A stretch of DNA of 64,000 bases from Cupriavidus oxalaticus (GTDB lineage: Bacteria > Pseudomonadota > Gammaproteobacteria > Burkholderiales > Burkholderiaceae): NCBI RefSeq assembly GCF_016894385.1, contig NZ_CP069811.1, positions 2,332,501 to 2,396,500 on the forward strand, in the 5' to 3' direction. The notes beneath the pieces were generated by a model. It saw only the letters and a list, made by a program, of their open reading frames with translations, did not search any database and was not told the origin of the DNA. The translations under genes and the position numbers were made by a program. Shown piece by piece: positions 1-64,000 of the stretch; position 1 is the first letter of the stretch; every line of letters begins with the position of its first letter.

Positions 1-2
1 AA

Positions 3-566
3 GGCTATGCCGCCACGACCATGCGCGGGATCGCCGACCAGGCCGGCATTGAAGCGGCCAGCATCTACTATCACTTCTCCTCGAAGGAAGAGTTGCTGGA
101 TGCGGTGATGGAACACGGCGCCCAAAGCATCTTTGCGCACACACAGGCGCGCATCGCGGCGCTCCCGCCTGGCGCCGACGCCGAGCAGCGCTTCCGCGCC
201 GGCCTGCTCGGCCTCTTCAGCGCGATGATCAAGTACGGCGACTACACCCTGGCGCATGGGCGCCAGCTGGCCGAGTTGCCGGACAAGGTGCGCGAGCGCC
301 ATCTCAGGCGACGGGCCCAGCATCAGACGTTCTGGAGCGGCATGCTGGAAGACCTGCGCACCGAAGGACACCTGCGCGAGGACATCGACATCGCCCTGTG
401 CCGCGTGTTCGTCCTGAGCACGATGACTTCAGTGCAGACCTGGTTCAACCCGAAGAAGGGTTCGCCCGAAAAGGTGATCGACGAACTCTGCGCGATCCTG
501 TTTGAAGGCGTCCGGCCCAGGCAGGTGCGCAAGCCGGCGCGACGGGCGCAGGCCGTGGCTTCGTGA
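3..566 (+). CDS. TetR-family transcriptional regulator (5' end missing)
   Basis: The reading frame is open through the left window edge (GYAATT precedes the first ATG at 21), so the true start lies outside. The helix-turn-helix is clear: RGIADQAGIEAASIYYHFSSK is the typical recognition helix and the turn after it. The remaining ~150 residues form the helical ligand-binding domain, which is not recognisable to a specific ligand. It probably represses a neighbouring operon, but its target could lie outside the window. The convergent gene is a Bug receptor starting at 1623. Family call is firm; ligand unknown. Confidence 0.9.
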   Translation, partial: GYAATTMRGIADQAGIEAASIYYHFSSKEELLDAVMEHGAQSIFAHTQARIAALPPGADAEQRFRAGLLGLFSAMIKYGDYTLAHGRQLAELPDKVRERHLRRRAQHQTFWSGMLEDLRTEGHLREDIDIALCRVFVLSTMTSVQTWFNPKKGSPEKVIDELCAILFEGVRPRQVRKPARRAQAVAS

Positions 567-657
567 ACCAATGCTGCAGCAGCACCTCCCGATCGCGAAC
601 CGGATCCCCCTCCCCGGCATTCAGCGAGGGTAGATAGCCCTCAGCATGCAGGCGTTG

Positions 658-1623
658 TCATCCTGCCTTCGCCTGAGACAGCGCCACCAGCTTCTTCCAG
701 CGCTCAAGTTCGGCCGCCGCATTGGCGCGGGCCTTGGCAGCGTCCTGGATGTCGACCTCCAGCCCCTGGCTGGTGCAGAACGCCTTGAAGGCCGGCGCCG
801 CGGCGGCTTTAGTCATGGCGTCGGACAACTGCGTGATGATTGCCTGCGGCGTGCCGCGGCGGACAAATGCCCAGATCGGGGTGACCAGTTCATAGCCCTT
901 CAAGCCAGCCTCGTCCAGGGTGGGCGCGTCGGGGAAATAGGTCGACCGCTGCTTGCTGGTCACGGCCAGCACTCGCAAACGCCCCGCCTTCACCAGCGGC
1001 AGCGACGTGGCCACGCCGCCGAAGCCGGCATCCAGCTGTCCGCCCGCCACATCGATTGCGACCTGCGCCGGCGCCTTGTATGCAATGTGGTTCATCCGGA
1101 TCCCAGCCATATTGCTCATCAGCGCCGCCGCCATCTGCGGCGTGGTGCCATTGCCGGGTGAGCCATAGGACAGCCCGTCCGGCTTGCGTTTCGCGGCGGT
1201 AATGAGATCTCGCACCGTTTGCAACGGTGAGTTAGCCGCAGTGACCAGCACCATCGCCGAGGTCGCCAGGCGGGCGATCGGCTCGAAGTCGGCGACCGCG
1301 TCATACGGCGTCCTCTCCACGAACTGGTTCGAGTAGTGCGCCGCGTAGTTGAACAGGATCGTATAGCCGTCGGCGGGTGCCTTTGCTACCAGATCTGTGC
1401 CGATGATCCCGCTGGCTCCCATGCGGTTCTCGACGACGAACGATCCGCCCATGGCCTTTGCCAACTCCGAGCTCATGTAGCGCGCAACGACGTCGGTACC
1501 GGAGCCAGGGCTCAGCGGCACGATAAAGCGGACCGGGTGGGACGGGTAGGCCTGCGCAAGCGCCGACAACGGTAGCGTTGCCAGCGCGGGCAGCAACTGC
1601 AGGCAGCTACGGCGTGAAATCAT
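658..1623 (-). CDS. Bug-family (TctC-like) periplasmic solute receptor
   Basis: A 321-residue secreted receptor of the tripartite tricarboxylate transporter family. A Sec signal peptide (positive MISRR, hydrophobic core, ALAQA cleavage region) precedes the family opening YPSHPVRFIVPLSPGSGTD, followed by VVENRMGASGIIG and the KAPADGYT motif. AGGAGA sits 7 nt before the ATG. Family members bind carboxylates in the periplasm. No TctA/TctB membrane subunits are present here, as is usual for the expanded Bug family in Burkholderiales. It is the last gene of a minus-strand set (7427 to 658) with CoA-transferases, hydratase and acyl-CoA synthetase, so its ligand is probably the acid they degrade. 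Confidence 0.93.
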   Translation of the reverse strand: MISRRSCLQLLPALATLPLSALAQAYPSHPVRFIVPLSPGSGTDVVARYMSSELAKAMGGSFVVENRMGASGIIGTDLVAKAPADGYTILFNYAAHYSNQFVERTPYDAVADFEPIARLATSAMVLVTAANSPLQTVRDLITAAKRKPDGLSYGSPGNGTTPQMAAALMSNMAGIRMNHIAYKAPAQVAIDVAGGQLDAGFGGVATSLPLVKAGRLRVLAVTSKQRSTYFPDAPTLDEAGLKGYELVTPIWAFVRRGTPQAIITQLSDAMTKAAAAPAFKAFCTSQGLEVDIQDAAKARANAAAELERWKKLVALSQAKAG

Positions 1624-1666
1624 TACATTTTCTCCTGTTGAATCAGGCCGGTGACTGCGGTTTGCT

Positions 1667-1693
1667 CCCCTCTCCCACTTCGCGGGAGAAGGG
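1667..1693. repeat. Palindromic intergenic hairpin (CCCCTCTCCC type)
   Basis: CCCCTCTCCC and CGGGAGAAGGG face each other across a 6-nt loop between the CoA-transferase (stop 1722) and the Bug gene (start 1623). This looks like a dispersed intergenic palindrome or an mRNA-processing/attenuation hairpin within the operon; no T-tract follows. Confidence 0.5.
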
Positions 1694-1721
1694 ATCAGAC
1701 GATCAGCCGGCCGGGCAATGG

Positions 1722-2966
1722 CTAGACGATCCCCGTTTCGCGCAATGCCTGGATCTCGTTCGGGCTGAGCTTGAGCAGCCCGCCGTAGATCTCCTCGTTG
1801 GCACCACCCAGCGCCATGGCAGGCCGGTCGAACTGCGAGGGCGTCGCTGAGAACCGGATCGGCAGGCCCATGCCCACCGCGTCCACCGGGCCGAAATCGG
1901 GGTGGGCCAGGTTCATCAGCGCGCCGCTCTCATGCAGCCGCGGGTCGTGCAGCACCTCGTCGGGCTTGCGCACCGGCGCGCAGGGCACGCCGCGGTTGTC
2001 CAGCAGTTCGCGCACCACCTCGGCCGAGTTGCGCTGCTTCGTCCAGCCCGCGATTACCTCGTTGAGTGCTGCGGCATTGCGCATGCGCGGCCCGCGGCCG
2101 CTGAAACGCGGGTCCTCGAGCAGCTCGGGCTGGCCGATCGATTCCAGCAGCCCGCGCATCCAGTCCGGCTGGAACGCGACAATCGCCACGTGCCCGTCCA
2201 GCGTCGGATAGACCCCGAACGGCGCGAGCCGGTCGTGGTAATTGCCGGTGCGCGAGGGATAGCCTTCCCGTCCCATGACGTCGAAGTGCTCTTCAGCCAC
2301 CCACGATGCCAGGCAATCCAGCATCGACACCTGCACGCGCTGGCCCTCGCCCGTGCGGCCCCGGTGAATCAGCGCGGCCAGGATGCCATTGGCGACATAC
2401 ATCGGCGCGACCAGGTCCGCGATCGGCAGGCCGCAGCGCGTCGGCGGCCCATCGGCGTAGCCAGTGACCTCCATCAGGCCGCTGAGCGCCTGGACGATGA
2501 TGTCCATGCCCTTGAGCCCCGGGAACGCACTGGGCTCGCCCATCGCCTTGACCGACGCGTAGACGATGCGCGGATTGCGCTGCCTCACCTGCTCGTAGTC
2601 CACGCCGAGCTTGGCCGTAGTACCCTCGCTGAAGTTCTCGAGCACGACGTCCGATTCCTCGGCCAGCCGCATGAACAGCTCGCGGCCCTCCTCCGATTTC
2701 AGGTCCAGCGTGATGCTCTTTTTGTTGCGGGACCGGTTCAGGACCGTCAGCGATACCTCGCCGTCTTCACGCTGGCCAAAATGGATGCCGTGGCTGCCCA
2801 CGAACGGCGGGTTGGTCCGTGCAATGTCCCCACCACCGGGCGCTTCCACGCGGATCACCTCCGCGCCCATGCCGCCAAGCAACAGCGAGCCATATGGCCC
2901 GGCAAGCGCCACGGTCAGGTCCAGTACGCGGATGCCTTCAAGTGGCCGCGATTGATTTGCTGGCAC
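1722..2966 (-). CDS. CaiB/BaiF family III CoA-transferase
   Basis: A 414-residue class III CoA-transferase that would move CoA between an acyl-CoA donor and a carboxylic acid. The N-terminal signature PLEGIRVLDLTVALAGPY, the RNKKSITLDLK segment and the LENFSEGT region are typical. The conserved catalytic Asp is Asp184 in PIADLVAP. The start is GTG at 2966, chosen because AAAGGAGACA lies 5 nt upstream and the homology begins at once. It follows another CoA-transferase (3200-4384) and precedes a Bug receptor. Substrate not predictable. Confidence 0.92.
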   Translation of the reverse strand: MPANQSRPLEGIRVLDLTVALAGPYGSLLLGGMGAEVIRVEAPGGGDIARTNPPFVGSHGIHFGQREDGEVSLTVLNRSRNKKSITLDLKSEEGRELFMRLAEESDVVLENFSEGTTAKLGVDYEQVRQRNPRIVYASVKAMGEPSAFPGLKGMDIIVQALSGLMEVTGYADGPPTRCGLPIADLVAPMYVANGILAALIHRGRTGEGQRVQVSMLDCLASWVAEEHFDVMGREGYPSRTGNYHDRLAPFGVYPTLDGHVAIVAFQPDWMRGLLESIGQPELLEDPRFSGRGPRMRNAAALNEVIAGWTKQRNSAEVVRELLDNRGVPCAPVRKPDEVLHDPRLHESGALMNLAHPDFGPVDAVGMGLPIRFSATPSQFDRPAMALGGANEEIYGGLLKLSPNEIQALRETGIV

Positions 2967-3148
2967 TACTGTCTCCTTTCTTGTCGGCCCGCCGTCATGC
3001 GCCCCGGGCCCTTGTCACTTCCATTGCTCTTACCACTGCTAACGACGCGCCGGCGCCGCGCTTTCCCGGCCTGGCTTGGCTCGGGCAGGTCCCCATTGCT
3101 TTGATTCAATGCTAGTGGAGCCGGCCGGTTGCGCTCAAGTAGTCACTG

Positions 3149-3175
3149 GCGAACCACCAGTTCGCATTGTGCGAA
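3149..3175. promoter_or_regulatory. Clustered inverted half-sites (GCGAA/TTCGC), possible operator
   Basis: Three half-sites lie in the gap before the 1722-2966 gene: GCGAAC at 3149, GTTCGC at 3160, and TTCGCA-TTG-TGCGAA at 3161-3175, the last being a perfect inverted repeat. The 233-bp gap has no supported ORF. An extra regulated promoter for the downstream CoA-transferase and Bug genes is plausible but no -10/-35 is convincing. Confidence 0.35.
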
Positions 3176-3199
3176 TTGCGGGTGGTGCGGGTCGTGCTG

Positions 3200-4384
3200 T
3201 CAGACGATGCCGGCCTTGCGCATGGCTTGAACCTGCGAGCGGTCGTAACCCACCTCGGCCAGCACTTCTTCGGTGTGTTCGCCGACCGTGGGCGGGCGCC
3301 GCACAACATCGGGCGGGGTACGCGACAACATCGCCGGCGGCGCCACGATCGGCGCCTTGCGCGGCAGGCCCGGGTAGTCGAGCCAGATGTAGGCGCCCGA
3401 CTCCTGAATCGAGGCATCATCCAGCGCCTCGCGCGGGGAATAGACCGGCGCTGCCGGGATCCTGGCCTTCTCCAGTTCCCGCAGCGCGTCATCGCGGGTG
3501 CGGCTGACGCACCATTTGCCCATCAGGCCGCTCAGGAACTCACCATGCTCGCCGCGCCGCAAGTCGTCGCTGAAACGGGGATCGTCCAACAGTTCCGGCG
3601 CGCCGATCAGGTTGGCCCAGCGCCGGAACAGCGGCTGCCCGATCACCTGGGCGATGATCCAGCCATCGGCCACGCGGAAGATGTCCGAGGGCCCATAGGA
3701 GGGGCTGCGGTTGCCCATCGCCTGCCGGTCAATGGCAAGCGCCGCTTCCTCGATCAGCGCCCCGCTGGACAGGTTCAGCGCCGTCTGCAGCAGTGACGCC
3801 TCGACGCATTGCCCGCGCCCGCTGATGCGCCGCTCGTAGAGCGCCATCACCGTGCCGAGCGCGCACGACAAGGCGGTCGAGAAATCGACCACCGGCACCA
3901 TCGCCTTGGTGGGGCTGTCGGGTGTGCCAGACATGTAGACAGCACCGCTCATCGCCTGCCCCACCCCGTCGAAGCCGACCCGGTGGCCAGCGCCTTCATG
4001 CGAGCCGAAGGCCGTCGAAGCGGTCAGGATGATGCCGGGATTGATCGCGCTCAGCGTCGCGTAATCCAGCCCCAGGTTCGCCAGCGTTTTCGGCGGCATG
4101 TTCGCCACCACCACGTCAGCCTTCTCCACCAGGCGGCGCACCACCTCGCGGCCCTCCTCGCTGTCGATGTCCAGCGTGATCGAGCGTTTGTTGCGGTTGC
4201 ACTGCAGGAAAAGCGCGCCCTCCCCTGAATCCGTGACCGGCACGATGAACCGGTCTTCGCTGCCACCGACCCGGTCGATCCGGATGACGTCGGCACCGTA
4301 ATCGGCGAGCAGCGCTGCGCAGAACGGGCCGGCAATGAAGCGTCCGAAATCGAGGACGCGGATACCTTCAAGAACCTTGGACAT
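3200..4384 (-). CDS. CaiB/BaiF family III CoA-transferase
   Basis: 394 residues. The start at 4384 (MSKVLEGIRVLDFGRF) is chosen over an upstream extension because the family homology begins there. Hallmarks are AGPFCAALLADYGADVIRID, the RNKRSITLDID segment and catalytic Asp167 in VVDFST. It lies 184 nt downstream of an enoyl-CoA hydratase and 233 nt upstream of a second CoA-transferase, all on the minus strand. Two adjacent paralogues suggest either two CoA-transfer steps or a heteromeric enzyme. Substrate unknown. Confidence 0.9.
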   Translation of the reverse strand: MSKVLEGIRVLDFGRFIAGPFCAALLADYGADVIRIDRVGGSEDRFIVPVTDSGEGALFLQCNRNKRSITLDIDSEEGREVVRRLVEKADVVVANMPPKTLANLGLDYATLSAINPGIILTASTAFGSHEGAGHRVGFDGVGQAMSGAVYMSGTPDSPTKAMVPVVDFSTALSCALGTVMALYERRISGRGQCVEASLLQTALNLSSGALIEEAALAIDRQAMGNRSPSYGPSDIFRVADGWIIAQVIGQPLFRRWANLIGAPELLDDPRFSDDLRRGEHGEFLSGLMGKWCVSRTRDDALRELEKARIPAAPVYSPREALDDASIQESGAYIWLDYPGLPRKAPIVAPPAMLSRTPPDVVRRPPTVGEHTEEVLAEVGYDRSQVQAMRKAGIV

Positions 4385-4568
4385 CTTCTTTAGCTTCCAT
4401 CTCACTGGTTGCCTCGTCTGGGCGAGACGACGGCTGATGGAATCGATCCTGACCGCCGGCCCTTCGCTGGTCAATCAAGCCTTCCAAGACGTTCCGTGCA
4501 TCGAAATTGCATGACCGGGGCGCCGACAACGAGACCGGATCGCCCCGGCCCGTTGTCGCCCTTCCCGC

Positions 4569-5399
4569 TCAGGCCGTGGTCGTGCGCGGGAACACCGGAG
4601 CGCGCTTCTCGCGGAACGAGGCCACGCCTTCCTTGACCTCCGGCCCGCCGAAGCCGAACATCTCCAGCGCCAGCGAAGCATCGAAGGTCGGGCCTGCCTG
4701 GCGCAGCCAGTTGTTCAGCGAATACTTGGTCCAGCGGATCGCCGACGGCGCGCCATTGGCCAGTCGCGTGGCGATCGATACCGCCGTGTCCTGCAGTTCT
4801 GCCTCATCCACGGCGAGCGACACCAGCCCCATCTGCTCCGCCTTCTCGCCGCTCACCGGCTCGCACAGCATCAGGTGGTACTTGGCCTTGGCCATGCCGC
4901 ACAGCAGCGGCCACACGATCGCGGCGTGATCGCCGGCGGCAACGCCGAGCCGCGTATGGCCGTCGACCAGCCGCGCGGTGCGCGCCGCCACCGAGATATC
5001 CGCCAGCAGCGCCGCTACCAGCCCGGCACCGACGGCGGAACCGTGGATCGCCGAAACGATCGGCTTGGAGCAATTGATGATGTTGTAGACCAGGTCTTTC
5101 GACTCGCGCCAGACGCGGGCGCGCGCGTCGAAGGAATCGATCATCTCTTCGACCATGTCGAAATCGCCGCCGGCGGAGAAGGCCTTGCCCGCGCCGCACA
5201 GCACCACGGCGCTGACGCTCGGGTCGGCATCGATATCGCGCCACACGCGGGCGATCTCGTCGTGGCCGGGTGCATCCAGCGCATTCAGGCGCTCGGGACG
5301 GTTCAGCGTGATGCGCAGGACGCCCTCGCTCGGGCGGTCAAACGCCAGGCTTGAATAGTTCTCATAGGCCGCGCCCGCGGCGGTACTGCTTTTCGACAT
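4569..5399 (-). CDS. Enoyl-CoA hydratase/isomerase family protein
   Basis: 276 residues of the crotonase fold. The ATG at 5399 is preceded by CAGGAGATTC, which decides it over the longer frame. Oxyanion-hole segments FSAGGD (about 74-79) and GSAVGAG (about 120-126) are present. The position of the first canonical catalytic Glu is not acidic ([11 protein letters not shown]), so hydratase activity is not assured and an isomerase, hydrolase or decarboxylase role is possible. It sits between an acyl-CoA synthetase and a CoA-transferase in the same direction and so should act on the CoA ester they make. Confidence 0.88.
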
Positions 5400-5486
5400 G
5401 GAATCTCCTGAATAAAAGTGCGGGGGCGTGTGAAGCGAACAAGAAATACACACGCTCCCGTCAATCAATGCGCCGTCACGGCGTCG

Positions 5487-7427
5487 TCAATGCGCGGCAG
5501 CGGCGCGAATCTCTTCGAGGGCTGGCGGGTTGTCCAGTGCCGACAGGTCGCCGGCAGGCAGGCCGGTGTAAACGCTGCGGATCACGCGGCGCATGATCTT
5601 GGAGCTGCGCGTCTTGGGCAGTTGCGCGACCACGTGGACCACGGACGGGCGGAACGGGCGCCCCAGCCGGCCGTCGACATGCTTGCTGACCGCGGCCGCC
5701 AGCGCCTCGTTCGACTGCGTCATGGCGGCCGATGGCACCAGGAACACAACCAGCTTCTGCCCCTTGACCGGGTCCTCCACGCCGATGGCGGCGGCTTCAG
5801 CGATCTCCGGCAGTTCGAGCAACACGTCCTCGATTTCGGCCGGGCCAAGGCGCTTGCCCGCCAGCTTGATGGTGTCGTCGGAGCGGCCCATCATGAACCA
5901 GGTGCCGTCGTCACGGCGCAGCGCCAGGTCGCCGTGCACCCAGAGGCCCGGCACCGTGTTCCAGTAGGTGTCGAGATAGCGCTCGTCGTCCTGCCAGAAT
6001 GACTGCGTCATGCCGACGAACGGCCCCCGGATCGCCAGCTCACCCACGGTATTGGTCACCGAGGTGCCGTCCGCATCCACCACGTCCACGGCCACCGACG
6101 GCGAGGCGGTGTTGAACCCGGCCGGGCTGATCGGCTTGACGATCACGCTGGACAACAGCGCCCCGGACACCTCGGTGCCGCCGGTGTAGTTGATGACCGG
6201 GCGGCGACCACTGCCGAACGCCTTCTGGAACCACAGGAAGTGTTCCGGAGCGATGCTTTCGCCAGCGGTGATCAGCAGCCGGATCGTCGAAGTATCGCCT
6301 TGCGTGGCGACGGCCTCGTTGGCGGCCAGGCCCCGGATCAGCGTCGGCGCGGAGCCGAAGTGCGTCACGCCGTAGCGCTCGACGATGCGCGACATGCGGG
6401 ACCAGTCCGGGTAGTCCGGGGCGCCGTCGTAACAGACCAGCGTCGCGCCGCGCAGCAACGCGCACGACATCACCAGCGTGCCGGCCACCCAACCCATGTC
6501 CGCCGGCCAGCAGAACACATCCTTCGGGCTGACATTGAAATGGATGGCCGAATCGTGCGCGATCTTCAGCGGGAAGCTGCCGTGGGTATGCACGGTGCCC
6601 TTGGGCTTCCCGGTGGTGCCGGAGGTATAGATGATCATGAAGGGATCGTCCGGCGACATCCGCTCGGGTGCGGGATCCGGCTGTGCGCTGGCCACCTGCT
6701 GCCAGTCGAGCACTGCATCGCCGAAGACGATCGCCTCGCCCGCATGCTTCCAGACCGTGGTGCCGATGTCCGGCAGACGCGACAGCGCCTCGTCGACCAG
6801 GCTGCGCGTATCGACCCATTTGCCGCGGCGCGAGAATCCGGTCGTGGCCACAAGCGCGCTGGCCGAGCATGACGACAGGCGCGACACGATCGCATCGACG
6901 CCGAAGCCGCTGAACAGCGGCACCGTCACCGCGCCGATCCATGCGACGGCCAGCGAAGTCACGGTCGCCTCGACGCCGTTTTCCACCAGCAGGCCAACCC
7001 GGTCGCCGCGCTTGACGCCGAGCGCCTTCAGGCCGCCGGCAAAGCCGGCTACATTGCGCGCCAGCTCGGCATAGCTCAGCTGCTCGACCGCGCCGCCCTC
7101 CTTTTCCGCCACCACGGCGGTGTGCGACGCCATCGCGGGATCGTCCGCCCACCTGAGCGCGGACTTGACCCAGTTGAGCTGCCCACCCGGGAACCACTTC
7201 GGGAACGGCTTGCCCTTGGAGGCATCCACATACTGCGTGTACGGCACGTCCCACGCCACCCCGCAGAAGTCGATGACGGCGTCCCAGTAGGCGTCGGGCT
7301 TCTCGTTGGAGAAGGCCAGCAATTCGTCGTAATCCTTCAGGCCCAGGCGCGTGACCAGCGCCGACACGTTCGCCGTGGCGATATCGTCTCCCGTAGGGAT
7401 CCAGTCATTGTGCAGAGAGTCACTCAT
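5487..7427 (-). CDS. AMP-forming acyl-CoA synthetase (acetyl/acetoacetyl-CoA synthetase-like)
   Basis: 646 residues, the usual length for the AcsA-type subgroup. The start at 7427 (MSDSLHNDWIPTG) is where family similarity begins. The adenylate-forming motif YTSGTTGKPKG, the INYTGGTEV substrate loop, VHGDLALRRDDGTW and the C-terminal KTRSSKIMRR with the acyl-adenylation lysine are all visible. It activates a carboxylic acid to its CoA ester and is the first structural gene of the 7427-658 set, downstream of an IclR regulator. Acetate, propionate or a longer acid are all possible. Confidence 0.92.
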   Translation of the reverse strand: MSDSLHNDWIPTGDDIATANVSALVTRLGLKDYDELLAFSNEKPDAYWDAVIDFCGVAWDVPYTQYVDASKGKPFPKWFPGGQLNWVKSALRWADDPAMASHTAVVAEKEGGAVEQLSYAELARNVAGFAGGLKALGVKRGDRVGLLVENGVEATVTSLAVAWIGAVTVPLFSGFGVDAIVSRLSSCSASALVATTGFSRRGKWVDTRSLVDEALSRLPDIGTTVWKHAGEAIVFGDAVLDWQQVASAQPDPAPERMSPDDPFMIIYTSGTTGKPKGTVHTHGSFPLKIAHDSAIHFNVSPKDVFCWPADMGWVAGTLVMSCALLRGATLVCYDGAPDYPDWSRMSRIVERYGVTHFGSAPTLIRGLAANEAVATQGDTSTIRLLITAGESIAPEHFLWFQKAFGSGRRPVINYTGGTEVSGALLSSVIVKPISPAGFNTASPSVAVDVVDADGTSVTNTVGELAIRGPFVGMTQSFWQDDERYLDTYWNTVPGLWVHGDLALRRDDGTWFMMGRSDDTIKLAGKRLGPAEIEDVLLELPEIAEAAAIGVEDPVKGQKLVVFLVPSAAMTQSNEALAAAVSKHVDGRLGRPFRPSVVHVVAQLPKTRSSKIMRRVIRSVYTGLPAGDLSALDNPPALEEIRAAAAH

Positions 7428-7565
7428 CGATAATCCAGCGTATTGGTTGCACGGTTGCTGCGGCGCGATTGGGTCAAGACAGTGCATGCAGCGTCAGGAG
7501 CGCCATCGCATAGGTCCAGCGTGCGCGACGGACCGAAGCACGTCAATCAAGGCAGCGGTGTTGTG

Positions 7566-7699
7566 CCGTACTTTGGAATGCCGTGGCACGGTCCGGAGCG
7601 TCGGGCCTGGCCCTGTGCATCGGGAGCCGGCGCCCGACGGCGCGCGCGGGCGCTCCCCGCGTGCGGTCCGCAGCCCGGACCATGGCTTCCGGAGTACGG
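7566..7699. repeat. Convergent pair of CCGTAC-YYY-GGAA sites
   Basis: CCGTACTTTGGAA at 7566-7578 faces its inverted copy (TTCCGGAGTACGG) at 7687-7699, in the leader of the acyl-CoA synthetase gene. A very similar facing pair occurs at 20673-20753. Either a pair of operators for one regulator or degenerate ends of a small element. The remaining gap 7428-7721 has no supported ORF. Confidence 0.4.
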
Positions 7700-7721
7700 A
7701 ACGCGGCCCCGGCGCGGCACA

Positions 7722-8501
7722 CTAAGCGTCGCTGCCGACATCGCGCAGCAGCACCATCAGCTCCACCGCGGCGGCCTTCAGTTCCGGCACGATGCGCGCC
7801 CGAATCGCGTCGACGTCCGCGCGCAGGTCGACCGCCCCACAGTTCAGCGCCATCAGCGTGTCCGCGCGCCCCACTCTGAGCGGCAGGGCGATGCCGTAGG
7901 CATTGCGCTGGTATTCGCCGAGCGACATGCAAACGCCGCTCGTGCGCAGGTCCTCGAACGCCGCCTCGATGTTCTTCCGCACCTCTTCGGCCTGCGGCGC
8001 TGCGGCCTCTACCACCGAGGCAACGTAGCCCGACCGTGTGTTCTCGGGCAATCCCCACAGCCACGCCCGCCCGATCGCCGTCAGCCCCATCGGCAGCAGC
8101 GATCCTGCGCCCAGCCGCAGCGTGGCGATGCGCGTGCTGGTGCGATATGCGACATAGAGCATGTCGAGCTGGTCGGGCACCGCCAGCGCCACCGAAACGT
8201 TTAGCCGGTCGGCCAGCTGCTGCATGAACGGATGGGCCAGCCGCGTGACCGCGCTGGTTTCCAGGTAGGCGTGACCTATGCCGAGCGGGCCGCTGCCGAG
8301 CTCGAATTGCGGCCCCCCCGCCACGCGGCGCAGGAAGCCCATGCTGACCAGCGTCATGGTCAGGCGCGACACCGTGGATTTGGACAGTCCCGTCCGGCGC
8401 ACCAGTTCGCCGTTGGTCAGGGGCACGCGCTCCGCGCGAAAGGCGCGCAGTACCTGGAGGCCACGCTCCAGCGTCATGGTGACGGGTGAGGAAGGGCTCA
8501 T
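7722..8501 (-). CDS. IclR-family transcriptional regulator
   Basis: 259 residues from the ATG at 8501. The winged helix-turn-helix (TLERGLQVLRAF, then LTNGELVRRTGLSKSTVSRLTMTLV) is followed by the IclR effector-binding domain (AVPDQLDMLYVAYR, GRAWLWG, SLGEYQRNAYGIALPL). It lies directly upstream of the acyl-CoA synthetase set in the same direction and divergent from the porin at 8737, so these are the likely targets. A palindrome at 8551-8566 upstream of its start fits autoregulation. Confidence 0.92.
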   Translation of the reverse strand: MSPSSPVTMTLERGLQVLRAFRAERVPLTNGELVRRTGLSKSTVSRLTMTLVSMGFLRRVAGGPQFELGSGPLGIGHAYLETSAVTRLAHPFMQQLADRLNVSVALAVPDQLDMLYVAYRTSTRIATLRLGAGSLLPMGLTAIGRAWLWGLPENTRSGYVASVVEAAAPQAEEVRKNIEAAFEDLRTSGVCMSLGEYQRNAYGIALPLRVGRADTLMALNCGAVDLRADVDAIRARIVPELKAAAVELMVLLRDVGSDA

Positions 8502-8550
8502 TGCGACTCCGTACAGCTTGCAGAAGGGAACACATCGCCCCGCCCGCATC

Positions 8551-8566
8551 CCTTACGATTGTTAGG
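8551..8566. promoter_or_regulatory. Putative IclR operator
   Basis: CCTTACGATTGTTAGG is an imperfect palindrome 50 bp upstream of the IclR start and within the porin divergent promoter region. Nearly the same palindrome (CCTGACGAACGTTAGG) sits upstream of the second IclR gene at 17758-17773. Confidence 0.5.
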
Positions 8567-8736
8567 TACATTCTGGCAGCCAGGACGGCCGGCTTCCATG
8601 AGGTAAACCCGCACCAGCGGGCTCGCTCAAGTGCCATCAATTTCATTGCACGGCACAGTTGTCGCATGGGCTTTGACGCCATCGCACGACATCTCACAGA
8701 CTCCGCACACATACAAGACCACAACGGAGGAGCCCT

Positions 8737-9810
8737 ATGAAGCGTCGGTATTACGCCGCAGTGCTGTTGTCCATGGCTGCACCATTCGCCGCCGCGCAAT
8801 CATCCGTCACGCTGTACGGCGTCGCGGACATCGGCCTGGAATACCTGAACAACGCCAATGCCGCCGGCGACAAGCTGTTTCGCATGACGTCCGGCAACGC
8901 GTCGGGCTCCCGCTGGGGCCTGCGCGGCGTGGAGGACCTGGGCAGCGGCATGAAAGCGGTCTACGCGCTGGAAAGCGGCTTCGATCTCGACAGCGGTGTA
9001 TCCAGCCAGGGCGGCCGCCTGTTCGGCCGCCAGGCGTTCGTGGGCCTGGACCACAAATGGGGCCGCGTCACGCTCGGCCGGCAGCAGAACGCCCTGTTCG
9101 ACTTGCTGATCAACTATGAGCCGATGGTGCTGGCGGCACGCTATTCGGCGCTGTCGATCGATACCAACCTTGCGGGACGCTACGACAACACGGCCAAGTA
9201 CACGGGCAAGTTCGGCCCAGTCACGGCAACCGCCCTGTACAGCTTTGCGCGCGGTACCAGCATCACCAGCGGCGGCACTACGTCGCTCGGCACCGAGGTA
9301 CCCGGCGACGTCAAGAGCGACCGTGCCTTTGGCGGCGGCCTGGAGTACGCCGGCGGCAACTTCGGCGCTACCGTGATCTATGACCAGCAGCAAGGCACGC
9401 GTGGCATCACCGGTCAGAACTCGGGCCAGACCGACCGGCGCATCGCGGCGGCGGCCAACGTCAGCTTAGGCAGCTCGACCGTGTTGGCCGGCTATCGCTG
9501 GTTCAACGGCGATATCGGTGTCGCGCGCCGCAACGACCTGTTCTGGCTGGGCTACCGTTTCCGGGCTACGCCTGCCCTCACCCTGACCGGCGCGGGCTAT
9601 TACGTGAACAACCGGCGTAACGGGCAGGATCCATGGATGCTGGTCGCATCCGCCAATTACGCATTGTCCAAGCGTACCGATGCCTTCCTGAACGTGGGGT
9701 ACGTGCGCAACAAGGACAACTCCAACCTTGGCCTGAACGGCTTCGGCAGCACGATCACGCCGGGCGAGAATCAGACCGGGGTCATGGTCAATATTCGCCA
9801 TAAGTTCTGA
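8737..9810 (+). CDS. Gram-negative porin (OmpC/Omp32-like)
   Basis: 357 residues. A signal peptide (MKRRYYAAVLLSMAAPFAAA) is followed by QSSVTLYGVADIGLEYLNN, the standard opening of beta-proteobacterial trimeric porins. SRWGLRGVEDLGSGMKAVYALE, GRQAFVGL and WGRVTLGRQ follow, and the protein ends in a terminal Phe (NIRHKF), the outer-membrane insertion signal. An ACGGAGGAG ribosome site lies 6 nt before the ATG. Divergent from the IclR gene, it probably admits the acid used by the neighbouring CoA pathway. Confidence 0.95.
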   Translation: MKRRYYAAVLLSMAAPFAAAQSSVTLYGVADIGLEYLNNANAAGDKLFRMTSGNASGSRWGLRGVEDLGSGMKAVYALESGFDLDSGVSSQGGRLFGRQAFVGLDHKWGRVTLGRQQNALFDLLINYEPMVLAARYSALSIDTNLAGRYDNTAKYTGKFGPVTATALYSFARGTSITSGGTTSLGTEVPGDVKSDRAFGGGLEYAGGNFGATVIYDQQQGTRGITGQNSGQTDRRIAAAANVSLGSSTVLAGYRWFNGDIGVARRNDLFWLGYRFRATPALTLTGAGYYVNNRRNGQDPWMLVASANYALSKRTDAFLNVGYVRNKDNSNLGLNGFGSTITPGENQTGVMVNIRHKF

Positions 9811-9917
9811 CGGATTGGCTCCGGCCGTGCCGCTTCCATGCGTGTGCCGCCGGACAGCAAGACAAGAAGTAGAAAAGGGAAGAGGTAAAGGGAACTGGCG
9901 CCTGCTCGCGTGTCAAA

Positions 9918-9939
9918 GCGCGACCAAGCGCATTTTTTT
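9918..9939 (+). terminator. Weak terminator after the porin
   Basis: A short GCGC-GACCAA-GCGC stem is followed by seven T residues. The stem is small, so this is a modest candidate. Confidence 0.35.
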
Positions 9940-9983
9940 GGTGTGGCTATCGGTCTCGAAAGCGGCCGCTTCCGCAGCTGACG

Positions 9984-11141
9984 CTATCGAATCGCACCCG
10001 CGTCGCGCAGCGCCGCGAGCTCCTGCGCGGAGAACCCCCAATCGCCCAGCACCTCGTCGGTGTGCTCTCCGGGACGGGCCGGGGGCCGCTGGATGCTTCC
10101 CGGCGTGCGGCTGAAGCGCGGCGCCGGCGCCGGCTGCACCACGCCATCGACTTCAACGAAAGTCTTGCGTGCCTGCAGGTGGTTGCAGTGCGGCGCCTCT
10201 CCCATCGACAGGATGGGCGTGATGCAGGCCTCGGCACCAGCCGCGAGCGCTGCCCACTCGTCGCGCGTGCGCGTCCGGAACGCGGCGGCAAACTGCTCGC
10301 GCATCGCCGGCCAGCCGGTGCGTTCGTGCTGGCCGGGCAGCTTGTCGACGTCGAGCCCGAGGAGCTTCACGGCGTTGCGGTAGAAGCGCGTCTCGTTGGC
10401 GCCGATACCGACATGCTTGCCGTCCTTCGTCTCGTACACGTTGTACCAGGGCGCACCCGAGTCGAGCCGGTTGGTGCCGCGTTCGTCGGTCCAGTACCCT
10501 GCTGCACGCAGGCCGTAGATCAGCGTCATCAGCGATGCCGATCCGTCGACCATCGCGGCATCCACCACCTGTCCGCGCCCGGACATGCGGCTCTCAAGGA
10601 TGGCGCTGACCACGCCCAGCGCCAGGTAAAGCGAGCCGCCGCCGAAGTCGCCCGCGAGATTGAGCGGGATCGACGGCGCTTCGCCGGCCTTGCCGACGGA
10701 ATGCAGCACGCCTGTCAGCGCGATGTAGTTGATGTCGTGCCCAGGCTCCTGGGCCAGCGGCCCGTCCTGCCCCAAGCCGGTCATGCGGCCGTAGACCAGT
10801 CGCGGGTTGACCTTGTGGCAGTCGTCCGGGCCCAGCCCGAGCCGTTCCGCCACGCCGGGGCGGAAACCCTCGATCACGGCGTCGGCCTGGCTGACCAGCC
10901 GCAGCACCGCCGCGGCCGCCGCCGGCTGCTTGAGGTCCATGGCGGCACTGCGGCGGCCGCGATTGAGCAGGTCGAAGCGTGCCTCGACCGGCGCGCCGCC
11001 GTCGGAGGGCGACGGACGGTCAATGCGGATGATGTCGGCGCCCAGGTCGGACAACAACATGCAGCAGAACGGCCCCGGGCCGATTCCGCCCAGTTCCACG
11101 ATCTTGATGCCCGCGAGGGGCCCGGTTGGTTTTCGCGCCAT
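9984..11141 (-). CDS. Alpha-methylacyl-CoA racemase (CaiB/BaiF family)
   Basis: 385 residues. It belongs to the CaiB/BaiF fold but matches the 2-methylacyl-CoA racemase branch: GPLAGIKIVELGGIGPGPF, DLLNRGRRSAAMDLK, GRMTGLGQDGPL, then GHDINYIALTG (His135) and NLAGDFGGG (Asp165), the expected acid/base pair. AGGAGA lies 8 nt before the ATG at 11141. It interconverts (2R)- and (2S)-methylacyl-CoA so that an acyl-CoA dehydrogenase can act. It ends an operon that includes such a dehydrogenase, which supports breakdown of an alpha-methyl-branched acyl chain. Confidence 0.9.
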   Translation of the reverse strand: MARKPTGPLAGIKIVELGGIGPGPFCCMLLSDLGADIIRIDRPSPSDGGAPVEARFDLLNRGRRSAAMDLKQPAAAAAVLRLVSQADAVIEGFRPGVAERLGLGPDDCHKVNPRLVYGRMTGLGQDGPLAQEPGHDINYIALTGVLHSVGKAGEAPSIPLNLAGDFGGGSLYLALGVVSAILESRMSGRGQVVDAAMVDGSASLMTLIYGLRAAGYWTDERGTNRLDSGAPWYNVYETKDGKHVGIGANETRFYRNAVKLLGLDVDKLPGQHERTGWPAMREQFAAAFRTRTRDEWAALAAGAEACITPILSMGEAPHCNHLQARKTFVEVDGVVQPAPAPRFSRTPGSIQRPPARPGEHTDEVLGDWGFSAQELAALRDAGAIR

Positions 11142-11172
11142 GTCGTTGGTCTCCTGGGAATTCAATGGCCGT

Positions 11173-11247
11173 TCAGGGTCCGGCGGGGCCGGCCTCTGCC
11201 AGCCTAGTGAGGTCCAGGATACGTACGCCCTCCAGCGGTCCTGACAT
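11173..11247 (-). pseudogene. N-terminal remnant of another CaiB/BaiF CoA-transferase
   Basis: A 24-codon frame beginning 2 nt after the Bug stop codon, with a GGAG site 5 nt upstream of its ATG, encodes MSGPLEGVRILDLTRL and then AEAGPAGP before a stop. The first 16 residues are the classic family III CoA-transferase N-terminus; the rest is degenerate. A complete racemase follows at 11141. It looks like a scar of a lost paralogue, now possibly acting as a coupling peptide. Confidence 0.7.
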
Positions 11248-11249
11248 GG

Positions 11250-12266
11250 CTACTCCGGCTTGTAGTTCATTTCAGCAAAGAGGTTCTTCCAGACGTTGGC
11301 CTCTTCAGCAAGTTGCTTCGCGAACGCCGACGGCGACGACGCCACCATGCGGCCGCTCAGCTTCGACTCGATGCTGCCGCGGAATGCCTTGTCCGCTTCC
11401 AGCGTGCTGAAGTCGTGCGCAATGCGGTCCACCACCGCGGCCGGCGTTCCCTTCGGGACAAAGATGCCAGCCCACAGCAGCGGCAAGTAACCCTTGTAGC
11501 CCACCGCCTCGGCCAGTGTCGGCAACTCAGGGAAGCTGGCGTAACGCTCGGCGCTGATGGCAGCCAGCGGCTTGAGCTTGCCCGAATCGATCTGCGACTT
11601 CATCGAGCTGGGCGTATTGACCAGGAACTGCGCGTCGTTGCGCATGGCGGCCAGGTTCATGGTGCCGATGCTGTTGAAGTCCAGCGGCGTGTACTTCATG
11701 CCCAGCGACTTGTTGAGCAGGGCCATGGTCAGGTTGAAGACCGAAGTCTGGCCCGTGCCGGCGAAGAACAGCCCGTTGGGGCTGCTCTTGCTCAGGTCGA
11801 CCAGCTCGCGCAGCGTCTTGGCCTTTGGTGCGGTTTCGGCATTCACCGCGATGACGAGCTGGTAGTTGATGACCTTGTACACTGGCACCAGGTCGGTCAT
11901 TGGGTCGAACTTCAGGTTCTTGGTGGTGAACCTGGGCAGGATCGAACTTTGCGTGCCCAGCAAGAGGGTATGGCCATCCGTGGCGTTGACCACGTATTCC
12001 GTGCCGATGACGCCGCCTGCTCCGGGCTTGTTCTCGACGATCACCGGCTGCTTCCAGATGCCTTCGAGACGCTGCGCCAGGCTCCGGGCCAGGATATCGC
12101 CGGTGGAGCCCGCCGCGACCGCAATCACGATCTTCACGGGCCGGGTCGGCCATTCCGCGGCCGCGGCGGGCCTGGGCAGCGATAGTGCCGCGCAGGCGGC
12201 CAGGCCGGCGGCGCCCGCCAGCCGTAGCCAGCGCCGGCGGCCGGGCGCTGCTAGTCGTACTGTCAT
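11250..12266 (-). CDS. Bug-family (TctC-like) periplasmic solute receptor
   Basis: 338 residues. The signal peptide has an Arg-rich n-region (GRRRWLRLAG), a hydrophobic core and an AAAAEW cleavage region. Mature motifs are WPTRPVKIVIAVAAGSTGD, VIVENKPGAGGVIG and LPTLAEAVGYKGY. The ribosome site CGGAGAGAGAC before the ATG is identical to that before the leader ORF at 23597. It is embedded in the dehydrogenase-to-racemase operon (15633 to 9984), so it likely supplies that pathway with its substrate. No TctAB partner is nearby. Confidence 0.93.
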   Translation of the reverse strand: MTVRLAAPGRRRWLRLAGAAGLAACAALSLPRPAAAAEWPTRPVKIVIAVAAGSTGDILARSLAQRLEGIWKQPVIVENKPGAGGVIGTEYVVNATDGHTLLLGTQSSILPRFTTKNLKFDPMTDLVPVYKVINYQLVIAVNAETAPKAKTLRELVDLSKSSPNGLFFAGTGQTSVFNLTMALLNKSLGMKYTPLDFNSIGTMNLAAMRNDAQFLVNTPSSMKSQIDSGKLKPLAAISAERYASFPELPTLAEAVGYKGYLPLLWAGIFVPKGTPAAVVDRIAHDFSTLEADKAFRGSIESKLSGRMVASSPSAFAKQLAEEANVWKNLFAEMNYKPE

Positions 12267-12303
12267 GTCTCTCTCCGTTCTATCTGTTATGTCTGGCGCT
12301 GCG

Positions 12304-12711
12304 TCAGGCTTGGGTGAACACCGGTAGCGCCTGCCCGCCGCGTTCGATCATGTGCGCTTGCACGCGGTTGCCGATCTGCATCGACTCGGGCGGACCTTCG
12401 ATCTGCGTGAACAGGAAATAGCCTTCGTCCATCTCGACAAAGCCGACTGTGTACGGCGCGATCGCGGCAAAGGCCGGCGTCGGCCCCCGCATCACGGTGC
12501 TGAACGAATACAGCTTGCCGCGGCCGGCGGAGACTTCCCAGGCGAGCTGGTCGGCGTTGCAGTGCGGACAGAAGGAATGGGCCGGCCAGACCGCCTGGCC
12601 GCATCCGCCGCAGCGCTGGTATTTCAGCAGTCCGGCGCCCAGGCCTTCCCAGTAGGGCCGGGCATCGAGAAGCTGGTACGGCTGCGGCCAGCCGTCTTGC
12701 GTTTGGATCAT
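12304..12711 (-). CDS. DUF35 (zinc ribbon plus OB-fold) acyl-CoA-binding partner protein
   Basis: 135 residues. The zinc ribbon has Cys34, Cys37, Cys48 and Cys51 (RCGGCG and CPHCNA), followed by an OB-fold with PYTVGFVEMDEGYFLFTQIEG. CGGAGCACGTG favours the ATG at 12711. DUF35 proteins pair with thiolase-fold enzymes or MaoC-type hydratases, as in the ChsH2/Ltp2 hydratase-aldolase of steroid side-chain breakdown. Here it directly follows a thiolase-fold gene (16-nt gap), so a two-protein complex is likely. Confidence 0.88.
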   Translation of the reverse strand: MIQTQDGWPQPYQLLDARPYWEGLGAGLLKYQRCGGCGQAVWPAHSFCPHCNADQLAWEVSAGRGKLYSFSTVMRGPTPAFAAIAPYTVGFVEMDEGYFLFTQIEGPPESMQIGNRVQAHMIERGGQALPVFTQA

Positions 12712-12729
12712 CACGTGCTCCGATGAGGT

Positions 12730-13935
12730 TCAGGTGGAGGAAGACAGCAGCAGCACGCTGCCGGCGGCCAGCATGCCCCCGGCACCCTGCACCAGCACTG
12801 TCTTCGGCCGGCGCGCCGGCGCCAGCCCGAGCGCTTCCCCGCGCAACTGGCGCACGGCCTCGACCATGCTGTCCATATTGCAGGAGATGCCCGGCTGGCC
12901 GAACGACAGCCAGCCGCCGTTGGTGTCGGTGGGCAGGTCGCCGTCCACCCCGGTGCGTCCTTCGCGGTACAGGTCGATACCGCGGCCCTTCTTCGCGAAG
13001 CCCAGGTCTTCCATGACGATCGGTCCCATGTGCGCGAAGTTCACCGAGACCTGCGCCATGTCGATGTCAGCCGGCGACAGCCCCGACATGGCGTAGGCCT
13101 GGCTCGCCGCCGCCGCCGTCGCGGTGTAGATCAGGTTGGGCATCGCGCCAAGCTCGGGGAATTTGCACGACCGCATGTTCATGCGATCGCCCAGGTACTC
13201 ATGCGTCGTGGCTGACCCGTAGCCTATCAGGTAGACCGGGTTGCGCGCCGCCTTTGCCCGTTCCGGCGAAGTGATCACCAGCGCGCCGCCGGTGCCGCCG
13301 CCCCAGGTGGAGCACATCCAGCGCCGTAGCGGCGTGGCGACATAGGGCGACGCAAGCACGGTCTCGCGGTCGATCTCGCCGAAGCGCGCCTTGGCAGCAT
13401 GCGGGTGATGCACGCCCCAGCGCTGGTTGGCCACCGCGACCTCCGCGAGGTCAGCTTCGGTCAGGCCGAACTCATGGAGGTAGCGGCACGCGGCCGGGAT
13501 GATCGGGCCATACGGCACCTCGAACTGCGGATCGGCATCGGCCTCGGCACCCATTGCCACGGCATCGACAAAGAGCTCGGTCGCGTCGCTCTGCAGGCAC
13601 AGTACGTACTCTGCCTGGCCCGTGGCGATCATCTCCGAGGCCACCGCCAGCGTGGCAGTGAGCCCGGCGCCGTGCATGGTGATCTCGCTGGTGCGCTTCA
13701 CCGGCATCTGCATGTGGGAGATGAAGATGTTGCTCCACTGCGAGCGCTTGTCCGCCCAGGGCGAGCGGCCGGTGTAGACGGCGTCGACCTGGTCCTTGGT
13801 AATGCCCGCGTCCTGCAGCGCGCGCCGCGTGGCTTCGGCGGCTAGCTGCAGCGGGTCCTTGCGATCCGCCCGGGACGCGTAGGCGTCGCCCATCCCGATG
13901 ATGGCCGCCACTGGCTTGGTCGACATGGCCGCCAT
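12730..13935 (-). CDS. Thiolase-fold protein of the SCP-x/Ltp type lacking the canonical Cys
   Basis: About 400 residues of the thiolase superfamily (AAIIGMGDAYASRADRKDP, GWLSFGQPG, VRQLRGEALG near the end). Where thiolases carry the nucleophilic Cys, about residues 87-93 read MHGAGLT, and the usual GHPxG near the C-terminus is GQPG. True thiolytic activity is therefore doubtful. Thiolase-fold retro-aldolases such as Ltp2 also lack this Cys and need a DUF35 partner, which is the next gene. The start may be 13935 or 13926; the gene begins only 4 nt after the MaoC stop. Confidence 0.85.
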   Translation of the reverse strand: MAAMSTKPVAAIIGMGDAYASRADRKDPLQLAAEATRRALQDAGITKDQVDAVYTGRSPWADKRSQWSNIFISHMQMPVKRTSEITMHGAGLTATLAVASEMIATGQAEYVLCLQSDATELFVDAVAMGAEADADPQFEVPYGPIIPAACRYLHEFGLTEADLAEVAVANQRWGVHHPHAAKARFGEIDRETVLASPYVATPLRRWMCSTWGGGTGGALVITSPERAKAARNPVYLIGYGSATTHEYLGDRMNMRSCKFPELGAMPNLIYTATAAAASQAYAMSGLSPADIDMAQVSVNFAHMGPIVMEDLGFAKKGRGIDLYREGRTGVDGDLPTDTNGGWLSFGQPGISCNMDSMVEAVRQLRGEALGLAPARRPKTVLVQGAGGMLAAGSVLLLSSST

Positions 13936-13939
13936 TGCC

Positions 13940-14455
13940 TCAGGCCGCCTTCAGTTCAGGCAGTGACGACGCGATCAGCGCGTCGAGGTCTTCGCGCTTG
14001 CGCAGCATCAGCAGGCTCCATTCGCCTTGCTGCAGCAGGTCGCCGTTCTGGTTGATCGCGCTGATGCGGAACTTGATCACCCCGTACTTGTCGTCCTTCT
14101 CCTTCTTTCCGATCACTTCGCACACCGCGTAGATGGTGTCGTTGATGTACACCGGGCTGCGGAAGCGCATATTATCGATGCCGTAGTTCGCCTGGATGCC
14201 CAGGCCGAACTGGATCAGGCCAGTAACGATCGAGTAGGTCAGCGACCCCTGCACCAGGCGCTGGCCGAAGCGGGTCTTCGACGCGTAGTGCGTGTTGGAG
14301 TGGATCTCGATCCAGTTGCCGGTCAGTGCGCAGTAGTTGACGACATCTGCTTCAGTGATGGTGCGCCCGCCCGAGCGGAATACCTGACCCACCTGCAGCT
14401 CGTCAAAGGTCTGGTCGATACGGTTGTTGATAACGCGCTTGGTCGTGTCAGTCAT
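13940..14455 (-). CDS. MaoC-like (hot-dog fold) enoyl-CoA hydratase
   Basis: 171 residues from the ATG at 14455. The hydratase-2 motif region reads TEADVVNYCALTGNWIEIH and then RFGQRLVQGSL. The catalytic pair is normally Asp-x4-His; here His52 is present but the Asp position is Asn47 (with Glu50 nearby), so catalysis may differ. It follows the acyl-CoA dehydrogenase by 29 nt and precedes the thiolase-fold gene by 4 nt, matching the order dehydrogenation, hydration, cleavage. Confidence 0.87.
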   Translation of the reverse strand: MTDTTKRVINNRIDQTFDELQVGQVFRSGGRTITEADVVNYCALTGNWIEIHSNTHYASKTRFGQRLVQGSLTYSIVTGLIQFGLGIQANYGIDNMRFRSPVYINDTIYAVCEVIGKKEKDDKYGVIKFRISAINQNGDLLQQGEWSLLMLRKREDLDALIASSLPELKAA

Positions 14456-14484
14456 TTCTCTGGTTCCTTGATGTGGTTGCGCGA

Positions 14485-15633
14485 TCAGCCCAAGCGCATG
14501 GACTTGGCGATGATGGTCTTCTGGATCTGCGAGGTGCCGCCGCCGATGGTGGACTGGACGCTTTCGCGCAGGTAGCGCTCCATGTCGGCTTCTGGCAGGT
14601 TGGCGTAGCCGCCCAGCACCTGCATGCCGGTCAGCGCGCACTGCTTGAGCGTCTCGGACCCATACAGCTTGGCCATCGACACTTCACGGCTGCACGGCAC
14701 GTCGGCAGCTGCCATTTGCGCGGCACGGTAGCAAAGCAGGCGCGCGGCATCCACCTCGGTCTGGCGGTCGGCCAGCATGTGCTTGAGCACCTGGAAATCC
14801 CACAACTGTTTGCCGAACTGGATACGCTCATGGGCGTACTGCACTGCCTTCGACACCGCCGTCTGCGCGTTGCCGACATAGGCCGCAGCCACGGAGCAAC
14901 GTTCGAGTTCCAGGTGCTTGGTGATGATTTCCCAGCCTTGGCCTTCTTCGCCGAGAATCGCATCGCCCGGCACGCGCACTTCATCCAGGAAGATCTCGGT
15001 GGTGCCGGTCGCATGGCGCGACAGGGTCGGAAGCTTGTTGATCACCAGGCCCGGCGTCGTGTTCGGGATCAGGAGAACGGAAAGGCCGCCGTGCTTGTTG
15101 TCGGCGTCCGTGCGCACCAGCATGGCGATGACCGTGTCCTTGGCCGCTGCGCCGCTGCACCACAGCTTTTGTCCAGAAACGATCCAGTCGCCGTTCGCGT
15201 CGCGACGGGCGCGGGTCTTCGTGTTGGAGGCATCGGAGCCGGCGTCGGGCTCGGAGATCGACACGGAGAAGCGGATCTTGCCCTCGATGAACGGCTTGAT
15301 GTACTTGTCCTTCTGCGCAGCCGTGCCGTACTTCGCGATATTCATCGCCGTGAAGGTCGGCACCAGGACCGCCGCCGCGAAATCGAAGCCGAACTTTCCA
15401 AGGCCTTCGGCCATCAGCGTGTAGTCGAAGATGTCGCCTCCGGCGCCGCCCTCTTCCTCACTGAACAGCAGCCCCAGCCAGCCCTGCTTGGCGATCTTGT
15501 CGTAGGCCTCGTAGGGATAGTCACGGTTCTGGTCGCACTTGCGCACGTACTCGACCGTGACCTCGTTGTCCATGAAACGGTTCACGGTATCCAGCCACAA
15601 GGCCTGCGATTCATTCAGGAAGTTCGGTTGCAC
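14485..15633 (-). CDS. Acyl-CoA dehydrogenase
   Basis: 382 residues from a GTG at 15633, chosen because TGGAGG lies 7 nt upstream and the length then matches the family. Domains in order are the N-terminal helical domain, the mid beta domain (FSVSISEPDAGSDASNTKT, WIVSGQKLW) and the C-terminal helical domain (RIQFGKQLWDFQVLKHMLAD). The usual YEGT catalytic Glu is replaced (IGGGTSQIQ), but HLELERC carries Glu244 at the alternative base position used by isovaleryl- and long-chain-type enzymes. This suits a branched acyl-CoA. First structural gene of its operon. Confidence 0.93.
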   Translation of the reverse strand: MQPNFLNESQALWLDTVNRFMDNEVTVEYVRKCDQNRDYPYEAYDKIAKQGWLGLLFSEEEGGAGGDIFDYTLMAEGLGKFGFDFAAAVLVPTFTAMNIAKYGTAAQKDKYIKPFIEGKIRFSVSISEPDAGSDASNTKTRARRDANGDWIVSGQKLWCSGAAAKDTVIAMLVRTDADNKHGGLSVLLIPNTTPGLVINKLPTLSRHATGTTEIFLDEVRVPGDAILGEEGQGWEIITKHLELERCSVAAAYVGNAQTAVSKAVQYAHERIQFGKQLWDFQVLKHMLADRQTEVDAARLLCYRAAQMAAADVPCSREVSMAKLYGSETLKQCALTGMQVLGGYANLPEADMERYLRESVQSTIGGGTSQIQKTIIAKSMRLG

Positions 15634-15714
15634 TGTATTGCCTCCATTGGTTTGCGTTGGCATCTGCCTGCATTGCAGCGAGCCCTTGCTGCGATTGCTG
15701 CGATGCGTGTTGGA

Positions 15715-15770
15715 AGCGTAGTGGTGTGCAGCAGGCAAGCCAACTGGCCTTTTCCGAAGCGGCGATTCGG
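15715..15770 (-). promoter_or_regulatory. Sigma70-like promoter with CCGAA-N7-TTCGG operator (copy A)
   Basis: Reading on the minus strand: palindrome CCGAATCGCCGCTTCGG (15770-15754), ten bases, -35 TTGGCT (15743-15738), a 17-bp spacer, and -10 TACGCT (15720-15715). The GTG of the acyl-CoA dehydrogenase follows about 80 nt later. About 40 bases including operator and -35 match the element at 24845-24900 with two mismatches. The operator just upstream of -35 suggests an activator, plausibly the LysR protein encoded next door. Confidence 0.7.
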
Positions 15771-15845
15771 TGGGATCGAAGTGAGCCGCAGGAGGCGCCT
15801 GGACGGGGCAAGCGCGCAGTGTTGCGCGACGGTGCGTGGTAGCGC

Positions 15846-16787
15846 TCAGCCCTGCCCTGATACGGCGGGCTCGCCGCGCGGGCGGTCTAGCAGCTGCTTC
15901 ATCAGCGCGGCGGCAGGCGGGCTCAGGACACGACCGCGGGCCGTGGCGATATGGGTGGTGCGCACGGCCCACGACTCGTCGATGGCCACGCTGGTGACCT
16001 GATCGAACATATCGTGGCTGAGCAGGCATTCGGGCAACACAGTCACGCCCAGCCCGGCCTGGACCAGGCTGGTCGCCACCCCGGCGCTGACGACGTGGAA
16101 CGGTGGCGCGAACTCGGCGCCCATGCGTTTCGCCGCGGCGCGGAACATGCCCAGCATCGATTCCACCGGAATCAGCCTTTCCGGCAGCAGGTCTTCGAAG
16201 CTGACCATTTCACGCGCGCTGAGCGCGTGCGTGTTGGGCACCACGGCGACCAGCCGGTCGCGGCGGTAGGGTGTCACGTCGACGCCCCCAAGCTCAAGCT
16301 CGTGGGCCATGGCGAACACCCCTACGTCGGCATCGCCGCGCGACACTGCCTCGATGATCGCGGCGTTCTCGACTTCGCGCACCACCAGCTCCACCAGCGG
16401 GAAATCGCGCGCGTAGTCGCCCAGCTCGCGGGCAAGAAATGGCGCGATGATTGAGCGCGCCGAAGCCACCACCACCTTGCCGCGCATGCCTTCGGTGAAG
16501 GCGGAAATTTCGGAACGCAGGTTCTCGATGCTGTCCAGGATCTGGCGCGCGTAGCGCACCAGCACCGCGCCCGCGGGACTCGGGACGACGCCCCTGGGTC
16601 CGCGTTCGAGCAGCTTGACGCCAGCGATATCCTCCAGGTCCTGGATCCGCTTGGTCGCCGTCGAAGCGGCAATATTCTCTCGGCTCGCGGCTCGCCCGAT
16701 CTGCTGCTCTTCCACAGCAGACAGGAACAACCGCAACGTAAACAGGTCGACTTGGCGGATCAGGTGCAGGCGGTTGAATTCGGTCAT
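15846..16787 (-). CDS. LysR-family transcriptional regulator
   Basis: 313 residues. The N-terminal winged helix (VDLFTLRLFLSAVEEQQIGRAASRENIAASTATKRIQDLED) is followed by the effector-binding domain (GKVVVASARSIIAPFL, DADVGVFAMAHELE, GVTVLPECLL). It lies upstream of, and in the same direction as, the dehydrogenase operon. The operator-bearing promoter between them (15715-15770) recurs in front of the CoA-transferase operon at 24779, so this protein may control both. Effector unknown, probably a CoA ester or the free acid. Confidence 0.92.
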   Translation of the reverse strand: MTEFNRLHLIRQVDLFTLRLFLSAVEEQQIGRAASRENIAASTATKRIQDLEDIAGVKLLERGPRGVVPSPAGAVLVRYARQILDSIENLRSEISAFTEGMRGKVVVASARSIIAPFLARELGDYARDFPLVELVVREVENAAIIEAVSRGDADVGVFAMAHELELGGVDVTPYRRDRLVAVVPNTHALSAREMVSFEDLLPERLIPVESMLGMFRAAAKRMGAEFAPPFHVVSAGVATSLVQAGLGVTVLPECLLSHDMFDQVTSVAIDESWAVRTTHIATARGRVLSPPAAALMKQLLDRPRGEPAVSGQG

Positions 16788-16831
16788 GAACGGCTGGCGG
16801 GAAGGTGAGGGCCCAGCCTATTTTGCTCGCC

Positions 16832-17683
16832 TTATTCGCGCGATGCCAGCCGTTCCTGCAGCACCTGCGCCATCGCCAGCAGGCACGGCGCCAGCTCGCG
16901 TTCGACGCGGGCGCGCGCCATGCGCGCAGTTCGGCCAATGCAGGCCAGCACCAGCGGCGGCTGCTCCGGCACGCGGACCGGCACGGCGACGGCGGCCAAC
17001 TCAGGCTCCCACTCGCCGAGCGACATGCAGAAACCCAGTTCATGGACCTGCGAGATCTTCTCGGCCATGCGCCGCCGCAGCAAGGGCCAGTCGCGGCCGG
17101 CCTTGCGCTCCACATTGCCCTGCAGGTAGCAGCGCTCCAGTTCCGGGATCGCTGCAAGCAGTGCCGATCCCATCAGCGATGACGCAATATGCAGGCGCGT
17201 TCCCGGCGTCAGGCGCAGGTCCAGCACGGCCTGGCTGCCCACGCGGCTGTCCAGCACGATCACATCGAGCCGGTCGCGCGTGCCGAGCACCACGTAGGTA
17301 TCGGTCGCTTCGGCGAACTTGCGCATCTCTATGCTGCCCTCGCGCTGCACGGCAGGATCGGCGATCGCCGCATAGCCGAGCGCCAGCGAGGCGGCCGCGA
17401 GCCGGTATTTGCGCCGCACCTCGTCGTGGTGCAGGTATCCCAGTGCGACCAGCGACTGCAGCAGCCGCGTGACCGTGGGCGCGGGGATGCCGGTTTCCAG
17501 AGAAATCTCTTGGTTGCCCAGCCAGGCCTGCTCCGGGCCGAAGGCGGCCAGCACGGCCAGGCCGCGGGCCAGCGGCGCTACCCGCACCTGACTTTCCGCC
17601 GTAGCGGACCGGCCCGGCCTGGGCCAGATCGCGCCGATCCCGGGTTGATGGCCTCGCGGCCTCGCGCCTGCTTGCTGCAACAT
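16832..17683 (-). CDS. IclR-family transcriptional regulator
   Basis: 283 residues from the ATG at 17683, preferred because CGGAGACGCCC precedes it; a longer form from 17701 is possible. The winged helix-turn-helix (LARGLAVLAAF, NQEISLETGIPAPTVTRLLQSLVALGYL) and the IclR C-terminal domain (DRLDVIVLDSR, SLGEWEPELAAVAVPVRV) are clear. It is divergent from a Bug gene at 17947 and the MmgE/PrpD gene, its likely targets. A palindrome at 17758 lies between them. Confidence 0.92.
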   Translation of the reverse strand: MLQQAGARPRGHQPGIGAIWPRPGRSATAESQVRVAPLARGLAVLAAFGPEQAWLGNQEISLETGIPAPTVTRLLQSLVALGYLHHDEVRRKYRLAAASLALGYAAIADPAVQREGSIEMRKFAEATDTYVVLGTRDRLDVIVLDSRVGSQAVLDLRLTPGTRLHIASSLMGSALLAAIPELERCYLQGNVERKAGRDWPLLRRRMAEKISQVHELGFCMSLGEWEPELAAVAVPVRVPEQPPLVLACIGRTARMARARVERELAPCLLAMAQVLQERLASRE

Positions 17684-17757
17684 GGGCGTCTCCGTATCCA
17701 TGGATATGCTTGCGCCCGCTACCCACGTAGCATGCGGCGCATGGCGGTGCGCCCGTA

Positions 17758-17773
17758 CCTGACGAACGTTAGG
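17758..17773. promoter_or_regulatory. Putative IclR operator
   Basis: CCTGACGAACGTTAGG, extended by flanking A and T to a longer imperfect palindrome, lies 75 bp upstream of the IclR start and in the divergent region facing the Bug gene at 17947. It matches the operator candidate at 8551-8566 at most positions. Confidence 0.5.
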
Positions 17774-17946
17774 TAGAGTTTGAGGGCCGGTTCGATGAAG
17801 CTCCATGGGGGTTAACCCCCTCGCTCATTGCACGGAACGGCGGCAAGCGCTGTATTGACCTCGCCTGCTCCGGATCCGACCATGCGTGCATACGCCACCC
17901 TGCACGCAGGGCTGTCAACAGGATATCGAGACAGGAGACCGCAGCA

Positions 17947-18918
17947 ATGACCCATTCCCTTCACCGCCTGTGCGGCGTGATCATCATGGCGCTGGCCGCA
18001 GGCCCGACATTCGCGGCAGACGCTTATCCAGCCAGGCCCGTGCGGATCATCGTGAATTCGGCGCCGGGCGCGCTGCTCGACGTCACGACCCGCGCCGTGG
18101 CGCAGCAGATGGCCGAGAACCTTGGCCAACCCGTGGTCGTGGAAAACATGGCTGGGGCTGCCGGGCTGCTAGGCATCCGTTATGTGAAAGCCCAGAAGCC
18201 GGATGGCTACACCCTCCTCGCCACCGCCAACACCCTGGCGCTGGCGCAAGCCACCAAGCTGGAGCCGGGCTATGACCTGGCACGGGACTTCACCGGCATC
18301 GGCATGATGAACAAGGCCCCACTGATCATGGTGGGTTTCTCCGCTCAGCCGGACAAGACCCTGCCGCAGTTGATCGCGCATGCCAAAGCCAGCCCGGGCA
18401 CGATGTCCTATGCCACCGCAGGCATCGGCACCAGTACCCATATGGCCGCCGCGCTGTTCATGCACCAGGCCGGCATCAAGATGCTTCACGTGCCCTACAA
18501 GGGGAACGCCGGCGCCATGCCGGACGTGCTTGGCGGCCGCGTCAACATGATCTTTGACGGCGCCAACTCGTCGGGCCCATACGTCCAGGACGGAAAGCTG
18601 CGCGCGTTCGCGGTTTCGTCACCCAAGCGCCTGCCGGCGTTTCCCGATATTCCGACACTGGCCGAACAGGGTCTGCCCAACTATAGCTTCTATGTCTACA
18701 TGGGCCTGGCGGCGCCGGCCGGCACGCCAACGCCTGTCGTCATGCGGCTGGCGAAGGCATTGAAGGCGGCGCAGGCCAACGAAGGCGTGCGCGAGCGGTT
18801 CCGCAAGGACAGCGCCGAAGCCGGCAACCTGTCCCCGGAGGAATTCACTGCGTTCTTGCGCCAGGATCTTCAGCGCAATATCAAGGTCGTGGCGGACCTG
18901 GGCATCCCGAAAGAGTAA
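17947..18918 (+). CDS. Bug-family (TctC-like) periplasmic solute receptor
   Basis: 323 residues with a signal peptide ending near TFAADAYPARPVRIIV. Typical segments follow: SAPGALLDVTTRAVAQQM, VVVENMAGAAGLLG, QKPDGYT and FPDIPTLAEQGLPNYSFY. A CAGGAGACC ribosome site precedes the ATG. It is followed by a MmgE/PrpD gene in the same direction and is divergent from an IclR regulator. The ligand is probably the carboxylate handled by that MmgE/PrpD enzyme. No TctAB subunits nearby. Confidence 0.93.
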   Translation: MTHSLHRLCGVIIMALAAGPTFAADAYPARPVRIIVNSAPGALLDVTTRAVAQQMAENLGQPVVVENMAGAAGLLGIRYVKAQKPDGYTLLATANTLALAQATKLEPGYDLARDFTGIGMMNKAPLIMVGFSAQPDKTLPQLIAHAKASPGTMSYATAGIGTSTHMAAALFMHQAGIKMLHVPYKGNAGAMPDVLGGRVNMIFDGANSSGPYVQDGKLRAFAVSSPKRLPAFPDIPTLAEQGLPNYSFYVYMGLAAPAGTPTPVVMRLAKALKAAQANEGVRERFRKDSAEAGNLSPEEFTAFLRQDLQRNIKVVADLGIPKE

Positions 18919-18938
18919 GCCGAACGACAAGCCGAACT

Positions 18939-18963
18939 CCCCTGGCAGCCCCTGCCGCAGGGG
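18939..18963. repeat. Intergenic hairpin between Bug and mmgE/prpD genes
   Basis: CCCCTG and CAGGGG enclose a GGCAG...CTGCC repeat in the 72-nt gap between the two co-directional genes. There is no T-tract, so partial attenuation or mRNA stabilisation is more likely than termination. Confidence 0.35.
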
Positions 18964-18990
18964 CGCGACACATTACCTGGAGAGAATGCC

Positions 18991-20418
18991 ATGGCAACAA
19001 CCATCGTCGAGCAACTGGCCGGCTTCACCGAACAAAGCACCTATGGCATGCTGCCGCCGGCGGTCGTGGACGAATGCAAGCGCATCGTCCTCGATTCGCT
19101 GGGATGCGCGCTGGCCGCCGTCGACCAGCCCAAGGGCAAGATCGGGATCGACTACGGCGCACTGATGGGTGGCGCCGCGGGCGACGCCACCATCATCGGC
19201 ACCGACCAGCGGGTGTCGGTCGTTGGCGCGGCCTTTGCCAACGGCGAACTGATCAATGCCCTCGACATGGATGCCGTGGTACCGCCGGGCCATGTGACGC
19301 CCTATGTCCTGCCCGGCGCGCTGGCGGTCGGCGAAGCCATGGGCCGGTCCGGCCAGGACCTGATCACCGCGCTGGCCGTCTCGCACGAGATGTCCTACCG
19401 GCTCGGCAAGGCCATGGACTACCTGCGCGACACCAAGGACGGCAAGGTGTCGCCGCCGAAGATCTATGGCTACAGCAGCACTGTCTTCGGCGCGACGGCG
19501 GCCATCGTCAAGCTGAAGGGACTGGGCGCCGAGACGACAGCGCATGCGCTAGGGATTGCCGGCAGCATCAGCCCGGTAAATTCGCAAGTCGCCTGGTTCC
19601 AGCATGCGCCCAGCTCCACGATCAAGTACCTGCTTGCCGGCGCCCTGACGCAGGCGGCCATGGCCGCTGCGCACATGGCCGAGTTCGGCCACCGCGGCGA
19701 CCTGCAGATCCTCGACGACCGTGAGTATGGTTTTCCGCGCTTTATCGGCACCACGCGCTGGGAGCCGGACCGCATCCTCGCGGCACTGGGCACCGACTGG
19801 CAGTTCCCCACCGAGCAGGCCTACAAGCCCTACCCGCATTGCCGCATCCTGCATGCCCTGCTGGACAGCCTCAATGAGATCGTCGACCAGAACGAACTGC
19901 GGCCGGAAGAGATCGACGGCATCAAGGTCTGGGTCGAAGGCTTCGTCGAGCAGCCGGTATGGCTCAACCGGGATATCAGGCATGTGCACGATGCACAGTT
20001 CAGCATCGCGCACGGCATCGCGCTGGGTGCGCATCGCGTGCCCCCGGGCAAGGCCTGGCAGGACCCGGAACTGGTCTTCGGCGAATCCGTGATGCGCCTG
20101 ATGGACAAGGTCGAGCACGCGGTGCACCCCGACTATGTGGCGCTGCTGACCGGCCACGCGGCCAGCCGGCCGGCGAAGATCGAGGTGTCGGCGCGCGGCC
20201 AGATCTTTGCCGGCGAGCGGCGCTATCCGAAGGGGAGCCCCTCCCCCGACCCGGCCAGCCATATGAGCACCGAAGAGCTGGTACAGAAGTTCCGCGACAA
20301 CGCGCGGGACGTCATTCCCGAGGCCAACATCGTTCGCGTCATCGATGCGGTGCTGGACCTGGAGAATGTGGGGAACATCGCGTCGATCCTGGCTGACGTG
20401 CGGCCCGGGAAACGCTGA
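18991..20418 (+). CDS. MmgE/PrpD family protein (2-methylcitrate dehydratase-like)
   Basis: 475 residues, slightly longer than typical members. The N-terminal helical domain shows DECKRIVLDSLGCALAA, the conserved NGELINALDMDAVVPPGHVTPYVLPGALAVGEAMG and the ISPVNSQ segment, and the C-terminal lid domain has KPYPHCRILHALLDS. The family includes 2-methylcitrate dehydratase and cis-aconitate decarboxylase, acting on tricarboxylates. No prpB/prpC genes are here, and the partner is a Bug receptor, so a different tricarboxylate-like substrate is likely. Exact reaction unknown. Confidence 0.9.
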   Translation: MATTIVEQLAGFTEQSTYGMLPPAVVDECKRIVLDSLGCALAAVDQPKGKIGIDYGALMGGAAGDATIIGTDQRVSVVGAAFANGELINALDMDAVVPPGHVTPYVLPGALAVGEAMGRSGQDLITALAVSHEMSYRLGKAMDYLRDTKDGKVSPPKIYGYSSTVFGATAAIVKLKGLGAETTAHALGIAGSISPVNSQVAWFQHAPSSTIKYLLAGALTQAAMAAAHMAEFGHRGDLQILDDREYGFPRFIGTTRWEPDRILAALGTDWQFPTEQAYKPYPHCRILHALLDSLNEIVDQNELRPEEIDGIKVWVEGFVEQPVWLNRDIRHVHDAQFSIAHGIALGAHRVPPGKAWQDPELVFGESVMRLMDKVEHAVHPDYVALLTGHAASRPAKIEVSARGQIFAGERRYPKGSPSPDPASHMSTEELVQKFRDNARDVIPEANIVRVIDAVLDLENVGNIASILADVRPGKR

Positions 20419-20437
20419 GGTCCGGCTTCAGCTGACG

Positions 20438-20467
20438 GCGGGCGCCATGTGCAGGCATGGCGCCCGC
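20438..20467 (+). terminator. Strong hairpin after the mmgE/prpD gene
   Basis: A perfect 12-bp stem (GCGGGCGCCATG and its complement) with a 6-nt loop lies 20 nt after the stop codon. No T-run follows, so it may be a Rho-assisted terminator or a 3'-stabilising structure. Confidence 0.55.
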
Positions 20468-20529
20468 GCAGGCCTTGCTTCAGCATGGGAGGGAGGTCTT
20501 TGGCCGAAGGCTGCGCCAACGGCGCGAAC

Positions 20530-20563
20530 AAAAAAAGAAGCCCCGCGGCAAGCCGGTCGGGGC
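20530..20563 (-). terminator. Rho-independent terminator oriented to the minus strand
   Basis: On the minus strand GCCCCG...CGGGGC forms a hairpin followed by TTC and seven T residues. It would stop minus-strand transcripts entering from the SDR operon (end 21421) or any antisense RNA below the SnoaL gene. The rest of 20564-20824 holds the CCGTAC site pair and no supported ORF. Confidence 0.6.
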
Positions 20564-20672
20564 ATAAGCTCGCTCGGAGGCGAGCATGGAGACAACAGAT
20601 ACCGTTTCCGGCATGCACGGATTCACTATGCTGCAGCGGTGCCAGATAGCCAAGGGCGTTGCGCGAACTCTC

Positions 20673-20753
20673 CCGTACTTTGAAACATCCCCGCAAACAC
20701 GCGCCCATCAGAGCTGCAGCCGCAGCAGGGCGTCGTAGCTTCCCAAGGTACGG
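20673..20753. repeat. Second convergent pair of CCGTAC-type sites
   Basis: CCGTACTTTGAAA at 20673-20685 faces TTCCCAAGGTACGG at 20740-20753, about 70 bp before the SnoaL-like gene. Both ends resemble those at 7566-7699, including a shared GCTTCC next to the right-hand site. Confidence 0.4.
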
Positions 20754-20824
20754 AACACTACGTCTTTTCGGTTGAGCTGGTGGCGTCATCGTCCTAGCAT
20801 TGCTCGCAACGCCACAAGACAGGC

Positions 20825-21304
20825 ATGGCCAGGAACGCCCGGGCCGCGCCAGGCAATGACATGGCAACCATGACCGAACACCACGCCACGAGCACGAACG
20901 CCTCGCGCGTGCATGCCGCCCTGCAAGACGTCGAGCGCCGCTGGAACGCCGCCGCGCTGACGTGGAACGCCGACGCGCTGACCGCGCTGTACGCGCCCGA
21001 AGCCCTGTTTTTTGGGGGCCGCCCGGGCCATGCCGTGGGCCATGCGGCGATCCTGGGGTACTTTGCCTCGTACGCCGGGACGCTGCGCTCGGCATCAATG
21101 TCCCTGGTCGACCAAACGCTGGTTGAGCTTGGCGCGGACACGCTGCTGGCGCAGGGGCACGCAAACTTCCGCTTCGTGCTCGCCGACGGGCGCGAAACCG
21201 CCTCGGCACTGCGCACGACTTGGGTGCTGGTCAGGCGCCTGGGGGTGTGGCAGATTCTACAGCACCACTTTTCTCCGACACCCGAAGCACCGCCTATCCA
21301 ATAG
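20825..21304 (+). CDS. SnoaL/NTF2-like domain protein (SgcJ/EcaC type)
   Basis: 159 residues, a single alpha+beta barrel. HAALQDVERRWNAAALTWNADALTALYAPEALFFGG is the typical first helix and strand, GHAAILGYFASY the second, and LRTTWVLVRRLGVWQILQHHFSP the closing strands. There is no signal peptide. Initiation at 20861 or 20870 is possible because no good ribosome site precedes 20825. It could be an isomerase, cyclase or simple ligand-binding protein; the sequence does not tell. It lies in the MmgE/PrpD direction but beyond two hairpins, so it probably has its own promoter. Confidence 0.75.
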   Translation: MARNARAAPGNDMATMTEHHATSTNASRVHAALQDVERRWNAAALTWNADALTALYAPEALFFGGRPGHAVGHAAILGYFASYAGTLRSASMSLVDQTLVELGADTLLAQGHANFRFVLADGRETASALRTTWVLVRRLGVWQILQHHFSPTPEAPPIQ

Positions 21305-21420
21305 CCGGCGCCCCCTTTATCGGGAAGACCCGATGCACGACGTGCCGGACCGCACAGCCCGCCCGGCCAGGAGCGTGCACGCTGGCTGGTGGATTTTCTG
21401 CGTCGGGCGGCGCAGTCGCC

Positions 21421-22221
21421 TCAGTGAATGGTCAACCCACCCGTCGGACTGAGCGTCGCCCCCGTGAGGTAGTGCGCGGCATCCGAAGCCAGGAATGCCA
21501 CCACCTGGCCAATGTCTTGCGGCGCCGCCACGCCAAGTGGGCTGCTGGCGATGATCTTTTCATACTGCTTGCGGTGGAGCTCCGAGACCCCTCCCTCCTT
21601 CTCGAATGCAGCCTGCCAGGAGGGGCTGTCGCGCACCACCGTCACGCACACGCAGTTCACGCGGATCCGGTCTCGGGCCAGCTCCCTGGCAAGCACCTTG
21701 CTCGCACTGATCAGCCCGCCGGCGAAGGTCGCGACCGCTGTCTGGGTGGGCGTGGGCACCCGGCCACCCTCGGATGTCACAAAGACGACGCTTCCGCCTC
21801 CGCGCTGGCGCATGAAGGGCAACGCCGACTGTACCGGGAGCAGCTTCGCAGCGGTGTTCTCTGCCACCACGGCGCAAACACGCGACAGGTCGATATCGCC
21901 GAACGGTCCCCTGACGTCGGGGCGGCGTGCCTCGTCGTCGTTGCCGCCGGCGTTCGCGACAACAATGTCGATACCACCATGACGGCGGGCGGCCTCGGTG
22001 GCCACCGCATCCATGTCCGCTTTGGAGCGGACGTCACCGGGCAGGAAATCCCCGGTACCTCCGGCGTGGCGGATCTCGGCGAGCACCGCCTCAGCCTTCG
22101 CTGCCGTTCTGCCACTGATGACGACGATGGCACCGAGAGCAGCAAGCTGTAGCGCGATCCCCTTCCCGATCCCGCCGGTACCGCCGGTAACGATGGCAAC
22201 CTTCCCTTCAAGACTTGTCAT
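21421..22221 (-). CDS. Short-chain dehydrogenase/reductase family protein, catalytic Tyr absent
   Basis: 266 residues with a Rossmann fold: TGGTGGIGKG cofactor loop (12-21), GDVRSKAD, and VVANAGG for the adenine-ring and NAG motifs. The active-site YxxxK reads ISASK (171-175), so the Tyr is replaced by Ile while Lys175 stays. The Ser (VTSEGG, about 150) is displaced by an insertion. Activity may therefore be unusual. It lies 60 nt after a CoA-transferase and is the last gene of the 24779-21421 operon. Confidence 0.87.
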   Translation of the reverse strand: MTSLEGKVAIVTGGTGGIGKGIALQLAALGAIVVISGRTAAKAEAVLAEIRHAGGTGDFLPGDVRSKADMDAVATEAARRHGGIDIVVANAGGNDDEARRPDVRGPFGDIDLSRVCAVVAENTAAKLLPVQSALPFMRQRGGGSVVFVTSEGGRVPTPTQTAVATFAGGLISASKVLARELARDRIRVNCVCVTVVRDSPSWQAAFEKEGGVSELHRKQYEKIIASSPLGVAAPQDIGQVVAFLASDAAHYLTGATLSPTGGLTIH

Positions 22222-22281
22222 TGCGGAGAACCTCTATCCATTGAGACGTTGATTGCATCGGGGCAGATGCCCAGGCGCTGC

Positions 22282-23535
22282 TCAGATGACCTCCGACGCG
22301 TGCAGTGCGTCGAGCTGCTGCGCATTCATATGTAGCCAGTCGCCCAGCACGCTATCAGTATGCTGACCCAGCCGGGGTGGCAGGCCAGCCTCCGGCTCCG
22401 GCGTATCCGACATCTTGATCGGATTGCCCGCGACCTGGACGGCGCCCCATGCCGGGTCCTGCAGGGTCATCAGCATTTGCCGCGCGGCAACGTGCGGGCA
22501 TACAAAGACATCAGCAATGTCATTGACCGCGGAGGCCGGAACCCCGCCTTCACGCAGTGCTTCGACAGCCTCGGCGCGCGTGCGCGTCGCCAGCCATGCG
22601 TCGATATGCGGGTTGAGCGCGTCGCTGTTGGCACTGCGGGCCATACCGTCCTGGAAGCGCGCATCCTCCAGCAGGGCAGGCATGCCAATCACGTGGCAGA
22701 AGCGCTGCCAGATATGATCCCCCAGCACGGCGATGACGATATACCCGTCGCTGGCGCGGAAGGTGCCGAACGGCGCCGTCACGGCATGCAACCCCGGGGG
22801 CGCGGGCTTGTGGAAGGCGGAGTACATCGCAACCGAGATCTCGTTCTGCACCAGAGAGGCGTCATAGAGCGAAATGTCGACCTTCTTCCCCAACCCGGTT
22901 CGTTCGCGCTGATAAAGAGCCAGCAGCGCCCCCTGTGCGGCAAGGATGCCGCCCTGCAGGTCGGTCATCGAGAAGCCGAGGTAAGTCGGCCGGTCTCCCT
23001 GGCGCTCGGGCCGGTACATCAGCCCGCTCAGCGCCTGCCCGATGATGTCGAAGGCCGGGTAGTCGGTGTACGGGCTCGGCATCACATCTTCATGCCCGAA
23101 ACCGGAGATCGCGACATAGATGAGGCGCGGGTTGTGCTCGCGCAGCGCGCCATAGCCAATGCCGAGACGGTCCATCACGCCGGGCCGGAGGTTCTCCAGA
23201 ACGATGTCCGCTTCGCATGCCAGTTGCGTGAATATCCGCTTGCCTTCGGGATGCTTGAGGTCCAGCGTGACGCTCTTCTTGTTCCGGTTGTTGCGCAGGA
23301 AGGACAAGCTTTGCACGGAGCCGTCCGCGGCGCTCTTCACCGGAGTGGTGCTGCGCGCAAAATCCCCGCCGTCACGCGACTCCACCTTGACGACTTCGGC
23401 ACCGGCATCGGCGAGCCACATCGAGGCAAAAGGCCCGGCAACAAAATTCTCGACCGCCAGGATTCGCACGCCGCTCAGGGGTCGCTCAGGGTTGTTCGTG
23501 GTGGCTGCGCTAGCAGCATTCGCGTTGGCACTCAT
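22282..23535 (-). CDS. CaiB/BaiF family III CoA-transferase
   Basis: 417 residues. Signature segments are PLSGVRILAVENFVAGPFAS, the RNNRNKKSVTLDLK loop and LENLRPGVMDRLG; the catalytic Asp is Asp192 in FSMTDLQGG. Its ATG overlaps the stop of a 21-codon upstream frame (ATGA), so it appears translationally coupled to it. It stands between another CoA-transferase (23631-24779) and an SDR gene. Two unlike family III proteins in one operon recall systems where they work in sequence or as a pair. Substrate unknown. Confidence 0.92.
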   Translation of the reverse strand: MSANANAASAATTNNPERPLSGVRILAVENFVAGPFASMWLADAGAEVVKVESRDGGDFARSTTPVKSAADGSVQSLSFLRNNRNKKSVTLDLKHPEGKRIFTQLACEADIVLENLRPGVMDRLGIGYGALREHNPRLIYVAISGFGHEDVMPSPYTDYPAFDIIGQALSGLMYRPERQGDRPTYLGFSMTDLQGGILAAQGALLALYQRERTGLGKKVDISLYDASLVQNEISVAMYSAFHKPAPPGLHAVTAPFGTFRASDGYIVIAVLGDHIWQRFCHVIGMPALLEDARFQDGMARSANSDALNPHIDAWLATRTRAEAVEALREGGVPASAVNDIADVFVCPHVAARQMLMTLQDPAWGAVQVAGNPIKMSDTPEPEAGLPPRLGQHTDSVLGDWLHMNAQQLDALHASEVI

Positions 23536-23597
23536 GGTGTCTCGGGTTGTTCATGCATCTCGGCGAAGAGACTCTCCGTTTCCGGAACTTCGGTCAT
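23532..23597 (-). CDS. Possible 21-residue coupling/leader peptide
   Basis: ATG at 23597 follows an ideal AACGGAGAGAGAC site. The frame encodes MTEVPETESLFAEMHEQPETP and its TGA overlaps the ATG of the CoA-transferase by ATGA. It is too short for the usual ORF cut-offs. It may be a real leader that delivers ribosomes to the next gene, or the remains of a lost gene (the same ribosome-site sequence precedes the Bug gene at 12266). Confidence 0.45.
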   Translation of the reverse strand: MTEVPETESLFAEMHEQPETP

Positions 23598-23630
23598 GTC
23601 TCTCTCCGTTGTTACATGTCGTCGTAGTTG

Positions 23631-24779
23631 TCAAGCCTTTGGGCGCGTGGTCAGGCACTCAAGGTCCGCGTTGTCGTGGCCGACTTCCCGCGCCGCCGAC
23701 AATGGCGGCGGACGCTTGCCGTTGAACGACAGTGGCAAGCCGACGACAGCGAGCTCTTCGTCTGACGGCTTGCCGATGATGCCCAGCGCCTCCGTCTGCG
23801 CGTGATGCACCAGTTCCTCGGTCGTCTGGATCGGGGCGCACGGCAGCCCGGCGGCGCCCAGCCGCTCTTGCCAGTAGGCGCGCGGATGCTCGGCCAGGCG
23901 CTCGCCGATGAGTCCATCGATCAGGGCGCGGTTACGCAGGCGCCCCGCATTGGTGGCAAAGCGCTCGTCACGCGCCCATTCTGGCCGGTCCAGCGTCTCG
24001 CAAAGCCGACCGAACAGCGCATCGTTGGCACAGCTGACAATCAGGTAGCCGTCGGCTGTCTGGTAGGCGCGATGCGGCACGATGAAGGCGACGCCGGACC
24101 CATGGCGCGAGCCTGGTTCGCCGTCCGCGTTGTAGTTGGCCACGCCGATCGACATCCAGGCAATCGCGGTTTCCAGCAGCGAGCTGCTGACGGTCGCGCC
24201 GACGTGCTTCTTCTGCCGGCGCATCAGCGCCGCCAGGATGCCGATCACGGCCCACATACCCGTGCCAAAGTCGACAATGGACACCCCGGCACGCACCGGC
24301 GACTGCCCCTCCTCGCCGGTGATGCTCATGATCCCTGCGAACGCTTGCATCAGCGGGTCATAGCCCGGCGCGGTGTTCAGCGGACCCTGGTGGCCGAAGG
24401 CGCCGACTTCGCAGCAGATCAGCTCCGGCTTGGTCACGCGCAGGCTGTCCGCATCGAGCCCGTACTGCGCCGCCGAGCCGGGCCGCAGGTTGTGGAAGAA
24501 AACGTCGGCGCGCTCCGCGATCAATTGGTGCAGCTTGGCCAGCTCGCCGGGGTCCTTGATGTCAAGGCTGATGAAGCGCTTGCCGCGGTTGATGGCATGG
24601 AAGGCCGCGCCGCTGCCCTTCCACTTGCTCGGTCCCCAGCCGCGCGCCGAATCCCCCGTGGGCCGCTCGATCTTCCAGACGTCCGCGCCGAGCGCTGCCA
24701 GGATCTGGCCGGCGAACGGCGCCGAAGCGCTGTCGCTCAGCTCGACCACGACCACACCGTCGAGAGGCAAGTCATGCAT
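23631..24779 (-). CDS. CaiB/BaiF family III CoA-transferase
   Basis: 382 residues from the ATG at 24779 (MHDLPLDGVVVVELSDSASA); the longer frame upstream runs through the promoter. Family features are GADVWKIERPTGDSARGWGP, the NRGKRFISLDIK segment, FFHNLRPGSAAQYGLD and catalytic Asp170 in SIVDFGTG. It is the first gene of an operon whose promoter and operator are nearly identical to those of the dehydrogenase operon at 15633, so the two should be co-regulated. Substrate unknown. Confidence 0.92.
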   Translation of the reverse strand: MHDLPLDGVVVVELSDSASAPFAGQILAALGADVWKIERPTGDSARGWGPSKWKGSGAAFHAINRGKRFISLDIKDPGELAKLHQLIAERADVFFHNLRPGSAAQYGLDADSLRVTKPELICCEVGAFGHQGPLNTAPGYDPLMQAFAGIMSITGEEGQSPVRAGVSIVDFGTGMWAVIGILAALMRRQKKHVGATVSSSLLETAIAWMSIGVANYNADGEPGSRHGSGVAFIVPHRAYQTADGYLIVSCANDALFGRLCETLDRPEWARDERFATNAGRLRNRALIDGLIGERLAEHPRAYWQERLGAAGLPCAPIQTTEELVHHAQTEALGIIGKPSDEELAVVGLPLSFNGKRPPPLSAAREVGHDNADLECLTTRPKA

Positions 24780-24844
24780 TGCTGATACGCTCCTTCGTTT
24801 GATATGCGTTGTGTGGCATCTGCTTGGATCGGATGCATGCGGGA

Positions 24845-24900
24845 AGAGTAGAGGCGTGACGCCGTCTGGCCAACTGGCCTTTTCCGAAACGGCGATTCGG
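24845..24900 (-). promoter_or_regulatory. Sigma70-like promoter with CCGAA-N7-TTCGG operator (copy B)
   Basis: On the minus strand: CCGAATCGCCGTTTCGG (24900-24884), ten bases, -35 TTGGCC (24873-24868), 17 bp, -10 TACTCT (24850-24845), then the CoA-transferase ATG about 65 nt on. Spacing and order are the same as in copy A at 15715-15770. The flank 24911-25149 shows no gene. Confidence 0.7.
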
Positions 24901-25149
24901 AGGGATCGAAACGGGAGCTGCCACTGCCCCACCGGGTGAGGATCGCTTGGGCGCGTCAGCGTTGTCACGCGCCCCTTGCCGAGTTGCCTCACCAGCGCAG
25001 CAAGCCACCGTAAGCATTTATCCGAGTGCCGTTATCATCGCTTTTTGGGCGTATGGCTACTGAACCCGTTGAAATGGGGCTTGCTCCGCCTTGGGCGCAT
25101 AGCGCCATCACCCACTCGCAACAGGCGCCAGTTCGGACCCGGTCGGACG

Positions 25150-25872
25150 TCAATGCGGCGTGAGCAGTCCGCGCACGTCGAGTTGCGCAAGCACGTGGCT
25201 GACCACGGCATCGCAGCGAGACCCTGCGAACTGGAAGGTCCCGTGCAGGTAGGGCGCCGCCTGCTCGGCAAGGATGGCGCGCAGCATCATGCGCGCGCGC
25301 AGGAAGCGGGTCTTGACCACGTCGCCGCTCACGCCAAGGCAGAATGCCGCTTCGTCAACGCTCATGTCCTCGACCGCGCGCAGCATGAATACACTGCGGT
25401 ACATCGCTGGCAGCCGCTCGATCGCGGCTTGCAGGATGTCGCGCATCTGGCCGCGTTCTGCCATCGCGTCGGGCCGTTCCCTGTCTGCACTGCGCATTGC
25501 CATCAGTGTCTCCTGCCAGGAATCCCCTCCGTCCTCCTCACTCTGTTCCATCGACACGAACCGCCCCCTGGTGCGCCGTGCGCTCAACGCCGTGTTGATG
25601 GCGATGCGCACCAGCCAGGTGCTCAGGGCGGCATCGCCCCGGAACGTGTCCAAGCTGGTGAACGCCCGCAGATAGGTCTCCTGGACGATGTCCTGGGCTT
25701 CGGCGTCGTCCGCTACCACGCCGCGCGCCGCACGGAACAGAAGGCGATTGTTGAGGCGCATGATGACCGCGAACGCGTCGGCGCTCCCCGCCCGCGCACT
25801 GGCCACCAGGTCGGCATCGGGCCGGGGATCGGCCATCGGCGGGGGACGCAGGTCGATCCGGTCATTTGGCAT
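25150..25872 (-). CDS. ECF-type RNA polymerase sigma factor
   Basis: 240 residues. Region 2 shows AFAVIMRLNNRLLFRAARGVV, DAEAQDIVQETYLRAFTSL and STWLVRIAINTAL; region 4 shows AIERLPAMYRSVFMLRAVEDMSVDEAAFCLGVSGDVVKTRFLRAR. A GGGAGGAGG ribosome site precedes the ATG. About 35 residues follow region 4, with one Cys. No anti-sigma gene is adjacent. It is divergent from a cytochrome c gene, and both genes carry the same ECF-type promoter, implying autoregulation and a shared regulon. Confidence 0.93.
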   Translation of the reverse strand: MPNDRIDLRPPPMADPRPDADLVASARAGSADAFAVIMRLNNRLLFRAARGVVADDAEAQDIVQETYLRAFTSLDTFRGDAALSTWLVRIAINTALSARRTRGRFVSMEQSEEDGGDSWQETLMAMRSADRERPDAMAERGQMRDILQAAIERLPAMYRSVFMLRAVEDMSVDEAAFCLGVSGDVVKTRFLRARMMLRAILAEQAAPYLHGTFQFAGSRCDAVVSHVLAQLDVRGLLTPH

Positions 25873-25957
25873 GGTGGGGTTCCTCCTCCCTTCCCGTTCC
25901 TTCTTGTCGTGGCGATTGCGCCGCTTCCCCGTCCGTTTCGCTTACGTTCCGCGCCCA

Positions 25958-25987
25958 TTAGACGCATGCAGGCGCGCAAAGGTGACA
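25958..25987 (-). promoter_or_regulatory. ECF-type promoter of the sigma factor gene
   Basis: On the minus strand, -35 element TGTCACCTT (25987-25979) and -10 element CGTCTAA (25964-25958) are separated by 14 bp. 24 of 30 bases match the divergent promoter at 26055-26084. A CGTC-type -10 is typical for ECF sigma factors. Confidence 0.75.
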
Positions 25988-26054
25988 GGCACGGCCACCC
26001 TGTCCTTGACGATAGTCCACTGCCTGCCCCTCGACACGCTCGCCCGGTGCGGCT

Positions 26055-26084
26055 TGTCACCTTCGCGCAGGTTCCTGCGTCTAA
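26055..26084 (+). promoter_or_regulatory. ECF-type promoter of the cytochrome c gene
   Basis: TGTCACCTT at 26055-26063 and CGTCTAA at 26078-26084 with the same 14-bp spacer as the minus-strand copy; the ATG of the cytochrome gene follows 52 nt later. Confidence 0.75.
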
Positions 26085-26135
26085 GAACAGTGAGCCATTG
26101 TCTTTCGCTGCGAGACCCAACCACCGGGAGGAGTC

Positions 26136-27443
26136 ATGACCATGAAGCCGCATCCGTCCAGACCCGCGCCTCGCGCGGCGGCAACGGCGACCGGGCGCCC
26201 GATTCAACCGATGCGCGGGGCGTGCCGATACCGGCGACTGCTGGCCGTCCTGGCAACAGGCGCCGCGGTCACTGCAATCACCGCGTGCGGCGGCTCCTCC
26301 GACGATTCCGCCCCGGCCAATAATGACGCGGCGCGGCAGGCGGCACTCGTCGAGCAGGGCAAGCAGATTTTCCGCTTCGATACGTTCGGCGATGAAGCGC
26401 ATTGGACCGATACGCTGAAGATGCATGAGGTCATCAGCACCATGGTCGACCCCGTGACCGCGCTGTCCGTCGGGTTGAAGGTGGATGTCGAAGCCTTGCC
26501 GGCAGCGGTCGCCGACGGCATCGCCAACGGCACGGTCGACCTGAACAGCCCGGCCACCACGGTGGCGCTGCTGAAGCTGAACGCGGTCGTCGGCGTCCAG
26601 GGTACGGTGCAAACGGTGAATGGGGTCGACAAGCTGGTTCGCGTCGGCATTACCTGCGCGCTGTGCCATTCGACCGTCGACAATTCGTTCGCACCGGGCA
26701 TCGGCAAGCGCCTGGACGGATGGCCCAATCGCGACCTCAATCCGGGCGCCATCATCGCGTTGTCGCCTGCCGTCGATGCTGCCACCAAAGTCGTGCTCAA
26801 TGCCTGGGGCGCAGGCAAGTTTGATCCGAGGAACAATGTCGACGGACTCAGCAAGCCCGTGGTGATTCCGCCCGCCTACGGCCTGGACGGCATCCATCGC
26901 ATTACCGTCACCGGCGACGGCGAAGAGATCGCTTACTGGAACCGCTATGTGGCCGTGGTCGAAATGGGCGGCCTCGGCACCTTCACCGAGCCCCGGCTGA
27001 ATCTGTCGATCACGCATGGCACGGAAGATCTCGTCACCAGCAAGCTGCCGGCCCTGCAAGCCTACCAGCTGTCCCTGAAAGCACCGGCGCCGTCCGCTGG
27101 CAGCTTCGACGCCGTGGCGGCCCAGCGAGGCAGGCTGGTGTTCGAAGGCGCCGGCCGCTGCGCCACCTGCCATAGCGGCACACTGTTTACCGACGCCAAT
27201 GCGCGCCTGCATCCGCCGAGCGACTCGATGGCCGAACCGGAATCGCCCAGCTATGCCTCACGTTCGGCAAGCAAGCAGTATCGAACCAGTCCGCTCAGGG
27301 GTGTGTGGCAGCATCCGCCCTACTTCCACGACGGGTCAGCTGCAACGCTGGAGGACGTTGCGCAGACCTATAACACCAGGCAAGGGCTGGGATTGACCGC
27401 TGAGCAGATTGCGGATCTGGCGGAGTACCTGAAGTCGTTGTAG
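26136..27443 (+). CDS. Diheme cytochrome c lipoprotein
   Basis: 435 residues; GGGAGGAGTC precedes the ATG. An Arg-rich n-region and hydrophobic stretch lead to the lipobox ITAC with Cys51, so it should be a membrane-anchored lipoprotein. Two c-type heme sites are visible, CALCH (174-178) and CATCH (342-346). The C-terminal part (SPLRGVWQHPPYFHDGSAATLEDV, GLTAEQIADLAEYLKSL) is like the heme domain of MauG/diheme peroxidase-type proteins. Electron transfer or peroxidase-like function in the periplasm is likely. It shares an ECF promoter with the divergent sigma gene, suggesting stress control. Confidence 0.88.
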   Translation: MTMKPHPSRPAPRAAATATGRPIQPMRGACRYRRLLAVLATGAAVTAITACGGSSDDSAPANNDAARQAALVEQGKQIFRFDTFGDEAHWTDTLKMHEVISTMVDPVTALSVGLKVDVEALPAAVADGIANGTVDLNSPATTVALLKLNAVVGVQGTVQTVNGVDKLVRVGITCALCHSTVDNSFAPGIGKRLDGWPNRDLNPGAIIALSPAVDAATKVVLNAWGAGKFDPRNNVDGLSKPVVIPPAYGLDGIHRITVTGDGEEIAYWNRYVAVVEMGGLGTFTEPRLNLSITHGTEDLVTSKLPALQAYQLSLKAPAPSAGSFDAVAAQRGRLVFEGAGRCATCHSGTLFTDANARLHPPSDSMAEPESPSYASRSASKQYRTSPLRGVWQHPPYFHDGSAATLEDVAQTYNTRQGLGLTAEQIADLAEYLKSL

Positions 27444-27467
27444 GCGCGCCTTCCGTGAAGGACGCGT
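27444..27467 (+). terminator. Hairpin after the cytochrome gene
   Basis: GCGCGCCTTC and GAAGGACGCG pair with one bulge just after the stop codon, followed by TTAAAATTT. A plausible terminator with a weak T-run. Confidence 0.45.
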
Positions 27468-27533
27468 TAAAATTTCCCCGGTCACGATGGCGATCAACGC
27501 CTCGATCCACGAACTCTGCGAGACAAGGCCCCT

Positions 27534-28397
27534 CTAGCTAGCCAACTCGGCAACCGCCCGATTGAACGCGCCTGGGTTGGCAATATTCATGCCGTGAGAG
27601 GCTCCGGCAATTGTCTGACGCTTAGCTTGCACGATCCATTCTTGAAGCTTATCGACCGTGCTACGGAACATGCGCGGACTCTTTTGTCCATCGATCAGCA
27701 ACGTTCGACACTGGATTTTGCCGGCCGCTTCGCGTGTGTAGGCGGGCAACGGGTCACGCAGTTGCTTCGGCAGTGTGAGCGCATTATCGAGCGCCATCCT
27801 GCGGAAGCCCTGGGAACTCTTGCTCCAAAAACCAGGCATGGTTACCGAGTCTACAAACAGATTCAGACCGGTATCGAATTCGCCTTGCTCAATCAGTGCT
27901 GCAGCCTTCTCTCTCAACGCATGGGTGGCCGGCGGCAATTTGCCGGCCCCTGCTTGCGGTGTTGCCTGAAGTGGGCCGCCTGGATCAGCGAGCGTGAGCG
28001 TGCTCACCAAGTGAGGGTATTCACACGCTAGATGAAACGCAATGCAACCGCCACGCGAGTGGCCGACCAGATGGACCGGCCCCAGACCTAGCGCATCGAT
28101 GAACTCCGCAATCTCCGCAACGTGCGCCTCCCAACTGAAGTCGCCGCGTCCGTACGCACTGGTTTGCGGCCAATAGTGGCCCAGGCTCGGAGCGAGGCAG
28201 TGGAAGTCCTTCGACAGAGAAGCGAGCTGCGGCTCCCAATAGCGGTAGTCGCACAGCGACCCGTGCACGAATACCATTGGCGCGCCGCTCCCAGCTTCCA
28301 CATAGGGAACGGAGGTGCCGGAGGCAGTGGAAACAAAAGAAGGTTGTGGCCAGGCACCGGCAAGAGCCAGTGCAGTCAGGGGCGCTCGTGCATTCAT
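27534..28397 (-). CDS. Alpha/beta hydrolase
   Basis: 287 residues. AAGGAGTTAAAC before the ATG at 28397 decides the start. A weak signal-like N-terminus (MNARAPLTALALAGAW) precedes the fold, which shows the oxyanion segment FVHGSLCDYRYW, nucleophile elbow GHSRGG and a late His in AGASHGMN. It resembles 3-oxoadipate lactonase/haloperoxidase-type hydrolases but no substrate can be named. GC content is a little below its neighbours and it is a single-gene unit. Confidence 0.85.
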   Translation of the reverse strand: MNARAPLTALALAGAWPQPSFVSTASGTSVPYVEAGSGAPMVFVHGSLCDYRYWEPQLASLSKDFHCLAPSLGHYWPQTSAYGRGDFSWEAHVAEIAEFIDALGLGPVHLVGHSRGGCIAFHLACEYPHLVSTLTLADPGGPLQATPQAGAGKLPPATHALREKAAALIEQGEFDTGLNLFVDSVTMPGFWSKSSQGFRRMALDNALTLPKQLRDPLPAYTREAAGKIQCRTLLIDGQKSPRMFRSTVDKLQEWIVQAKRQTIAGASHGMNIANPGAFNRAVAELAS

Positions 28398-28457
28398 GTT
28401 TAACTCCTTGCCCAGACTTTGCGGCACCGCACTCAAAAAGAAAATCGAATAATACTG

Positions 28458-28550
28458 ATGGAATCGTTCAGATTTTCTGATAGTTCTAATTGCCTGACCG
28501 AGTTCAACGCCGGAGACATTGATGCGACGTCGGAGGGGGCGTCAGCGTAG
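28458..28550 (+). pseudogene. Possible N-terminal stub of an AraC-type regulator
   Basis: A 30-codon frame (MESFRFSDSSNCLTEFNAGD and then a stop at TAG) lies divergent to the alpha/beta hydrolase, 60 bp apart. The opening resembles AraC-family regulators and further similar-looking fragments occur in other frames up to about 28640, as if frameshifted. Weak evidence; the gap 28551-28635 has nothing else. Confidence 0.25.
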
Positions 28551-28635
28551 TTCTCCAGTTCAGGTATCACGTCTGCGCATTGGTAGTCCAGCTTCGATCA
28601 CGGCGATGTGGTCGCTCTGTGCGTGCCGGGCATGC

Positions 28636-29769
28636 TCAGCGCCGGTGCTGCCGCAGGAAATCCCACATCATCGCGCTGGCGTCGGGGCCAATATCGCTGT
28701 GGAAGCCGTAGCTGGCGTCGCCGCCGCTCCAGGCGTGGTCCAGTCCTTCCACCTCCACCAGCGCGACCAGGTCGCGGCTCCAGCGGCCGAAGCGGTATTC
28801 GCGGCAGCGGCCGGGTTCCTCGCCGGGCGCAGGATCCGGCGTCGCGGCAAGCCGGTCCTCCAGGCCGTTGTAGGCGAGGAACTGGCGCGCCAGCAGCCTG
28901 CCGTTGACCGGGTGCACCGCGTCGTCGGCGAGGCCGTGGATCACCAGCGCCGGCATGGCGGGGCCGCCTGGCGCGACACCGGCGGCGTCGAGCAGGCATG
29001 CCGGCTCGGCCGTCGCGCCGTGCCGCATGGCGTGCAGGCCGGCGCGTGGCGTATGGGCGGCGCCGATCACGACACCGGAATGCATGGCCACCGCCGCCGC
29101 CTTGCCGGGATAACGCAGCGCCACCACCGCGGCCATGGCCGCGCCGGCGGACATGCCGGCCAGGTAGATCTCGCGCTCGCGCACATCCTGGCGCGCGGCC
29201 AGCGCATCGAGCAGCGCCGCCACGGCCTGCGCCTCGCGCCCGCCTTCGGCGGCGCTCAGGTCGAACCACTGCCAGCAGCGCTGGACCTGCCGCCGCAGCG
29301 GCTGTTGCGGATACGCGACGATAAAGCCTTCCTGTTCGGCCAGCGCATTCATGCGCGTGCCGGCGCTGATGGCATCGGGCGTCTGGCGACACCCATGCAG
29401 CAGCACCACCACCGGCAAGGGGCCGCGATGGCGCTTGGACGGGATATAGAGGTGGTAGGGCAGCTGCGGCACCAGGTCGCCGGGCAGTGCCGCCAGGCGC
29501 AACCGGTGTGCCTGCCAGGTGCCGGGCAGTTCGTCCGGCGTGACGGGCGACCGGTGTGGCGACCGACGTGGCAACCTGGGCAGCGGCAGCGTGGGCGCAA
29601 CAGCCGGGGGGTGCGGTCGGGCCAGCACGTCCTGCGGACGTGCTGGTGTCAGCGGGTTCAGCGAGTCGAGGCGTTGCAGCCAGGACTTCAGCTGCCTTTC
29701 AGTTCGGGCCTGCACCCGGCTCATGCGCCGGAGTTGTGCGTGCCAGTCAGCGGCCAGGCTCTTGGTCAT
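28636..29769 (-). CDS. PHB depolymerase-family (LpqC-type) esterase
   Basis: 377 residues. About 90 basic, Pro-rich residues without a signal peptide precede an alpha/beta-hydrolase domain: YHLYIPSKRHRGPLPVVVLLHGCRQT, lipase box GMSAG with Ser207, Asp in HGLADD and His in GLDHAWSG. These are the features of the PHB depolymerase/feruloyl-esterase-like family. Lack of a secretion signal fits an intracellular enzyme; polyhydroxyalkanoate oligomers or other esters are possible substrates. No pha genes are nearby. Confidence 0.88.
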   Translation of the reverse strand: MTKSLAADWHAQLRRMSRVQARTERQLKSWLQRLDSLNPLTPARPQDVLARPHPPAVAPTLPLPRLPRRSPHRSPVTPDELPGTWQAHRLRLAALPGDLVPQLPYHLYIPSKRHRGPLPVVVLLHGCRQTPDAISAGTRMNALAEQEGFIVAYPQQPLRRQVQRCWQWFDLSAAEGGREAQAVAALLDALAARQDVREREIYLAGMSAGAAMAAVVALRYPGKAAAVAMHSGVVIGAAHTPRAGLHAMRHGATAEPACLLDAAGVAPGGPAMPALVIHGLADDAVHPVNGRLLARQFLAYNGLEDRLAATPDPAPGEEPGRCREYRFGRWSRDLVALVEVEGLDHAWSGGDASYGFHSDIGPDASAMMWDFLRQHRR

Positions 29770-30184
29770 GAGGACTCCTGCTCAAATGACGGAATCTCCC
29801 CCGGGTGCCTTTGTTGTGCGTTGCAGCATATCACACCCGCCAACCACCTCTTCGTGTCCGTTTTCTCTCCTGGCGCGGTGGAAAATATTGGACTCCGAAC
29901 AACGTAGGATGGAGATCACCGAAAATTGACCGACGATGCCAGAATTTCACACTGATCTAGCCCGCTTCCTTCGCTCCCGGGTTCTATACCATCTGTGGCG
30001 TTGCCGAGACAGGTGGCCAGCGCGCAGCGGCCTGCGCGCGAAGACGATGCGGCGCGGAATTCGTACCAGGGATGACGAGGTGTCGGGAATCGGCGCCTTT
30101 GCCGCCGGCGACGCGCCGCGGGGCCGGGATAGCCAAAGAAGGCATCCACTGCCGGCGTATCCGGCCCCATGGCAAGCGCGTCGC
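29770..30184. other. Intergenic stretch without supported gene
   Basis: 415 bases between two minus-strand genes. Frames through it are short and lack family features. An AT-richer portion (29860-29950) could hold the promoter of the esterase gene, but no clear elements stand out. Confidence 0.4.
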
Positions 30185-30619
30185 TCAGCGGCGTTGCTGC
30201 GTGCACTCCTGCCGATAGGCCTCTTCCAGCCGCTTGCGATCCGGCTGGCGCTCCAGTGTCGGATACGTGCGCCCGTCTGCCGTGGTCACCGACGACTTGC
30301 CTTCAGACCACTGGGGGCCCTTTGGCAGCGCATTGATCTGGTCCAGCAAAGCCTGGCAGTGCTGACGCTGCGATGCAGACAAGGTGCCACCGGGGCCTTC
30401 GACCACGGCGGTGGCTTCGTCCAGCATCCGCGGCGGCGGTGGCGCCACCATCGGCGTACCGCCGGCGGCGGCTGTTGCGGATGCGGCAGGACTCGCCGCC
30501 CACGATGCGGCGTGCAGGGAAATTGCCACCATGGCAGCCGTCAGCCGGCCGCATTTGCAAACGAACTTCTTCAAAACCAGTATTCTCCAGGGGCCGGTGC
30601 AGCGCATGGCGGCAGCCAT
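30185..30619 (-). CDS. Small secreted protein of unknown function
   Basis: 144 residues in the longest form. A signal-like segment (LTAAMVAISLHAASWA) ends near residue 43, then an Ala/Pro-rich linker leads to a short charged C-terminal domain (SASQRQHCQALLDQINALPKGPQW, RKRLEEAYRQEC) with two Cys that could form a disulfide. I do not recognise the family. The start is uncertain because no strong ribosome site is visible. The orphan OrfA-like gene lies 35 nt upstream. Confidence 0.6.
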   Translation of the reverse strand: MAAAMRCTGPWRILVLKKFVCKCGRLTAAMVAISLHAASWAASPAASATAAAGGTPMVAPPPPRMLDEATAVVEGPGGTLSASQRQHCQALLDQINALPKGPQWSEGKSSVTTADGRTYPTLERQPDRKRLEEAYRQECTQQRR

Positions 30620-30654
30620 GGTGCGCGGCGTGCGTTGCGGAAACCGGCCGTGCG

Positions 30655-30945
30655 TCAGCGATCCTTGCCGCTGCCCTGGCGGCGGCCGGTACGGTTGCGC
30701 AGCAGCTCAAGCTTGAGCAGCGCGTCCGCAAGCATACTCTTGAGCCGCGCATTCTCCTCTTGCAGCTCGCGCAGCTTGCGCCCGTCACGGGCATCGTTCT
30801 GGCTCTGATCCCCGTAACGCGCCCGCCATCCATAGAACGAAGCATCGCTGAAGCCATAGCGCGCGCACAACTCGCGCACCGGCACGCCGCTGGCCGCCTC
30901 GGCCAGGTAGCTGCGGATCTGTTCTTCCGAATACCGTCTGTTCAC
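30655..30945 (-). CDS. Orphan IS3-type transposase OrfA-like protein
   Basis: 96 residues from a GTG at 30945 with GGAGAG 4 nt before it. RRYSEEQIRSYLAEAASGVPVRELCARYGFSDASFYGWRARYG is the helix-turn-helix of IS3 OrfA proteins, and LRELQEENARLKSMLADALLKLELL is the leucine-zipper segment. No OrfB, terminal repeats or target duplication are present, so this is a remnant or a domesticated DNA-binding protein. Confidence 0.7.
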   Translation of the reverse strand: MNRRYSEEQIRSYLAEAASGVPVRELCARYGFSDASFYGWRARYGDQSQNDARDGRKLRELQEENARLKSMLADALLKLELLRNRTGRRQGSGKDR

Positions 30946-31047
30946 GAATCTCTCCGCTCCACAACGGCGCCGGCGCTGGAGCAGGCAACGCAGAACGCGC
31001 CGCCAACCGTGCCGACTCTGGGCTACGTTAGCCCACGGTCGCGCCAA

Positions 31048-31886
31048 AAGGCAATTCAGTGTCTTCGCAAGGCGAGTTAAGAAAATTATCTGGGTGAACG
31101 TGGCTCGCAGCGTTGCCGCAACGACCTGCGCAAGCCACCAGAGCGCAGGTGCGCGAGCATTTCCGGCAACTCATCTTTCAGGAAATTCGCAAGCCTCGCC
31201 GGCGCCGCACCGGCCACCGGCCACCGGCCATGCCGTGCCATGCCGGCGAGGCCGCTGCCATGGCCATATTTTGTTAAGCCAATTTGGAGTCCACGTTGTG
31301 TCAGCACTGTGGCAATGACTTGGAAGGCCCTGGCAAACCGCGCTCCGCCTTGCGCCGACAGGGCTGCGCCCCGTGTATGGCGCACCGGATAAGGGCGATG
31401 AAAGCAAAGTTAGAAGTCTGTCATCAAATCAAGTTTCTAGGACTTTTGCAGACCATGTATTAAGATTCCTCGGCACAACTAAATTTCGCACGCTTTCGCA
31501 ATGCGCCACGCGGCGCAAGCAGGAAGCGGCCCGGCAGCCCCGCAGCCACCGTGAAGAGAACCGGTGCGCGGCCCCCACGTTGCCGGTAATCATCAGGCCT
31601 GAAGGATCAAGGAGTCACCGCGCCAATTTGTCGACGCAAGTCGGAAATTAGGAGTCGTGCATGATCATCCAAAGTGTCCTGCCCGGAGGGCGTGGGCCGA
31701 TCCAGTCTGCCGCGCCGAGTGTGACAGGCGTTATTTTCCAAGCTGGCTTTGCAGTATGGGCGGCGGATTGCCGCCCCGTCGGATAAGCACGTTTCATGCT
31801 TTGCTGCGCGCTCCATTGCGCGCGGCGCTGTACGCATCGGACAAACAAAAAGCAGAAAAAAGAATCGTGGATCGGGAGAAGCCAGA
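31048..31886. other. Long intergenic region upstream of a LysR gene
   Basis: About 840 bases with no supported ORF and lower GC than the flanks. It contains three tandem CCGGCCA units (about 31210-31230) and, near the LysR gene, a perfect 7-bp hairpin GGGCGGC-GGATT-GCCGCCC (31758-31776). It may hold a regulatory leader for the LysR gene or decayed insertion DNA linked to the OrfA remnant. Confidence 0.4.
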
Positions 31887-32849
31887 ATGCGTCACGTCAG
31901 CACCAAGCTATTACATGTCTTCGTCCTGGTGATGGAGTATCGCGACCTCAACGCGGTCGCCGCCTGTACCCAGGGACGCGTGCCCACTGTCGCCTATAGC
32001 CTGACGCGCTTGCGCGAAATCACGGGCGATCCGCTGTTCGTCAAGCGCAATGGCATGCTCGAGCCGACGCCCCACGCCTTGCGCCTGGAGCAGACCGCAC
32101 GCCAGATCCTGGCCAAGTGGAACCAGCTGGTGCGCCCGGGCGAAGCGGGCATAAGCCAGCGCCGCGCGGACGGCAGGCGGATTTCCATCGGCTTCTCGTC
32201 GTCGATCGGCGACCCGGTCATTACGGAAATCCTGACCACGCTGTGCGAGCAGTTCCCGCAGGACAGTTTCATCACGCGCCCCGTGATCGCCGATGCCGCG
32301 CTTGCCAGGCATCTCGATAGCGGCGAACTGGATTGCGCGTTTGTCGTCGACGGCGGGCACGACCCGGAACGCGTGCAGCAGCAGAACATCATGGCCACGC
32401 CGCGCCGCCTCGTCAGCGCCGCCCGCGAAGGCAGCCACGACGAAGGCGAAACAGACTGGATCCTGCTGCAGGAAGATTGCGAAGCCGGCAGCCCGCTGCG
32501 CGTCTTCCTGAGCCGGCAGGCCGGCACGCCGGGGCACCGCGAGACCGTGGTGCCTTCCTGGCATACGCAGATCACGCTGCTGCATGCCGCCGGCGGCATC
32601 TGCCCGGTGCTGGACTTCAACGTGCCGCTGGTCACGCGCGAGCGCAAGACGCGGCTGCTGGCACCGCCGAGCAGTTTTCCCGAATGGGCCGCCCTGCATT
32701 TCTGGGGGCCGGAGCGCAGCCACGACAAGGCGGTGCTGCGCGACATCATGGAAGTCGGCAGCGCGGTGCTGCGCGATCCGCTCAAGGCCATCGACGGCCG
32801 CCGCAGCGAGCGGCCTGCCGCCTCGGCGCAGGCTGCCGCGCTCGCGTGA
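31887..32849 (+). CDS. LysR-family transcriptional regulator
   Basis: 320 residues from the ATG at 31887 with GGGAGAAG upstream. The helix-turn-helix is present but divergent (LLHVFVLVMEYRDLNAVAACTQGRVPTVAYSLTRLREITGDPLFVKR), and the substrate domain follows (RRISIGFSSSIGDPVITEIL, GELDCAFVVDGG). A strong terminator follows at 32909. No adjacent structural gene shares a divergent promoter, so the target is unknown. Confidence 0.88.
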   Translation: MRHVSTKLLHVFVLVMEYRDLNAVAACTQGRVPTVAYSLTRLREITGDPLFVKRNGMLEPTPHALRLEQTARQILAKWNQLVRPGEAGISQRRADGRRISIGFSSSIGDPVITEILTTLCEQFPQDSFITRPVIADAALARHLDSGELDCAFVVDGGHDPERVQQQNIMATPRRLVSAAREGSHDEGETDWILLQEDCEAGSPLRVFLSRQAGTPGHRETVVPSWHTQITLLHAAGGICPVLDFNVPLVTRERKTRLLAPPSSFPEWAALHFWGPERSHDKAVLRDIMEVGSAVLRDPLKAIDGRRSERPAASAQAAALA

Positions 32850-32908
32850 CCCGCGCAAGGGCACCCGCAGCCCCGTAGCCGATATTTACACGCACTCGAT
32901 GCGCCACC

Positions 32909-32943
32909 AGGCGCTGGCCACCCTTAGGTGCCAGCGCCTTTTT
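32909..32943 (+). terminator. Rho-independent terminator of the LysR gene
   Basis: AGGCGCTGG...CCAGCGCCT forms a long GC stem followed by five T residues, 60 nt after the stop codon. Confidence 0.8.
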
Positions 32944-32999
32944 CATCAGGCGTCGCGGTGGCCGGATGCGCTTTGCGAATTCTCCTACTTTCGTGCCAC

Positions 33000-33142
33000 G
33001 GCACAGCCAGTATCCTGCGCATGCATCGCAGCGCGCCGGCCGTCTCCCGTTTGGCCCGTCCTGCGGCGATGCATGCAGTTGTCTGGCGTCAACTTGTCTG
33101 GCGTCGCCATTTCGCCGCACGTCGGCCGACGTGCGGCGTTTT
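33000..33142 (+). ncRNA. Candidate structured small RNA or leader
   Basis: Between two terminators and without a reading frame. It has an 11-bp perfect inverted repeat GCATGCATCGC (33019-33029) with GCGATGCATGC (33066-33076), two direct copies of TTGTCTGGCGTC, and a 26-bp perfect palindrome (33113-33138) followed by TTTT. The last part is a classic intrinsic terminator. No convincing promoter is visible. Confidence 0.35.
33113..33142 (+). terminator. Perfect-palindrome terminator upstream of the response regulator
   Basis: Two 13-bp arms (CGCCGCACGTCGG and its complement) without mismatch, followed by TTTTC. It lies 54 nt before the response-regulator gene. Confidence 0.7.
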
Positions 33143-33195
33143 CTTGAGCGCGGCGCGGCATGACGCACTGCACGAACCAGGACCGAGGAGACCCG

Positions 33196-33861
33196 ATGGC
33201 ATTGAGGATCCTGCTTGCCGATGACCATCCGGTAGTCAGCGCGGCCGTTGCCGACCGCCTGCACACCCAGACCGGATGGGAAATCTGCGGCACAGTGACC
33301 AGCGCAACGGCACTGCTGAACAGCGTCGCGACCCTGCGGCCCGATGTCGTCGTCACCGACTACCACATGCCCTCGCAGCAGGAGGGCAGCGGCGATGGGC
33401 TGCGCATGCTGGCCGCCCTGCGCCGGCGCCACCCGTCGCTGGCCGTGACCGTGCTCACCATGATCACCAACCCGCTGGTGCTGCGCTCCATCCTCGATAC
33501 GCAAGTCCATGGCCTGCTGCTGAAAGACGCCCCGCTATCGGAGCTGGTCACCATGATCAGCCGCATCCAGCGCGGCTTCCACTACATCGGCAAGTCGGCC
33601 ATGGAGATCCTGTCCCAGGCCGACCCCGGCAACCCCGCGGCAAGCCATGGCGGCGCCGAGCGGCTGTCGGCGCGTGAAATGGAAGTGCTGCGGATGTACC
33701 TGGCCGGGCGCTCCGTCAGCGAGATCGCGATCCTGCTGTGCCGCAGCGTCAAGACCATCAGCCGCCAGAAGAACTGCGCCATGCACAAGCTGGGGGTCAC
33801 CAACGACCGCGAGCTGTTCGAATTCGCGGCGCTCAACGGCATGCTGCTGTCCGGCTGCTGA
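33196..33861 (+). CDS. NarL/FixJ-type response regulator (BvgA/RcsB-like)
   Basis: 221 residues; GAGGAGACCCG precedes the ATG at 33196. The receiver domain has the acidic pair ADD (8-10), phospho-acceptor Asp55 in VVTDYHMP and Lys in LLKDAP. The LuxR-type helix-turn-helix is ERLSAREMEVLRMYLAGRSVSEIAILLCRSVKTISRQK. No sensor kinase gene is adjacent, so it is an orphan, or its kinase is encoded elsewhere. Confidence 0.93.
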   Translation: MALRILLADDHPVVSAAVADRLHTQTGWEICGTVTSATALLNSVATLRPDVVVTDYHMPSQQEGSGDGLRMLAALRRRHPSLAVTVLTMITNPLVLRSILDTQVHGLLLKDAPLSELVTMISRIQRGFHYIGKSAMEILSQADPGNPAASHGGAERLSAREMEVLRMYLAGRSVSEIAILLCRSVKTISRQKNCAMHKLGVTNDRELFEFAALNGMLLSGC

Positions 33862-33903
33862 ATGGCCGGCGCCGGCACGGGCCCCCGGTACTCCCCGGGG
33901 TAC

Positions 33904-34365
33904 TCAGGCCACGGCGTCCGGCTGCTCCAGCCGCGCCAGCGCATGGGCGATGCCGGTCTCCAGCTGCGCCAGTCCACGCGACAGGTCCTGCATGGTCGAG
34001 CCCGAGACCTCGGTCAGCACATCCTGCAGGAAGGCAGAGCGCAGCGGCATCACGCGCGCCACCAGCTGCTGCCCCGCCTGCGACAGCGTGACATGGGTCA
34101 CGCGGTTGTCGCGCTCCGACGTGGTCCGCTCTACCCAGCCCAGTTCCTGCATGGCCTTGAGCTGGCGCGTCAGTGCGCCCGGATCCATGCCGACGCGGTC
34201 GGCCAGCGCCCGCTGCGCGATGGCATCCTCCTGCAGGTACAGCACATGCAGGATCCGCCAGCGCGGCAGCGGCAGGCCGATGCACTGCTCGAATGCAGCC
34301 GCATACGCGCGATAGGTGCGTCCGAACTGCTGCAGTACGGCCACGCTTTGTCGCTCCAGTTCCAT
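33904..34365 (-). CDS. MarR-family transcriptional regulator
   Basis: 153 residues. LPLPRWRILHVLYLQEDAIAQRALADRVGMDPGALTRQLKAMQELGWVERTTSERDNRVTHVTLSQAG is the full winged helix of the family. It follows the DHA2 efflux gene by 61 nt on the same strand, the usual arrangement for an efflux pump and its repressor. A palindrome in the leader of the pump gene (36025-36040) is its probable binding site. Confidence 0.93.
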   Translation of the reverse strand: MELERQSVAVLQQFGRTYRAYAAAFEQCIGLPLPRWRILHVLYLQEDAIAQRALADRVGMDPGALTRQLKAMQELGWVERTTSERDNRVTHVTLSQAGQQLVARVMPLRSAFLQDVLTEVSGSTMQDLSRGLAQLETGIAHALARLEQPDAVA

Positions 34366-34426
34366 CCGTTCTCCTCAGGGATACACAGGCGCCGTCACAG
34401 GCGCAAGCGCCGCATCCGGCATGCGC

Positions 34427-36022
34427 TCACTCCGCCGCCATCGCGGGCTCCGCGGTGCGCGCCAGCCTGACCGGCGGCACCCGGTGCGCGCACCAGACGC
34501 CCACCGCAGCGGCGATCCCGGCGGCCAGCAGGCCCAGGTGGATCGCGCTGACCAGCGACATGCGCGCCTGCTCCAGCAGCAAGGCGCCATTGTGCCCGGC
34601 CTGGCCCAGTTCGCCGAGCAGTGACAGTTGCGAGGCCTTGTCGATCAGCACCTGCGGATCGCCCATGCGCGCCGCCCACTGGCTGGCCCCGGCGGCAGCC
34701 ATGGCGTGGTCGACGCCGCCGGTATAGCTGCGCGTGACCAGCGTGCCGACGATCGCAGTACCGACCATGCCGCCCACCATGCGCAACGATTGCAGCATCG
34801 CCGTGGCAATGCCAAGGTGCTCGCGCCCGGCGGTCTGCTGTGCGAACACCGTCAGGTTGGGCATGATGAAGCCCAGCCCGAAGCCGCCCACCAGCATGAT
34901 GGCGAGCAGCATCCCGTGCGGCATGGCGCGCGTGGCCTGCGACAGCGCCAGCGTGGCCAGCGCCAGCATGCCAAAGCCGGCATACAGCATCGCGTTGGGC
35001 CGGCGGATGCGGGTGATGACGCGGCCGTTGACGATACTGCCGACCGTGATGCAGACCACCAGCGGCGTGATCAGCAACCCCGCTTCCTTCGGCGACAGGC
35101 CAAATCCGCCCTGGAACAGCAACGGCGCATACAGCAGCAACGCGAACATCGTGAAGCCGGCGAATACCGACAGCTGGAACAGCGGCGCCAGGCCCGGGTT
35201 GCGGAACATCTCCACCGGCAGGATCGGGTTGGCGCAACGCTGCTCCCAGTGCCACAGCGCCACCATCGCGAGGGCCGACAACACCAGCAGGCCCGCGGTA
35301 TAGGCATCGAAGCCGCGCCCGGGCAGCAACTCGACGCTCATCTGCATGGCGCCCAGGCCGACCGCGATCAGCAAGGCCCCGAGCCAGTCCACGCGCACCG
35401 GCCCGCCATGCGCCTGCTGGCGCAGGTGCGGCAGGTAACGCCAGGCAAACCACAAGCCCAGCACGCCGACCGGCAGGTTGACATAGAACACCGCGCGCCA
35501 GCCGGACCACTCGGTCAGCACGCCCCCCAGCGACGGCCCGATGGCATTGGCAATGCCGAATGCCGCACTCAGCATCACCTGCCAGCGCAGCCGCACATGC
35601 GAATCGGGAAACAGGTCGGCAATGCAGGCGAAGGCCGTGCCCACCAGCATGCCGCCACCGATGCCCTGCAGCGCCCGCGCCAGCACCAGGAACGGCATGC
35701 TGGTCGCGAGCCCGCACAGCGCCGACGCGACGGTGAACACCACGATCGACGCCAGCACGAAAGGCTTGCGTCCGTAATAGTCGCCCAGCCGGCCGAAGAT
35801 CGGCACGGTGATGACGGACGTCAGCAGGTACGCCGTAACCACCCAGGCGTAGTACTCGAAGCCTTGCAGTTCCGCCACGACTGTCGGCAGCGCGGTGCCG
35901 ACCACGGTCTGGTCCAGCGCCACCAGCATCACCACGAATGACACGCCCAGCATGGCCAGCAAGGATTTGCGGAACGGCAGGACCTGGCCGGCGGGCTCAT
36001 CGCTATGTGGCTGGGGCATCAT
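34427..36022 (-). CDS. DHA2-family (EmrB/QacA-like) multidrug efflux transporter
   Basis: 531 residues with 14 predicted membrane segments. MFS motifs include LDQTVVGTALPTVVAEL at the start of helix 1, GRLGDYYGRKP (motif A), ARALQGIGGGML (motif B) and GPSLGGVL with WRAVFYVNLPVG (motif C region). It should export hydrophobic or cationic compounds by proton antiport across the inner membrane. No EmrA-type adaptor is next to it. The MarR gene downstream probably represses both. Confidence 0.93.
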   Translation of the reverse strand: MMPQPHSDEPAGQVLPFRKSLLAMLGVSFVVMLVALDQTVVGTALPTVVAELQGFEYYAWVVTAYLLTSVITVPIFGRLGDYYGRKPFVLASIVVFTVASALCGLATSMPFLVLARALQGIGGGMLVGTAFACIADLFPDSHVRLRWQVMLSAAFGIANAIGPSLGGVLTEWSGWRAVFYVNLPVGVLGLWFAWRYLPHLRQQAHGGPVRVDWLGALLIAVGLGAMQMSVELLPGRGFDAYTAGLLVLSALAMVALWHWEQRCANPILPVEMFRNPGLAPLFQLSVFAGFTMFALLLYAPLLFQGGFGLSPKEAGLLITPLVVCITVGSIVNGRVITRIRRPNAMLYAGFGMLALATLALSQATRAMPHGMLLAIMLVGGFGLGFIMPNLTVFAQQTAGREHLGIATAMLQSLRMVGGMVGTAIVGTLVTRSYTGGVDHAMAAAGASQWAARMGDPQVLIDKASQLSLLGELGQAGHNGALLLEQARMSLVSAIHLGLLAAGIAAAVGVWCAHRVPPVRLARTAEPAMAAE

Positions 36023-36024
36023 GT

Positions 36025-36085
36025 GATTGCTCGATCAATCGTTGTGATGTCAATCATTATAGGACAAGGCTGGCGGAACGTCGAA
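36025..36085 (-). promoter_or_regulatory. Promoter and MarR-type operator of the efflux operon
   Basis: On the minus strand: -35 TTCGAC (36085-36080), 18 bp, -10 TATAAT (36061-36056), then a palindrome GATTGATCGAGCAATC (36040-36025) just before the ATG. An operator between -10 and the start codon fits repression. Confidence 0.6.
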
Positions 36086-36312
36086 GATGCGCTCTGACCG
36101 ACCGACTGGGGCCGGCTGCGTGAATTCGGGAGGGATGATGTCTATGTCGTGCTCAGCGGCGGGACATGCGAAACAGGCTTGCGCCTGCTTCGCCGGGGAG
36201 AGTTCTCACGCGTCGACGGCAGCAGCCGGTTCTGTGCCCGTCCGGGCTGCCTCGTCGACACCCGATCCCGTCGTGGACCTGCCTCTTCGGCCAACAGGTC
36301 GCTGGCAACCTG

Positions 36313-36510
36313 CTAGCGTGCCTTGCCCGCAGAGACCGGCGAGCCTGCACCCAGCCACATGAGATCCTTGCCAACTACCGCACGGCCGGAATACCCCTTT
36401 TGCGCCCTGCGCCACCGGCCTTCGCTGCTATCGGCGGGCGCCAGGTGCGACAAGACCAGGGTCTTCACTCCGCTGGCCTGCGCGACGGCGCCCACGGCCG
36501 CCTTCGATGC
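36313..36510 (-). pseudogene. C-terminal remnant of a metallo-beta-lactamase-fold hydrolase
   Basis: In the frame offset from the MFS gene, the segment AVAQASGVKTLVLSHLAPAD continues to GRAVVGKDLMWLG. This is the typical end of MBL-fold hydrolases (the HL pair being a metal-ligand motif). The N-terminal two thirds are missing and the piece overlaps the 3' end of the transporter gene. It marks a deletion that fused the two genes. The neighbouring stretch 36086-36312 shows no gene. Confidence 0.65.
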
Positions 36511-37900
36511 GGGTGCGGTCTGCCTCGACTTCAGGCTCCGGGATGTTGACCACCACCTGGACGCGCCCGGTCCGGTAGATGCCGATTCCCGCGACCACTG
36601 CCGGAATCGCCAGCAGAAGGTAGAGTGCCGCATTGCTCCAGCCTGCGGATAGCAGGAACGCGCCGCCGAGCGAGCCTGCGATAGCCCCCACCCGCCCGAT
36701 GCCGAGTGCCCATGCCACACCCGTGGCACGGCTTGAAGTCGGATAGAACGCCGACGCCAGCACATTGGCGCAGACCTGCGACCCGCTGACGCAAAAGCCG
36801 GTGACAAAGATCGCGGCCGCCATTGCCATGGGCGTGCTCACTGAAGCCAGGCAGGCCACGGCGAACGCCCCGAGCGTGTAGGCCCCGGCCACCACGGTGT
36901 ACGGATTGAACTTGTCCAGCAGCATGCCCAGCACGATGGCGCCCACCACGCCGCCTCCCTGCAGCAGCCCTGCGAGCATCGACGCCTCCTTCAGCGAGAG
37001 GCCACTGCGCTGGACCAGGATGGGCAGCCAGTTGATCATCAGGTACAGCAGCAGCAGGCTGCAGAAGAACGCCAGCCAGAGCCACAGCGTTCCCTGCCGG
37101 TAGCGCGGCGCGAAGAGCTGGCTGACTGGAGAGCTGGGTCCCTCGGGTTCGTCAGCGACGTAGCGCTGGCCGCTCGTGATCCGGCTTGCATCGATGCGTG
37201 CCAGGATGGCAGCGATCCGTGCCTGCATGCCTTCACGCGTGGCCAAATAGCGCACCGATTCCGGCAAAGCCAGCGCCAGCACCGGAACCAGCGCGAGCGG
37301 CAGCGCACCGCCCAATGCCAGCACGCCGCGCCAGCCGACATGCTCGATCAGGTAGGCAGTGACCACCCCACCCAGCGCAGAGCCGAGGGAAAACCCACAG
37401 AACATCACCGTCAGCAAAGTGCCGCGCCGACGCGAAGGGCTGAATTCCGCGGTCAACGTAATGGCATTTGGCATGGCGCCGCCAAGCCCGACCCCGGTCA
37501 GGAAGCGCAGTGCGATCATCCAACCGATGCCAGGCGCTGCGGCAGACGCGGCGCATGCCGCGCCGAACCAGGCCACCGACAGGATCAGCACGCGGCGTCG
37601 GCCAATGCGGTCGGCCAGCGGACCGCAGATGAAGGCGCCGGTCATCAGCCCAAGCAGGCCGGCGGAGAACAGCGGCCCCAATGCCACCATGGATAGCGAC
37701 CATTCGCTGCGGATATGGGGAGCAAGAAAGCCGATGATGGCGATGTCAAAGCCGTCCAGTGCCACGATCGTGAAGCACAATGCGATGGTGCGCCACTGCA
37801 GGGATGAGAGGCGCGCCGCGTCGATGAATTCGCGCACGTTGACGGCGGCACGCGCAGGCGTGCCGGCCGCCGTGCCTTGGGGGGCGGATGGGACAGTCAT
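36428..37900 (-). CDS. AAHS-type MFS transporter for aromatic acids
   Basis: 490 residues, 12 membrane segments. Features of the aromatic acid:H+ symporter group are LDGFDIAIIGFLAPHI in helix 1, GPLADRIGRRR (motif A), GVGLGGAMPNAITL and ALPESVRYL in the central loop. The last ~30 residues (from about RTRIEGGRGRRR) are Arg-rich, unlike the family, and are an out-of-frame reading of the MBL remnant, so the natural C-terminus was replaced. It is the last intact gene of the 43942-36428 operon and should import its aromatic acid. Confidence 0.9.
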   Translation of the reverse strand: MTVPSAPQGTAAGTPARAAVNVREFIDAARLSSLQWRTIALCFTIVALDGFDIAIIGFLAPHIRSEWSLSMVALGPLFSAGLLGLMTGAFICGPLADRIGRRRVLILSVAWFGAACAASAAAPGIGWMIALRFLTGVGLGGAMPNAITLTAEFSPSRRRGTLLTVMFCGFSLGSALGGVVTAYLIEHVGWRGVLALGGALPLALVPVLALALPESVRYLATREGMQARIAAILARIDASRITSGQRYVADEPEGPSSPVSQLFAPRYRQGTLWLWLAFFCSLLLLYLMINWLPILVQRSGLSLKEASMLAGLLQGGGVVGAIVLGMLLDKFNPYTVVAGAYTLGAFAVACLASVSTPMAMAAAIFVTGFCVSGSQVCANVLASAFYPTSSRATGVAWALGIGRVGAIAGSLGGAFLLSAGWSNAALYLLLAIPAVVAGIGIYRTGRVQVVVNIPEPEVEADRTRIEGGRGRRRAGQRSEDPGLVAPGARR

Positions 37901-37990
37901 GTTGTCTCCTGGGATGGTCAGCGCACAGCCGCTATGCTGCGGCTTGTGCTGATACAGAGAGTTTTGCGAGAATCTCTCGTAGGTGTACGG

Positions 37991-39148
37991 CTATGCCGCA
38001 GCTGGTGCGTCAACGGAATCGTGGTAGCCACCGGCTTCCACTCGGGCGATAAACTCCGCGTCGCGCTGGCACAGGTCTTCATGCGTGACCCTGCCCGTGC
38101 GCAGCATGTAGTCGTAGGCAAACGCCACCGGATCGAGGTGCATCTTGCTTTCGACCGACTCGTACCAATCGAGGCTGCGGCGCGCCGCGTCCTGGAACTT
38201 TGCCGAAGCGTCGCGCCGGCTGTCCTCGAACGTCCGGAACGCAGCCTGCACGTCGTCCCGATGTGCGCAGACGGCCTCGCACAGCGCGATTGCATCCTGC
38301 ATAGCCATGCGGGTGCCGGAGCCTAGCGAGAAATGCACGCTACGCAGCGCGTCGCCCAGCAATACCACCTTGCCATGTGACCAGTGTTCGTTGCGCACCA
38401 CGCTCGCCTGGAACCAGTTCGATCTGTTCCCCAGCAGGGATTGCCCGCCCAAGTCTCGCGCGAAGACCTGTTCGCAGAATGCACGGCTCTCATCTTCAGT
38501 AGCGGTGTCAAGGCCCGCGCGCTGCCAGGTGTCGGGATCCACTTCCACCAGGAAGGTCGATAATGTGTCGCTGTACTGGTACGCATGGGCGATGAACACC
38601 CCGTATCCGGTCTCCCGGAAGATCAGCGAGACCGGGTGAAACAGTTGATGGGTGCCGTACCAGGCGAACTTGTTGCGGCGCACCTCGAAGCTTGGCTGGA
38701 AATGCTCCGCCAGCCGGGTTCTTACCTCACTGTTGATACCGTCCGCTGCCACGATGATGTCGGCATCCGCCAGTTCGGCCGGATCGCTCACGCGGCTGCC
38801 GTAGACAATCTCGACGCCCGCTTCGGCACATGCTTCCTGCAGCACGCGCAACAGGTCAATGCGCGACGTGCGCGAGAAGTGGTTGTTGCGCAGCGGTACC
38901 CGCACCCCTTGGTGGGTCACCTCCATATAGTCGCAACGCTGATGATGCGCGGTGAATTTCCGGAAGAACGCCCGATCGGCGTCCTGCAGGAACGACAGCG
39001 CGATGTCGGAGAACACGACACCCCAGCCATACGTGGCGCCCGCTTCGTTGCGCTCGTGTACGACGATACGGTCTTCAGGATGGCGCTGCTTGAGCAGCAG
39101 GGGGAAGTACAGGCCGGCGGGGCCGCCTCCGATGACGACGACATTCAT
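37991..39148 (-). CDS. FAD-dependent monooxygenase, salicyloyl-CoA 5-hydroxylase-like
   Basis: 385 residues from the ATG at 39148. The FAD-binding GGGPAG (7-12), the YGWGVVFSD segment (40-48) characteristic of salicyloyl-CoA and 2-aminobenzoyl-CoA hydroxylases, AADGINS (135-140) and the GDA motif (265-267) are present. The characterised homologues are often fused to an old-yellow-enzyme-like domain; this one stands alone. It would hydroxylate an aromatic acyl-CoA with NAD(P)H and oxygen. The AMP ligase two genes upstream could make that substrate. Confidence 0.87.
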   Translation of the reverse strand: MNVVVIGGGPAGLYFPLLLKQRHPEDRIVVHERNEAGATYGWGVVFSDIALSFLQDADRAFFRKFTAHHQRCDYMEVTHQGVRVPLRNNHFSRTSRIDLLRVLQEACAEAGVEIVYGSRVSDPAELADADIIVAADGINSEVRTRLAEHFQPSFEVRRNKFAWYGTHQLFHPVSLIFRETGYGVFIAHAYQYSDTLSTFLVEVDPDTWQRAGLDTATEDESRAFCEQVFARDLGGQSLLGNRSNWFQASVVRNEHWSHGKVVLLGDALRSVHFSLGSGTRMAMQDAIALCEAVCAHRDDVQAAFRTFEDSRRDASAKFQDAARRSLDWYESVESKMHLDPVAFAYDYMLRTGRVTHEDLCQRDAEFIARVEAGGYHDSVDAPAAA

Positions 39149-39158
39149 GGTAAGCCTC

Positions 39159-39917
39159 TTACTTGCGTGCCGGCGCCAGGGCCGCGCCGGCATTGGGAAC
39201 GATGGGAGCCAGATCCAGGTGCTCCAGCATCTGGCCCACCGTGCAGACAGCGGTGGACGTGACCGGCAGGCCGATGGCGTCCTGCGCGGCCTGGATGGCC
39301 GGCAGGGATGGCATCTGCACGCAGGCCGACAGCACGACGACGTCGGCATTGGCGGTGTTCAGGCGCCTGACGTCTTCCAGCAACTGCATGGGATTGCGTC
39401 GGCCGACTTCGAGGTTGTCGGGGATCTCGAACGACAACGCATCCAGCACTTCAATGCCTTCATGCTCGATGTACCGGACCACGGCCTCGGTCAGAGGCTT
39501 CATGTAAGGGGCCATCAACGCAATGCGGCGCGCGCCCATTGACTTCAGGCCCGTCACGAGCGCGCCGGCCGACGTCATGACCGGCGCATTGCAGTGGTTC
39601 TCGCGCGCCACGCGCAGCAGGTCCTGCTCCACCTGTCGGTGATAGCCGGGGCCCATCGCCATGATGGCAACCAGGCAGGCCGTGCTCATCACGTCGACGC
39701 GCGCATCGGCCAGTTCGGCGGCACAGCGCAGTCCCTCGCGGTTCATGGCTTCCAGTTCTTCGCGTACCACGCGATGCATGCGCATGCGGCTCGAATGGAA
39801 AGTGAAACGTTCCGGCAGGATCTGTTCCCGTGCGCGCAGCATGGCGGGAATCTCGGTCTCCATCGTCGTGTTGGAGCTGGGCACGATCTGCCCGATACGG
39901 TAGGTACGACTGTTCAT
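39159..39917 (-). CDS. maiA: Maleate cis-trans isomerase
   Basis: 252 residues of the Asp/Glu racemase superfamily. The near-invariant opening YRIGQIVPSSNTTMETEIPA and FTFHSSRMRMH match maleate isomerases of the MaiA/NicE type. The two catalytic cysteines are Cys81 in STACLVAIM and Cys199 in LSACVQMPS. It converts maleate to fumarate in the cytoplasm, the last step of the maleamate branch of nicotinate breakdown and of some gentisate routes. No nic genes are around it, so maleate must arise from the aromatic substrate of this operon. Confidence 0.9.
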   Translation of the reverse strand: MNSRTYRIGQIVPSSNTTMETEIPAMLRAREQILPERFTFHSSRMRMHRVVREELEAMNREGLRCAAELADARVDVMSTACLVAIMAMGPGYHRQVEQDLLRVARENHCNAPVMTSAGALVTGLKSMGARRIALMAPYMKPLTEAVVRYIEHEGIEVLDALSFEIPDNLEVGRRNPMQLLEDVRRLNTANADVVVLSACVQMPSLPAIQAAQDAIGLPVTSTAVCTVGQMLEHLDLAPIVPNAGAALAPARK

Positions 39918-39975
39918 GCTGGTCAGCCTTGATGGGATGATGGGGGGTGCTGGTGTGCTACGGCGTCTGTGCAGG

Positions 39976-41673
39976 TCATGCCGACTTCCTCCCCGATTCG
40001 GTGGCTTCCATTTCGAGCTGGCGCGCGACCATGGCCCGCAGCGCGGCCTTGTCGACCTTGCCGACCCGGGTTACCGGAAACTCCACGACCACTTCGATAC
40101 GCTCGGGACACTTGAACTTCGCCAGGCCCTGCGCCACCAGGAACCCGGCCAGCTCGGTGACATCTGGCGCCACATGGCCCGCGCGCAGGATCATGTAGAT
40201 GCAACCCTTCTCGCCGTACAGCGGATCCGGCATCGCGACGAGCTTGGCGTCCGCGACGGCGGGATGCCGGCTGACGTACGCCTCCACTTCTTCCGAGCCA
40301 ATCTTTTCGCCGCCGCGGTTCACGTTGTCGCGCAGGCGGCCTTCAAACGCGAAGCAGCGGTAGCCGTCGACCACGTGCTCGGTCATGAGGTCGCCGGAGC
40401 GCACGAATCCATCCGCGGTCAGTGACTGCGCGGTGGCCTCCGGTGCCTTGTAGTAGCCGCGCAGGCTGGACGGGCCGCGAAAGCAGAGCTCGCCCGGCGT
40501 TCCCGGCGCTGCTGCCTCGTCCGTGCCGGGTACCAGCAGGCGGAGATCGTCATCGGGGCAACCGGAGAAGCCCTGGGTGCGATGCCGCATCGTGGCGGGA
40601 AAGCGCGCGCCGGCGCCAAGCAGCAGTCCTTCCGTCGTGCCGAACAGGTTGAAGCACGGTACGCCGAGATGCGCTTCGAGCGCGTCGGCACGCGTCATCG
40701 TGCCGAACAGTTCCAGCGATGAAAGATCGTGCTGCGCAATGTCCTGGTACGCGATCATCTGCGGCGCGACCGGCCCGATCGACATGCCGTGCGTGACGCG
40801 GTGCTCCGCGATCAGTTCGAGCATGCGCTGGATGTCGACGCGCGGCATCAGCACCGAGGTCATGCCGCCGGCCACGGCCGGTACCAGCACGTAGAGCTGG
40901 CCGGCATTGTGCAGCAGCGGCAGCGACCAGATCAGGCGGCTTTGCGCGGTCTGGCCGAGCTGGCGCATGCTGGCCAGCGCATGGCCGGTGTACTCGGCGT
41001 GGAAGCGCGGAATGATCTTCGGTACGCCGGTCGTGCCGCCGGACAACTGGAAGCTGAGCACGTCCTCGCTGCCGATGAGGACACCGGCCAGCACCTCGAT
41101 GGCCTGTTCGTAAGAGATCGTATCGATCAGTGCATCCATGCCGTGTTCGGCGAGCGGGCCCTGTGCGGCGGAACTGACGCCACGCGCGACGATCAGATGC
41201 CGGATCGACGGATAGCGCTGCGCCATGCCGCGAGCGAAGCCGGTCAGGTCGAACGCACTGAAATCGGCTTGCACGAAATAGGCGCGCGGCTCGGACAGCG
41301 CCGAAAGCTGTCCGATCTCGACTTCACGGTACTGCGGCACCGCGCACACCGGAACAACGCCAGCCTTGTAGCAACCCATCAGCGCGATGACGGTGTCGAT
41401 CGTGGTCCCCATCTGGAAGATGGCACGATCGCCGGGCCGAAGACCGAGCCGATGCAGCGCGGCGCCGAGGCGCTCGCTGCGCGCGTCGAGTTCGGCGAAG
41501 GTGATCGAACGCTCGTCGCTGATGAACGCCGGCTGGTGCGGCACTCGCCGGGCGGTCTTGCGCAGTGCGCCGCCGAGCGTGTCGTCGACCCATGCGCCGC
41601 TTGCGAAGTACCGCGCCGCGTCGGCAGGCGGACAGTACGCCACGCCCTCAATCGGAAAATGAATACCGGTCAT
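39976..41673 (-). CDS. Aryl-acid AMP ligase/CoA ligase (DhbE/SdgA-like)
   Basis: 565 residues. The opening YCPPADAARYFASGAWVDDTLG is typical of 2,3-dihydroxybenzoate/salicylate-AMP ligases. Adenylation motifs are LSGGTTGVPK (210-219), NLFGTTEGL, RSGDLM, RDNVNRGGEKIGSEEVE and the C-terminal GKVDK lysine. It activates an aromatic carboxylic acid as the adenylate, with transfer to CoA the likely second step. It is 15 nt downstream of the small unknown gene and upstream of the maleate isomerase, so it probably starts the pathway. Confidence 0.9.
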   Translation of the reverse strand: MTGIHFPIEGVAYCPPADAARYFASGAWVDDTLGGALRKTARRVPHQPAFISDERSITFAELDARSERLGAALHRLGLRPGDRAIFQMGTTIDTVIALMGCYKAGVVPVCAVPQYREVEIGQLSALSEPRAYFVQADFSAFDLTGFARGMAQRYPSIRHLIVARGVSSAAQGPLAEHGMDALIDTISYEQAIEVLAGVLIGSEDVLSFQLSGGTTGVPKIIPRFHAEYTGHALASMRQLGQTAQSRLIWSLPLLHNAGQLYVLVPAVAGGMTSVLMPRVDIQRMLELIAEHRVTHGMSIGPVAPQMIAYQDIAQHDLSSLELFGTMTRADALEAHLGVPCFNLFGTTEGLLLGAGARFPATMRHRTQGFSGCPDDDLRLLVPGTDEAAAPGTPGELCFRGPSSLRGYYKAPEATAQSLTADGFVRSGDLMTEHVVDGYRCFAFEGRLRDNVNRGGEKIGSEEVEAYVSRHPAVADAKLVAMPDPLYGEKGCIYMILRAGHVAPDVTELAGFLVAQGLAKFKCPERIEVVVEFPVTRVGKVDKAALRAMVARQLEMEATESGRKSA

Positions 41674-41688
41674 GATGGTCTCCGGCGT

Positions 41689-41961
41689 TCATGCCACCGC
41701 GGCATTGCGCGGCACGATGCGCACGATATCGCGGTCGAATCGTTCGATCCTGCCGTCGAGCCCGCCAGTGAAGAGGCCGTACCAGACCGCGGGCTTCAGG
41801 CCAAGGGCGCGGCGCCCGAACTCGACCGGCTCATCGGAAGCGATCACGGTGTAGTCACCAAGGTCGCTGAGGCGGCATGCCGGCAGGCTGCGCGCCGCTT
41901 CCGTCAGTGAGGCGAACTCGGGCACGTTCAGCACAAAGATGCGCAGGGCGGACTGGCTCAT
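41689..41961 (-). CDS. Small conserved-looking protein of unknown function
   Basis: 90 residues starting at 41961, where ATG overlaps the stop of the VOC gene (ATGA), so translation is coupled. The sequence (MSQSALRIFVLNVPEFASLTE, LGDYTVIASDEPVEFGRRALGLKPAVWYGLFTGGLDG) is compact, has no signal peptide or metal motif, and looks like a small alpha/beta protein. Family not recognised. Its place between VOC and ligase genes suggests an accessory subunit or catalytic partner of this pathway. Confidence 0.75.
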   Translation of the reverse strand: MSQSALRIFVLNVPEFASLTEAARSLPACRLSDLGDYTVIASDEPVEFGRRALGLKPAVWYGLFTGGLDGRIERFDRDIVRIVPRNAAVA

Positions 41962-42614
41962 GCGTGACACTCCTGGTCCAGGTTCAGGCGGCGGCCGAGG
42001 AGCTCTGCCTTGCGCACCCAGATATCGTCGATCGACGTCACGCGCGCTTGCGTGGCACGGGCTTCGTCCTCCAGTTCGATGGCCGCGGCGAGCGTCGCAT
42101 CGGCGTCGCGCGCATCGAGCGCCGCCAGCGGCCGCAGCTTGCGCGTGATCTCGATGAAATAGCCGTTCGGGTCGCGGAAGTAGATCGACTCGATCACCTC
42201 ATGCGCAGTTTCGGCGGACACCACCACGCCGCGCGCTTCCAGGCGCGTCTTCCATGCCAGTAATTCTTCTTGCGTATCGACCAGCCAGGCAGTGTGGGTG
42301 GCGTCGAACACGTGGTCGTCCGGGAGCGGCGGCCGGCTGTCGCGGCTGGCGAGCGCTTCGGGCTCGTCACTGCCGAGGTAATAGAAGAACGCGATCGTGC
42401 TGCCCTTGCCGCTGTCGAAGAAGAAGTGCAGGAAGTCGGGGTGCGTCGAAGGCCCCCAGCCGCGCGCCGAGATCGTGTGGATCAGCGGCAGGCCCAGGAT
42501 GTCGCGATAGAACGTGACGGTTTCCTTCAGGCGCCAGGTGGGCCGGGCGGTATGGTCGACGCCGTGCAGTCGCAGTGGCGCGGCGGCGTCGGACGGGGCG
42601 GTCCTTGCATGCAT
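41958..42614 (-). CDS. VOC-superfamily protein (glyoxalase/extradiol dioxygenase fold)
   Basis: 218 residues from the ATG at 42614, which CGGAGACACAAC supports. Two VOC repeats are visible: LHGVDHTARPTWRLKETVTFYRDILGLPL with HFFFD, and HTAWLVDTQEELLAWKTRLEARG with SIYFRDPNGYFIEITRKL. His21 and the late Glu are candidate metal ligands. It could be a ring-cleaving dioxygenase, an isomerase or a lyase. The operon otherwise lacks a ring-cleavage enzyme, which makes it a candidate for that step. Confidence 0.83.
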   Translation of the reverse strand: MHARTAPSDAAAPLRLHGVDHTARPTWRLKETVTFYRDILGLPLIHTISARGWGPSTHPDFLHFFFDSGKGSTIAFFYYLGSDEPEALASRDSRPPLPDDHVFDATHTAWLVDTQEELLAWKTRLEARGVVVSAETAHEVIESIYFRDPNGYFIEITRKLRPLAALDARDADATLAAAIELEDEARATQARVTSIDDIWVRKAELLGRRLNLDQECHA

Positions 42615-42661
42615 CGTTGTGTCTCCGGATCGGAATGGGTCGTGTGTGTGTGTCGGGTGCG

Positions 42662-43942
42662 CTATTGCGGGAAGGTCTCGCGCAGCCATGTCTGCAGCAG
42701 GCGTCCCGCCGCGTAGCGGCCGGGTTCCTCGCCTTTGGCCAGCGCGCGGCCGTGGTGGTCGCCGCGAACGCGGTGGTGCTGCTTGTCAGTGCTTGCAATG
42801 CCGTGAAAGATGTCCGCGATGACGCTCGGGAAGCAGGCCTGGTCCGCCGTGTATTCGATCAGCAGCGTGGGCTGGTGAATGGCCGGGGCCGTACGGGACA
42901 GCGCGGCGTTCGACGACAGGCCTGACCACGTCGACAACCAGCTTTCGGGCGAGCACACGCGCGCGAAGCCGACTGAACCGTAGTTGGATGCAAACGGGTC
43001 CGCGCCCCAGAGCGAGCCGTACTTGCGGTCCGACGGATCGAGCGACAGGTCGAAGCAGCGCAGGTCGGCATCGGTGCGCCAGACGGTGAAGAGCTGGGTA
43101 TGGGCGGCGCGGCGCCGGATGGCATCGCTGACGGAACCGGGATTGCGCTTCACTTCGGCACGAGCGTCCATGCGCTCGGCAATCATCGTCCTGGCCAGTT
43201 CGTCGAGGCGCTGCACCCGTGCCATCTGCGCGGCGCGATAGCGCGCGACAAAGTCGGCACGATAGCTGGAGGACTCAGGGGCCGGTGCAAAGCCATTGGC
43301 TGCGGAGAATGCATCGAGCGCCGCGTCGACAGACAGCGGGTCGCGCTCGTCGGCCACAGCAGGATCGATGCAGCCCTGCAGCAGCACGCCCTGGCCGGGG
43401 TGTGGCGCGACAAACACGACGCCATCCACCGCCGGCAGCAGCGCCGACGCAAGATTCGTGGCGCGGCCGCCGGGCGTCCGGCCGATACGCGCTTCGGGCG
43501 CGGCATTCGATTGCTGAACGTACAGGGCATACAACCCGCTGCCTCCCGAATTGCCCAGCAGCACGATGCGGCGAAAGCCCGCTTCACGCAGGTAGCGCAC
43601 ACCGGCCGCCACGTCGTACAGCGCAAATTCATGTTCCAGGCGCTGGTCGTTCCCCACTGAACGCGGGGACTGCGACCACGCTGCATAGCCCGCTTCTACG
43701 ATGTCGGGAATCAGGTAGTGGCAAGCCATGAACTCACGTGGATGCATGATGCAAACCACGGTATCCGGCTGGCCTGCGGCATAGAGCGAGCCACCCGTGG
43801 CCGCACCATCCTCGGTGCGCAGCACGACGTTGCGCGTCACGGTGCCGGGAGGCACGTCACGCGGATTCCAGTCCGTGTTGAGAAAGCCCGCAATAGGGCC
43901 TGAAAGCGCGGGCGAAGCGCTGGGAGGCGTCTTGCTTGTCAT
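42662..43942 (-). CDS. Alpha/beta hydrolase, first gene of the aromatic operon
   Basis: 426 residues; the second ATG (43942) has the better distance to GGAG, with 43948 as alternative. Fold markers are VVCIMHPREFMACHYLIPDIVEAG, nucleophile elbow GNSGGSG, VVFVAPHPGQG and the late RGDHHGR with the catalytic His. Longer than simple hydrolases because of a ~150-residue cap. It would cleave a C-C, ester or thioester bond of a pathway intermediate; which one is not evident. Confidence 0.83.
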   Translation of the reverse strand: MTSKTPPSASPALSGPIAGFLNTDWNPRDVPPGTVTRNVVLRTEDGAATGGSLYAAGQPDTVVCIMHPREFMACHYLIPDIVEAGYAAWSQSPRSVGNDQRLEHEFALYDVAAGVRYLREAGFRRIVLLGNSGGSGLYALYVQQSNAAPEARIGRTPGGRATNLASALLPAVDGVVFVAPHPGQGVLLQGCIDPAVADERDPLSVDAALDAFSAANGFAPAPESSSYRADFVARYRAAQMARVQRLDELARTMIAERMDARAEVKRNPGSVSDAIRRRAAHTQLFTVWRTDADLRCFDLSLDPSDRKYGSLWGADPFASNYGSVGFARVCSPESWLSTWSGLSSNAALSRTAPAIHQPTLLIEYTADQACFPSVIADIFHGIASTDKQHHRVRGDHHGRALAKGEEPGRYAAGRLLQTWLRETFPQ

Positions 43943-43987
43943 CGTCATTCACTCCGTTTTTTACAGCATAGTCGATTTTTTGACACA

Positions 43988-44037
43988 TACGTAAAATTTT
44001 TTTCGAGCGCGTTGAAACTAGCGGAGAAAGTTACGTA
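43988..44037. promoter_or_regulatory. Facing TACGTAA repeats, putative TetR operators
   Basis: TACGTAA at 43988-43994 and TTACGTA at 44031-44037 form a wide inverted pair in the AT-rich divergent region between the hydrolase operon and the TetR gene. TATGCT on the minus strand nearby could be the operon -10. Confidence 0.45.
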
Positions 44038-44160
44038 CTAAGCATGAGACGGCAGCAGCCAGGACCGCCAAGATGCCGATCCGGAACTGGCGTCCAGCCG
44101 ACTTTTTGTTTATCGTGATGAGCTTCTCGACGCCTGCGTCGAAAATCCGAATGACAATCT

Positions 44161-44874
44161 ATGGCGAAGGCACAGACGAAGAGCGATGCGCTGCGGGACT
44201 CGATCCTGGAAGTGGCGACCCGCCTGTTCATCGAGCGCGGTTTTGACGGCACCGGACTGAACGACATCGCCGACGCCGTGGGATTGAGCCGCCCGGCCCT
44301 GTACTACTACTTCAAGAGCAAGGAAGCGATTCTTGAGGAACTGACCACCGCGGTGACGCGCACCGCCGCCGACCTGGCTACCGAGGCAATCCCCGAAGCC
44401 ATGCGCACGCCTTCCGGCATCCTGCGCCACCTGGTCATGCGTCACGCGATGCTGATCCTGTCCCACCCGTTGCAGTTCAGGGTGGTGGAGCGCAATGAGA
44501 ACAACCTGCCGCCAAAGCAGCGCAAGCTGGCCGAGCAATCCCGGCGCGCCGTGCTAGCTCAGTTCCGGCAGGCCATTGAATCCGGTATCGACCAGGGGAA
44601 GTTCCGCGTCATGGATGCCAAGGTCGCTGCGTTCTCGATCATCGGCATGTGCAACTGGACCGCGTGGTGGTTCAATCCATCCGGGCAAGTTTCCATGGGT
44701 GAAGTGGCACGCCAGATTGCCGACATGGCATTGGGCTCAGTGGAACTGCCCTCGAGCCGCAAGCTCGACCGAGCCGGGCCGGCTGCCATACTTCAACTCC
44801 TGCGCGACGACCTGACACTGCTGGAGCGCAGCCTGGACTCGTCGGCAGCGGGCAAGACGGGCCGGCATGAGTGA
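44161..44874 (+). CDS. TetR-family transcriptional regulator
   Basis: 237 residues. The DNA-binding domain is LRDSILEVATRLFIERGFDGTGLNDIADAVGLSRPALYYYFKSKEAILEEL; the C-terminal ligand domain follows with MRHAMLILSHPLQFRVVERNENNLPPKQR and GMCNWTAWWFNPSG. The family type with a TetR_C KstR2-like C-terminus often senses CoA esters (general knowledge, not shown here). It is divergent from the 43942-36428 operon and is the likely pathway-specific repressor. No strong ribosome site precedes the ATG. Confidence 0.92.
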   Translation: MAKAQTKSDALRDSILEVATRLFIERGFDGTGLNDIADAVGLSRPALYYYFKSKEAILEELTTAVTRTAADLATEAIPEAMRTPSGILRHLVMRHAMLILSHPLQFRVVERNENNLPPKQRKLAEQSRRAVLAQFRQAIESGIDQGKFRVMDAKVAAFSIIGMCNWTAWWFNPSGQVSMGEVARQIADMALGSVELPSSRKLDRAGPAAILQLLRDDLTLLERSLDSSAAGKTGRHE

Positions 44875-44997
44875 GAGGCAAGGGGTCGGACAATACATGC
44901 TCCCCGGTTGGGAAGTCCTGAAGACTGCCTGGCGTCCACGCTGAGGACCTAGATTGCAGCAAGTCACCAACGTGGTGCCAGCATTCGTCCAGCCGTG

Positions 44998-45036
44998 CCC
45001 CACCTCGGCGGCTGGTAGGTTTCCGCCGCGGTGAGG
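44998..45036. terminator. Hairpin between convergent TetR and Bug genes
   Basis: CCCCACCTCGGCGG and CCGCCGCGGTGAGG pair at 12 of 14 positions around an 11-nt loop, 1 nt before the Bug stop codon. It has no T-tract; position between convergent genes suggests a transcription barrier. The stretch 44875-44997 shows nothing else. Confidence 0.5.
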
Positions 45037-45037
45037 C

Positions 45038-46063
45038 CTATTCGGGCTTGAGGCCGATCGAGCGGATCAACTTGTCCATCTTCGCATCCTCTTGCCTCAG
45101 CTTTTGCACTAATGCATCGGGCGTTCCGCCACTTGCGGGCGTAACGCCAATTGCCTGCATGCCTTGGGTCACCTTGGCTTCGGCCAGCACTGCTCCAATT
45201 TCCCGGTTTAGGCGCGTGACGACTGCAGGCGGCGTGCCCTTCGGCGCGAGGATCGCAAACCAGAATTCGCTTTCATAGCCGGGGGCAATTTCTCCGATTG
45301 CCGGCACGTTAGGTTGCTCCGCCAATCGTCTGGATCCTGACACTCCCAGCGCTATCACTTTGCCGCTTTTGATGTAGGGCTCAGCGGTGCTCATTACTAT
45401 GAACATGCTGTCTACATGCCCACCCAGCAGGTCAGCAAAGGCTTGGGCGCCCCCCTTATATGGAACGTGGACCTGTTTAAGTCCGAGTTGCTGGTCCAGC
45501 ATTGCCATGAAGAGATGATGAGGCGAGCCAGAGCCCGCTGAGCCATATGTCACCGTCCCAGGCCGCCCCCGGACTTTTGCGAGGTATTCCGGAAGTGTCC
45601 GTACGCCCAGCGACGGATTGACGACCAGCACCATTGGCGACGACCCCAACTCGACCACCGGCATCAAGGCGTTGGTTGGCTGAAACGCGCCAGCCGGCAT
45701 GAGGCGCGGCGTCACTGTGAGGTAGGAGTCGGCCGCAATCACCAACGTATGCCCGTCTGCTGGCGCTTTGGCGGCAAGCATCATTCCGACCGTTCCTCCT
45801 GCTCCGGGCTTGGAGTCGACCACCACCGGCTGACCCAGGCGCGTGCCCAGGCGCTGAGCAACTAACCGGGCGATGCCATCCATGGCACCTCCTGCAACGG
45901 CAGGAACAATCAACGTAATAGGCTTGGCTGGAAACGGGTCAGCGTGCGCCGATGCGATCCCAAGTCCGCTGAACCCAACGGTTGCCATGGCCACAAGCAT
46001 CAGCCGGCGCAGCGGACTGCTGCTGACGGCATACTGCCGCCTCATGTAAGTTTTGGGGGGCAC
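45038..46063 (-). CDS. Bug-family (TctC-like) periplasmic solute receptor
   Basis: 341 residues from a GTG at 46063, chosen because CGGAG lies 6 nt before it; the ATG at 46045 has no ribosome site. Signal peptide LRRLMLVAMATVGFSGLGIASAHA is followed by DPFPAKPITLIVPAVAGGAMDG, VVVDSKPGAGGTVG, KAPADGHT and VHVPYKGGAQAFADLLGG. It follows a sulfatase by 80 nt on the same strand, with a small hairpin (46083-46106) between. It probably captures the sulfatase product or its sulfated precursor. No TctAB nearby. Confidence 0.92.
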   Translation of the reverse strand: MPPKTYMRRQYAVSSSPLRRLMLVAMATVGFSGLGIASAHADPFPAKPITLIVPAVAGGAMDGIARLVAQRLGTRLGQPVVVDSKPGAGGTVGMMLAAKAPADGHTLVIAADSYLTVTPRLMPAGAFQPTNALMPVVELGSSPMVLVVNPSLGVRTLPEYLAKVRGRPGTVTYGSAGSGSPHHLFMAMLDQQLGLKQVHVPYKGGAQAFADLLGGHVDSMFIVMSTAEPYIKSGKVIALGVSGSRRLAEQPNVPAIGEIAPGYESEFWFAILAPKGTPPAVVTRLNREIGAVLAEAKVTQGMQAIGVTPASGGTPDALVQKLRQEDAKMDKLIRSIGLKPE

Positions 46064-46143
46064 TTTTTTCTCCGGTTCAACAGGCAGAGCTCTGGTGGTC
46101 TCTGCCACTTTGTAAGAGCACGTCAACAATACTTCCACTGGCG

Positions 46144-47745
46144 CTAGGCTCTCCCCAACGGAAACGGCGCCCTGTCATCGGCCAGCATCAACTCACGCGC
46201 CATCACTTCAAACATCTGCGCGCGCACCTTTGCATGCCGGGGATCCTCGAACAAGTTGACCAACTCATTCGGGTCATTACGCAGGTCATAGAGCTCCGCC
46301 CATCCAGGTTGGTCATACAGCGTCAATCGGTGTGAGGCGGTTACCACCGTACGGGCTCGAACCGGCTTGTCCAGGCCAAATGTTGGCGCATGTCCGTCTT
46401 CCTCCACCAGCACTGCGTCACGCACGCCGGCGTGTTGACCGTCGATCAGCCCAAGCAGGCTGCGGCCCTGCATGCCATGGAACGGCGCAAGCTTTGCGCG
46501 CGCCAGGACAGTAGCCGGAATATCGATCGTTCCTGCCAGTGCATCGGTCGCTGCGCCTTCAGTATCGCGGTACGGATCTGCCCAGATAAACGGCACGCGG
46601 ATTAGGCTCTGATAATGCAGCGCAGACTTGAGCAACAGCCCGTGGTCGCCCATGAAATCGCCATGATCGCTGGTGAACGCTACGACCGTATTCCGGTCCA
46701 TACCCAGCGCCCGCAACCCTGCCATCAGTCTTCCCACCACGTCGTCGATCATGCTGATCATTCCGTACGTGAGTGCCAGGGCTTCTTTCGCCTCGCGCTC
46801 CCTGGCCGCGAAGCTGACTGTGGAATGGATACGCCCCCTGCCCTGCGCACGTTCGTTGTGCAAGGCGGCTACCGGTGCAAACAGCGAATCCTCCGCCTGG
46901 TAGAAAGATGCCGGCAACACCATGTCGTCCGGATCGTACATATCCCAGTATTTGCCTGGCGGTGTAAAGGGGTGATGCGGGTCAGCAAACGAACAGTGCA
47001 GGAAGAATGGTCGATCACCCCGTGCAGCTTGCTCAAGGAAAGCCTCCGCCCTATCGCCGACCCAGGCACTGGGATACTGTTCCTCCGGCACACGGGTCCG
47101 ATACGCCTGGGGCGCGGTATAGCGGCTGTCCGGCAGCGCATTCTTTGGCCCGCGGAGCTGATCGATATCACCAGCGACTTGCCGCAGCCATCGCGCATAG
47201 TCGCCTTCGACCATGTCCCCATGCATCGTGCACAGGTCCACGTGATCGAAGCCGTAATAAGGTGTCTGCACGCGATGCGCCGGATCCTGGCGCCATTTGC
47301 GCAGCAGCTCCATGTCATAGCCGCCTTCGCCCCAGCGACCCGTCACAGCATCAGCAAGCGCCGGCGGCGGTGCCTGCAGCCCTGCAGGCACCGGGTCGCG
47401 AGGCTCTTCCGGCGGCATGTCGGTCATGTTCTGCAAATGGCATTTGCCGACCAGGCCTGTGTAGTAACCGGCATCGCGCAACAGGTCAACAAAGGTGGTG
47501 CTGTTGCGGGCAAGAGGAATGCCATTGCAGCGCGTACCGTGCAGGGATGGCATCCGCCCCGTCATCAGCGAAGCGCGGTTCGCCATGCAGACCCCGGTTG
47601 CTACATAGAAGCGGTCAAAGCGGCGGCCCCTGACGGCAAGCGAGTCAATGTGGGGGGTGCGGATACGGACATTGCCATAGCAGCCGAGATGATCGGCACG
47701 CTGCTGGTCGGTTGTGATGAGTAGGAAGTTTGGTTTGGAAGGCAT
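46144..47745 (-). CDS. Formylglycine-dependent sulfatase/phosphonate monoester hydrolase family
   Basis: 533 residues of the alkaline phosphatase superfamily. Metal site LLITTDQQRADHLGCYG (Asp13), the active-site loop CMANRASLMTG with Cys53-x-Ala-x-Arg57 (Cys to be converted to formylglycine), and SDHGDFMGDHG are visible. The third position is Ala instead of the more common Pro. No signal peptide, so a cytoplasmic enzyme cutting a sulfate or phosphonate ester. Divergent LysR gene and downstream Bug gene indicate a regulated catabolic unit for an organosulfate. Confidence 0.9.
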   Translation of the reverse strand: MPSKPNFLLITTDQQRADHLGCYGNVRIRTPHIDSLAVRGRRFDRFYVATGVCMANRASLMTGRMPSLHGTRCNGIPLARNSTTFVDLLRDAGYYTGLVGKCHLQNMTDMPPEEPRDPVPAGLQAPPPALADAVTGRWGEGGYDMELLRKWRQDPAHRVQTPYYGFDHVDLCTMHGDMVEGDYARWLRQVAGDIDQLRGPKNALPDSRYTAPQAYRTRVPEEQYPSAWVGDRAEAFLEQAARGDRPFFLHCSFADPHHPFTPPGKYWDMYDPDDMVLPASFYQAEDSLFAPVAALHNERAQGRGRIHSTVSFAAREREAKEALALTYGMISMIDDVVGRLMAGLRALGMDRNTVVAFTSDHGDFMGDHGLLLKSALHYQSLIRVPFIWADPYRDTEGAATDALAGTIDIPATVLARAKLAPFHGMQGRSLLGLIDGQHAGVRDAVLVEEDGHAPTFGLDKPVRARTVVTASHRLTLYDQPGWAELYDLRNDPNELVNLFEDPRHAKVRAQMFEVMARELMLADDRAPFPLGRA

Positions 47746-48075
47746 GGCAGGTCTCTTTTAGCAATGCATGCACCACAAGTCCCGCGTAGCAGTAGAACCA
47801 CTCGGGCTGACATGGCACCCAGAAGCTCATCTCGCGGTGCAACTTGCCTCAATCGCACATTGGTCAACCGGCCGGAACGTGCGGCCTGACCGCAGGTGGA
47901 CATGTCTTCCACCGACGAACTCAAAAATCTCGAGTGCCGATGTAAGGCCCACCAATCCTGGTGCAGGGAGCATGCATGATCTCCGCTATCGTTGTTCGAT
48001 GAATTTGATGTGTTGCTTGCGGAGCGAGTATAGAGATGGGGCAATAAATAAACGATTGAAATAAATTCCAATCTG

Positions 48076-48092
48076 TATAACCTTCGGTTATA
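48076..48092. promoter_or_regulatory. LysR-type T-N11-A operator
   Basis: TATAACCTTCGGTTATA is a perfect palindrome around TTC and contains the T-N11-A core. It lies 20 bp before the LysR start in the 367-bp divergent region (47746-48112) shared with the sulfatase gene; the rest of that region shows no ORF. Confidence 0.65.
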
Positions 48093-48112
48093 TCGATTCC
48101 TGCTCGCCACAC

Positions 48113-49054
48113 ATGAACCACTCACCTTTAGCCCACCGCCTCAAGCTCAGCCAGTTGCGGCTGCTCATCGGCATCGCCGATACCGGCTCACTTCTAGGTG
48201 CGGCAGATGCACTTCATATCAGCCAGCCGGCCGCAACCAAAGCACTGAGACAGATGGAACAAGCCGTGGGGGAAGTGCTGGTGAGCCGGAGCAGCGGAGG
48301 TAGCGTGCTGACCGACACCGGGCTGATCTTGTGCAGGCGTGCACGGCTTGTACTTGCTGAACTTCGGGATGTGGAAGAAGAGCTAGGCCTCTGGCACTCC
48401 GGAGGCGCTGGCCATGTGACGGTCGGGGCGCTGCCAGTTGCCACGCCATGGCTGCTCCCCGAGGCGTTGACATCATTGGCCGCCAACGCGCCGCGCATTA
48501 CCGTCCGGGTCATAGAGGGCAATTCGGATAGCATGTTCGAGGAATTGAAGACAGGCCGGATCGACATGCTGGTAGGCCGCTTCTGGCCGGGAGACGACGC
48601 GGACCTACTCACGGAGGTGCTGTACGAGTCGACCTTTCGCATAGGCGTGCGCGCGGCGCATCCGCTAGTGGGCAAACGCCGCCTGCGGCTAGGCGACCTG
48701 ATGGGCCTTCAGTGGATACTGCCACCGCCAGGCACGCATACGCGGGCGGCGCTGGAAAGCATGTTCCGCACAACCGGACAAGGACTGCCGCCCAATCCGG
48801 TCGAAACCACTTCATTCCTGGTCATGCGCTCGCTCATGCTGCAGACGGACATGATCTGTCCGTTCCCGGTTGAGATCCTGCATGCCGACGCCCAACTAGG
48901 CCTGATCCGATTCCTACCTTTGAACCTGGACATGAGGCTGCCGCCTGTTGGTGTGGTGCGACACGCCAAGCGGGTCTTGTCGCCCGCGGCGGATACGGTC
49001 ATTGAGCGACTGCGCCAGGCGGGTGCGCGCGCTGCACAGACTTACCAACGTTAA
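48113..49054 (+). CDS. LysR-family transcriptional regulator
   Basis: 313 residues. The N-terminus SQLRLLIGIADTGSLLGAADALHISQPAATKALRQMEQAVGEVLVSR is the winged helix; HVTVGALPVATPWLLPEAL and GRIDMLVGRFWPGDD belong to the effector domain, like GbpR/CbbR-type relatives. It is divergent from the sulfatase and Bug genes and has a palindromic LysR box next to its own start, so it should control that operon and itself. Confidence 0.92.
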   Translation: MNHSPLAHRLKLSQLRLLIGIADTGSLLGAADALHISQPAATKALRQMEQAVGEVLVSRSSGGSVLTDTGLILCRRARLVLAELRDVEEELGLWHSGGAGHVTVGALPVATPWLLPEALTSLAANAPRITVRVIEGNSDSMFEELKTGRIDMLVGRFWPGDDADLLTEVLYESTFRIGVRAAHPLVGKRRLRLGDLMGLQWILPPPGTHTRAALESMFRTTGQGLPPNPVETTSFLVMRSLMLQTDMICPFPVEILHADAQLGLIRFLPLNLDMRLPPVGVVRHAKRVLSPAADTVIERLRQAGARAAQTYQR

Positions 49055-49059
49055 GCGGC

Positions 49060-49299
49060 CTGGCTCGCGGCTATGGCGGCATTTCCGCCACGATCGATGC
49101 GGACACGCCGCACTCGCTGACCGCGCTGTTCGACACGGCGCTGCGCCGGCACGCCGACCGACCCGCCTTCACCGCGGGCGAAGTCTGCGCCAAGGGGCCG
49201 CAGGTCATGCGCGGCTACTGGTACAAGCCAGACGCCAACGCCGATGCCTTCACTACCGGCGGCGACTTCCGTACCGGCGACATCGGCATGCCGGGTGGC
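49060..49299 (+). pseudogene. Internally deleted remnant of a long-chain acyl-CoA ligase (fadD-like)
   Basis: One open frame joins two distant parts of FadD-type ligases: an N-terminal piece (ATIDADTPHSLTALFDTALR, then RHADRPAFT) is followed at once by a late piece (GEVCAKGPQVMRGYWYKPDA and FRTGDIG). Several hundred residues including the AMP-binding core are missing, and the end runs into the arylsulfatase gene. No start codon or ribosome site fits. A deletion scar. Confidence 0.8.
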
Positions 49300-49301
49300 C
49301 G

Positions 49302-50888
49302 TTACCGGCTGCCTTGCGCGCCGTTCTGCAGCGCCGACAAGGCCTGGTCAATGCTGAAGCTGCCCGGCTTCTGGCTGGGCGGAAACGCCTTGAAGGTCGA
49401 CAGGAACTGCCCGACGTACTGTTGCGCCGGCACCATCACGAACAGGTGTTCCACACGCCAACGCTCGTAGTCCATGGCTTCATGGTCCGCGGTTTCGAAA
49501 GGATCGGAGCGCAGGTTGAAAAGCTTGGGCAACCGCAACGGAACGAACGGTTCCTGCCAGACATTCATGCCATGCTCGCGCTGCTCGGCAAACACGATCT
49601 TCCACTGGTCGTAGCGCAGGCCGACCAGTGAGCCATCGTCGTTGAAGTAGAAGAACTCATGCCTTGGACTTGGCGATTTTCCGGCAAGGGCATCGGTGAG
49701 GTTGTATCCGTCCAGGTGGACCTTGGCGCTTTTACCCCCCACTCTGGTTCCCTTCAGCAGCTTCTCCTTGGCGTCAGGCTCGCCTGCGGCCGCGAGCAAC
49801 GTGGGGAACATGTCCTCGTGCGCGAAGATATCGTTCAGTACCGTGCCGGGCTGGATCACGCCGGGCCAGCGGATGGCGCATGGCACGCGGTAGCCGCCCT
49901 CCCAGTTGGTGTTCTTCTCGCCGCGGAAGGGTGACTGGCCGCCGTCCGGCCAGGTAAATTTCTCGGCGCCGTTGTCGGTCGAATACATCACGATGGTATT
50001 GTCTTCGAGGCCAAGCTGCTTCAGCTTGTCAAGCAACTGCCCGACCATGGCATCGTGTTCGACCATGCCGTCCGGGTAGATGCCCAGGCCCGTCTTGCCC
50101 TGCGATTGCGCCTTCAGCCGCGTCCAGATATGCATGCGGGTCGAGTTCCACCACAGGAAGAACGGCTTGCCTTCGTTCTTGGATTCTTCCATGAAGCGCA
50201 TGGCTTCCCGGGTGACCTCCTCATCCACCGTCTCCATGCGCTTCTTGTCCAGCGGACCGGTGCTCACTATCTTCTGCGCACCGCCCGGGTTGGCCCAGCT
50301 GTGGATCACGCCGCGCGTCGCATAGCGCTTGCGCAGTTCGGGATTCTTGAAATAGTCCGGATGCTCGGGTTCGTCTTCGGCATTGAGGTGGTAGAGCGAG
50401 CCGAAGAATTCGTCAAAGCCGTGCGCCGTCGGCAGATGTTCGTCGAGGTCGCCAAGGTGGTTTTTTCCGAACTGGCCCGTCTTGTAGCCCCTGGCTTTGA
50501 GCATTTCGGCGATGGTGATATCGCGCGCCTGGAGTCCTTCCCTGGCGCCGGGCAATCCTACCTTGAGCATCCCCGTGCGAAAGCCGACCTGCCCCGTGAT
50601 GAACGAAGCGCGGCCGGCGGTGCAGCTTTGCTGGCCGTACCAGTCGGTGAACAGCGCGCCCTCCTTCGCGATACGGTCGATATTGGGCGTCTTGTAGCCC
50701 ATCATGCCCTGGTTATAGGCGCTGATGTTCCAATAGCCGATGTCATCGCCCCAGATAATGAGGATATTGGGCTTCCTGCCCTCGGCCTGGCCCTGCGCAG
50801 AAGGCGCCATGCCCAGCACCAGCAGCGCTACCAGCGCGGCCTGCGCCCACCACGCCTTGCTGAGCCAGCCTCGAACTGAAGTGAACAT
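49302..50888 (-). CDS. Arylsulfatase with signal peptide
   Basis: 528 residues from the ATG at 50888 with GGGGGCGGC before it. A signal peptide (AQAALVALLVLGMAPSAQGQ) indicates export. Sulfatase features are NILIIWGDDIG (Asp48 and Asp49), QQSCTAGRASFITGQ with Cys89-x-Ala-x-Arg93 as formylglycine site, KNHLGD and STDNGAE. It probably desulfates aryl or alkyl esters in the periplasm. A formylglycine-generating enzyme is not seen in the window. It lies downstream of the trehalase gene. Confidence 0.92.
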   Translation of the reverse strand: MFTSVRGWLSKAWWAQAALVALLVLGMAPSAQGQAEGRKPNILIIWGDDIGYWNISAYNQGMMGYKTPNIDRIAKEGALFTDWYGQQSCTAGRASFITGQVGFRTGMLKVGLPGAREGLQARDITIAEMLKARGYKTGQFGKNHLGDLDEHLPTAHGFDEFFGSLYHLNAEDEPEHPDYFKNPELRKRYATRGVIHSWANPGGAQKIVSTGPLDKKRMETVDEEVTREAMRFMEESKNEGKPFFLWWNSTRMHIWTRLKAQSQGKTGLGIYPDGMVEHDAMVGQLLDKLKQLGLEDNTIVMYSTDNGAEKFTWPDGGQSPFRGEKNTNWEGGYRVPCAIRWPGVIQPGTVLNDIFAHEDMFPTLLAAAGEPDAKEKLLKGTRVGGKSAKVHLDGYNLTDALAGKSPSPRHEFFYFNDDGSLVGLRYDQWKIVFAEQREHGMNVWQEPFVPLRLPKLFNLRSDPFETADHEAMDYERWRVEHLFVMVPAQQYVGQFLSTFKAFPPSQKPGSFSIDQALSALQNGAQGSR

Positions 50889-51026
50889 GCCGCCCCCAAT
50901 AGGATCACGGCGGCACCACGTACCGCCCGTACAACCATCCTTGCAGACGACCAGGGGAAACAGAAATGACTTTTCTTTGCAAGTGATTTCAACCATGTCG
51001 ACAGTGGTGGGCCCGACGAGCGAGCG

Positions 51027-52769
51027 CTAGGCGTTCAGGCACGTCGCCGGCAAGTCCCCATACAGCGCCATCAGCGCACTGGCTACGCCGTTGGTCCACC
51101 CGAACCCGTCCTGCAGCGGATACTCGCCGCCTCCGCCACCCCTGGCCCGTTCGCCGGTGGCCTCGATGCGGTATTTTTCCACCAGCTTGCATTCCCTCGC
51201 ATAGAGACCGGCGACCGTGGCCAGCCAGCGCTGCGCGATGTCGCGCGCCAGGCCGTCGTGGCCATAGCGGGCCAGGCCGCGCACCGCAAGCCATTGCAGC
51301 GGCGCCCAGCCGTTGGGATGGTCCCACTGCTGGCCGGAGGTGAGTTCCGTGGTGGCCAGTCCGCCGGCATCGATCAGGCGCGCGTCCACTGCGCGCGCAA
51401 TGGCGGCGGCCTCCTCCGCGCGGGCCAGACCGAGATATAGCGGCATCATCGTGGCCGCGGTCAGGCATGGCCGCTGCGTTCCGCGGCACCAGTCGTAGTC
51501 GACGAAGATGCCGGCGGCGGCGTCCCACATGTATTGCCGGATGGCGGCTTCGCGCCGCTGCGCGGCGGCAAGGAAGTGGTCGGCATCGGCATCGCCGGCC
51601 TGCCCGCACAATGTAGCGAGGCGCATTTCCAGGTGCCACAGCAAGGCATTGAGATCGACAGGCAGGACCGCGGTGGTGCGGATGGTGGCGAGATCCGCCG
51701 GGTGCCCCGCCAGCGGCAAGTCGAGCCAGCGGGAACTGAAATCCCAGCCCGATTCGGCGGCGGCGCGCAGGTCGCGGAACACCAGGTGATGTGGCCGGCC
51801 GCTGCGCTCGGCGGTCTGCACGTCTTCCAGGAAGGCTTCCTCGCGCGGGCAAGGCCGGTCGTCCCAGTAGCGGTTGAGCACAGCGCCGTCGGGCAGGCAG
51901 AGCGCGCGCCGGTGGGCGCAGCCCGGACACAGGGCCTGGGCGCCGTCCATCCAGAACTCGTACTCGCGCCGAAGCTGCGGCAGGAAGTCGCGCGCGCTGG
52001 CGACCTGTTCGCGCTCGAGCAGGTCGACCATCAGCGCAAATACGGGCGGCTGCGAGCGACTCAGGTAGTAGTTGCGCGTGCCGTTGGGCACCAGCCCGTA
52101 GGTGTCGATCAGGTAGGCGAAGTTGCGCGCCATTTCCAGCAGCAGGTCGCCGCGCCCGCTTGCGGCCAGCCCGACCATGGTGAAGTAGGAGTCCCAGTAG
52201 TACAGCTCGCCGAAGCGCCCGCCTGGCACCACATACCGATGCGGCAGCGGCAGCAGCGACGACAGCGGCGGATGCGCAACCGGCTCGCGCGTCAGCACCG
52301 GCCACAGGCCGTCGATGTGTTCGCGCAGCGTGTGGGCCGGATCGGAGACATAGTGGCTGTCCGGCACGATTGCGCGCGTGAAGTGCGCCTGCACGAAGTC
52401 GGCCAGGCAGAAGCCGGGCTCGATGCGGGATTGGCGATAGCTCGCGACGATCCGTTCGGGGTCGCAGCCGGGAATGCAGTCCGGAAAGGTCTTGCTGTCG
52501 GCGAACAGGCCGCTGTGCTGGACATCGACGAACAACTCGCCGTAGCGTACCGCCGGCGACAGCGTATCGGCCTGCGGACAGCTCGCCAAGGCATGCGGCA
52601 GCGGGCACTCGCGATGCGAGGCCAGCGGCGGATGAGCCACCGCGTGGACCTTGGCTGGCGCGGCGACTGCGCCGGAGACTGCGCCGGCACCATCGGGCGT
52701 GGCCGGATCATTGCGCGGCACCGTATAGGCACCCGCGCTCGTAGCGCGGCGTTCGTCATTGTTTTCCAT
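51027..52769 (-). CDS. treF: Alpha,alpha-trehalase (GH37)
   Basis: 580 residues. Both trehalase signatures are present: PGGRFGELYYWDSY (182-195) and QQWDHPNGWAPLQW near the C-terminus. YGELFVDVQHSGLFADSKTFPD and NGTRNYYLSRSQPP are also typical. The first ~60 residues are Pro/Ala-rich without a signal peptide, so a cytoplasmic enzyme is likelier than the periplasmic type. It hydrolyses trehalose to two glucose molecules. Followed by the arylsulfatase gene on the same strand; no evident functional link. Confidence 0.93.
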   Translation of the reverse strand: MENNDERRATSAGAYTVPRNDPATPDGAGAVSGAVAAPAKVHAVAHPPLASHRECPLPHALASCPQADTLSPAVRYGELFVDVQHSGLFADSKTFPDCIPGCDPERIVASYRQSRIEPGFCLADFVQAHFTRAIVPDSHYVSDPAHTLREHIDGLWPVLTREPVAHPPLSSLLPLPHRYVVPGGRFGELYYWDSYFTMVGLAASGRGDLLLEMARNFAYLIDTYGLVPNGTRNYYLSRSQPPVFALMVDLLEREQVASARDFLPQLRREYEFWMDGAQALCPGCAHRRALCLPDGAVLNRYWDDRPCPREEAFLEDVQTAERSGRPHHLVFRDLRAAAESGWDFSSRWLDLPLAGHPADLATIRTTAVLPVDLNALLWHLEMRLATLCGQAGDADADHFLAAAQRREAAIRQYMWDAAAGIFVDYDWCRGTQRPCLTAATMMPLYLGLARAEEAAAIARAVDARLIDAGGLATTELTSGQQWDHPNGWAPLQWLAVRGLARYGHDGLARDIAQRWLATVAGLYARECKLVEKYRIEATGERARGGGGGEYPLQDGFGWTNGVASALMALYGDLPATCLNA

Positions 52770-53155
52770 GGTCCTGCGCCTGCCTCTGCGCGATGGCGGC
52801 TCATGACGTTAGGAGCCGCCCGGCGCCGCGAAGTTCGCCCGTCGGCGCTGCGGCCTTCGGTGCAGTGCAGCGAACTCAGCCGCTGTGGCCTCGGGGCTCC
52901 TGCCGGGCAAGCCTCGGCAGGCAGATCCGCGCCGGGTGGATGTCCTGCGCCGCTGCGCACGCAGCGCTCCTCCCAAAGCAGCAGATTCCCCGACAGTTCT
53001 CAGATTCGTCCGATTGAGAGCGCGGCACGATCGTTTCTATCATCGTCCGTGACCGCCGCGAAGGGGCGCGCTGCACGCATGATCATTGCGTGCCAGCACA
53101 TCCACCAAACCCTGTCTCCAGAATTCCGCGGCCGAACTCCGTGGAGTGCTATTGC
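52770..53155. other. Divergent intergenic region, trehalase/vgrG
   Basis: About 385 bases between divergent genes. No recognised ORF, operator or repeat stands out; promoters of both genes must lie here. Confidence 0.4.
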
Positions 53156-55582
53156 ATGGGTAATCGCTTGCCTTTGGGTTCTTCCCGCACTGTCCTCCTG
53201 CGCGGCGATTTTCTGCCACAGATCCTCGGCCACACCGCGATGACCGTTGCCCGCGTCGAGGGCAACGAGGGACTGAACCGCTTGTTCACCTATGCGGTCG
53301 ACATCAAGACACCTGACGAACGGCACACGGTGTACGGCCCCGCCGCCAATCTCGAGTTGGCAGCGATGCAGGGCAACGAACTCACACTGGAGATCGAACT
53401 CGACGGCACGGGTGCCGGCACGCGCGAGATCACCGGCATCGTGACCCGGGTCGAAGGGCCACAGCCTGACGGGCGCCACATCATCTACCGCCTGACGCTG
53501 CGCCCGTGGCTGTTCCTGGCAACGCTGACCTCGGACTTCAAGATCTTCCAGCAAAAGAGCGTTGTCGACATCCTGCAGGAGCTGCTCGCCGATTACCCGT
53601 TCCCCGTCGACAATCGCCTCGACGTCGCCCGCTATCCGACACGCGAATACCAGGTCCAATACGGCGAGACCGACTTCGCGTTCTTCGAGCGCCTGACGCA
53701 GGAATGGGGCATTTCGTATTTTTTTGAGCACAGCCGCGGCCATCATCGCCTGGTACTGAGCGACGGCAATGGTGCCTTCCGCCGCTTCGCCAGTCCCGCC
53801 TACCATACGCTGAGCTGGCGGCCTTCGGCGGATCGTGCGGATGCCGAGCACCTGCATGCGTTCCACGTGCGGGACCAGTTGGTATCAGGCAAATGGACCA
53901 GCACCGACTACGATTTCGTCAAGCCTCGTGCCGACCTGTCGGTGGCCACGGAAGACCCGCGCGACACCGCACATGCCGAGGGCGAGGTCTACGAATACCC
54001 CGGCGACCATGCCCAGCCGGCCACCGGCAACGACCCATGGCGCGAGGGCGACATGCTGTCGCGCATCCGCATGGAGACGATCCGCCAGCACGGCAGCCGG
54101 GTCGCGGGCCAGGGCAACGTGCGCGCCGTGGTGCCGGGCTGCACCTTTACGCTTGCCGGGTTCGCACAAGCCGCCGCCAACCGCGAATACCTGGTGTTCG
54201 ATACCACCCTGGTGCTCGAAGACGTCGCCGAGGCCTCCGGCGAGGGCCAGCGGTGGCGCTGCGAAGCCGCGTTCCAGGCGCAGCCAGCCACTGAGATCTT
54301 TCGGCCCGAGCGCCTGCGCACCAAGCCGCGTACCCATGGCCCGCAGACCGCCACGGTGGTCGGGCCCGAGAACGAGGCGCTATGGGTCGACGAATACGGC
54401 CGCGTCAAGGTCCAGCTGCACTGGGACCGCATCGGCCGGCGCGATGCCAACAGCTCCTGCTGGATCCGCGTTTCGCAGGCCTGGCAGGGCGACCGGTTCG
54501 GCGCGACGCATATCCCGCGGATCGGGCAGGAAGTCATCGTCGATTTCCTGCATGGCGATCCCGACTCCCCGATCATCACCGGCCGGATGCCGAACCGGCT
54601 CAACCTGCCACCCTGGGTGTTGCCGGGCCAGCATGCGCTGTCCGGCATTCGCAGCAAGGAGTTGTTCGGCGAGCGGCACAACACCTTCGTGCAGGACGAC
54701 ACGCAGGGCGAGATCCAGACCCAGCTAGGCAGCGACCACCAGGCATCGATGCTTGGCCTGGGCTACCTCACGCGCATTCCCGACGCCGAGGGCCGGCGTG
54801 AGAAGCGCGGCGAAGGATTCGAGCTGCGCACCGATGGCTGGGGCGCGGTACGCGGTGGCTCCGGCCTGCTGCTGACCACGGAGATCCGTGCCGAGGCTGT
54901 CAGCTACCACAAGGACATCGGCGAAACGCTGCAGCGGCTCGCGGCCGCGCAGGAACTGCAGCATGCGCTGGCCAAAGCCGCCGACCATCAGCGCGCGCAG
55001 GACGGGCAGCAGGCCGATGTTGCCAGCGCGCTCAAGGCGCAGCACGACACGCTGAAAGGCCGTGGCAAACAAGGCGAATTTTCCGAATCGCATCTTGCGC
55101 TGGCTAGCCCTTGCGGCATCGCGGCAACCGCGGCGGAGGATATTCACCTGCATAGCGGCCGGCATACCGCCATCACGACTGGCAGCCACCTGTCGATTGC
55201 CACTGGCAAGAGCTGGCTGGCCAGCGCCGCCGAAAAAATAGTGCTGTTCGCGCGCAACGCCGGCATGCGGCTCTTTGCCGCAAAGGGAAAGATCGAAATC
55301 CAGGCACAGAGCGATGACATCGAAATCATTGCGCAGAAAGTGCTGCGGTTGATCAGCGCGCAGGATCGAATCGAGATCACGGCGAAGAAGGAAATCCTGC
55401 TCAACGCCGGCGGCAGCTACATCCGCATCAATGCCGTCGGGATCGAACACGGCACGCCGGGCACCTGGAGAGCGCATGCGAGTGCCCACAGTCTGCCTGG
55501 GCCCAAGGAATTGGGCTTCCGGCTCCCCAGCATGCCGACTGGCCTCGCACAACCCAACGGCGATTTTCCTGTTTCGCTCTGA
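53156..55582 (+). CDS. vgrG: Type VI secretion tip protein VgrG with DUF2345 extension
   Basis: 808 residues from the ATG at 53156 (GGAG upstream). The gp27-like region (LLRGDFLPQILGHTAM, REYQVQYGETDFAFFERLTQEWGISYFFEH) is followed by the gp5 OB-fold (EYGRVKVQLHWDRIGRRDANSSCWIRVSQAWQG, PRIGQEVIVDFLHGDPDSPIITG) and a DUF2345 beta-prism (SPCGIAATAAEDIHLHSGRHTA, IEITAKKEILLNAGGSYI). It forms the trimeric spike that carries effectors. The next gene, 8 nt away, is such an effector. No other T6SS genes, PAAR or adaptor are here, so this is an orphan vgrG island. Confidence 0.95.
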   Translation: MGNRLPLGSSRTVLLRGDFLPQILGHTAMTVARVEGNEGLNRLFTYAVDIKTPDERHTVYGPAANLELAAMQGNELTLEIELDGTGAGTREITGIVTRVEGPQPDGRHIIYRLTLRPWLFLATLTSDFKIFQQKSVVDILQELLADYPFPVDNRLDVARYPTREYQVQYGETDFAFFERLTQEWGISYFFEHSRGHHRLVLSDGNGAFRRFASPAYHTLSWRPSADRADAEHLHAFHVRDQLVSGKWTSTDYDFVKPRADLSVATEDPRDTAHAEGEVYEYPGDHAQPATGNDPWREGDMLSRIRMETIRQHGSRVAGQGNVRAVVPGCTFTLAGFAQAAANREYLVFDTTLVLEDVAEASGEGQRWRCEAAFQAQPATEIFRPERLRTKPRTHGPQTATVVGPENEALWVDEYGRVKVQLHWDRIGRRDANSSCWIRVSQAWQGDRFGATHIPRIGQEVIVDFLHGDPDSPIITGRMPNRLNLPPWVLPGQHALSGIRSKELFGERHNTFVQDDTQGEIQTQLGSDHQASMLGLGYLTRIPDAEGRREKRGEGFELRTDGWGAVRGGSGLLLTTEIRAEAVSYHKDIGETLQRLAAAQELQHALAKAADHQRAQDGQQADVASALKAQHDTLKGRGKQGEFSESHLALASPCGIAATAAEDIHLHSGRHTAITTGSHLSIATGKSWLASAAEKIVLFARNAGMRLFAAKGKIEIQAQSDDIEIIAQKVLRLISAQDRIEITAKKEILLNAGGSYIRINAVGIEHGTPGTWRAHASAHSLPGPKELGFRLPSMPTGLAQPNGDFPVSL

Positions 55583-55590
55583 CCATCATC

Positions 55591-57891
55591 ATGCTGATCA
55601 GTCCCCCCTTCCTACCTGGCGCGGCAGAAGGCGCCGGTGATGTCACCGACATCGACAAAGTGATGGACAGCACATTCGCTGATGGCGAGTGGATGAATTG
55701 CGCGATGGAGGGCGGCAAGCCGGGCGCTGGTGGCTTTCCTCTCAGCCACTCTCTCGGCTGGCACGGCGGCATTCACTTGACGGCAAAGCCGGCAGGCAGC
55801 CGCCAGGCCCTTCCGGTTCGAACCATCGCCGACGGCATCATTGTCTATCTGCGCAAACCCCAGCCGGAAGTCAGCGACAAAAACCATGCGCTGATGTATC
55901 GCGGGGAGTGGACCGACGACGGATGTGTCGTCATCCAGCATGAGACCGAGATCGGAGAAGGGAACAACGGCAAGGTGACGTTTTTCTCCATCTACCTTCA
56001 CTTGTCGGACATCGACAAGCACTTCCTCGACACCTTCGGAAAGGACAAGCGCGTCTTCCGCAAAGACAAGATCGGCACGGCAGGCAAGATCTATGGCACG
56101 CCGGATTGCATTCACTTCGAAATCATTTGCGATAGCACGAACCTGAAGCGACTGGTCGGCCGTGACTCGGGTCGGCTTGATACGCTGAAGGCCGCTCGCA
56201 CCGACGCCCTTTATGGGGATGCGCATTTCAAGATTACCGCCAGCACCGACTTGCCCATATTGCTCTATGCAAGCGAAGCGGCCAATGCCACGCACACCGC
56301 CGAGCCGGTAGCAACGGTGACTGAACCGCTTTACGTACGGATTCGCCTGCAGCCAGAAAGCGCTGCCGACAAGCATGGTGCCCGCTACGTTCACACGTAT
56401 CGCGAGGTGCCGCTCGGTTCAGGCAACTTCGAAGAAGTTGGCAAGCCGCTTTGCTCGGAGAACTTTGAGTACCAGATGCACGGTATCGCAACCAAGGCAT
56501 ACCCGATGTGCCCAAGCGCTGGCTATGAGTTGCTGCGCTTCGGTCGGGTGATCGGCCCGGACGCCCTTGCTCCAGTGAATGCGCCACTATGGGTCCGAAT
56601 CAATGCGCCACGTATCGACCCCGCCAACCCGGATGCGCCTCCCGCCGTCATGCAGGGTTATGTCAATCTGCACAGCAACAAGGTGCTCAGCTTCTCCGAC
56701 GCCGACTTCCCGCACTGGATGGGATGGACATTGGTCGACGATGACAAGACGCCGGACAGTCTCTGCAACTCTGCGACGCTGCGGCGCTGGCTGGACAAGG
56801 ACGGGAATAACGTCGTCAGCCACAAGGAAGCTGTCGCTCAGCTATCGAAAGAACTTGTTCAGAAGCGGCTGCGAAAAACGATCTGCAGGTTTCCCACCGA
56901 ATGGGAGAAGAACAATATCGCTTCGCGCTGGGGTTGGCTCAAGTCGCCTCATGAGGCCTTGTCGTGCCCGCTGACGACAGAGGCATATGACCGCTTCGAG
57001 CGTCATCACAGGGCACTGGCGTTCTGGGAAGAGGCAAACCCCGGCATCGACGCTGACCATTGGCACTTTAACCCAAAGGAGTTTATCAGTCATTTCAGGA
57101 AATGTAAGTGGCTCAGCAAGGCTGAACTGCAGCAACTGCTTCCGACCTATTCGATTCGCAAGACGAGCGAAGGTTATGATTGGGAAGAGGTAGAGGTCAT
57201 TGCCAAGACCAATAGATTTATTGATCTCAATCGGCATGCTTTAAATATCTCTCTTCGGAAATATGGCATCAACTCAGCGCTCAGAATGGCAGCTTTTTTT
57301 CAAAACGCGATAGTAGAAACCTCATGGCTGAGGGACTTCCGTGAGAATTATGGAAGGGATGCGAATCTACATCGCGGGTGGTATGGCAGAGGTTTCCTGC
57401 AACTTACAAATCCCCGTGGAAACCTCAACCGCGGCGACAACAATTACTACAACTATTTCCGATGGCGTGGTAGATCACCAGAAAGATCGTCCGTGCAACA
57501 GTTGCAAGGATGGCGGAATAGCCTCGAAGAGAGCGATGACGAAGCTTCGCAAAGTGCCGGGTTTTACTGGACGAAGTACCACCTGGACGGCAAACATAGA
57601 ACAGAAACAGCATCTTTATTCGCCGACAAGGAAAGTCAGAATGTGCGTATCGTCGTCAATACTTCGACCGGAAGAAGGGTCTACTACAGCAATGAGACAG
57701 CGCGCCGCACCGCTGCCATCGTCAACATTCCCGCAGCTGTCTACGGCAACTTCGAAATCAACAACATGACAGAACGCTACCGCGTCTACGCCAATGCACT
57801 AGTCATCCTGTGTGACACACCGCAATTTTCGAGTGCAAATGGAGCTATTCATGAGGTACCCGATGACTTTACGCGGAGGCGCCCGTGGTGA
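55591..57891 (+). CDS. T6SS peptidoglycan-hydrolase effector (M23-like plus GH19/lysozyme-like)
   Basis: 766 residues. The N-terminal part looks like an M23/LytM-type fold (GWHGGIHL, His58/His62; YLHLSDID, His137; CIHFEI, His175), though the usual HxH is reduced to CIH. A middle region of unknown type follows. The C-terminal part (about 560-720) resembles GH19/lysozyme domains: FFQNAIVETSW with Glu576 as likely acid and GWYGRGFLQLTNPRGN. This would attack the peptidoglycan of target cells. Encoded 8 nt after vgrG and overlapping an immunity candidate. The 3' third is richer in A and T than the vgrG gene. Confidence 0.85.
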   Translation: MLISPPFLPGAAEGAGDVTDIDKVMDSTFADGEWMNCAMEGGKPGAGGFPLSHSLGWHGGIHLTAKPAGSRQALPVRTIADGIIVYLRKPQPEVSDKNHALMYRGEWTDDGCVVIQHETEIGEGNNGKVTFFSIYLHLSDIDKHFLDTFGKDKRVFRKDKIGTAGKIYGTPDCIHFEIICDSTNLKRLVGRDSGRLDTLKAARTDALYGDAHFKITASTDLPILLYASEAANATHTAEPVATVTEPLYVRIRLQPESAADKHGARYVHTYREVPLGSGNFEEVGKPLCSENFEYQMHGIATKAYPMCPSAGYELLRFGRVIGPDALAPVNAPLWVRINAPRIDPANPDAPPAVMQGYVNLHSNKVLSFSDADFPHWMGWTLVDDDKTPDSLCNSATLRRWLDKDGNNVVSHKEAVAQLSKELVQKRLRKTICRFPTEWEKNNIASRWGWLKSPHEALSCPLTTEAYDRFERHHRALAFWEEANPGIDADHWHFNPKEFISHFRKCKWLSKAELQQLLPTYSIRKTSEGYDWEEVEVIAKTNRFIDLNRHALNISLRKYGINSALRMAAFFQNAIVETSWLRDFRENYGRDANLHRGWYGRGFLQLTNPRGNLNRGDNNYYNYFRWRGRSPERSSVQQLQGWRNSLEESDDEASQSAGFYWTKYHLDGKHRTETASLFADKESQNVRIVVNTSTGRRVYYSNETARRTAAIVNIPAAVYGNFEINNMTERYRVYANALVILCDTPQFSSANGAIHEVPDDFTRRRPW

Positions 57892-58520
57892 CTCGATCGT
57901 TGTACAAGCTAGCCACATCCCTACAAATTCTGCTTTGTGTGGCATTCGCAATCGCGAGCCCGGTTTCCGATACCAGAGAACGCGCGGCTTTGTCATCTGG
58001 CAGAAAAACAACGCATCTCGTAAACGTTGGAATCTGCAAATTCAAGTTGAATGATTCACTTGGAGGAGAAATTCGTGAATACCCTAAACAAGATATACCG
58101 AGCGCCATTTATGATGCGAAGCTGAAGCGCTCCAGCTTACCAAATGCGGTAATAATAGACTTTCTATGTGACACGAAGGGGAAAAACGAATTCTGCAAGA
58201 GGTTCTCTGGTCTCGTGCAAAAAAATGGACACTGGGTGCAGTGGCCGCATTCAGATCAGAATTATTGGGCGCCGCCAGAGACATCCTTTACTGTACGTGA
58301 AATGAAAAGCATCAATGCCGCTGGGGCGATAAGCACCATTGACGACACTTTTGGAGATGAAAATAAACGCGCACGTCACCTATCTTTTTGCCTGGTTTCC
58401 CCAGAGGGTAACGTATTGATTGGAGGATCGGTGGTCGATAGCCTGTCCGGCAACCATAGAAGCGTGGAACCAGAGGTCAGAAAACTGCTGGAAAGCATTG
58501 AATTCATTGAGAACCGCTAA
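57885..58520 (+). CDS. Putative periplasmic immunity protein of the T6SS effector
   Basis: 211 residues from a GTG at 57885 (or the next GTG), with GGAGG 5 nt upstream and a 7-nt overlap with the effector gene, so coupled. A signal peptide (LATSLQILLCVAFAIASPVS) would place it in the periplasm, where a peptidoglycan hydrolase effector must be neutralised. Cys pairs (GICKF, DFLCDTKGKNEFCKRF, LSFCLVS) suggest disulfides. Low GC compared with the region. No family recognised; the role is inferred from position, export signal and size. Confidence 0.65.
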   Translation: MVTRSLYKLATSLQILLCVAFAIASPVSDTRERAALSSGRKTTHLVNVGICKFKLNDSLGGEIREYPKQDIPSAIYDAKLKRSSLPNAVIIDFLCDTKGKNEFCKRFSGLVQKNGHWVQWPHSDQNYWAPPETSFTVREMKSINAAGAISTIDDTFGDENKRARHLSFCLVSPEGNVLIGGSVVDSLSGNHRSVEPEVRKLLESIEFIENR

Positions 58521-58547
58521 CCTGCCGAAGCCACTCATAAGACCGGC

Positions 58548-59996
58548 TCACACCTCCTTCTCCCCATGCCTCACCGGCAACGCCGGCGCCACCTCCTGCC
58601 GCCCCAACTGCATGAAAATCCAAGCCGACGCACAAGTGATCAGCCCCATGCACACAAACGTGGCATGAAACGCCGGCAACACCGCTGCCGTGTCCCCGCC
58701 AAACCGATGCTGGAACGTGGCCAGCAACGCCCCCGCCGACGTCACCGCCAGGCTCATCGACAGCATCTGCACCATCGACAGCATGCTGTTGCCGCTGCTG
58801 GCGCCGGCGCCGCTCAGGTCCTTGAGCGTCACGGTATTCATCGCCGTGAACTGGATCGAATTGACCATGCCGAACACGGCCAGCAAGGGGATTAGCAGCC
58901 ATAGCGGCAGTTGCGGCGTGATCAGCGCGAAGGCGGCCATCACCAGGCCGACCACGAACGTATTGGAGACCAGCACGCGGCGATAGCCGTGATGCTGGAT
59001 CAGGCGGGTGGCGAGCCGCTTGGAGGCCATGCCGGCGGCTGTGACGGGCAGCATCATCAGGCCGGCATCGAATGGGGAATAGCCCAGGCTGACCTGCAGC
59101 GTCAGCGGGATCAGGAACGGCATCGAGCCATTGCCGATGCGGGCGAACAGGTTGCCCAGCAGGCCGACGCTGAAGCTGTGGATGCGGAACAGGCGCAGCG
59201 GGAACAGCGGCTGCTTGCGGCGGTTGGCATGCAGGCCATAGGCGGTCAGCGCGGCCATGCTGGCGATCAGCAGCAACAGCACGGTGGCGTGCTGAAAGCC
59301 CAGGCCGGCCAGGCCGTCGAGCGAGAAGGACAGCGCCAGCATGGCGACGGCCAGCAGCAGGTAGCCGGCGATGTCGAAGCGCCCGATGCCGGACAGTTTC
59401 GCGTTCGGCATATAGCGGACCGTGGCGAGCGCGCCGAGCAGGCCGACGGGCACGTTGATCAGGAAGATCCAGTGCCACGACAGCGCCTGCGTCAGCCAGC
59501 CGCCGAGCGTGGGGCCGATCAGCGGACCGATCATGCCCGGGATGGCAACGAAGCTCAGCGCCTGCAGGTACTGTTCACGCGGGAAGGTGCGCAGCACCGA
59601 GAGCCGTCCGACCGGCAGCAGCATGGCGCCGCCCACGCCCTGCACCACGCGCGCGCCGACCAGGAAGTTGAGCGTGGGCGCATACGCGCACAGCAGCGAG
59701 CCGGCCACGAACAGGCCAATCGCGGCCTGGAAGACGGTGCGCGTGCCGAAGCGGTCGGCCAGCCAGCCCGAGGCCGGGATGATCACCGCCATGGTCAGCG
59801 AGTAGGCGATCACCACGGACTGCATCCGCAGCGGGCTCTCGCCCAGGCTGCGCGCCATCGACGGCAAGGCGGTGTTGACGATGGTCGAGTCCAGCGTCTG
59901 CATGAAGAAGCCGACCGCCACCACCCATAGCATGATGCGGCGGGTACGGTCGTCCGACGGCGGCACGACGGGAACGTCTGGCAGGGGCGCGGTCAT
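58548..59996 (-). CDS. mdtD: MdtD-like DHA2 multidrug transporter
   Basis: 482 residues from the ATG at 59996. Close to E. coli MdtD in opening (LWVVAVGFFMQTLDSTIVNTALPSMARSLGESPL) and in ASGWLADRFGTR, QGVGGAMLLPVGRL, REQYLQAL, GPTLGGWL and SWHWIFLINVPVG. Fourteen membrane segments. Export of drugs or metabolites by proton antiport is inferred from the family. No mdtABC/baeSR genes are adjacent; it is followed convergently by the immunity gene and preceded by a TonB receptor on the same strand. Confidence 0.9.
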   Translation of the reverse strand: MTAPLPDVPVVPPSDDRTRRIMLWVVAVGFFMQTLDSTIVNTALPSMARSLGESPLRMQSVVIAYSLTMAVIIPASGWLADRFGTRTVFQAAIGLFVAGSLLCAYAPTLNFLVGARVVQGVGGAMLLPVGRLSVLRTFPREQYLQALSFVAIPGMIGPLIGPTLGGWLTQALSWHWIFLINVPVGLLGALATVRYMPNAKLSGIGRFDIAGYLLLAVAMLALSFSLDGLAGLGFQHATVLLLLIASMAALTAYGLHANRRKQPLFPLRLFRIHSFSVGLLGNLFARIGNGSMPFLIPLTLQVSLGYSPFDAGLMMLPVTAAGMASKRLATRLIQHHGYRRVLVSNTFVVGLVMAAFALITPQLPLWLLIPLLAVFGMVNSIQFTAMNTVTLKDLSGAGASSGNSMLSMVQMLSMSLAVTSAGALLATFQHRFGGDTAAVLPAFHATFVCMGLITCASAWIFMQLGRQEVAPALPVRHGEKEV

Positions 59997-60121
59997 TACG
60001 CAAACTCCAGGCTGGCGCGCTGCCGGCCTGCAGGCGGACGCGGCCAAAGCCAACACCTTAAAGGGCAATGGCGCAACAGGCAATCCAACGAGATTGGGCG
60101 CACCACCGCCGCACGCCGAGC

Positions 60122-62308
60122 CTACAAGGCCGCGCGCAGCCCGATAAAGAAGCGCCGGCCCGGTGCCGGCTCGAAGTAACGCCCGTTGGCCTCGTTGACG
60201 ATCACCGAGCCGATGTAGCGCCGGTCGGTCACGTTGTCGATGCGGCCGAACAGGTAGGCGCGGGCCGCGCCGATGCGGAACTCATAGCCCGCGCGCAGGT
60301 TGAAGACCGCGTAGCCGGGCGCGGCCTGGGTGTTGAGGTCGTCGGCATAGACGCGGCTGTCGACGCGCATCTCGGCACCGAGCGTGAGCGGCGCCAGCGG
60401 CCGCCAGGCCACCTCGGCGCTGACGCTGTGGCGCGCGGTGCCGGGCAGCCGGTTGCCCGCGGCCACGGTCTGACCCTGCGCGTTGACGAAGGCATCGCCG
60501 AAATAGGCATCGAGCCAGGTATAGGCCAGCCCGGCCTCGATGCGGCTGCCGCCGCCCTGCCCCGGCGTGCCGACCTGCCCCAGGAAGCCGCCGCGCCAGC
60601 CCAGCTCGAAACCGCGCCGGCGCACGCCGTTGACGTTCTGGTAGACGGTGCGGCCCGCGTTGTTCGATTGCGGCACCACTTCGTCGTGGCTGTCGGCATC
60701 GAACAGCGCCGCTTCCAGCCGCTGCCCGTCGGCCTGCCACTTGATGCCGATCTCGCCCTGGCGGCTGGTCGAGGCGCGCAGGCCGAGGTTGCTGCCGACG
60801 CCGCCGGGACCGTAGGCGACCTCGGTCAGCGTCGGCGTCTCGAAACCGCGCCCGAGGTTGGCGTAGACGTTCAGGCTATCGAGCGCATGCCACACCAGCC
60901 CGAGCACCGGGCTGACGTTGCTGTAGGTGGCGGTACCGCTGTCGTCCGGGCTGGCCGCGGTGATGAACTGGTCGTCGATGCCGAGCCGCACGCGGCTGGC
61001 GCGCACGCCGCCGACCACTTGCCAGGCAGGGTGAAAGGTCCAGTCGACCTGCGCGAAGGCGCCCAGGTCGGTCGCGGTATTGGTCTCGTCGCGCCGCAGC
61101 GCGCCCTGGCTGCCATCCTGGTTGACGTAGCCGTTGCGGCCGTCGCGCATGCCGTTGGCCTCCACCCCGGCGGTCCACAGCAGCGGCAGGCCGTTGGCGG
61201 TGGTGCGCCGGCTCCAGGACAGCGCACCGCCGCCATAGATGCGATCCAGGTCGACGATGCCGCCGGACGACGTCGGCGCGGCGCCGCTGAAGCCGAGCCG
61301 CTGGTACAGGTTGCGGGTCCCGCCATAGAGACGCCCCGAGAGGCTGTCGATGTCGCTCAGTTGGTGCTCCACCACCACGCCCGCCTGCGCCTGCTCGACG
61401 TTCTTGCCGGTGTCGAACTGGGTCGCCGCCGGCACCGCCTGGCGCGGGTTGGCATCGGCCTGCGCGCGTGTCAGCCCGAGCGGATCCTGCGCCAGCGGCT
61501 GGTTGAAGTAGTTGAACTGGCCGGTCACGCGCGTGCCGCTGGCCGGCTGCGCCACCACGCGTGCATTGAGCTGGTAGCGGCGCGCCGCCGAGTGGACGCG
61601 GTAGCCGTCGGTCTGGTAAGTCCAGGCATCGAGCGAGCCGCCCAGGCGCTCGTTGCCGCCGGCCAGCGCCACCCCGGCCTGCCACTGGCCGTCCGAGCCG
61701 AAGCCGGTCGACGCGCGCGCGGTAAAGCCGTCCTTGGGCGGATCGGGCGTGAACACCTGCACCACGCCGCCCGAGGCATTGCCGTACATCTGCGCGAACG
61801 GGCCGCGCAGCACCTCGACGCGGCCGGCGTTGGGCAGGTCGGCGGTGGAGGCCTGTCCCTGGCCGTCGGGCATGGTCGCGGGGATGCCGTCGACATAGAG
61901 CCGTACGCCGCGCACGCCAAACGTGGAGCGCGTGCCAAAGCCGCGCACCGCCAGTTGCAGGTCCTGCGAATAGTTCTGCCGGTCGCGCACGGCCACGCCC
62001 GGCACACCCGCCAGCACCTCGGACAGGTTGACCAGCGGCGTGGCGCTGCGCAGCGGATCGACCGGCACGCTGTCTACCGCGGCGGGCGCGTCGAAGCGGC
62101 GCTGCTCGCTGCGGGTGGCGGTGACCACGATGTCGGGGAGGGTTTCGCCGGTGGCGGCGGCCATCGCGCTGTCCGGCGGATCGGCGGCGCGCACACCGGC
62201 GCATGTGAGCAGCAAGGCTGCCAGCGCCAATGCCCTGGGCGCCGGCACGCGGAGGCAGGGACGGCGCGGGTGCATGACCGACGAAGGCTGCGTGCCGCCT
62301 GGTCTCAT
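60122..62308 (-). CDS. TonB-dependent outer-membrane receptor
   Basis: 728 residues in the longest form; the start could be the Met at 62275. A signal peptide (LALAALLLTCAGVRA) precedes the TonB box region DIVVTATRSEQ. The plug shows LSEVLAGVPGVAVRDRQ, RGFGTRSTFGVRGVRLYVDGIPATMPDGQG and VEVLRGPFAQMYGNASGG. The barrel ends in GRRFFIGLRAAL. It is similar to the PfeA/FecA-like group for iron chelates; copper or other ligands are possible. No siderophore genes nearby, and no Fur box is obvious upstream. Confidence 0.93.
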   Translation of the reverse strand: MRPGGTQPSSVMHPRRPCLRVPAPRALALAALLLTCAGVRAADPPDSAMAAATGETLPDIVVTATRSEQRRFDAPAAVDSVPVDPLRSATPLVNLSEVLAGVPGVAVRDRQNYSQDLQLAVRGFGTRSTFGVRGVRLYVDGIPATMPDGQGQASTADLPNAGRVEVLRGPFAQMYGNASGGVVQVFTPDPPKDGFTARASTGFGSDGQWQAGVALAGGNERLGGSLDAWTYQTDGYRVHSAARRYQLNARVVAQPASGTRVTGQFNYFNQPLAQDPLGLTRAQADANPRQAVPAATQFDTGKNVEQAQAGVVVEHQLSDIDSLSGRLYGGTRNLYQRLGFSGAAPTSSGGIVDLDRIYGGGALSWSRRTTANGLPLLWTAGVEANGMRDGRNGYVNQDGSQGALRRDETNTATDLGAFAQVDWTFHPAWQVVGGVRASRVRLGIDDQFITAASPDDSGTATYSNVSPVLGLVWHALDSLNVYANLGRGFETPTLTEVAYGPGGVGSNLGLRASTSRQGEIGIKWQADGQRLEAALFDADSHDEVVPQSNNAGRTVYQNVNGVRRRGFELGWRGGFLGQVGTPGQGGGSRIEAGLAYTWLDAYFGDAFVNAQGQTVAAGNRLPGTARHSVSAEVAWRPLAPLTLGAEMRVDSRVYADDLNTQAAPGYAVFNLRAGYEFRIGAARAYLFGRIDNVTDRRYIGSVIVNEANGRYFEPAPGRRFFIGLRAAL

Positions 62309-62612
62309 GGTGGTCGGGGGCGTGGGCCACAGGTGGTGGTGCCGCGACTTTATCGCGTCCCGGGGCGCTTTTCCATGGCCGCCGCTGCGGGGAAAACCCG
62401 GGATAGCGCTATATGGAAGATCCTCCAGTAGGGCGCCATCGAAACTTCAAAATATTTCAATAACTTGTTTCATGAATGGCCTCACGCAGGGGTAACCGTC
62501 TGCCTAAACTCTCTTCACCGGCCGACACAATCCGCGATGCAGAAGGCAGACACGCTACAGCGCAACGCAGCAAACGGTCATTCAGATTTTTAAAATCAAG
62601 GGACTAGACACC
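62309..62612. other. Divergent promoter region TonB receptor/WrbA-like gene
   Basis: About 300 bases. The half next to the WrbA-like gene is AT-rich and has GAAAC...GTTTC facing repeats near 62441-62472. No ORF and no known regulatory motif is convincing. Confidence 0.35.
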
Positions 62613-63233
62613 ATGCATACCCAACCCACCCGCGTCGCCATCGTCTACCACAGCGGCTACGGCCACACCGCCAGGCAGGCCCAGGCCGTCGCCCGCGGCG
62701 CCGGCAGCGTGGCGGGCGCCGAAAGCCTGCTGATTCCGGTGGAGGACATCGACCAGCACTGGGACACGCTGGAGCAGGTCGACGCCATCATCTTCGGCGC
62801 GCCGACCTACATGGGCAGCGCCTCGGCGCAGTTCAAGGGCTTCATGGACGCCACCTCGCGCAACGTGTTCGCCAAGGGCGGCAAGTGGGCCAACAAGGTC
62901 GCGGCCGGCTTCACCAACGCCGCCTCGCGTTCGGGCGACAAGCTGGCAACGCTGCAGCAGATCGCCATCTTCGCGGCGCAGCACGGCATGCACTGGGTCA
63001 ACCTGGGCCTGCCTCCGGGTCACAACAACTCCAAGTCGACCGAAGACTCGCTGAACCGCCATGGCTTCTTCCTGGGCGCCGCCGCGCAGTCCGACGCCGA
63101 TGTCAGCGCCGAGGTGGCGCCGCCGCCGGCCGACCTGCGCACCGCCGAGCACCTGGGGGCGCGCGTGGCGGAGGTGGCGCAGCAACTGGTGGCCGGCCAG
63201 CGCGCGCTGGCAGCACTGAAGCAAGCCGCCTGA
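62613..63233 (+). CDS. WrbA-like NAD(P)H:quinone oxidoreductase (flavodoxin fold)
   Basis: 206 residues. The FMN phosphate loop VAIVYHSGYGHTARQA, FGAPTYMGSASAQFKGFMD and the GFTNAASRSGDK loop are typical of WrbA and related flavodoxin-like quinone reductases; PPGHNNSKS appears in this subgroup. It would reduce quinones by two electrons and so lower oxidative damage. It is followed by a strong terminator and stands as a single gene, preceding nrdD. Confidence 0.88.
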   Translation: MHTQPTRVAIVYHSGYGHTARQAQAVARGAGSVAGAESLLIPVEDIDQHWDTLEQVDAIIFGAPTYMGSASAQFKGFMDATSRNVFAKGGKWANKVAAGFTNAASRSGDKLATLQQIAIFAAQHGMHWVNLGLPPGHNNSKSTEDSLNRHGFFLGAAAQSDADVSAEVAPPPADLRTAEHLGARVAEVAQQLVAGQRALAALKQAA

Positions 63234-63265
63234 TCTTTCGCCACGCGTTACGCGTGAACTGCCTG

Positions 63266-63293
63266 CCGGCCCTTCGGGGCCGGTTTGCGTTTT
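63266..63293 (+). terminator. Rho-independent terminator after the WrbA-like gene
   Basis: CCGGCCC-TTCG-GGGCCGG forms a stable stem followed by TTTGCGTTTT. Confidence 0.75.
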
Positions 63294-63393
63294 GGCGGAC
63301 CTGCGTTCGCCGCAGCGGGAATGTCCCGCCCGCCAGCATGGCTTTGCGCCCGCGCAAGCGCGGTCCCCGCCGGCCCGGCGCCAGCCATGCCGG

Positions 63394-63407
63394 TTGACAG
63401 CCATCAA
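63394..63407. promoter_or_regulatory. Anr/FNR box upstream of nrdD
   Basis: TTGACAGCCATCAA matches the FNR/Anr consensus TTGAT-N4-ATCAA with one mismatch, 89 bp before the nrdD start. Anaerobic activation suits an oxygen-sensitive class III reductase. Confidence 0.65.
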
Positions 63408-63444
63408 GCCGGGAGCCGAACACCTGACTTCGGCCACTCACGAC

Positions 63445-63489
63445 CACTATATGTAGTGCTAATCTTCGCAACACACACTACATAAAGGG
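63445..63489. promoter_or_regulatory. Paired NrdR boxes upstream of nrdD
   Basis: CACTATATGTAGTG (63445-63458) is a near-consensus NrdR box and CACTACATAAAGGG (63476-63489) a weaker one, exactly 31 bp apart (three helical turns), the usual geometry. The second overlaps the ribosome site AAAGGGG. Confidence 0.7.
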
Positions 63490-63495
63490 GTAAGC

Positions 63496-64000
63496 ATGCG
63501 CGACGCACAGCAAGCCGGCACGCCACCGCCGGCACAGCCCGGCAGCCAGGTCGACGTGGCCAGCGCCATGGAGGAATACCTGGCCCAGCGCGACTGGCGC
63601 GTGCGCGCCAACGCCAACCAGGGCTACAGCCTGGGCGGGCTGATCCTCAACGTTGCCGGCAAGGTCACGGCCAACTACTGGCTGTCGCATATCTTCAGCC
63701 CGGAAGCCGGGCAGGCGCACCGCGACGGCGACCTGCATATCCATGACCTCGACATGCTGTCCGGCTACTGCGCCGGCTGGTCGCTGCGCCAGTTGCTGGC
63801 GGAAGGCTTCAACGGCGTGCCGGGCAAGGTCGAGGCCAACCCGCCCAGGCATATGTCGGCCGCCGTCGGCCAGATCGTCAACTTCCTCGGCACGCTGCAG
63901 AACGAGTGGGCCGGCGCGCAGGCGTTTTCCAGCTTCGATACCTACATGGCGCCGTTCGTGCGGCACGACCGCATGGACTACCGCGCGGTGCGCCAGGCGA
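63496..64000 (+). CDS. nrdD: Anaerobic ribonucleoside-triphosphate reductase (3' end cut by window)
   Basis: The frame from the ATG at 63496 (AAAGGGG site upstream) is open to the window end, 168 codons. SLGGLILNVAGKVTANYWLSHIF, AHRDGDLHIHDLDMLSGYCAGW and NPPRHMSAAVGQIVNFLGTLQNEWAGAQAFSSFDTYMAPFV are typical of class III reductases (NrdD). The N-terminal ATP-cone of the E. coli type is absent: the catalytic domain begins after about 20 residues. It makes deoxyribonucleotides without oxygen and needs NrdG, not seen here. Upstream Anr/FNR and NrdR boxes fit this identity. Confidence 0.9.
   Translation, partial: MRDAQQAGTPPPAQPGSQVDVASAMEEYLAQRDWRVRANANQGYSLGGLILNVAGKVTANYWLSHIFSPEAGQAHRDGDLHIHDLDMLSGYCAGWSLRQLLAEGFNGVPGKVEANPPRHMSAAVGQIVNFLGTLQNEWAGAQAFSSFDTYMAPFVRHDRMDYRAVRQA

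Follow-up and report, generated by a model that had tools for sequence, protein, structure and literature searches.

The window analysed here, a 64,000-nucleotide stretch of the genome of the soil bacterium Cupriavidus oxalaticus, contains a TetR-family gene facing seven minus-strand genes (Table 1), which raises the question of which acid these genes would degrade and how an aromatic ring would be opened by a set in which none of the seven matched a cupin domain. We consider it reasonably probable that the operon serves to degrade, in a CoA-dependent manner, an acid of the salicylate (2-hydroxybenzoate) type whose ring-opened product is cleaved hydrolytically, with fumarate and pyruvate as the most likely end products. 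Acid activation, 5-hydroxylation, ring opening, hydrolysis to maleate and isomerisation to fumarate, the steps put forward in an earlier note on this DNA, all find inferential support.

Table 1. Features of the operon, its regulator and the associated gene relics, in window coordinates.
Feature	Position	Strand	Length	Assignment	Matches and remarks
MBL relic	36316..36531	-	74 aa	MBL-fold hydrolase gene relic	Overlaps 3' end of MFS
MFS	36428..37900	-		Aromatic-acid/H+ symporter-like transporter	NF053517, TIGR00895
FMO	37991..39148	-	385 aa	Single-domain FAD monooxygenase, predicted salicyl-CoA 5-hydroxylase	
MAI	39159..39917	-	252 aa	Putative maleate cis-trans isomerase	Cys81/Cys199; 4fq7, E 1.4e-80
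Thioesterase relic	39923..39979	-	18 codons	Possible 4HBT-type thioesterase relic	Start forms ATGA overlap with ligase stop
LIG	39976..41673	-	565 aa	Aryl-acid AMP/CoA ligase	His255-Asn256; AMP-binding
SML	41689..41961	-	90 aa	Detached C-terminal domain of VOC enzyme	Motif LKPAVWYGLFTGG; family match none
VOC	41958..42614	-	218 aa	Predicted gentisate-type ring-cleaving dioxygenase (catalytic part)	PF00903, 1.5e-15
HYD	42662..43948	-	428 aa	Alpha/beta hydrolase, predicted C-C hydrolase of ring-opened product	
TetR	44161..44874	+		TetR-family regulator	TetR_N 1.2e-19, TetR_C_24 5.4e-29

The seven genes and the TetR gene were open at the positions given, and the operon proved to be real. A scan with SML, a gene adjoining VOC, yielded 63 loci, some interrupted by contig ends and two (L060 and L064) sharing one contig. 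HYD, VOC, SML, LIG and FMO were co-located in 57 of the 63, a grouping that is not due to chance because it is shared by loci fetched via SML alone. The neighbourhood search called for in the earlier note thus recovered the five-gene core and, in 46/63 loci, MAI, but a transporter match in only 29/63; a TetR match was present in 59/63. Gaps of 58 bp (ligase to isomerase) and 90 bp (flavoprotein to transporter) make the operon less tight than first claimed. Two further sets occur in the same genome. VOC and HYD similarity, combined with annotation, pointed to comparable sets on plasmids from other classes and phyla; in such plasmid sets outside the 63 loci, the ligase and flavoprotein are assigned by annotation only. 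A maleate-isomerase or Asp/Glu-racemase gene was present in six of the eight annotated plasmid-type sets viewed.

The ligase gave the first indication of the substrate. Its best PDB matches were the salicylate-AMP ligases 5wm2 (2e-85) and 7tyb (2.4e-85), followed by the DHB-AMP ligase 1md9 (2.3e-79), and its best NCBIfam model was DHB-AMP ligase, at 337 of 723.55 bits and thus under the cut-off. The Asn of the ligase His-Asn dyad has a role at the ortho-hydroxyl of the substrate; the dyad was kept in the 13 aligned set members (of 63 available set sequences, this operon included) and in three reference ligases. The remaining salicylate/DHB pocket loop is absent, the alignment differing after His-Asn and being one column shorter, which speaks against the salicylate-type reading. 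The neighbourhood of two loci (L033 and L044) bears on the same point: a Rieske gene, a reductase gene and FdhA over the cut-off adjoin the set there, in differing arrangements. The L044 Rieske protein matched dicamba O-demethylase 3gb4 at 8e-70, and the L033 copy is 79% identical to it; the substrate of dicamba O-demethylase is an ortho-methoxybenzoate. A demethylase-like oxygenase beside a formaldehyde dehydrogenase (FdhA) therefore points to ortho-hydroxybenzoates, in only two of the 63 loci.

A substituted 2-hydroxybenzoate, for example a 6-substituted one, would pass through the same steps to maleate and a substituted 2-oxo acid, and we regard it as a possible though doubtful substrate. 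The ligase pocket loop is unlike that of salicylate ligases except for His-Asn and varies between set types, and in one genome with three diverged sets LIG (39% identity) and FMO (41%) are less alike than HYD (53%), VOC (51%) and MAI (66%). However, unequal evolutionary rates could yield an identical pattern, and no gene of the set indicates a particular substituent. Picolinate and anthranilate fit less well. Nicotinate or picolinate chemistry was rejected, with no amidase among the seven genes and no match to the M29-type ring-cleaving family PF02073, to which NicX belongs, in the genome. Anthranilate was set aside, a full-length PRK08255 protein over the cut-off being encoded elsewhere (C2:2.48 Mb).

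The flavoprotein carries the YGWGVVFSD segment noted before, at residues 40-48 (39031-39005). Against PRK08255 (salicylyl-CoA 5-hydroxylase) it scored 401.6 bits (cut-off 1078) over the N-terminal half only (profile positions 1-382 of 768), and the C-terminal oxidoreductase half of this bifunctional protein is absent. VioD followed with 242.6 bits (cut-off 620; PDB VioD 3c4a, E 1.2e-59). FMO stayed under the cut-off for every family listed, which speaks against the salicylate-type reading. In favour of that reading, the genome encodes no salicylate 1-monooxygenase over the cut-off, the highest score being 186.6 bits against a threshold of 446.35. The transporter scored 383 bits against PcaK (NF053517; cut-off 770) and 379 bits against TIGR00895 (cut-off 418.55).

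Analysis of the VOC gene revealed that it is split here: the ATGA at 41961-41958 joins the VOC stop to the SML start, as had been reported, and yields two polypeptides. SML and VOC share a single reading frame in 43/63 loci (fused or split being judged by reading frame, with L005 and L006, whose VOC frame is irregular, counted as split), and VOC was fused to SML or lay within 300 bp of it in 63/63, no SML without an adjacent VOC occurring among them. SML also aligns over 79 aa, at 52% identity, with the C-terminal end of P0113, a natural 299-aa protein. Given the fusion in 43/63 loci, SML is a detached VOC domain and not an independent partner, and a role as a LigA-like independent small subunit was set aside. 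The suggestion that the VOC protein and a small partner open the ring is supported for VOC as the candidate ring-opening enzyme; the separate partner is not supported. The VOC start was counted from the second ATG, and the reading frame is open up to 42689. A His-His-Glu triad (His18, His104 and Glu152 in L050 numbering; His21, His107 and Glu155 here) was invariant across 34 VOC homologues; the model is of VOC type and the 2-His-1-carboxylate positions are present, and many non-dioxygenase VOC proteins have them too.

The PDB sequence nearest to VOC was 9u42, an Acinetobacter protein whose entry title is homogentisate 1,2-dioxygenase. This match favours ring cleavage by VOC in the salicylate-type reading and also raises a homogentisate-type route: a 2-hydroxyphenylacetate-like acid would be converted via maleylacetoacetate to maleate and acetoacetate. 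Both proteins belong to the VOC family, share the His-His-Glu positions and would be expected to act on a 2,5-dihydroxyaryl acid. 9u42 ranked first by E-value in Foldseek, at 28% identity, and its superposition on the VOC model was poor (TMq 0.23, rmsd 17.6), so that structural closeness failed as support; it was not among the 50 VIA matches listed, where extradiol dioxygenases and methylmalonyl-CoA epimerases tie. Its 182-aa chain leaves no room for the additional C-terminal domain found here, and its operon is different. In support of ring cleavage by VOC, a VOC gene of the same length, 182 aa, adjoins fahA and maiA, near hppD, on an Acinetobacter plasmid; genes of these three types are absent from the present set. 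In addition, the nearest ligases use 2-hydroxybenzoates and the neighbouring demethylase is closest to an enzyme that acts on an ortho-methoxybenzoate. We therefore judge the homogentisate-type route to be quite unlikely.

For the salicylate-type reading, the next step would fall to HYD. No Pfam family was matched over the cut-off, and the FAA_hydrolase domain, to whose family HbzF belongs, is absent. The model shows an alpha/beta-hydrolase fold into which a long helical segment is inserted (mean pLDDT, 85.7), and the fold search gave just general alpha/beta hydrolases among the 50 matches listed. S134, D369, H398 and H399 were invariant in 26 aligned homologues. HYD was present in 61/63 loci. 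Among 249 family genomes, HYD gave at least 37 matches at E<=1e-60, including two weak ones (209-216 bits), and among 299 genomes drawn from the phylum at least one at E<=1e-100, that of this genome itself; these counts are lower bounds because at most seven (family) and six (phylum) candidates were scored per genome. By its family and two active-site cysteines, which align with those of maleate isomerase 4fq7 and confirm the residues named earlier, the Amdase/maleate-isomerase-like protein MAI is a putative maleate isomerase. Its absence from 17/63 loci, some interrupted by contig ends, speaks against the salicylate-type reading.

The genome search modified the claim that gentisate dioxygenase is lacking, which holds at the locus but not for the genome: a cupin gentisate 1,2-dioxygenase over the cut-off lies ~1.5 Mb from the operon, adjoining FAA hydrolase, flavin-hydroxylase-like and MFS genes. 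The operon might accordingly make gentisate only, to be degraded by this distant cluster, with VOC, HYD and MAI performing a side reaction. We hold this to be very unlikely, as HYD is retained in nearly all loci (61/63) and MAI in 46/63, and both types also go with VOC in plasmid-borne sets from other classes and phyla. A Streptomyces plasmid likewise has, by annotation, a gentisate-type cluster beside its set, and with both clusters in view a second gentisate cleavage looks redundant, a point against the salicylate-type reading.

This redundancy would be accounted for if VOC opened gentisyl-CoA, with HYD or a thioesterase handling the CoA-bearing product and free gentisate never formed, a scheme that we consider rather improbable. 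A 4HBT_2-type thioesterase gene was present in 45/63 loci, which favours the salicylate-type reading, and missing here and from 18/63, which speaks against it (six tblastn queries, threshold 1e-5; the short remnants matched in L007 and L028 scored as absent, the partial matches in L060 and L064 as present). Where it is absent or a relic, the remaining set is mostly kept, and the relics differ among L007, L016 and L028, which show clearer deletions than that proposed here. The stretch between LIG and MAI is tentatively a thioesterase gene remnant, reading MTCTDAV against MICTEYV in the intact L014 gene. The retention of the thioesterase in 45/63 loci, the presence of two paralogues of it in this genome (44-45% identity) and the unusual 2-oxoacyl-CoA that hydrolysis would give all count against CoA-ester cleavage. 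It is correspondingly improbable that VOC, with its family-specific C-terminal domain, acts as a gentisyl-CoA dioxygenase ahead of an alpha/beta C-C hydrolase and maleate isomerase, in a salicylate-type pathway that bypasses free gentisate in alpha- and betaproteobacteria and actinobacteria.

Returning to the salicylate-type reading, the gene content, its recurrence, the split gene, the residues and the relics are observed, and from them we infer all catalytic steps, the regulation and the substrate as follows. MFS would import the acid, LIG would form the acyl-adenylate and then the CoA ester, and FMO would add a hydroxyl at the 5-position of that ester. A thioesterase, lost here and presumably supplied in trans, would release a gentisate-type acid. 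1,2-Cleavage of its ring by the two-polypeptide, metal-dependent VOC enzyme may then give a maleylpyruvate-type product, from which HYD would produce maleate and pyruvate by C-C bond cleavage, and MAI would convert maleate to fumarate. TetR would regulate the operon.

The pathway logic is already known; VOC-type cleavage and the alpha/beta-hydrolase step would be new. Mhp-type pathways combine an FAD hydroxylase, a ring-cleaving dioxygenase and an alpha/beta hydrolase; the order of chemistry is shared, whereas here CoA activation and hydroquinone-type instead of catechol-type cleavage are expected. SdgA and SdgB are members of the CoA-dependent salicylate pathway. SdgC of this pathway is described in PMC13215587 and PMC6460240. 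Like that pathway, which includes the gentisate dioxygenase SdgD, the operon has an aryl-AMP ligase and a salicylyl-CoA 5-hydroxylase-related flavoprotein, and most of its relatives share the thioesterase; in contrast, the flavoprotein has no counterpart of the second PRK08255 half, and VOC, alpha/beta hydrolase and maleate isomerase replace the cupin gentisate dioxygenase. Direct hydrolysis of maleylpyruvate to maleate, predicted here, is established for HbzF of Pseudomonas alcaligenes (passage of PMC5658364); HYD differs in being an alpha/beta hydrolase, and its maleate is expected to proceed to fumarate via MAI. With 4fq7, MAI shares family and both cysteines in a context other than nicotinate degradation.

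Gentisate dioxygenases are assigned to the cupin class in the relevant passage of the AromaDeg paper (PMC4250580), and no description of a VOC-based set was recognised in the open-licence literature. If true, the recurrent VOC-based set would bring an unrecognised enzyme class into salicylate-type catabolism, assign a function to proteins named merely VOC family or hypothetical, and account for maleate isomerase outside nicotinate metabolism.

No promoter or operator was found between TetR and HYD. Chance alone would give 1.2 promoter-like matches in 36000-44400, and the sole one seen lies outside that intergenic stretch; of three inverted-repeat pairs, the 10-nt one at 44124-44145 was unconvincing as an operator. 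At the other end of the operon, the MBL-fold relic matches residues 315-388 encoded by the L004 gene, with 71.6% identity.

The seven genes of the operon, encoding an alpha/beta hydrolase (HYD), a VOC protein, a 90-aa protein (SML), an aryl-acid AMP/CoA ligase (LIG), maleate isomerase (MAI), an FAD monooxygenase (FMO) and a transporter (MFS), are present opposite a TetR gene, as the earlier note had described. Homology placed the VOC start at 42614 and the FMO start at 39148, both different from the longest-ORF starts.

Coordinates of features in and beside the operon
Feature	Position in the window	Remark
Seven-gene operon	36428-43948	minus strand
TetR gene	44161-44874	facing the operon
MBL-fold hydrolase relic, 74 aa	36316-36531	overlaps the MFS end

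Scanning genome contigs with the 90-aa protein yielded 63 loci in genera including Cupriavidus, Pandoraea, Caballeronia, Achromobacter, Bordetella, Variovorax, Azospirillum and Bradyrhizobium. A five-gene core recurred, with HYD, VOC, SML, LIG and FMO matches in 57 of the 63 loci; MAI was matched in 46 loci, these six genes together in 42, TetR in 59, MFS in 29 and a TctC-type receptor in 24. The gene set is real and recurrent. It is also an accessory trait, because HYD was found in at least 37 of 249 family genomes (E ≤ 1e-60) and at least 1 of 299 phylum genomes (E ≤ 1e-100), that one being its own genome. VOC- and HYD-like genes also sit close to each other on plasmids of Variovorax, Tistrella, Pseudosulfitobacter, Rhodococcus, Streptomyces and Tsukamurella, accompanied by genes annotated as ligase, flavoprotein or isomerase, though not always by all three; on a Mycobacterium plasmid, the two genes and their companions are scattered across about 20 kb. 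Maleate isomerase was not listed in the set stretch of the Rhodococcus qingshengii and M. avium plasmids; gene tables for the plasmids are incomplete.

VOC and SML shared one reading frame in 43 of the 63 loci and occupied separate frames in 20, namely all six Cupriavidus loci, eight of nine Pandoraea loci and L059-L064. The 120 listed VOC relatives, out of 2046, fell mainly into two length groups, about 194-218 aa and about 287-322 aa; two were 251 aa long. Over 79 aa, the window SML and the C-terminal end of P0113, a natural fused protein of 299 aa, were 52% identical. The shared frame and this likeness argue that the 90-aa "unknown partner" is, by sequence, a domain of the VOC enzyme itself. 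Ring opening by VOC and a separate small partner, as proposed earlier, is thus retained as a prediction for VOC and given up for the partner.

The three metal-ligand positions of VOC were invariant among 34 aligned homologues. In a model of a fused homologue (mean pLDDT 90.6), the N-terminal part matched extradiol dioxygenases and methylmalonyl-CoA epimerases at similar Z (12-13), so the fold is undecisive for function. By sequence, PDB entry 9u42 (Acinetobacter; homogentisate 1,2-dioxygenase by its title) stood apart from the other PDB matches, both with the single VOC protein (5e-14; next match, 2.5e-4) and in a profile search (7e-20; next match, 1e-8). Superposition of 9u42 on this model gave a poor fit (TMq 0.23, rmsd 17.6), and 9u42 was absent from the 50 matches listed by the fold comparison. 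An A. baumannii plasmid carries a VOC gene (L097, 6004-6552) after fahA and maiA, with hppD near and no hmgA annotated in the displayed stretch; its product equals 9u42 in length (182 aa). This gene content fits a VOC-type homogentisate dioxygenase.

The operon most likely encodes a salicylate-type pathway that is CoA-dependent and hydrolytic, its ring-cleaving enzyme predicted to be the VOC protein. Gene set, residues, split domain, relics and context were observed directly, and the catalytic steps are drawn from family knowledge: LIG would ligate the acid, FMO would 5-hydroxylate it, the thioester would be hydrolysed, VOC would cleave the ring, HYD would hydrolyse a C-C bond and MAI would isomerise the product. 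Gentisate would undergo 1,2-cleavage to maleylpyruvate, whose hydrolysis would give maleate and pyruvate; hydrolysis of maleylpyruvate to maleate is established for HbzF (PMC5658364), and a maleate isomerase would therefore be useful in the set. The general pathway logic is already familiar; a VOC ring cleaver, if confirmed, would be an additional enzyme class. VOC (38%) and HYD-like (39%) genes adjoin a gene for an FAD oxidoreductase on a plasmid of Variovorax SRS16, and a Neorhizobium plasmid has VOC (33%) next to genes with alpha/beta hydrolase and FAD monooxygenase annotations. No AMP-ligase lies between these genes on either plasmid, and CoA-ligase genes occur within about 6 kb in both. 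These arrangements are compatible with a ring-cleavage and hydrolysis module, and no more. The genes at L071 and L080 (Variovorax and Neorhizobium plasmids) may be related modules that cleave the rings of other aromatics. Tripartite tricarboxylate transporter genes accompany the VOC, hydrolase and FAD-hydroxylase genes at both loci.

Two more sets lie in the C. oxalaticus genome, one near C1:292-299 kb (L094, within C1:288000-306000) and one near C1:1377-1383 kb (L095, within C1:1368500-1388000). Both have VOC and the small domain in one frame and match the thioesterase, MAI and TctC-type receptor; a frame change splits the FMO gene of L094 in two. The two were 83-86% identical over four genes compared. 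Against the window, identities were 37-39% for LIG, 51% for VOC plus SML, 53-58% for HYD and 66-67% for MAI, with FMO at 41% (L095 only compared). LIG and FMO, the upstream pair, are the most diverged between these sets and the window, a pattern that fits different acids being channelled to a common end. However, in L029, which is of the same type as the window set, LIG (63%) and FMO (62%) were likewise lower than HYD (71%), VOC (67%) and MAI (79%); in L021-L023, FMO alone was distant (42-43%). The genome also holds a cupin gentisate cluster (L085), so the earlier statement that there is no gentisate dioxygenase applies to the window set and not to the genome. Unless that cluster responds to other inducers, its presence weakens the plain gentisate reading.

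A thioesterase gene, assigned to the 4HBT_2 type on the L050 protein, was present in 45 of the 63 loci, mostly between LIG and FMO. At this position the window has an 18-codon frame, reading MTCTDAV, that starts in an ATGA overlap with the LIG stop; such an overlap is a frequent start of intact thioesterase genes, and the intact L014 gene reads MICTEYV. We tentatively regard this short frame as a thioesterase relic. Other relics were seen in L016 (MISTEH and PHAGETQ), L007 (C-terminal part) and L028 (a 37-aa piece), the frame at this position in L006 had no clear likeness to thioesterase, and in L003 and L004 MAI starts directly after the LIG stop. Two thioesterase paralogues (44-45% identity) lie elsewhere in the C. 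oxalaticus genome.

The nearest relatives of LIG were salicylate-AMP ligases, with DHB ligases a close second; LIG keeps the His-Asn of both, and the remainder of its pocket loop is different. A gene for a VanA_C-type Rieske oxygenase flanks the set in L033 and L044, as do genes for a reductase and for a formaldehyde dehydrogenase of the glutathione-independent kind, which scored over its cut-off; the arrangement differs between the two loci. The L044 oxygenase was nearest to dicamba O-demethylase 3gb4 (8e-70), with the unnamed Rieske protein 7qwt close (2e-66), and was 79% identical to that of L033. Dicamba is an ortho-methoxybenzoate, and demethylation of such a kind would therefore yield a 2-hydroxybenzoate. 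L059 has a Rieske gene that is less closely related (40%), and a P450 and a VanB-like reductase occur near the set on two actinobacterial plasmids.

No description of the gene set was recognised in the open-licence literature searched, including PMC13215587, PMC6460240, PMC5658364, PMC4250580 and PMC11705938. In Alcaligenes aquatilis QD168 a gene was annotated SdgC, yet salicylate growth was not seen (PMC6460240), so a flavoprotein of this kind is not, on its own, a safe guide to function.

Several loci carry a gene for an MBL-fold hydrolase along with the set: L004, L007, L059, L073 and L094 (matches of 331-388 aa) and, in part, L095 (101 aa). In the window only the 74-aa relic of it survives. 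Its product might free the acid from a conjugated form. In Eoetvoesiella caeni (L026), the stretch covered gave no MAI match, and two long ORFs near the set (2697-6791) resemble hydantoinase A/B by eye. Outside the set, window positions 45038-49054 hold a TctC-receptor gene (Pfam) together with genes that look, by eye, sulfatase-like and LysR-like.
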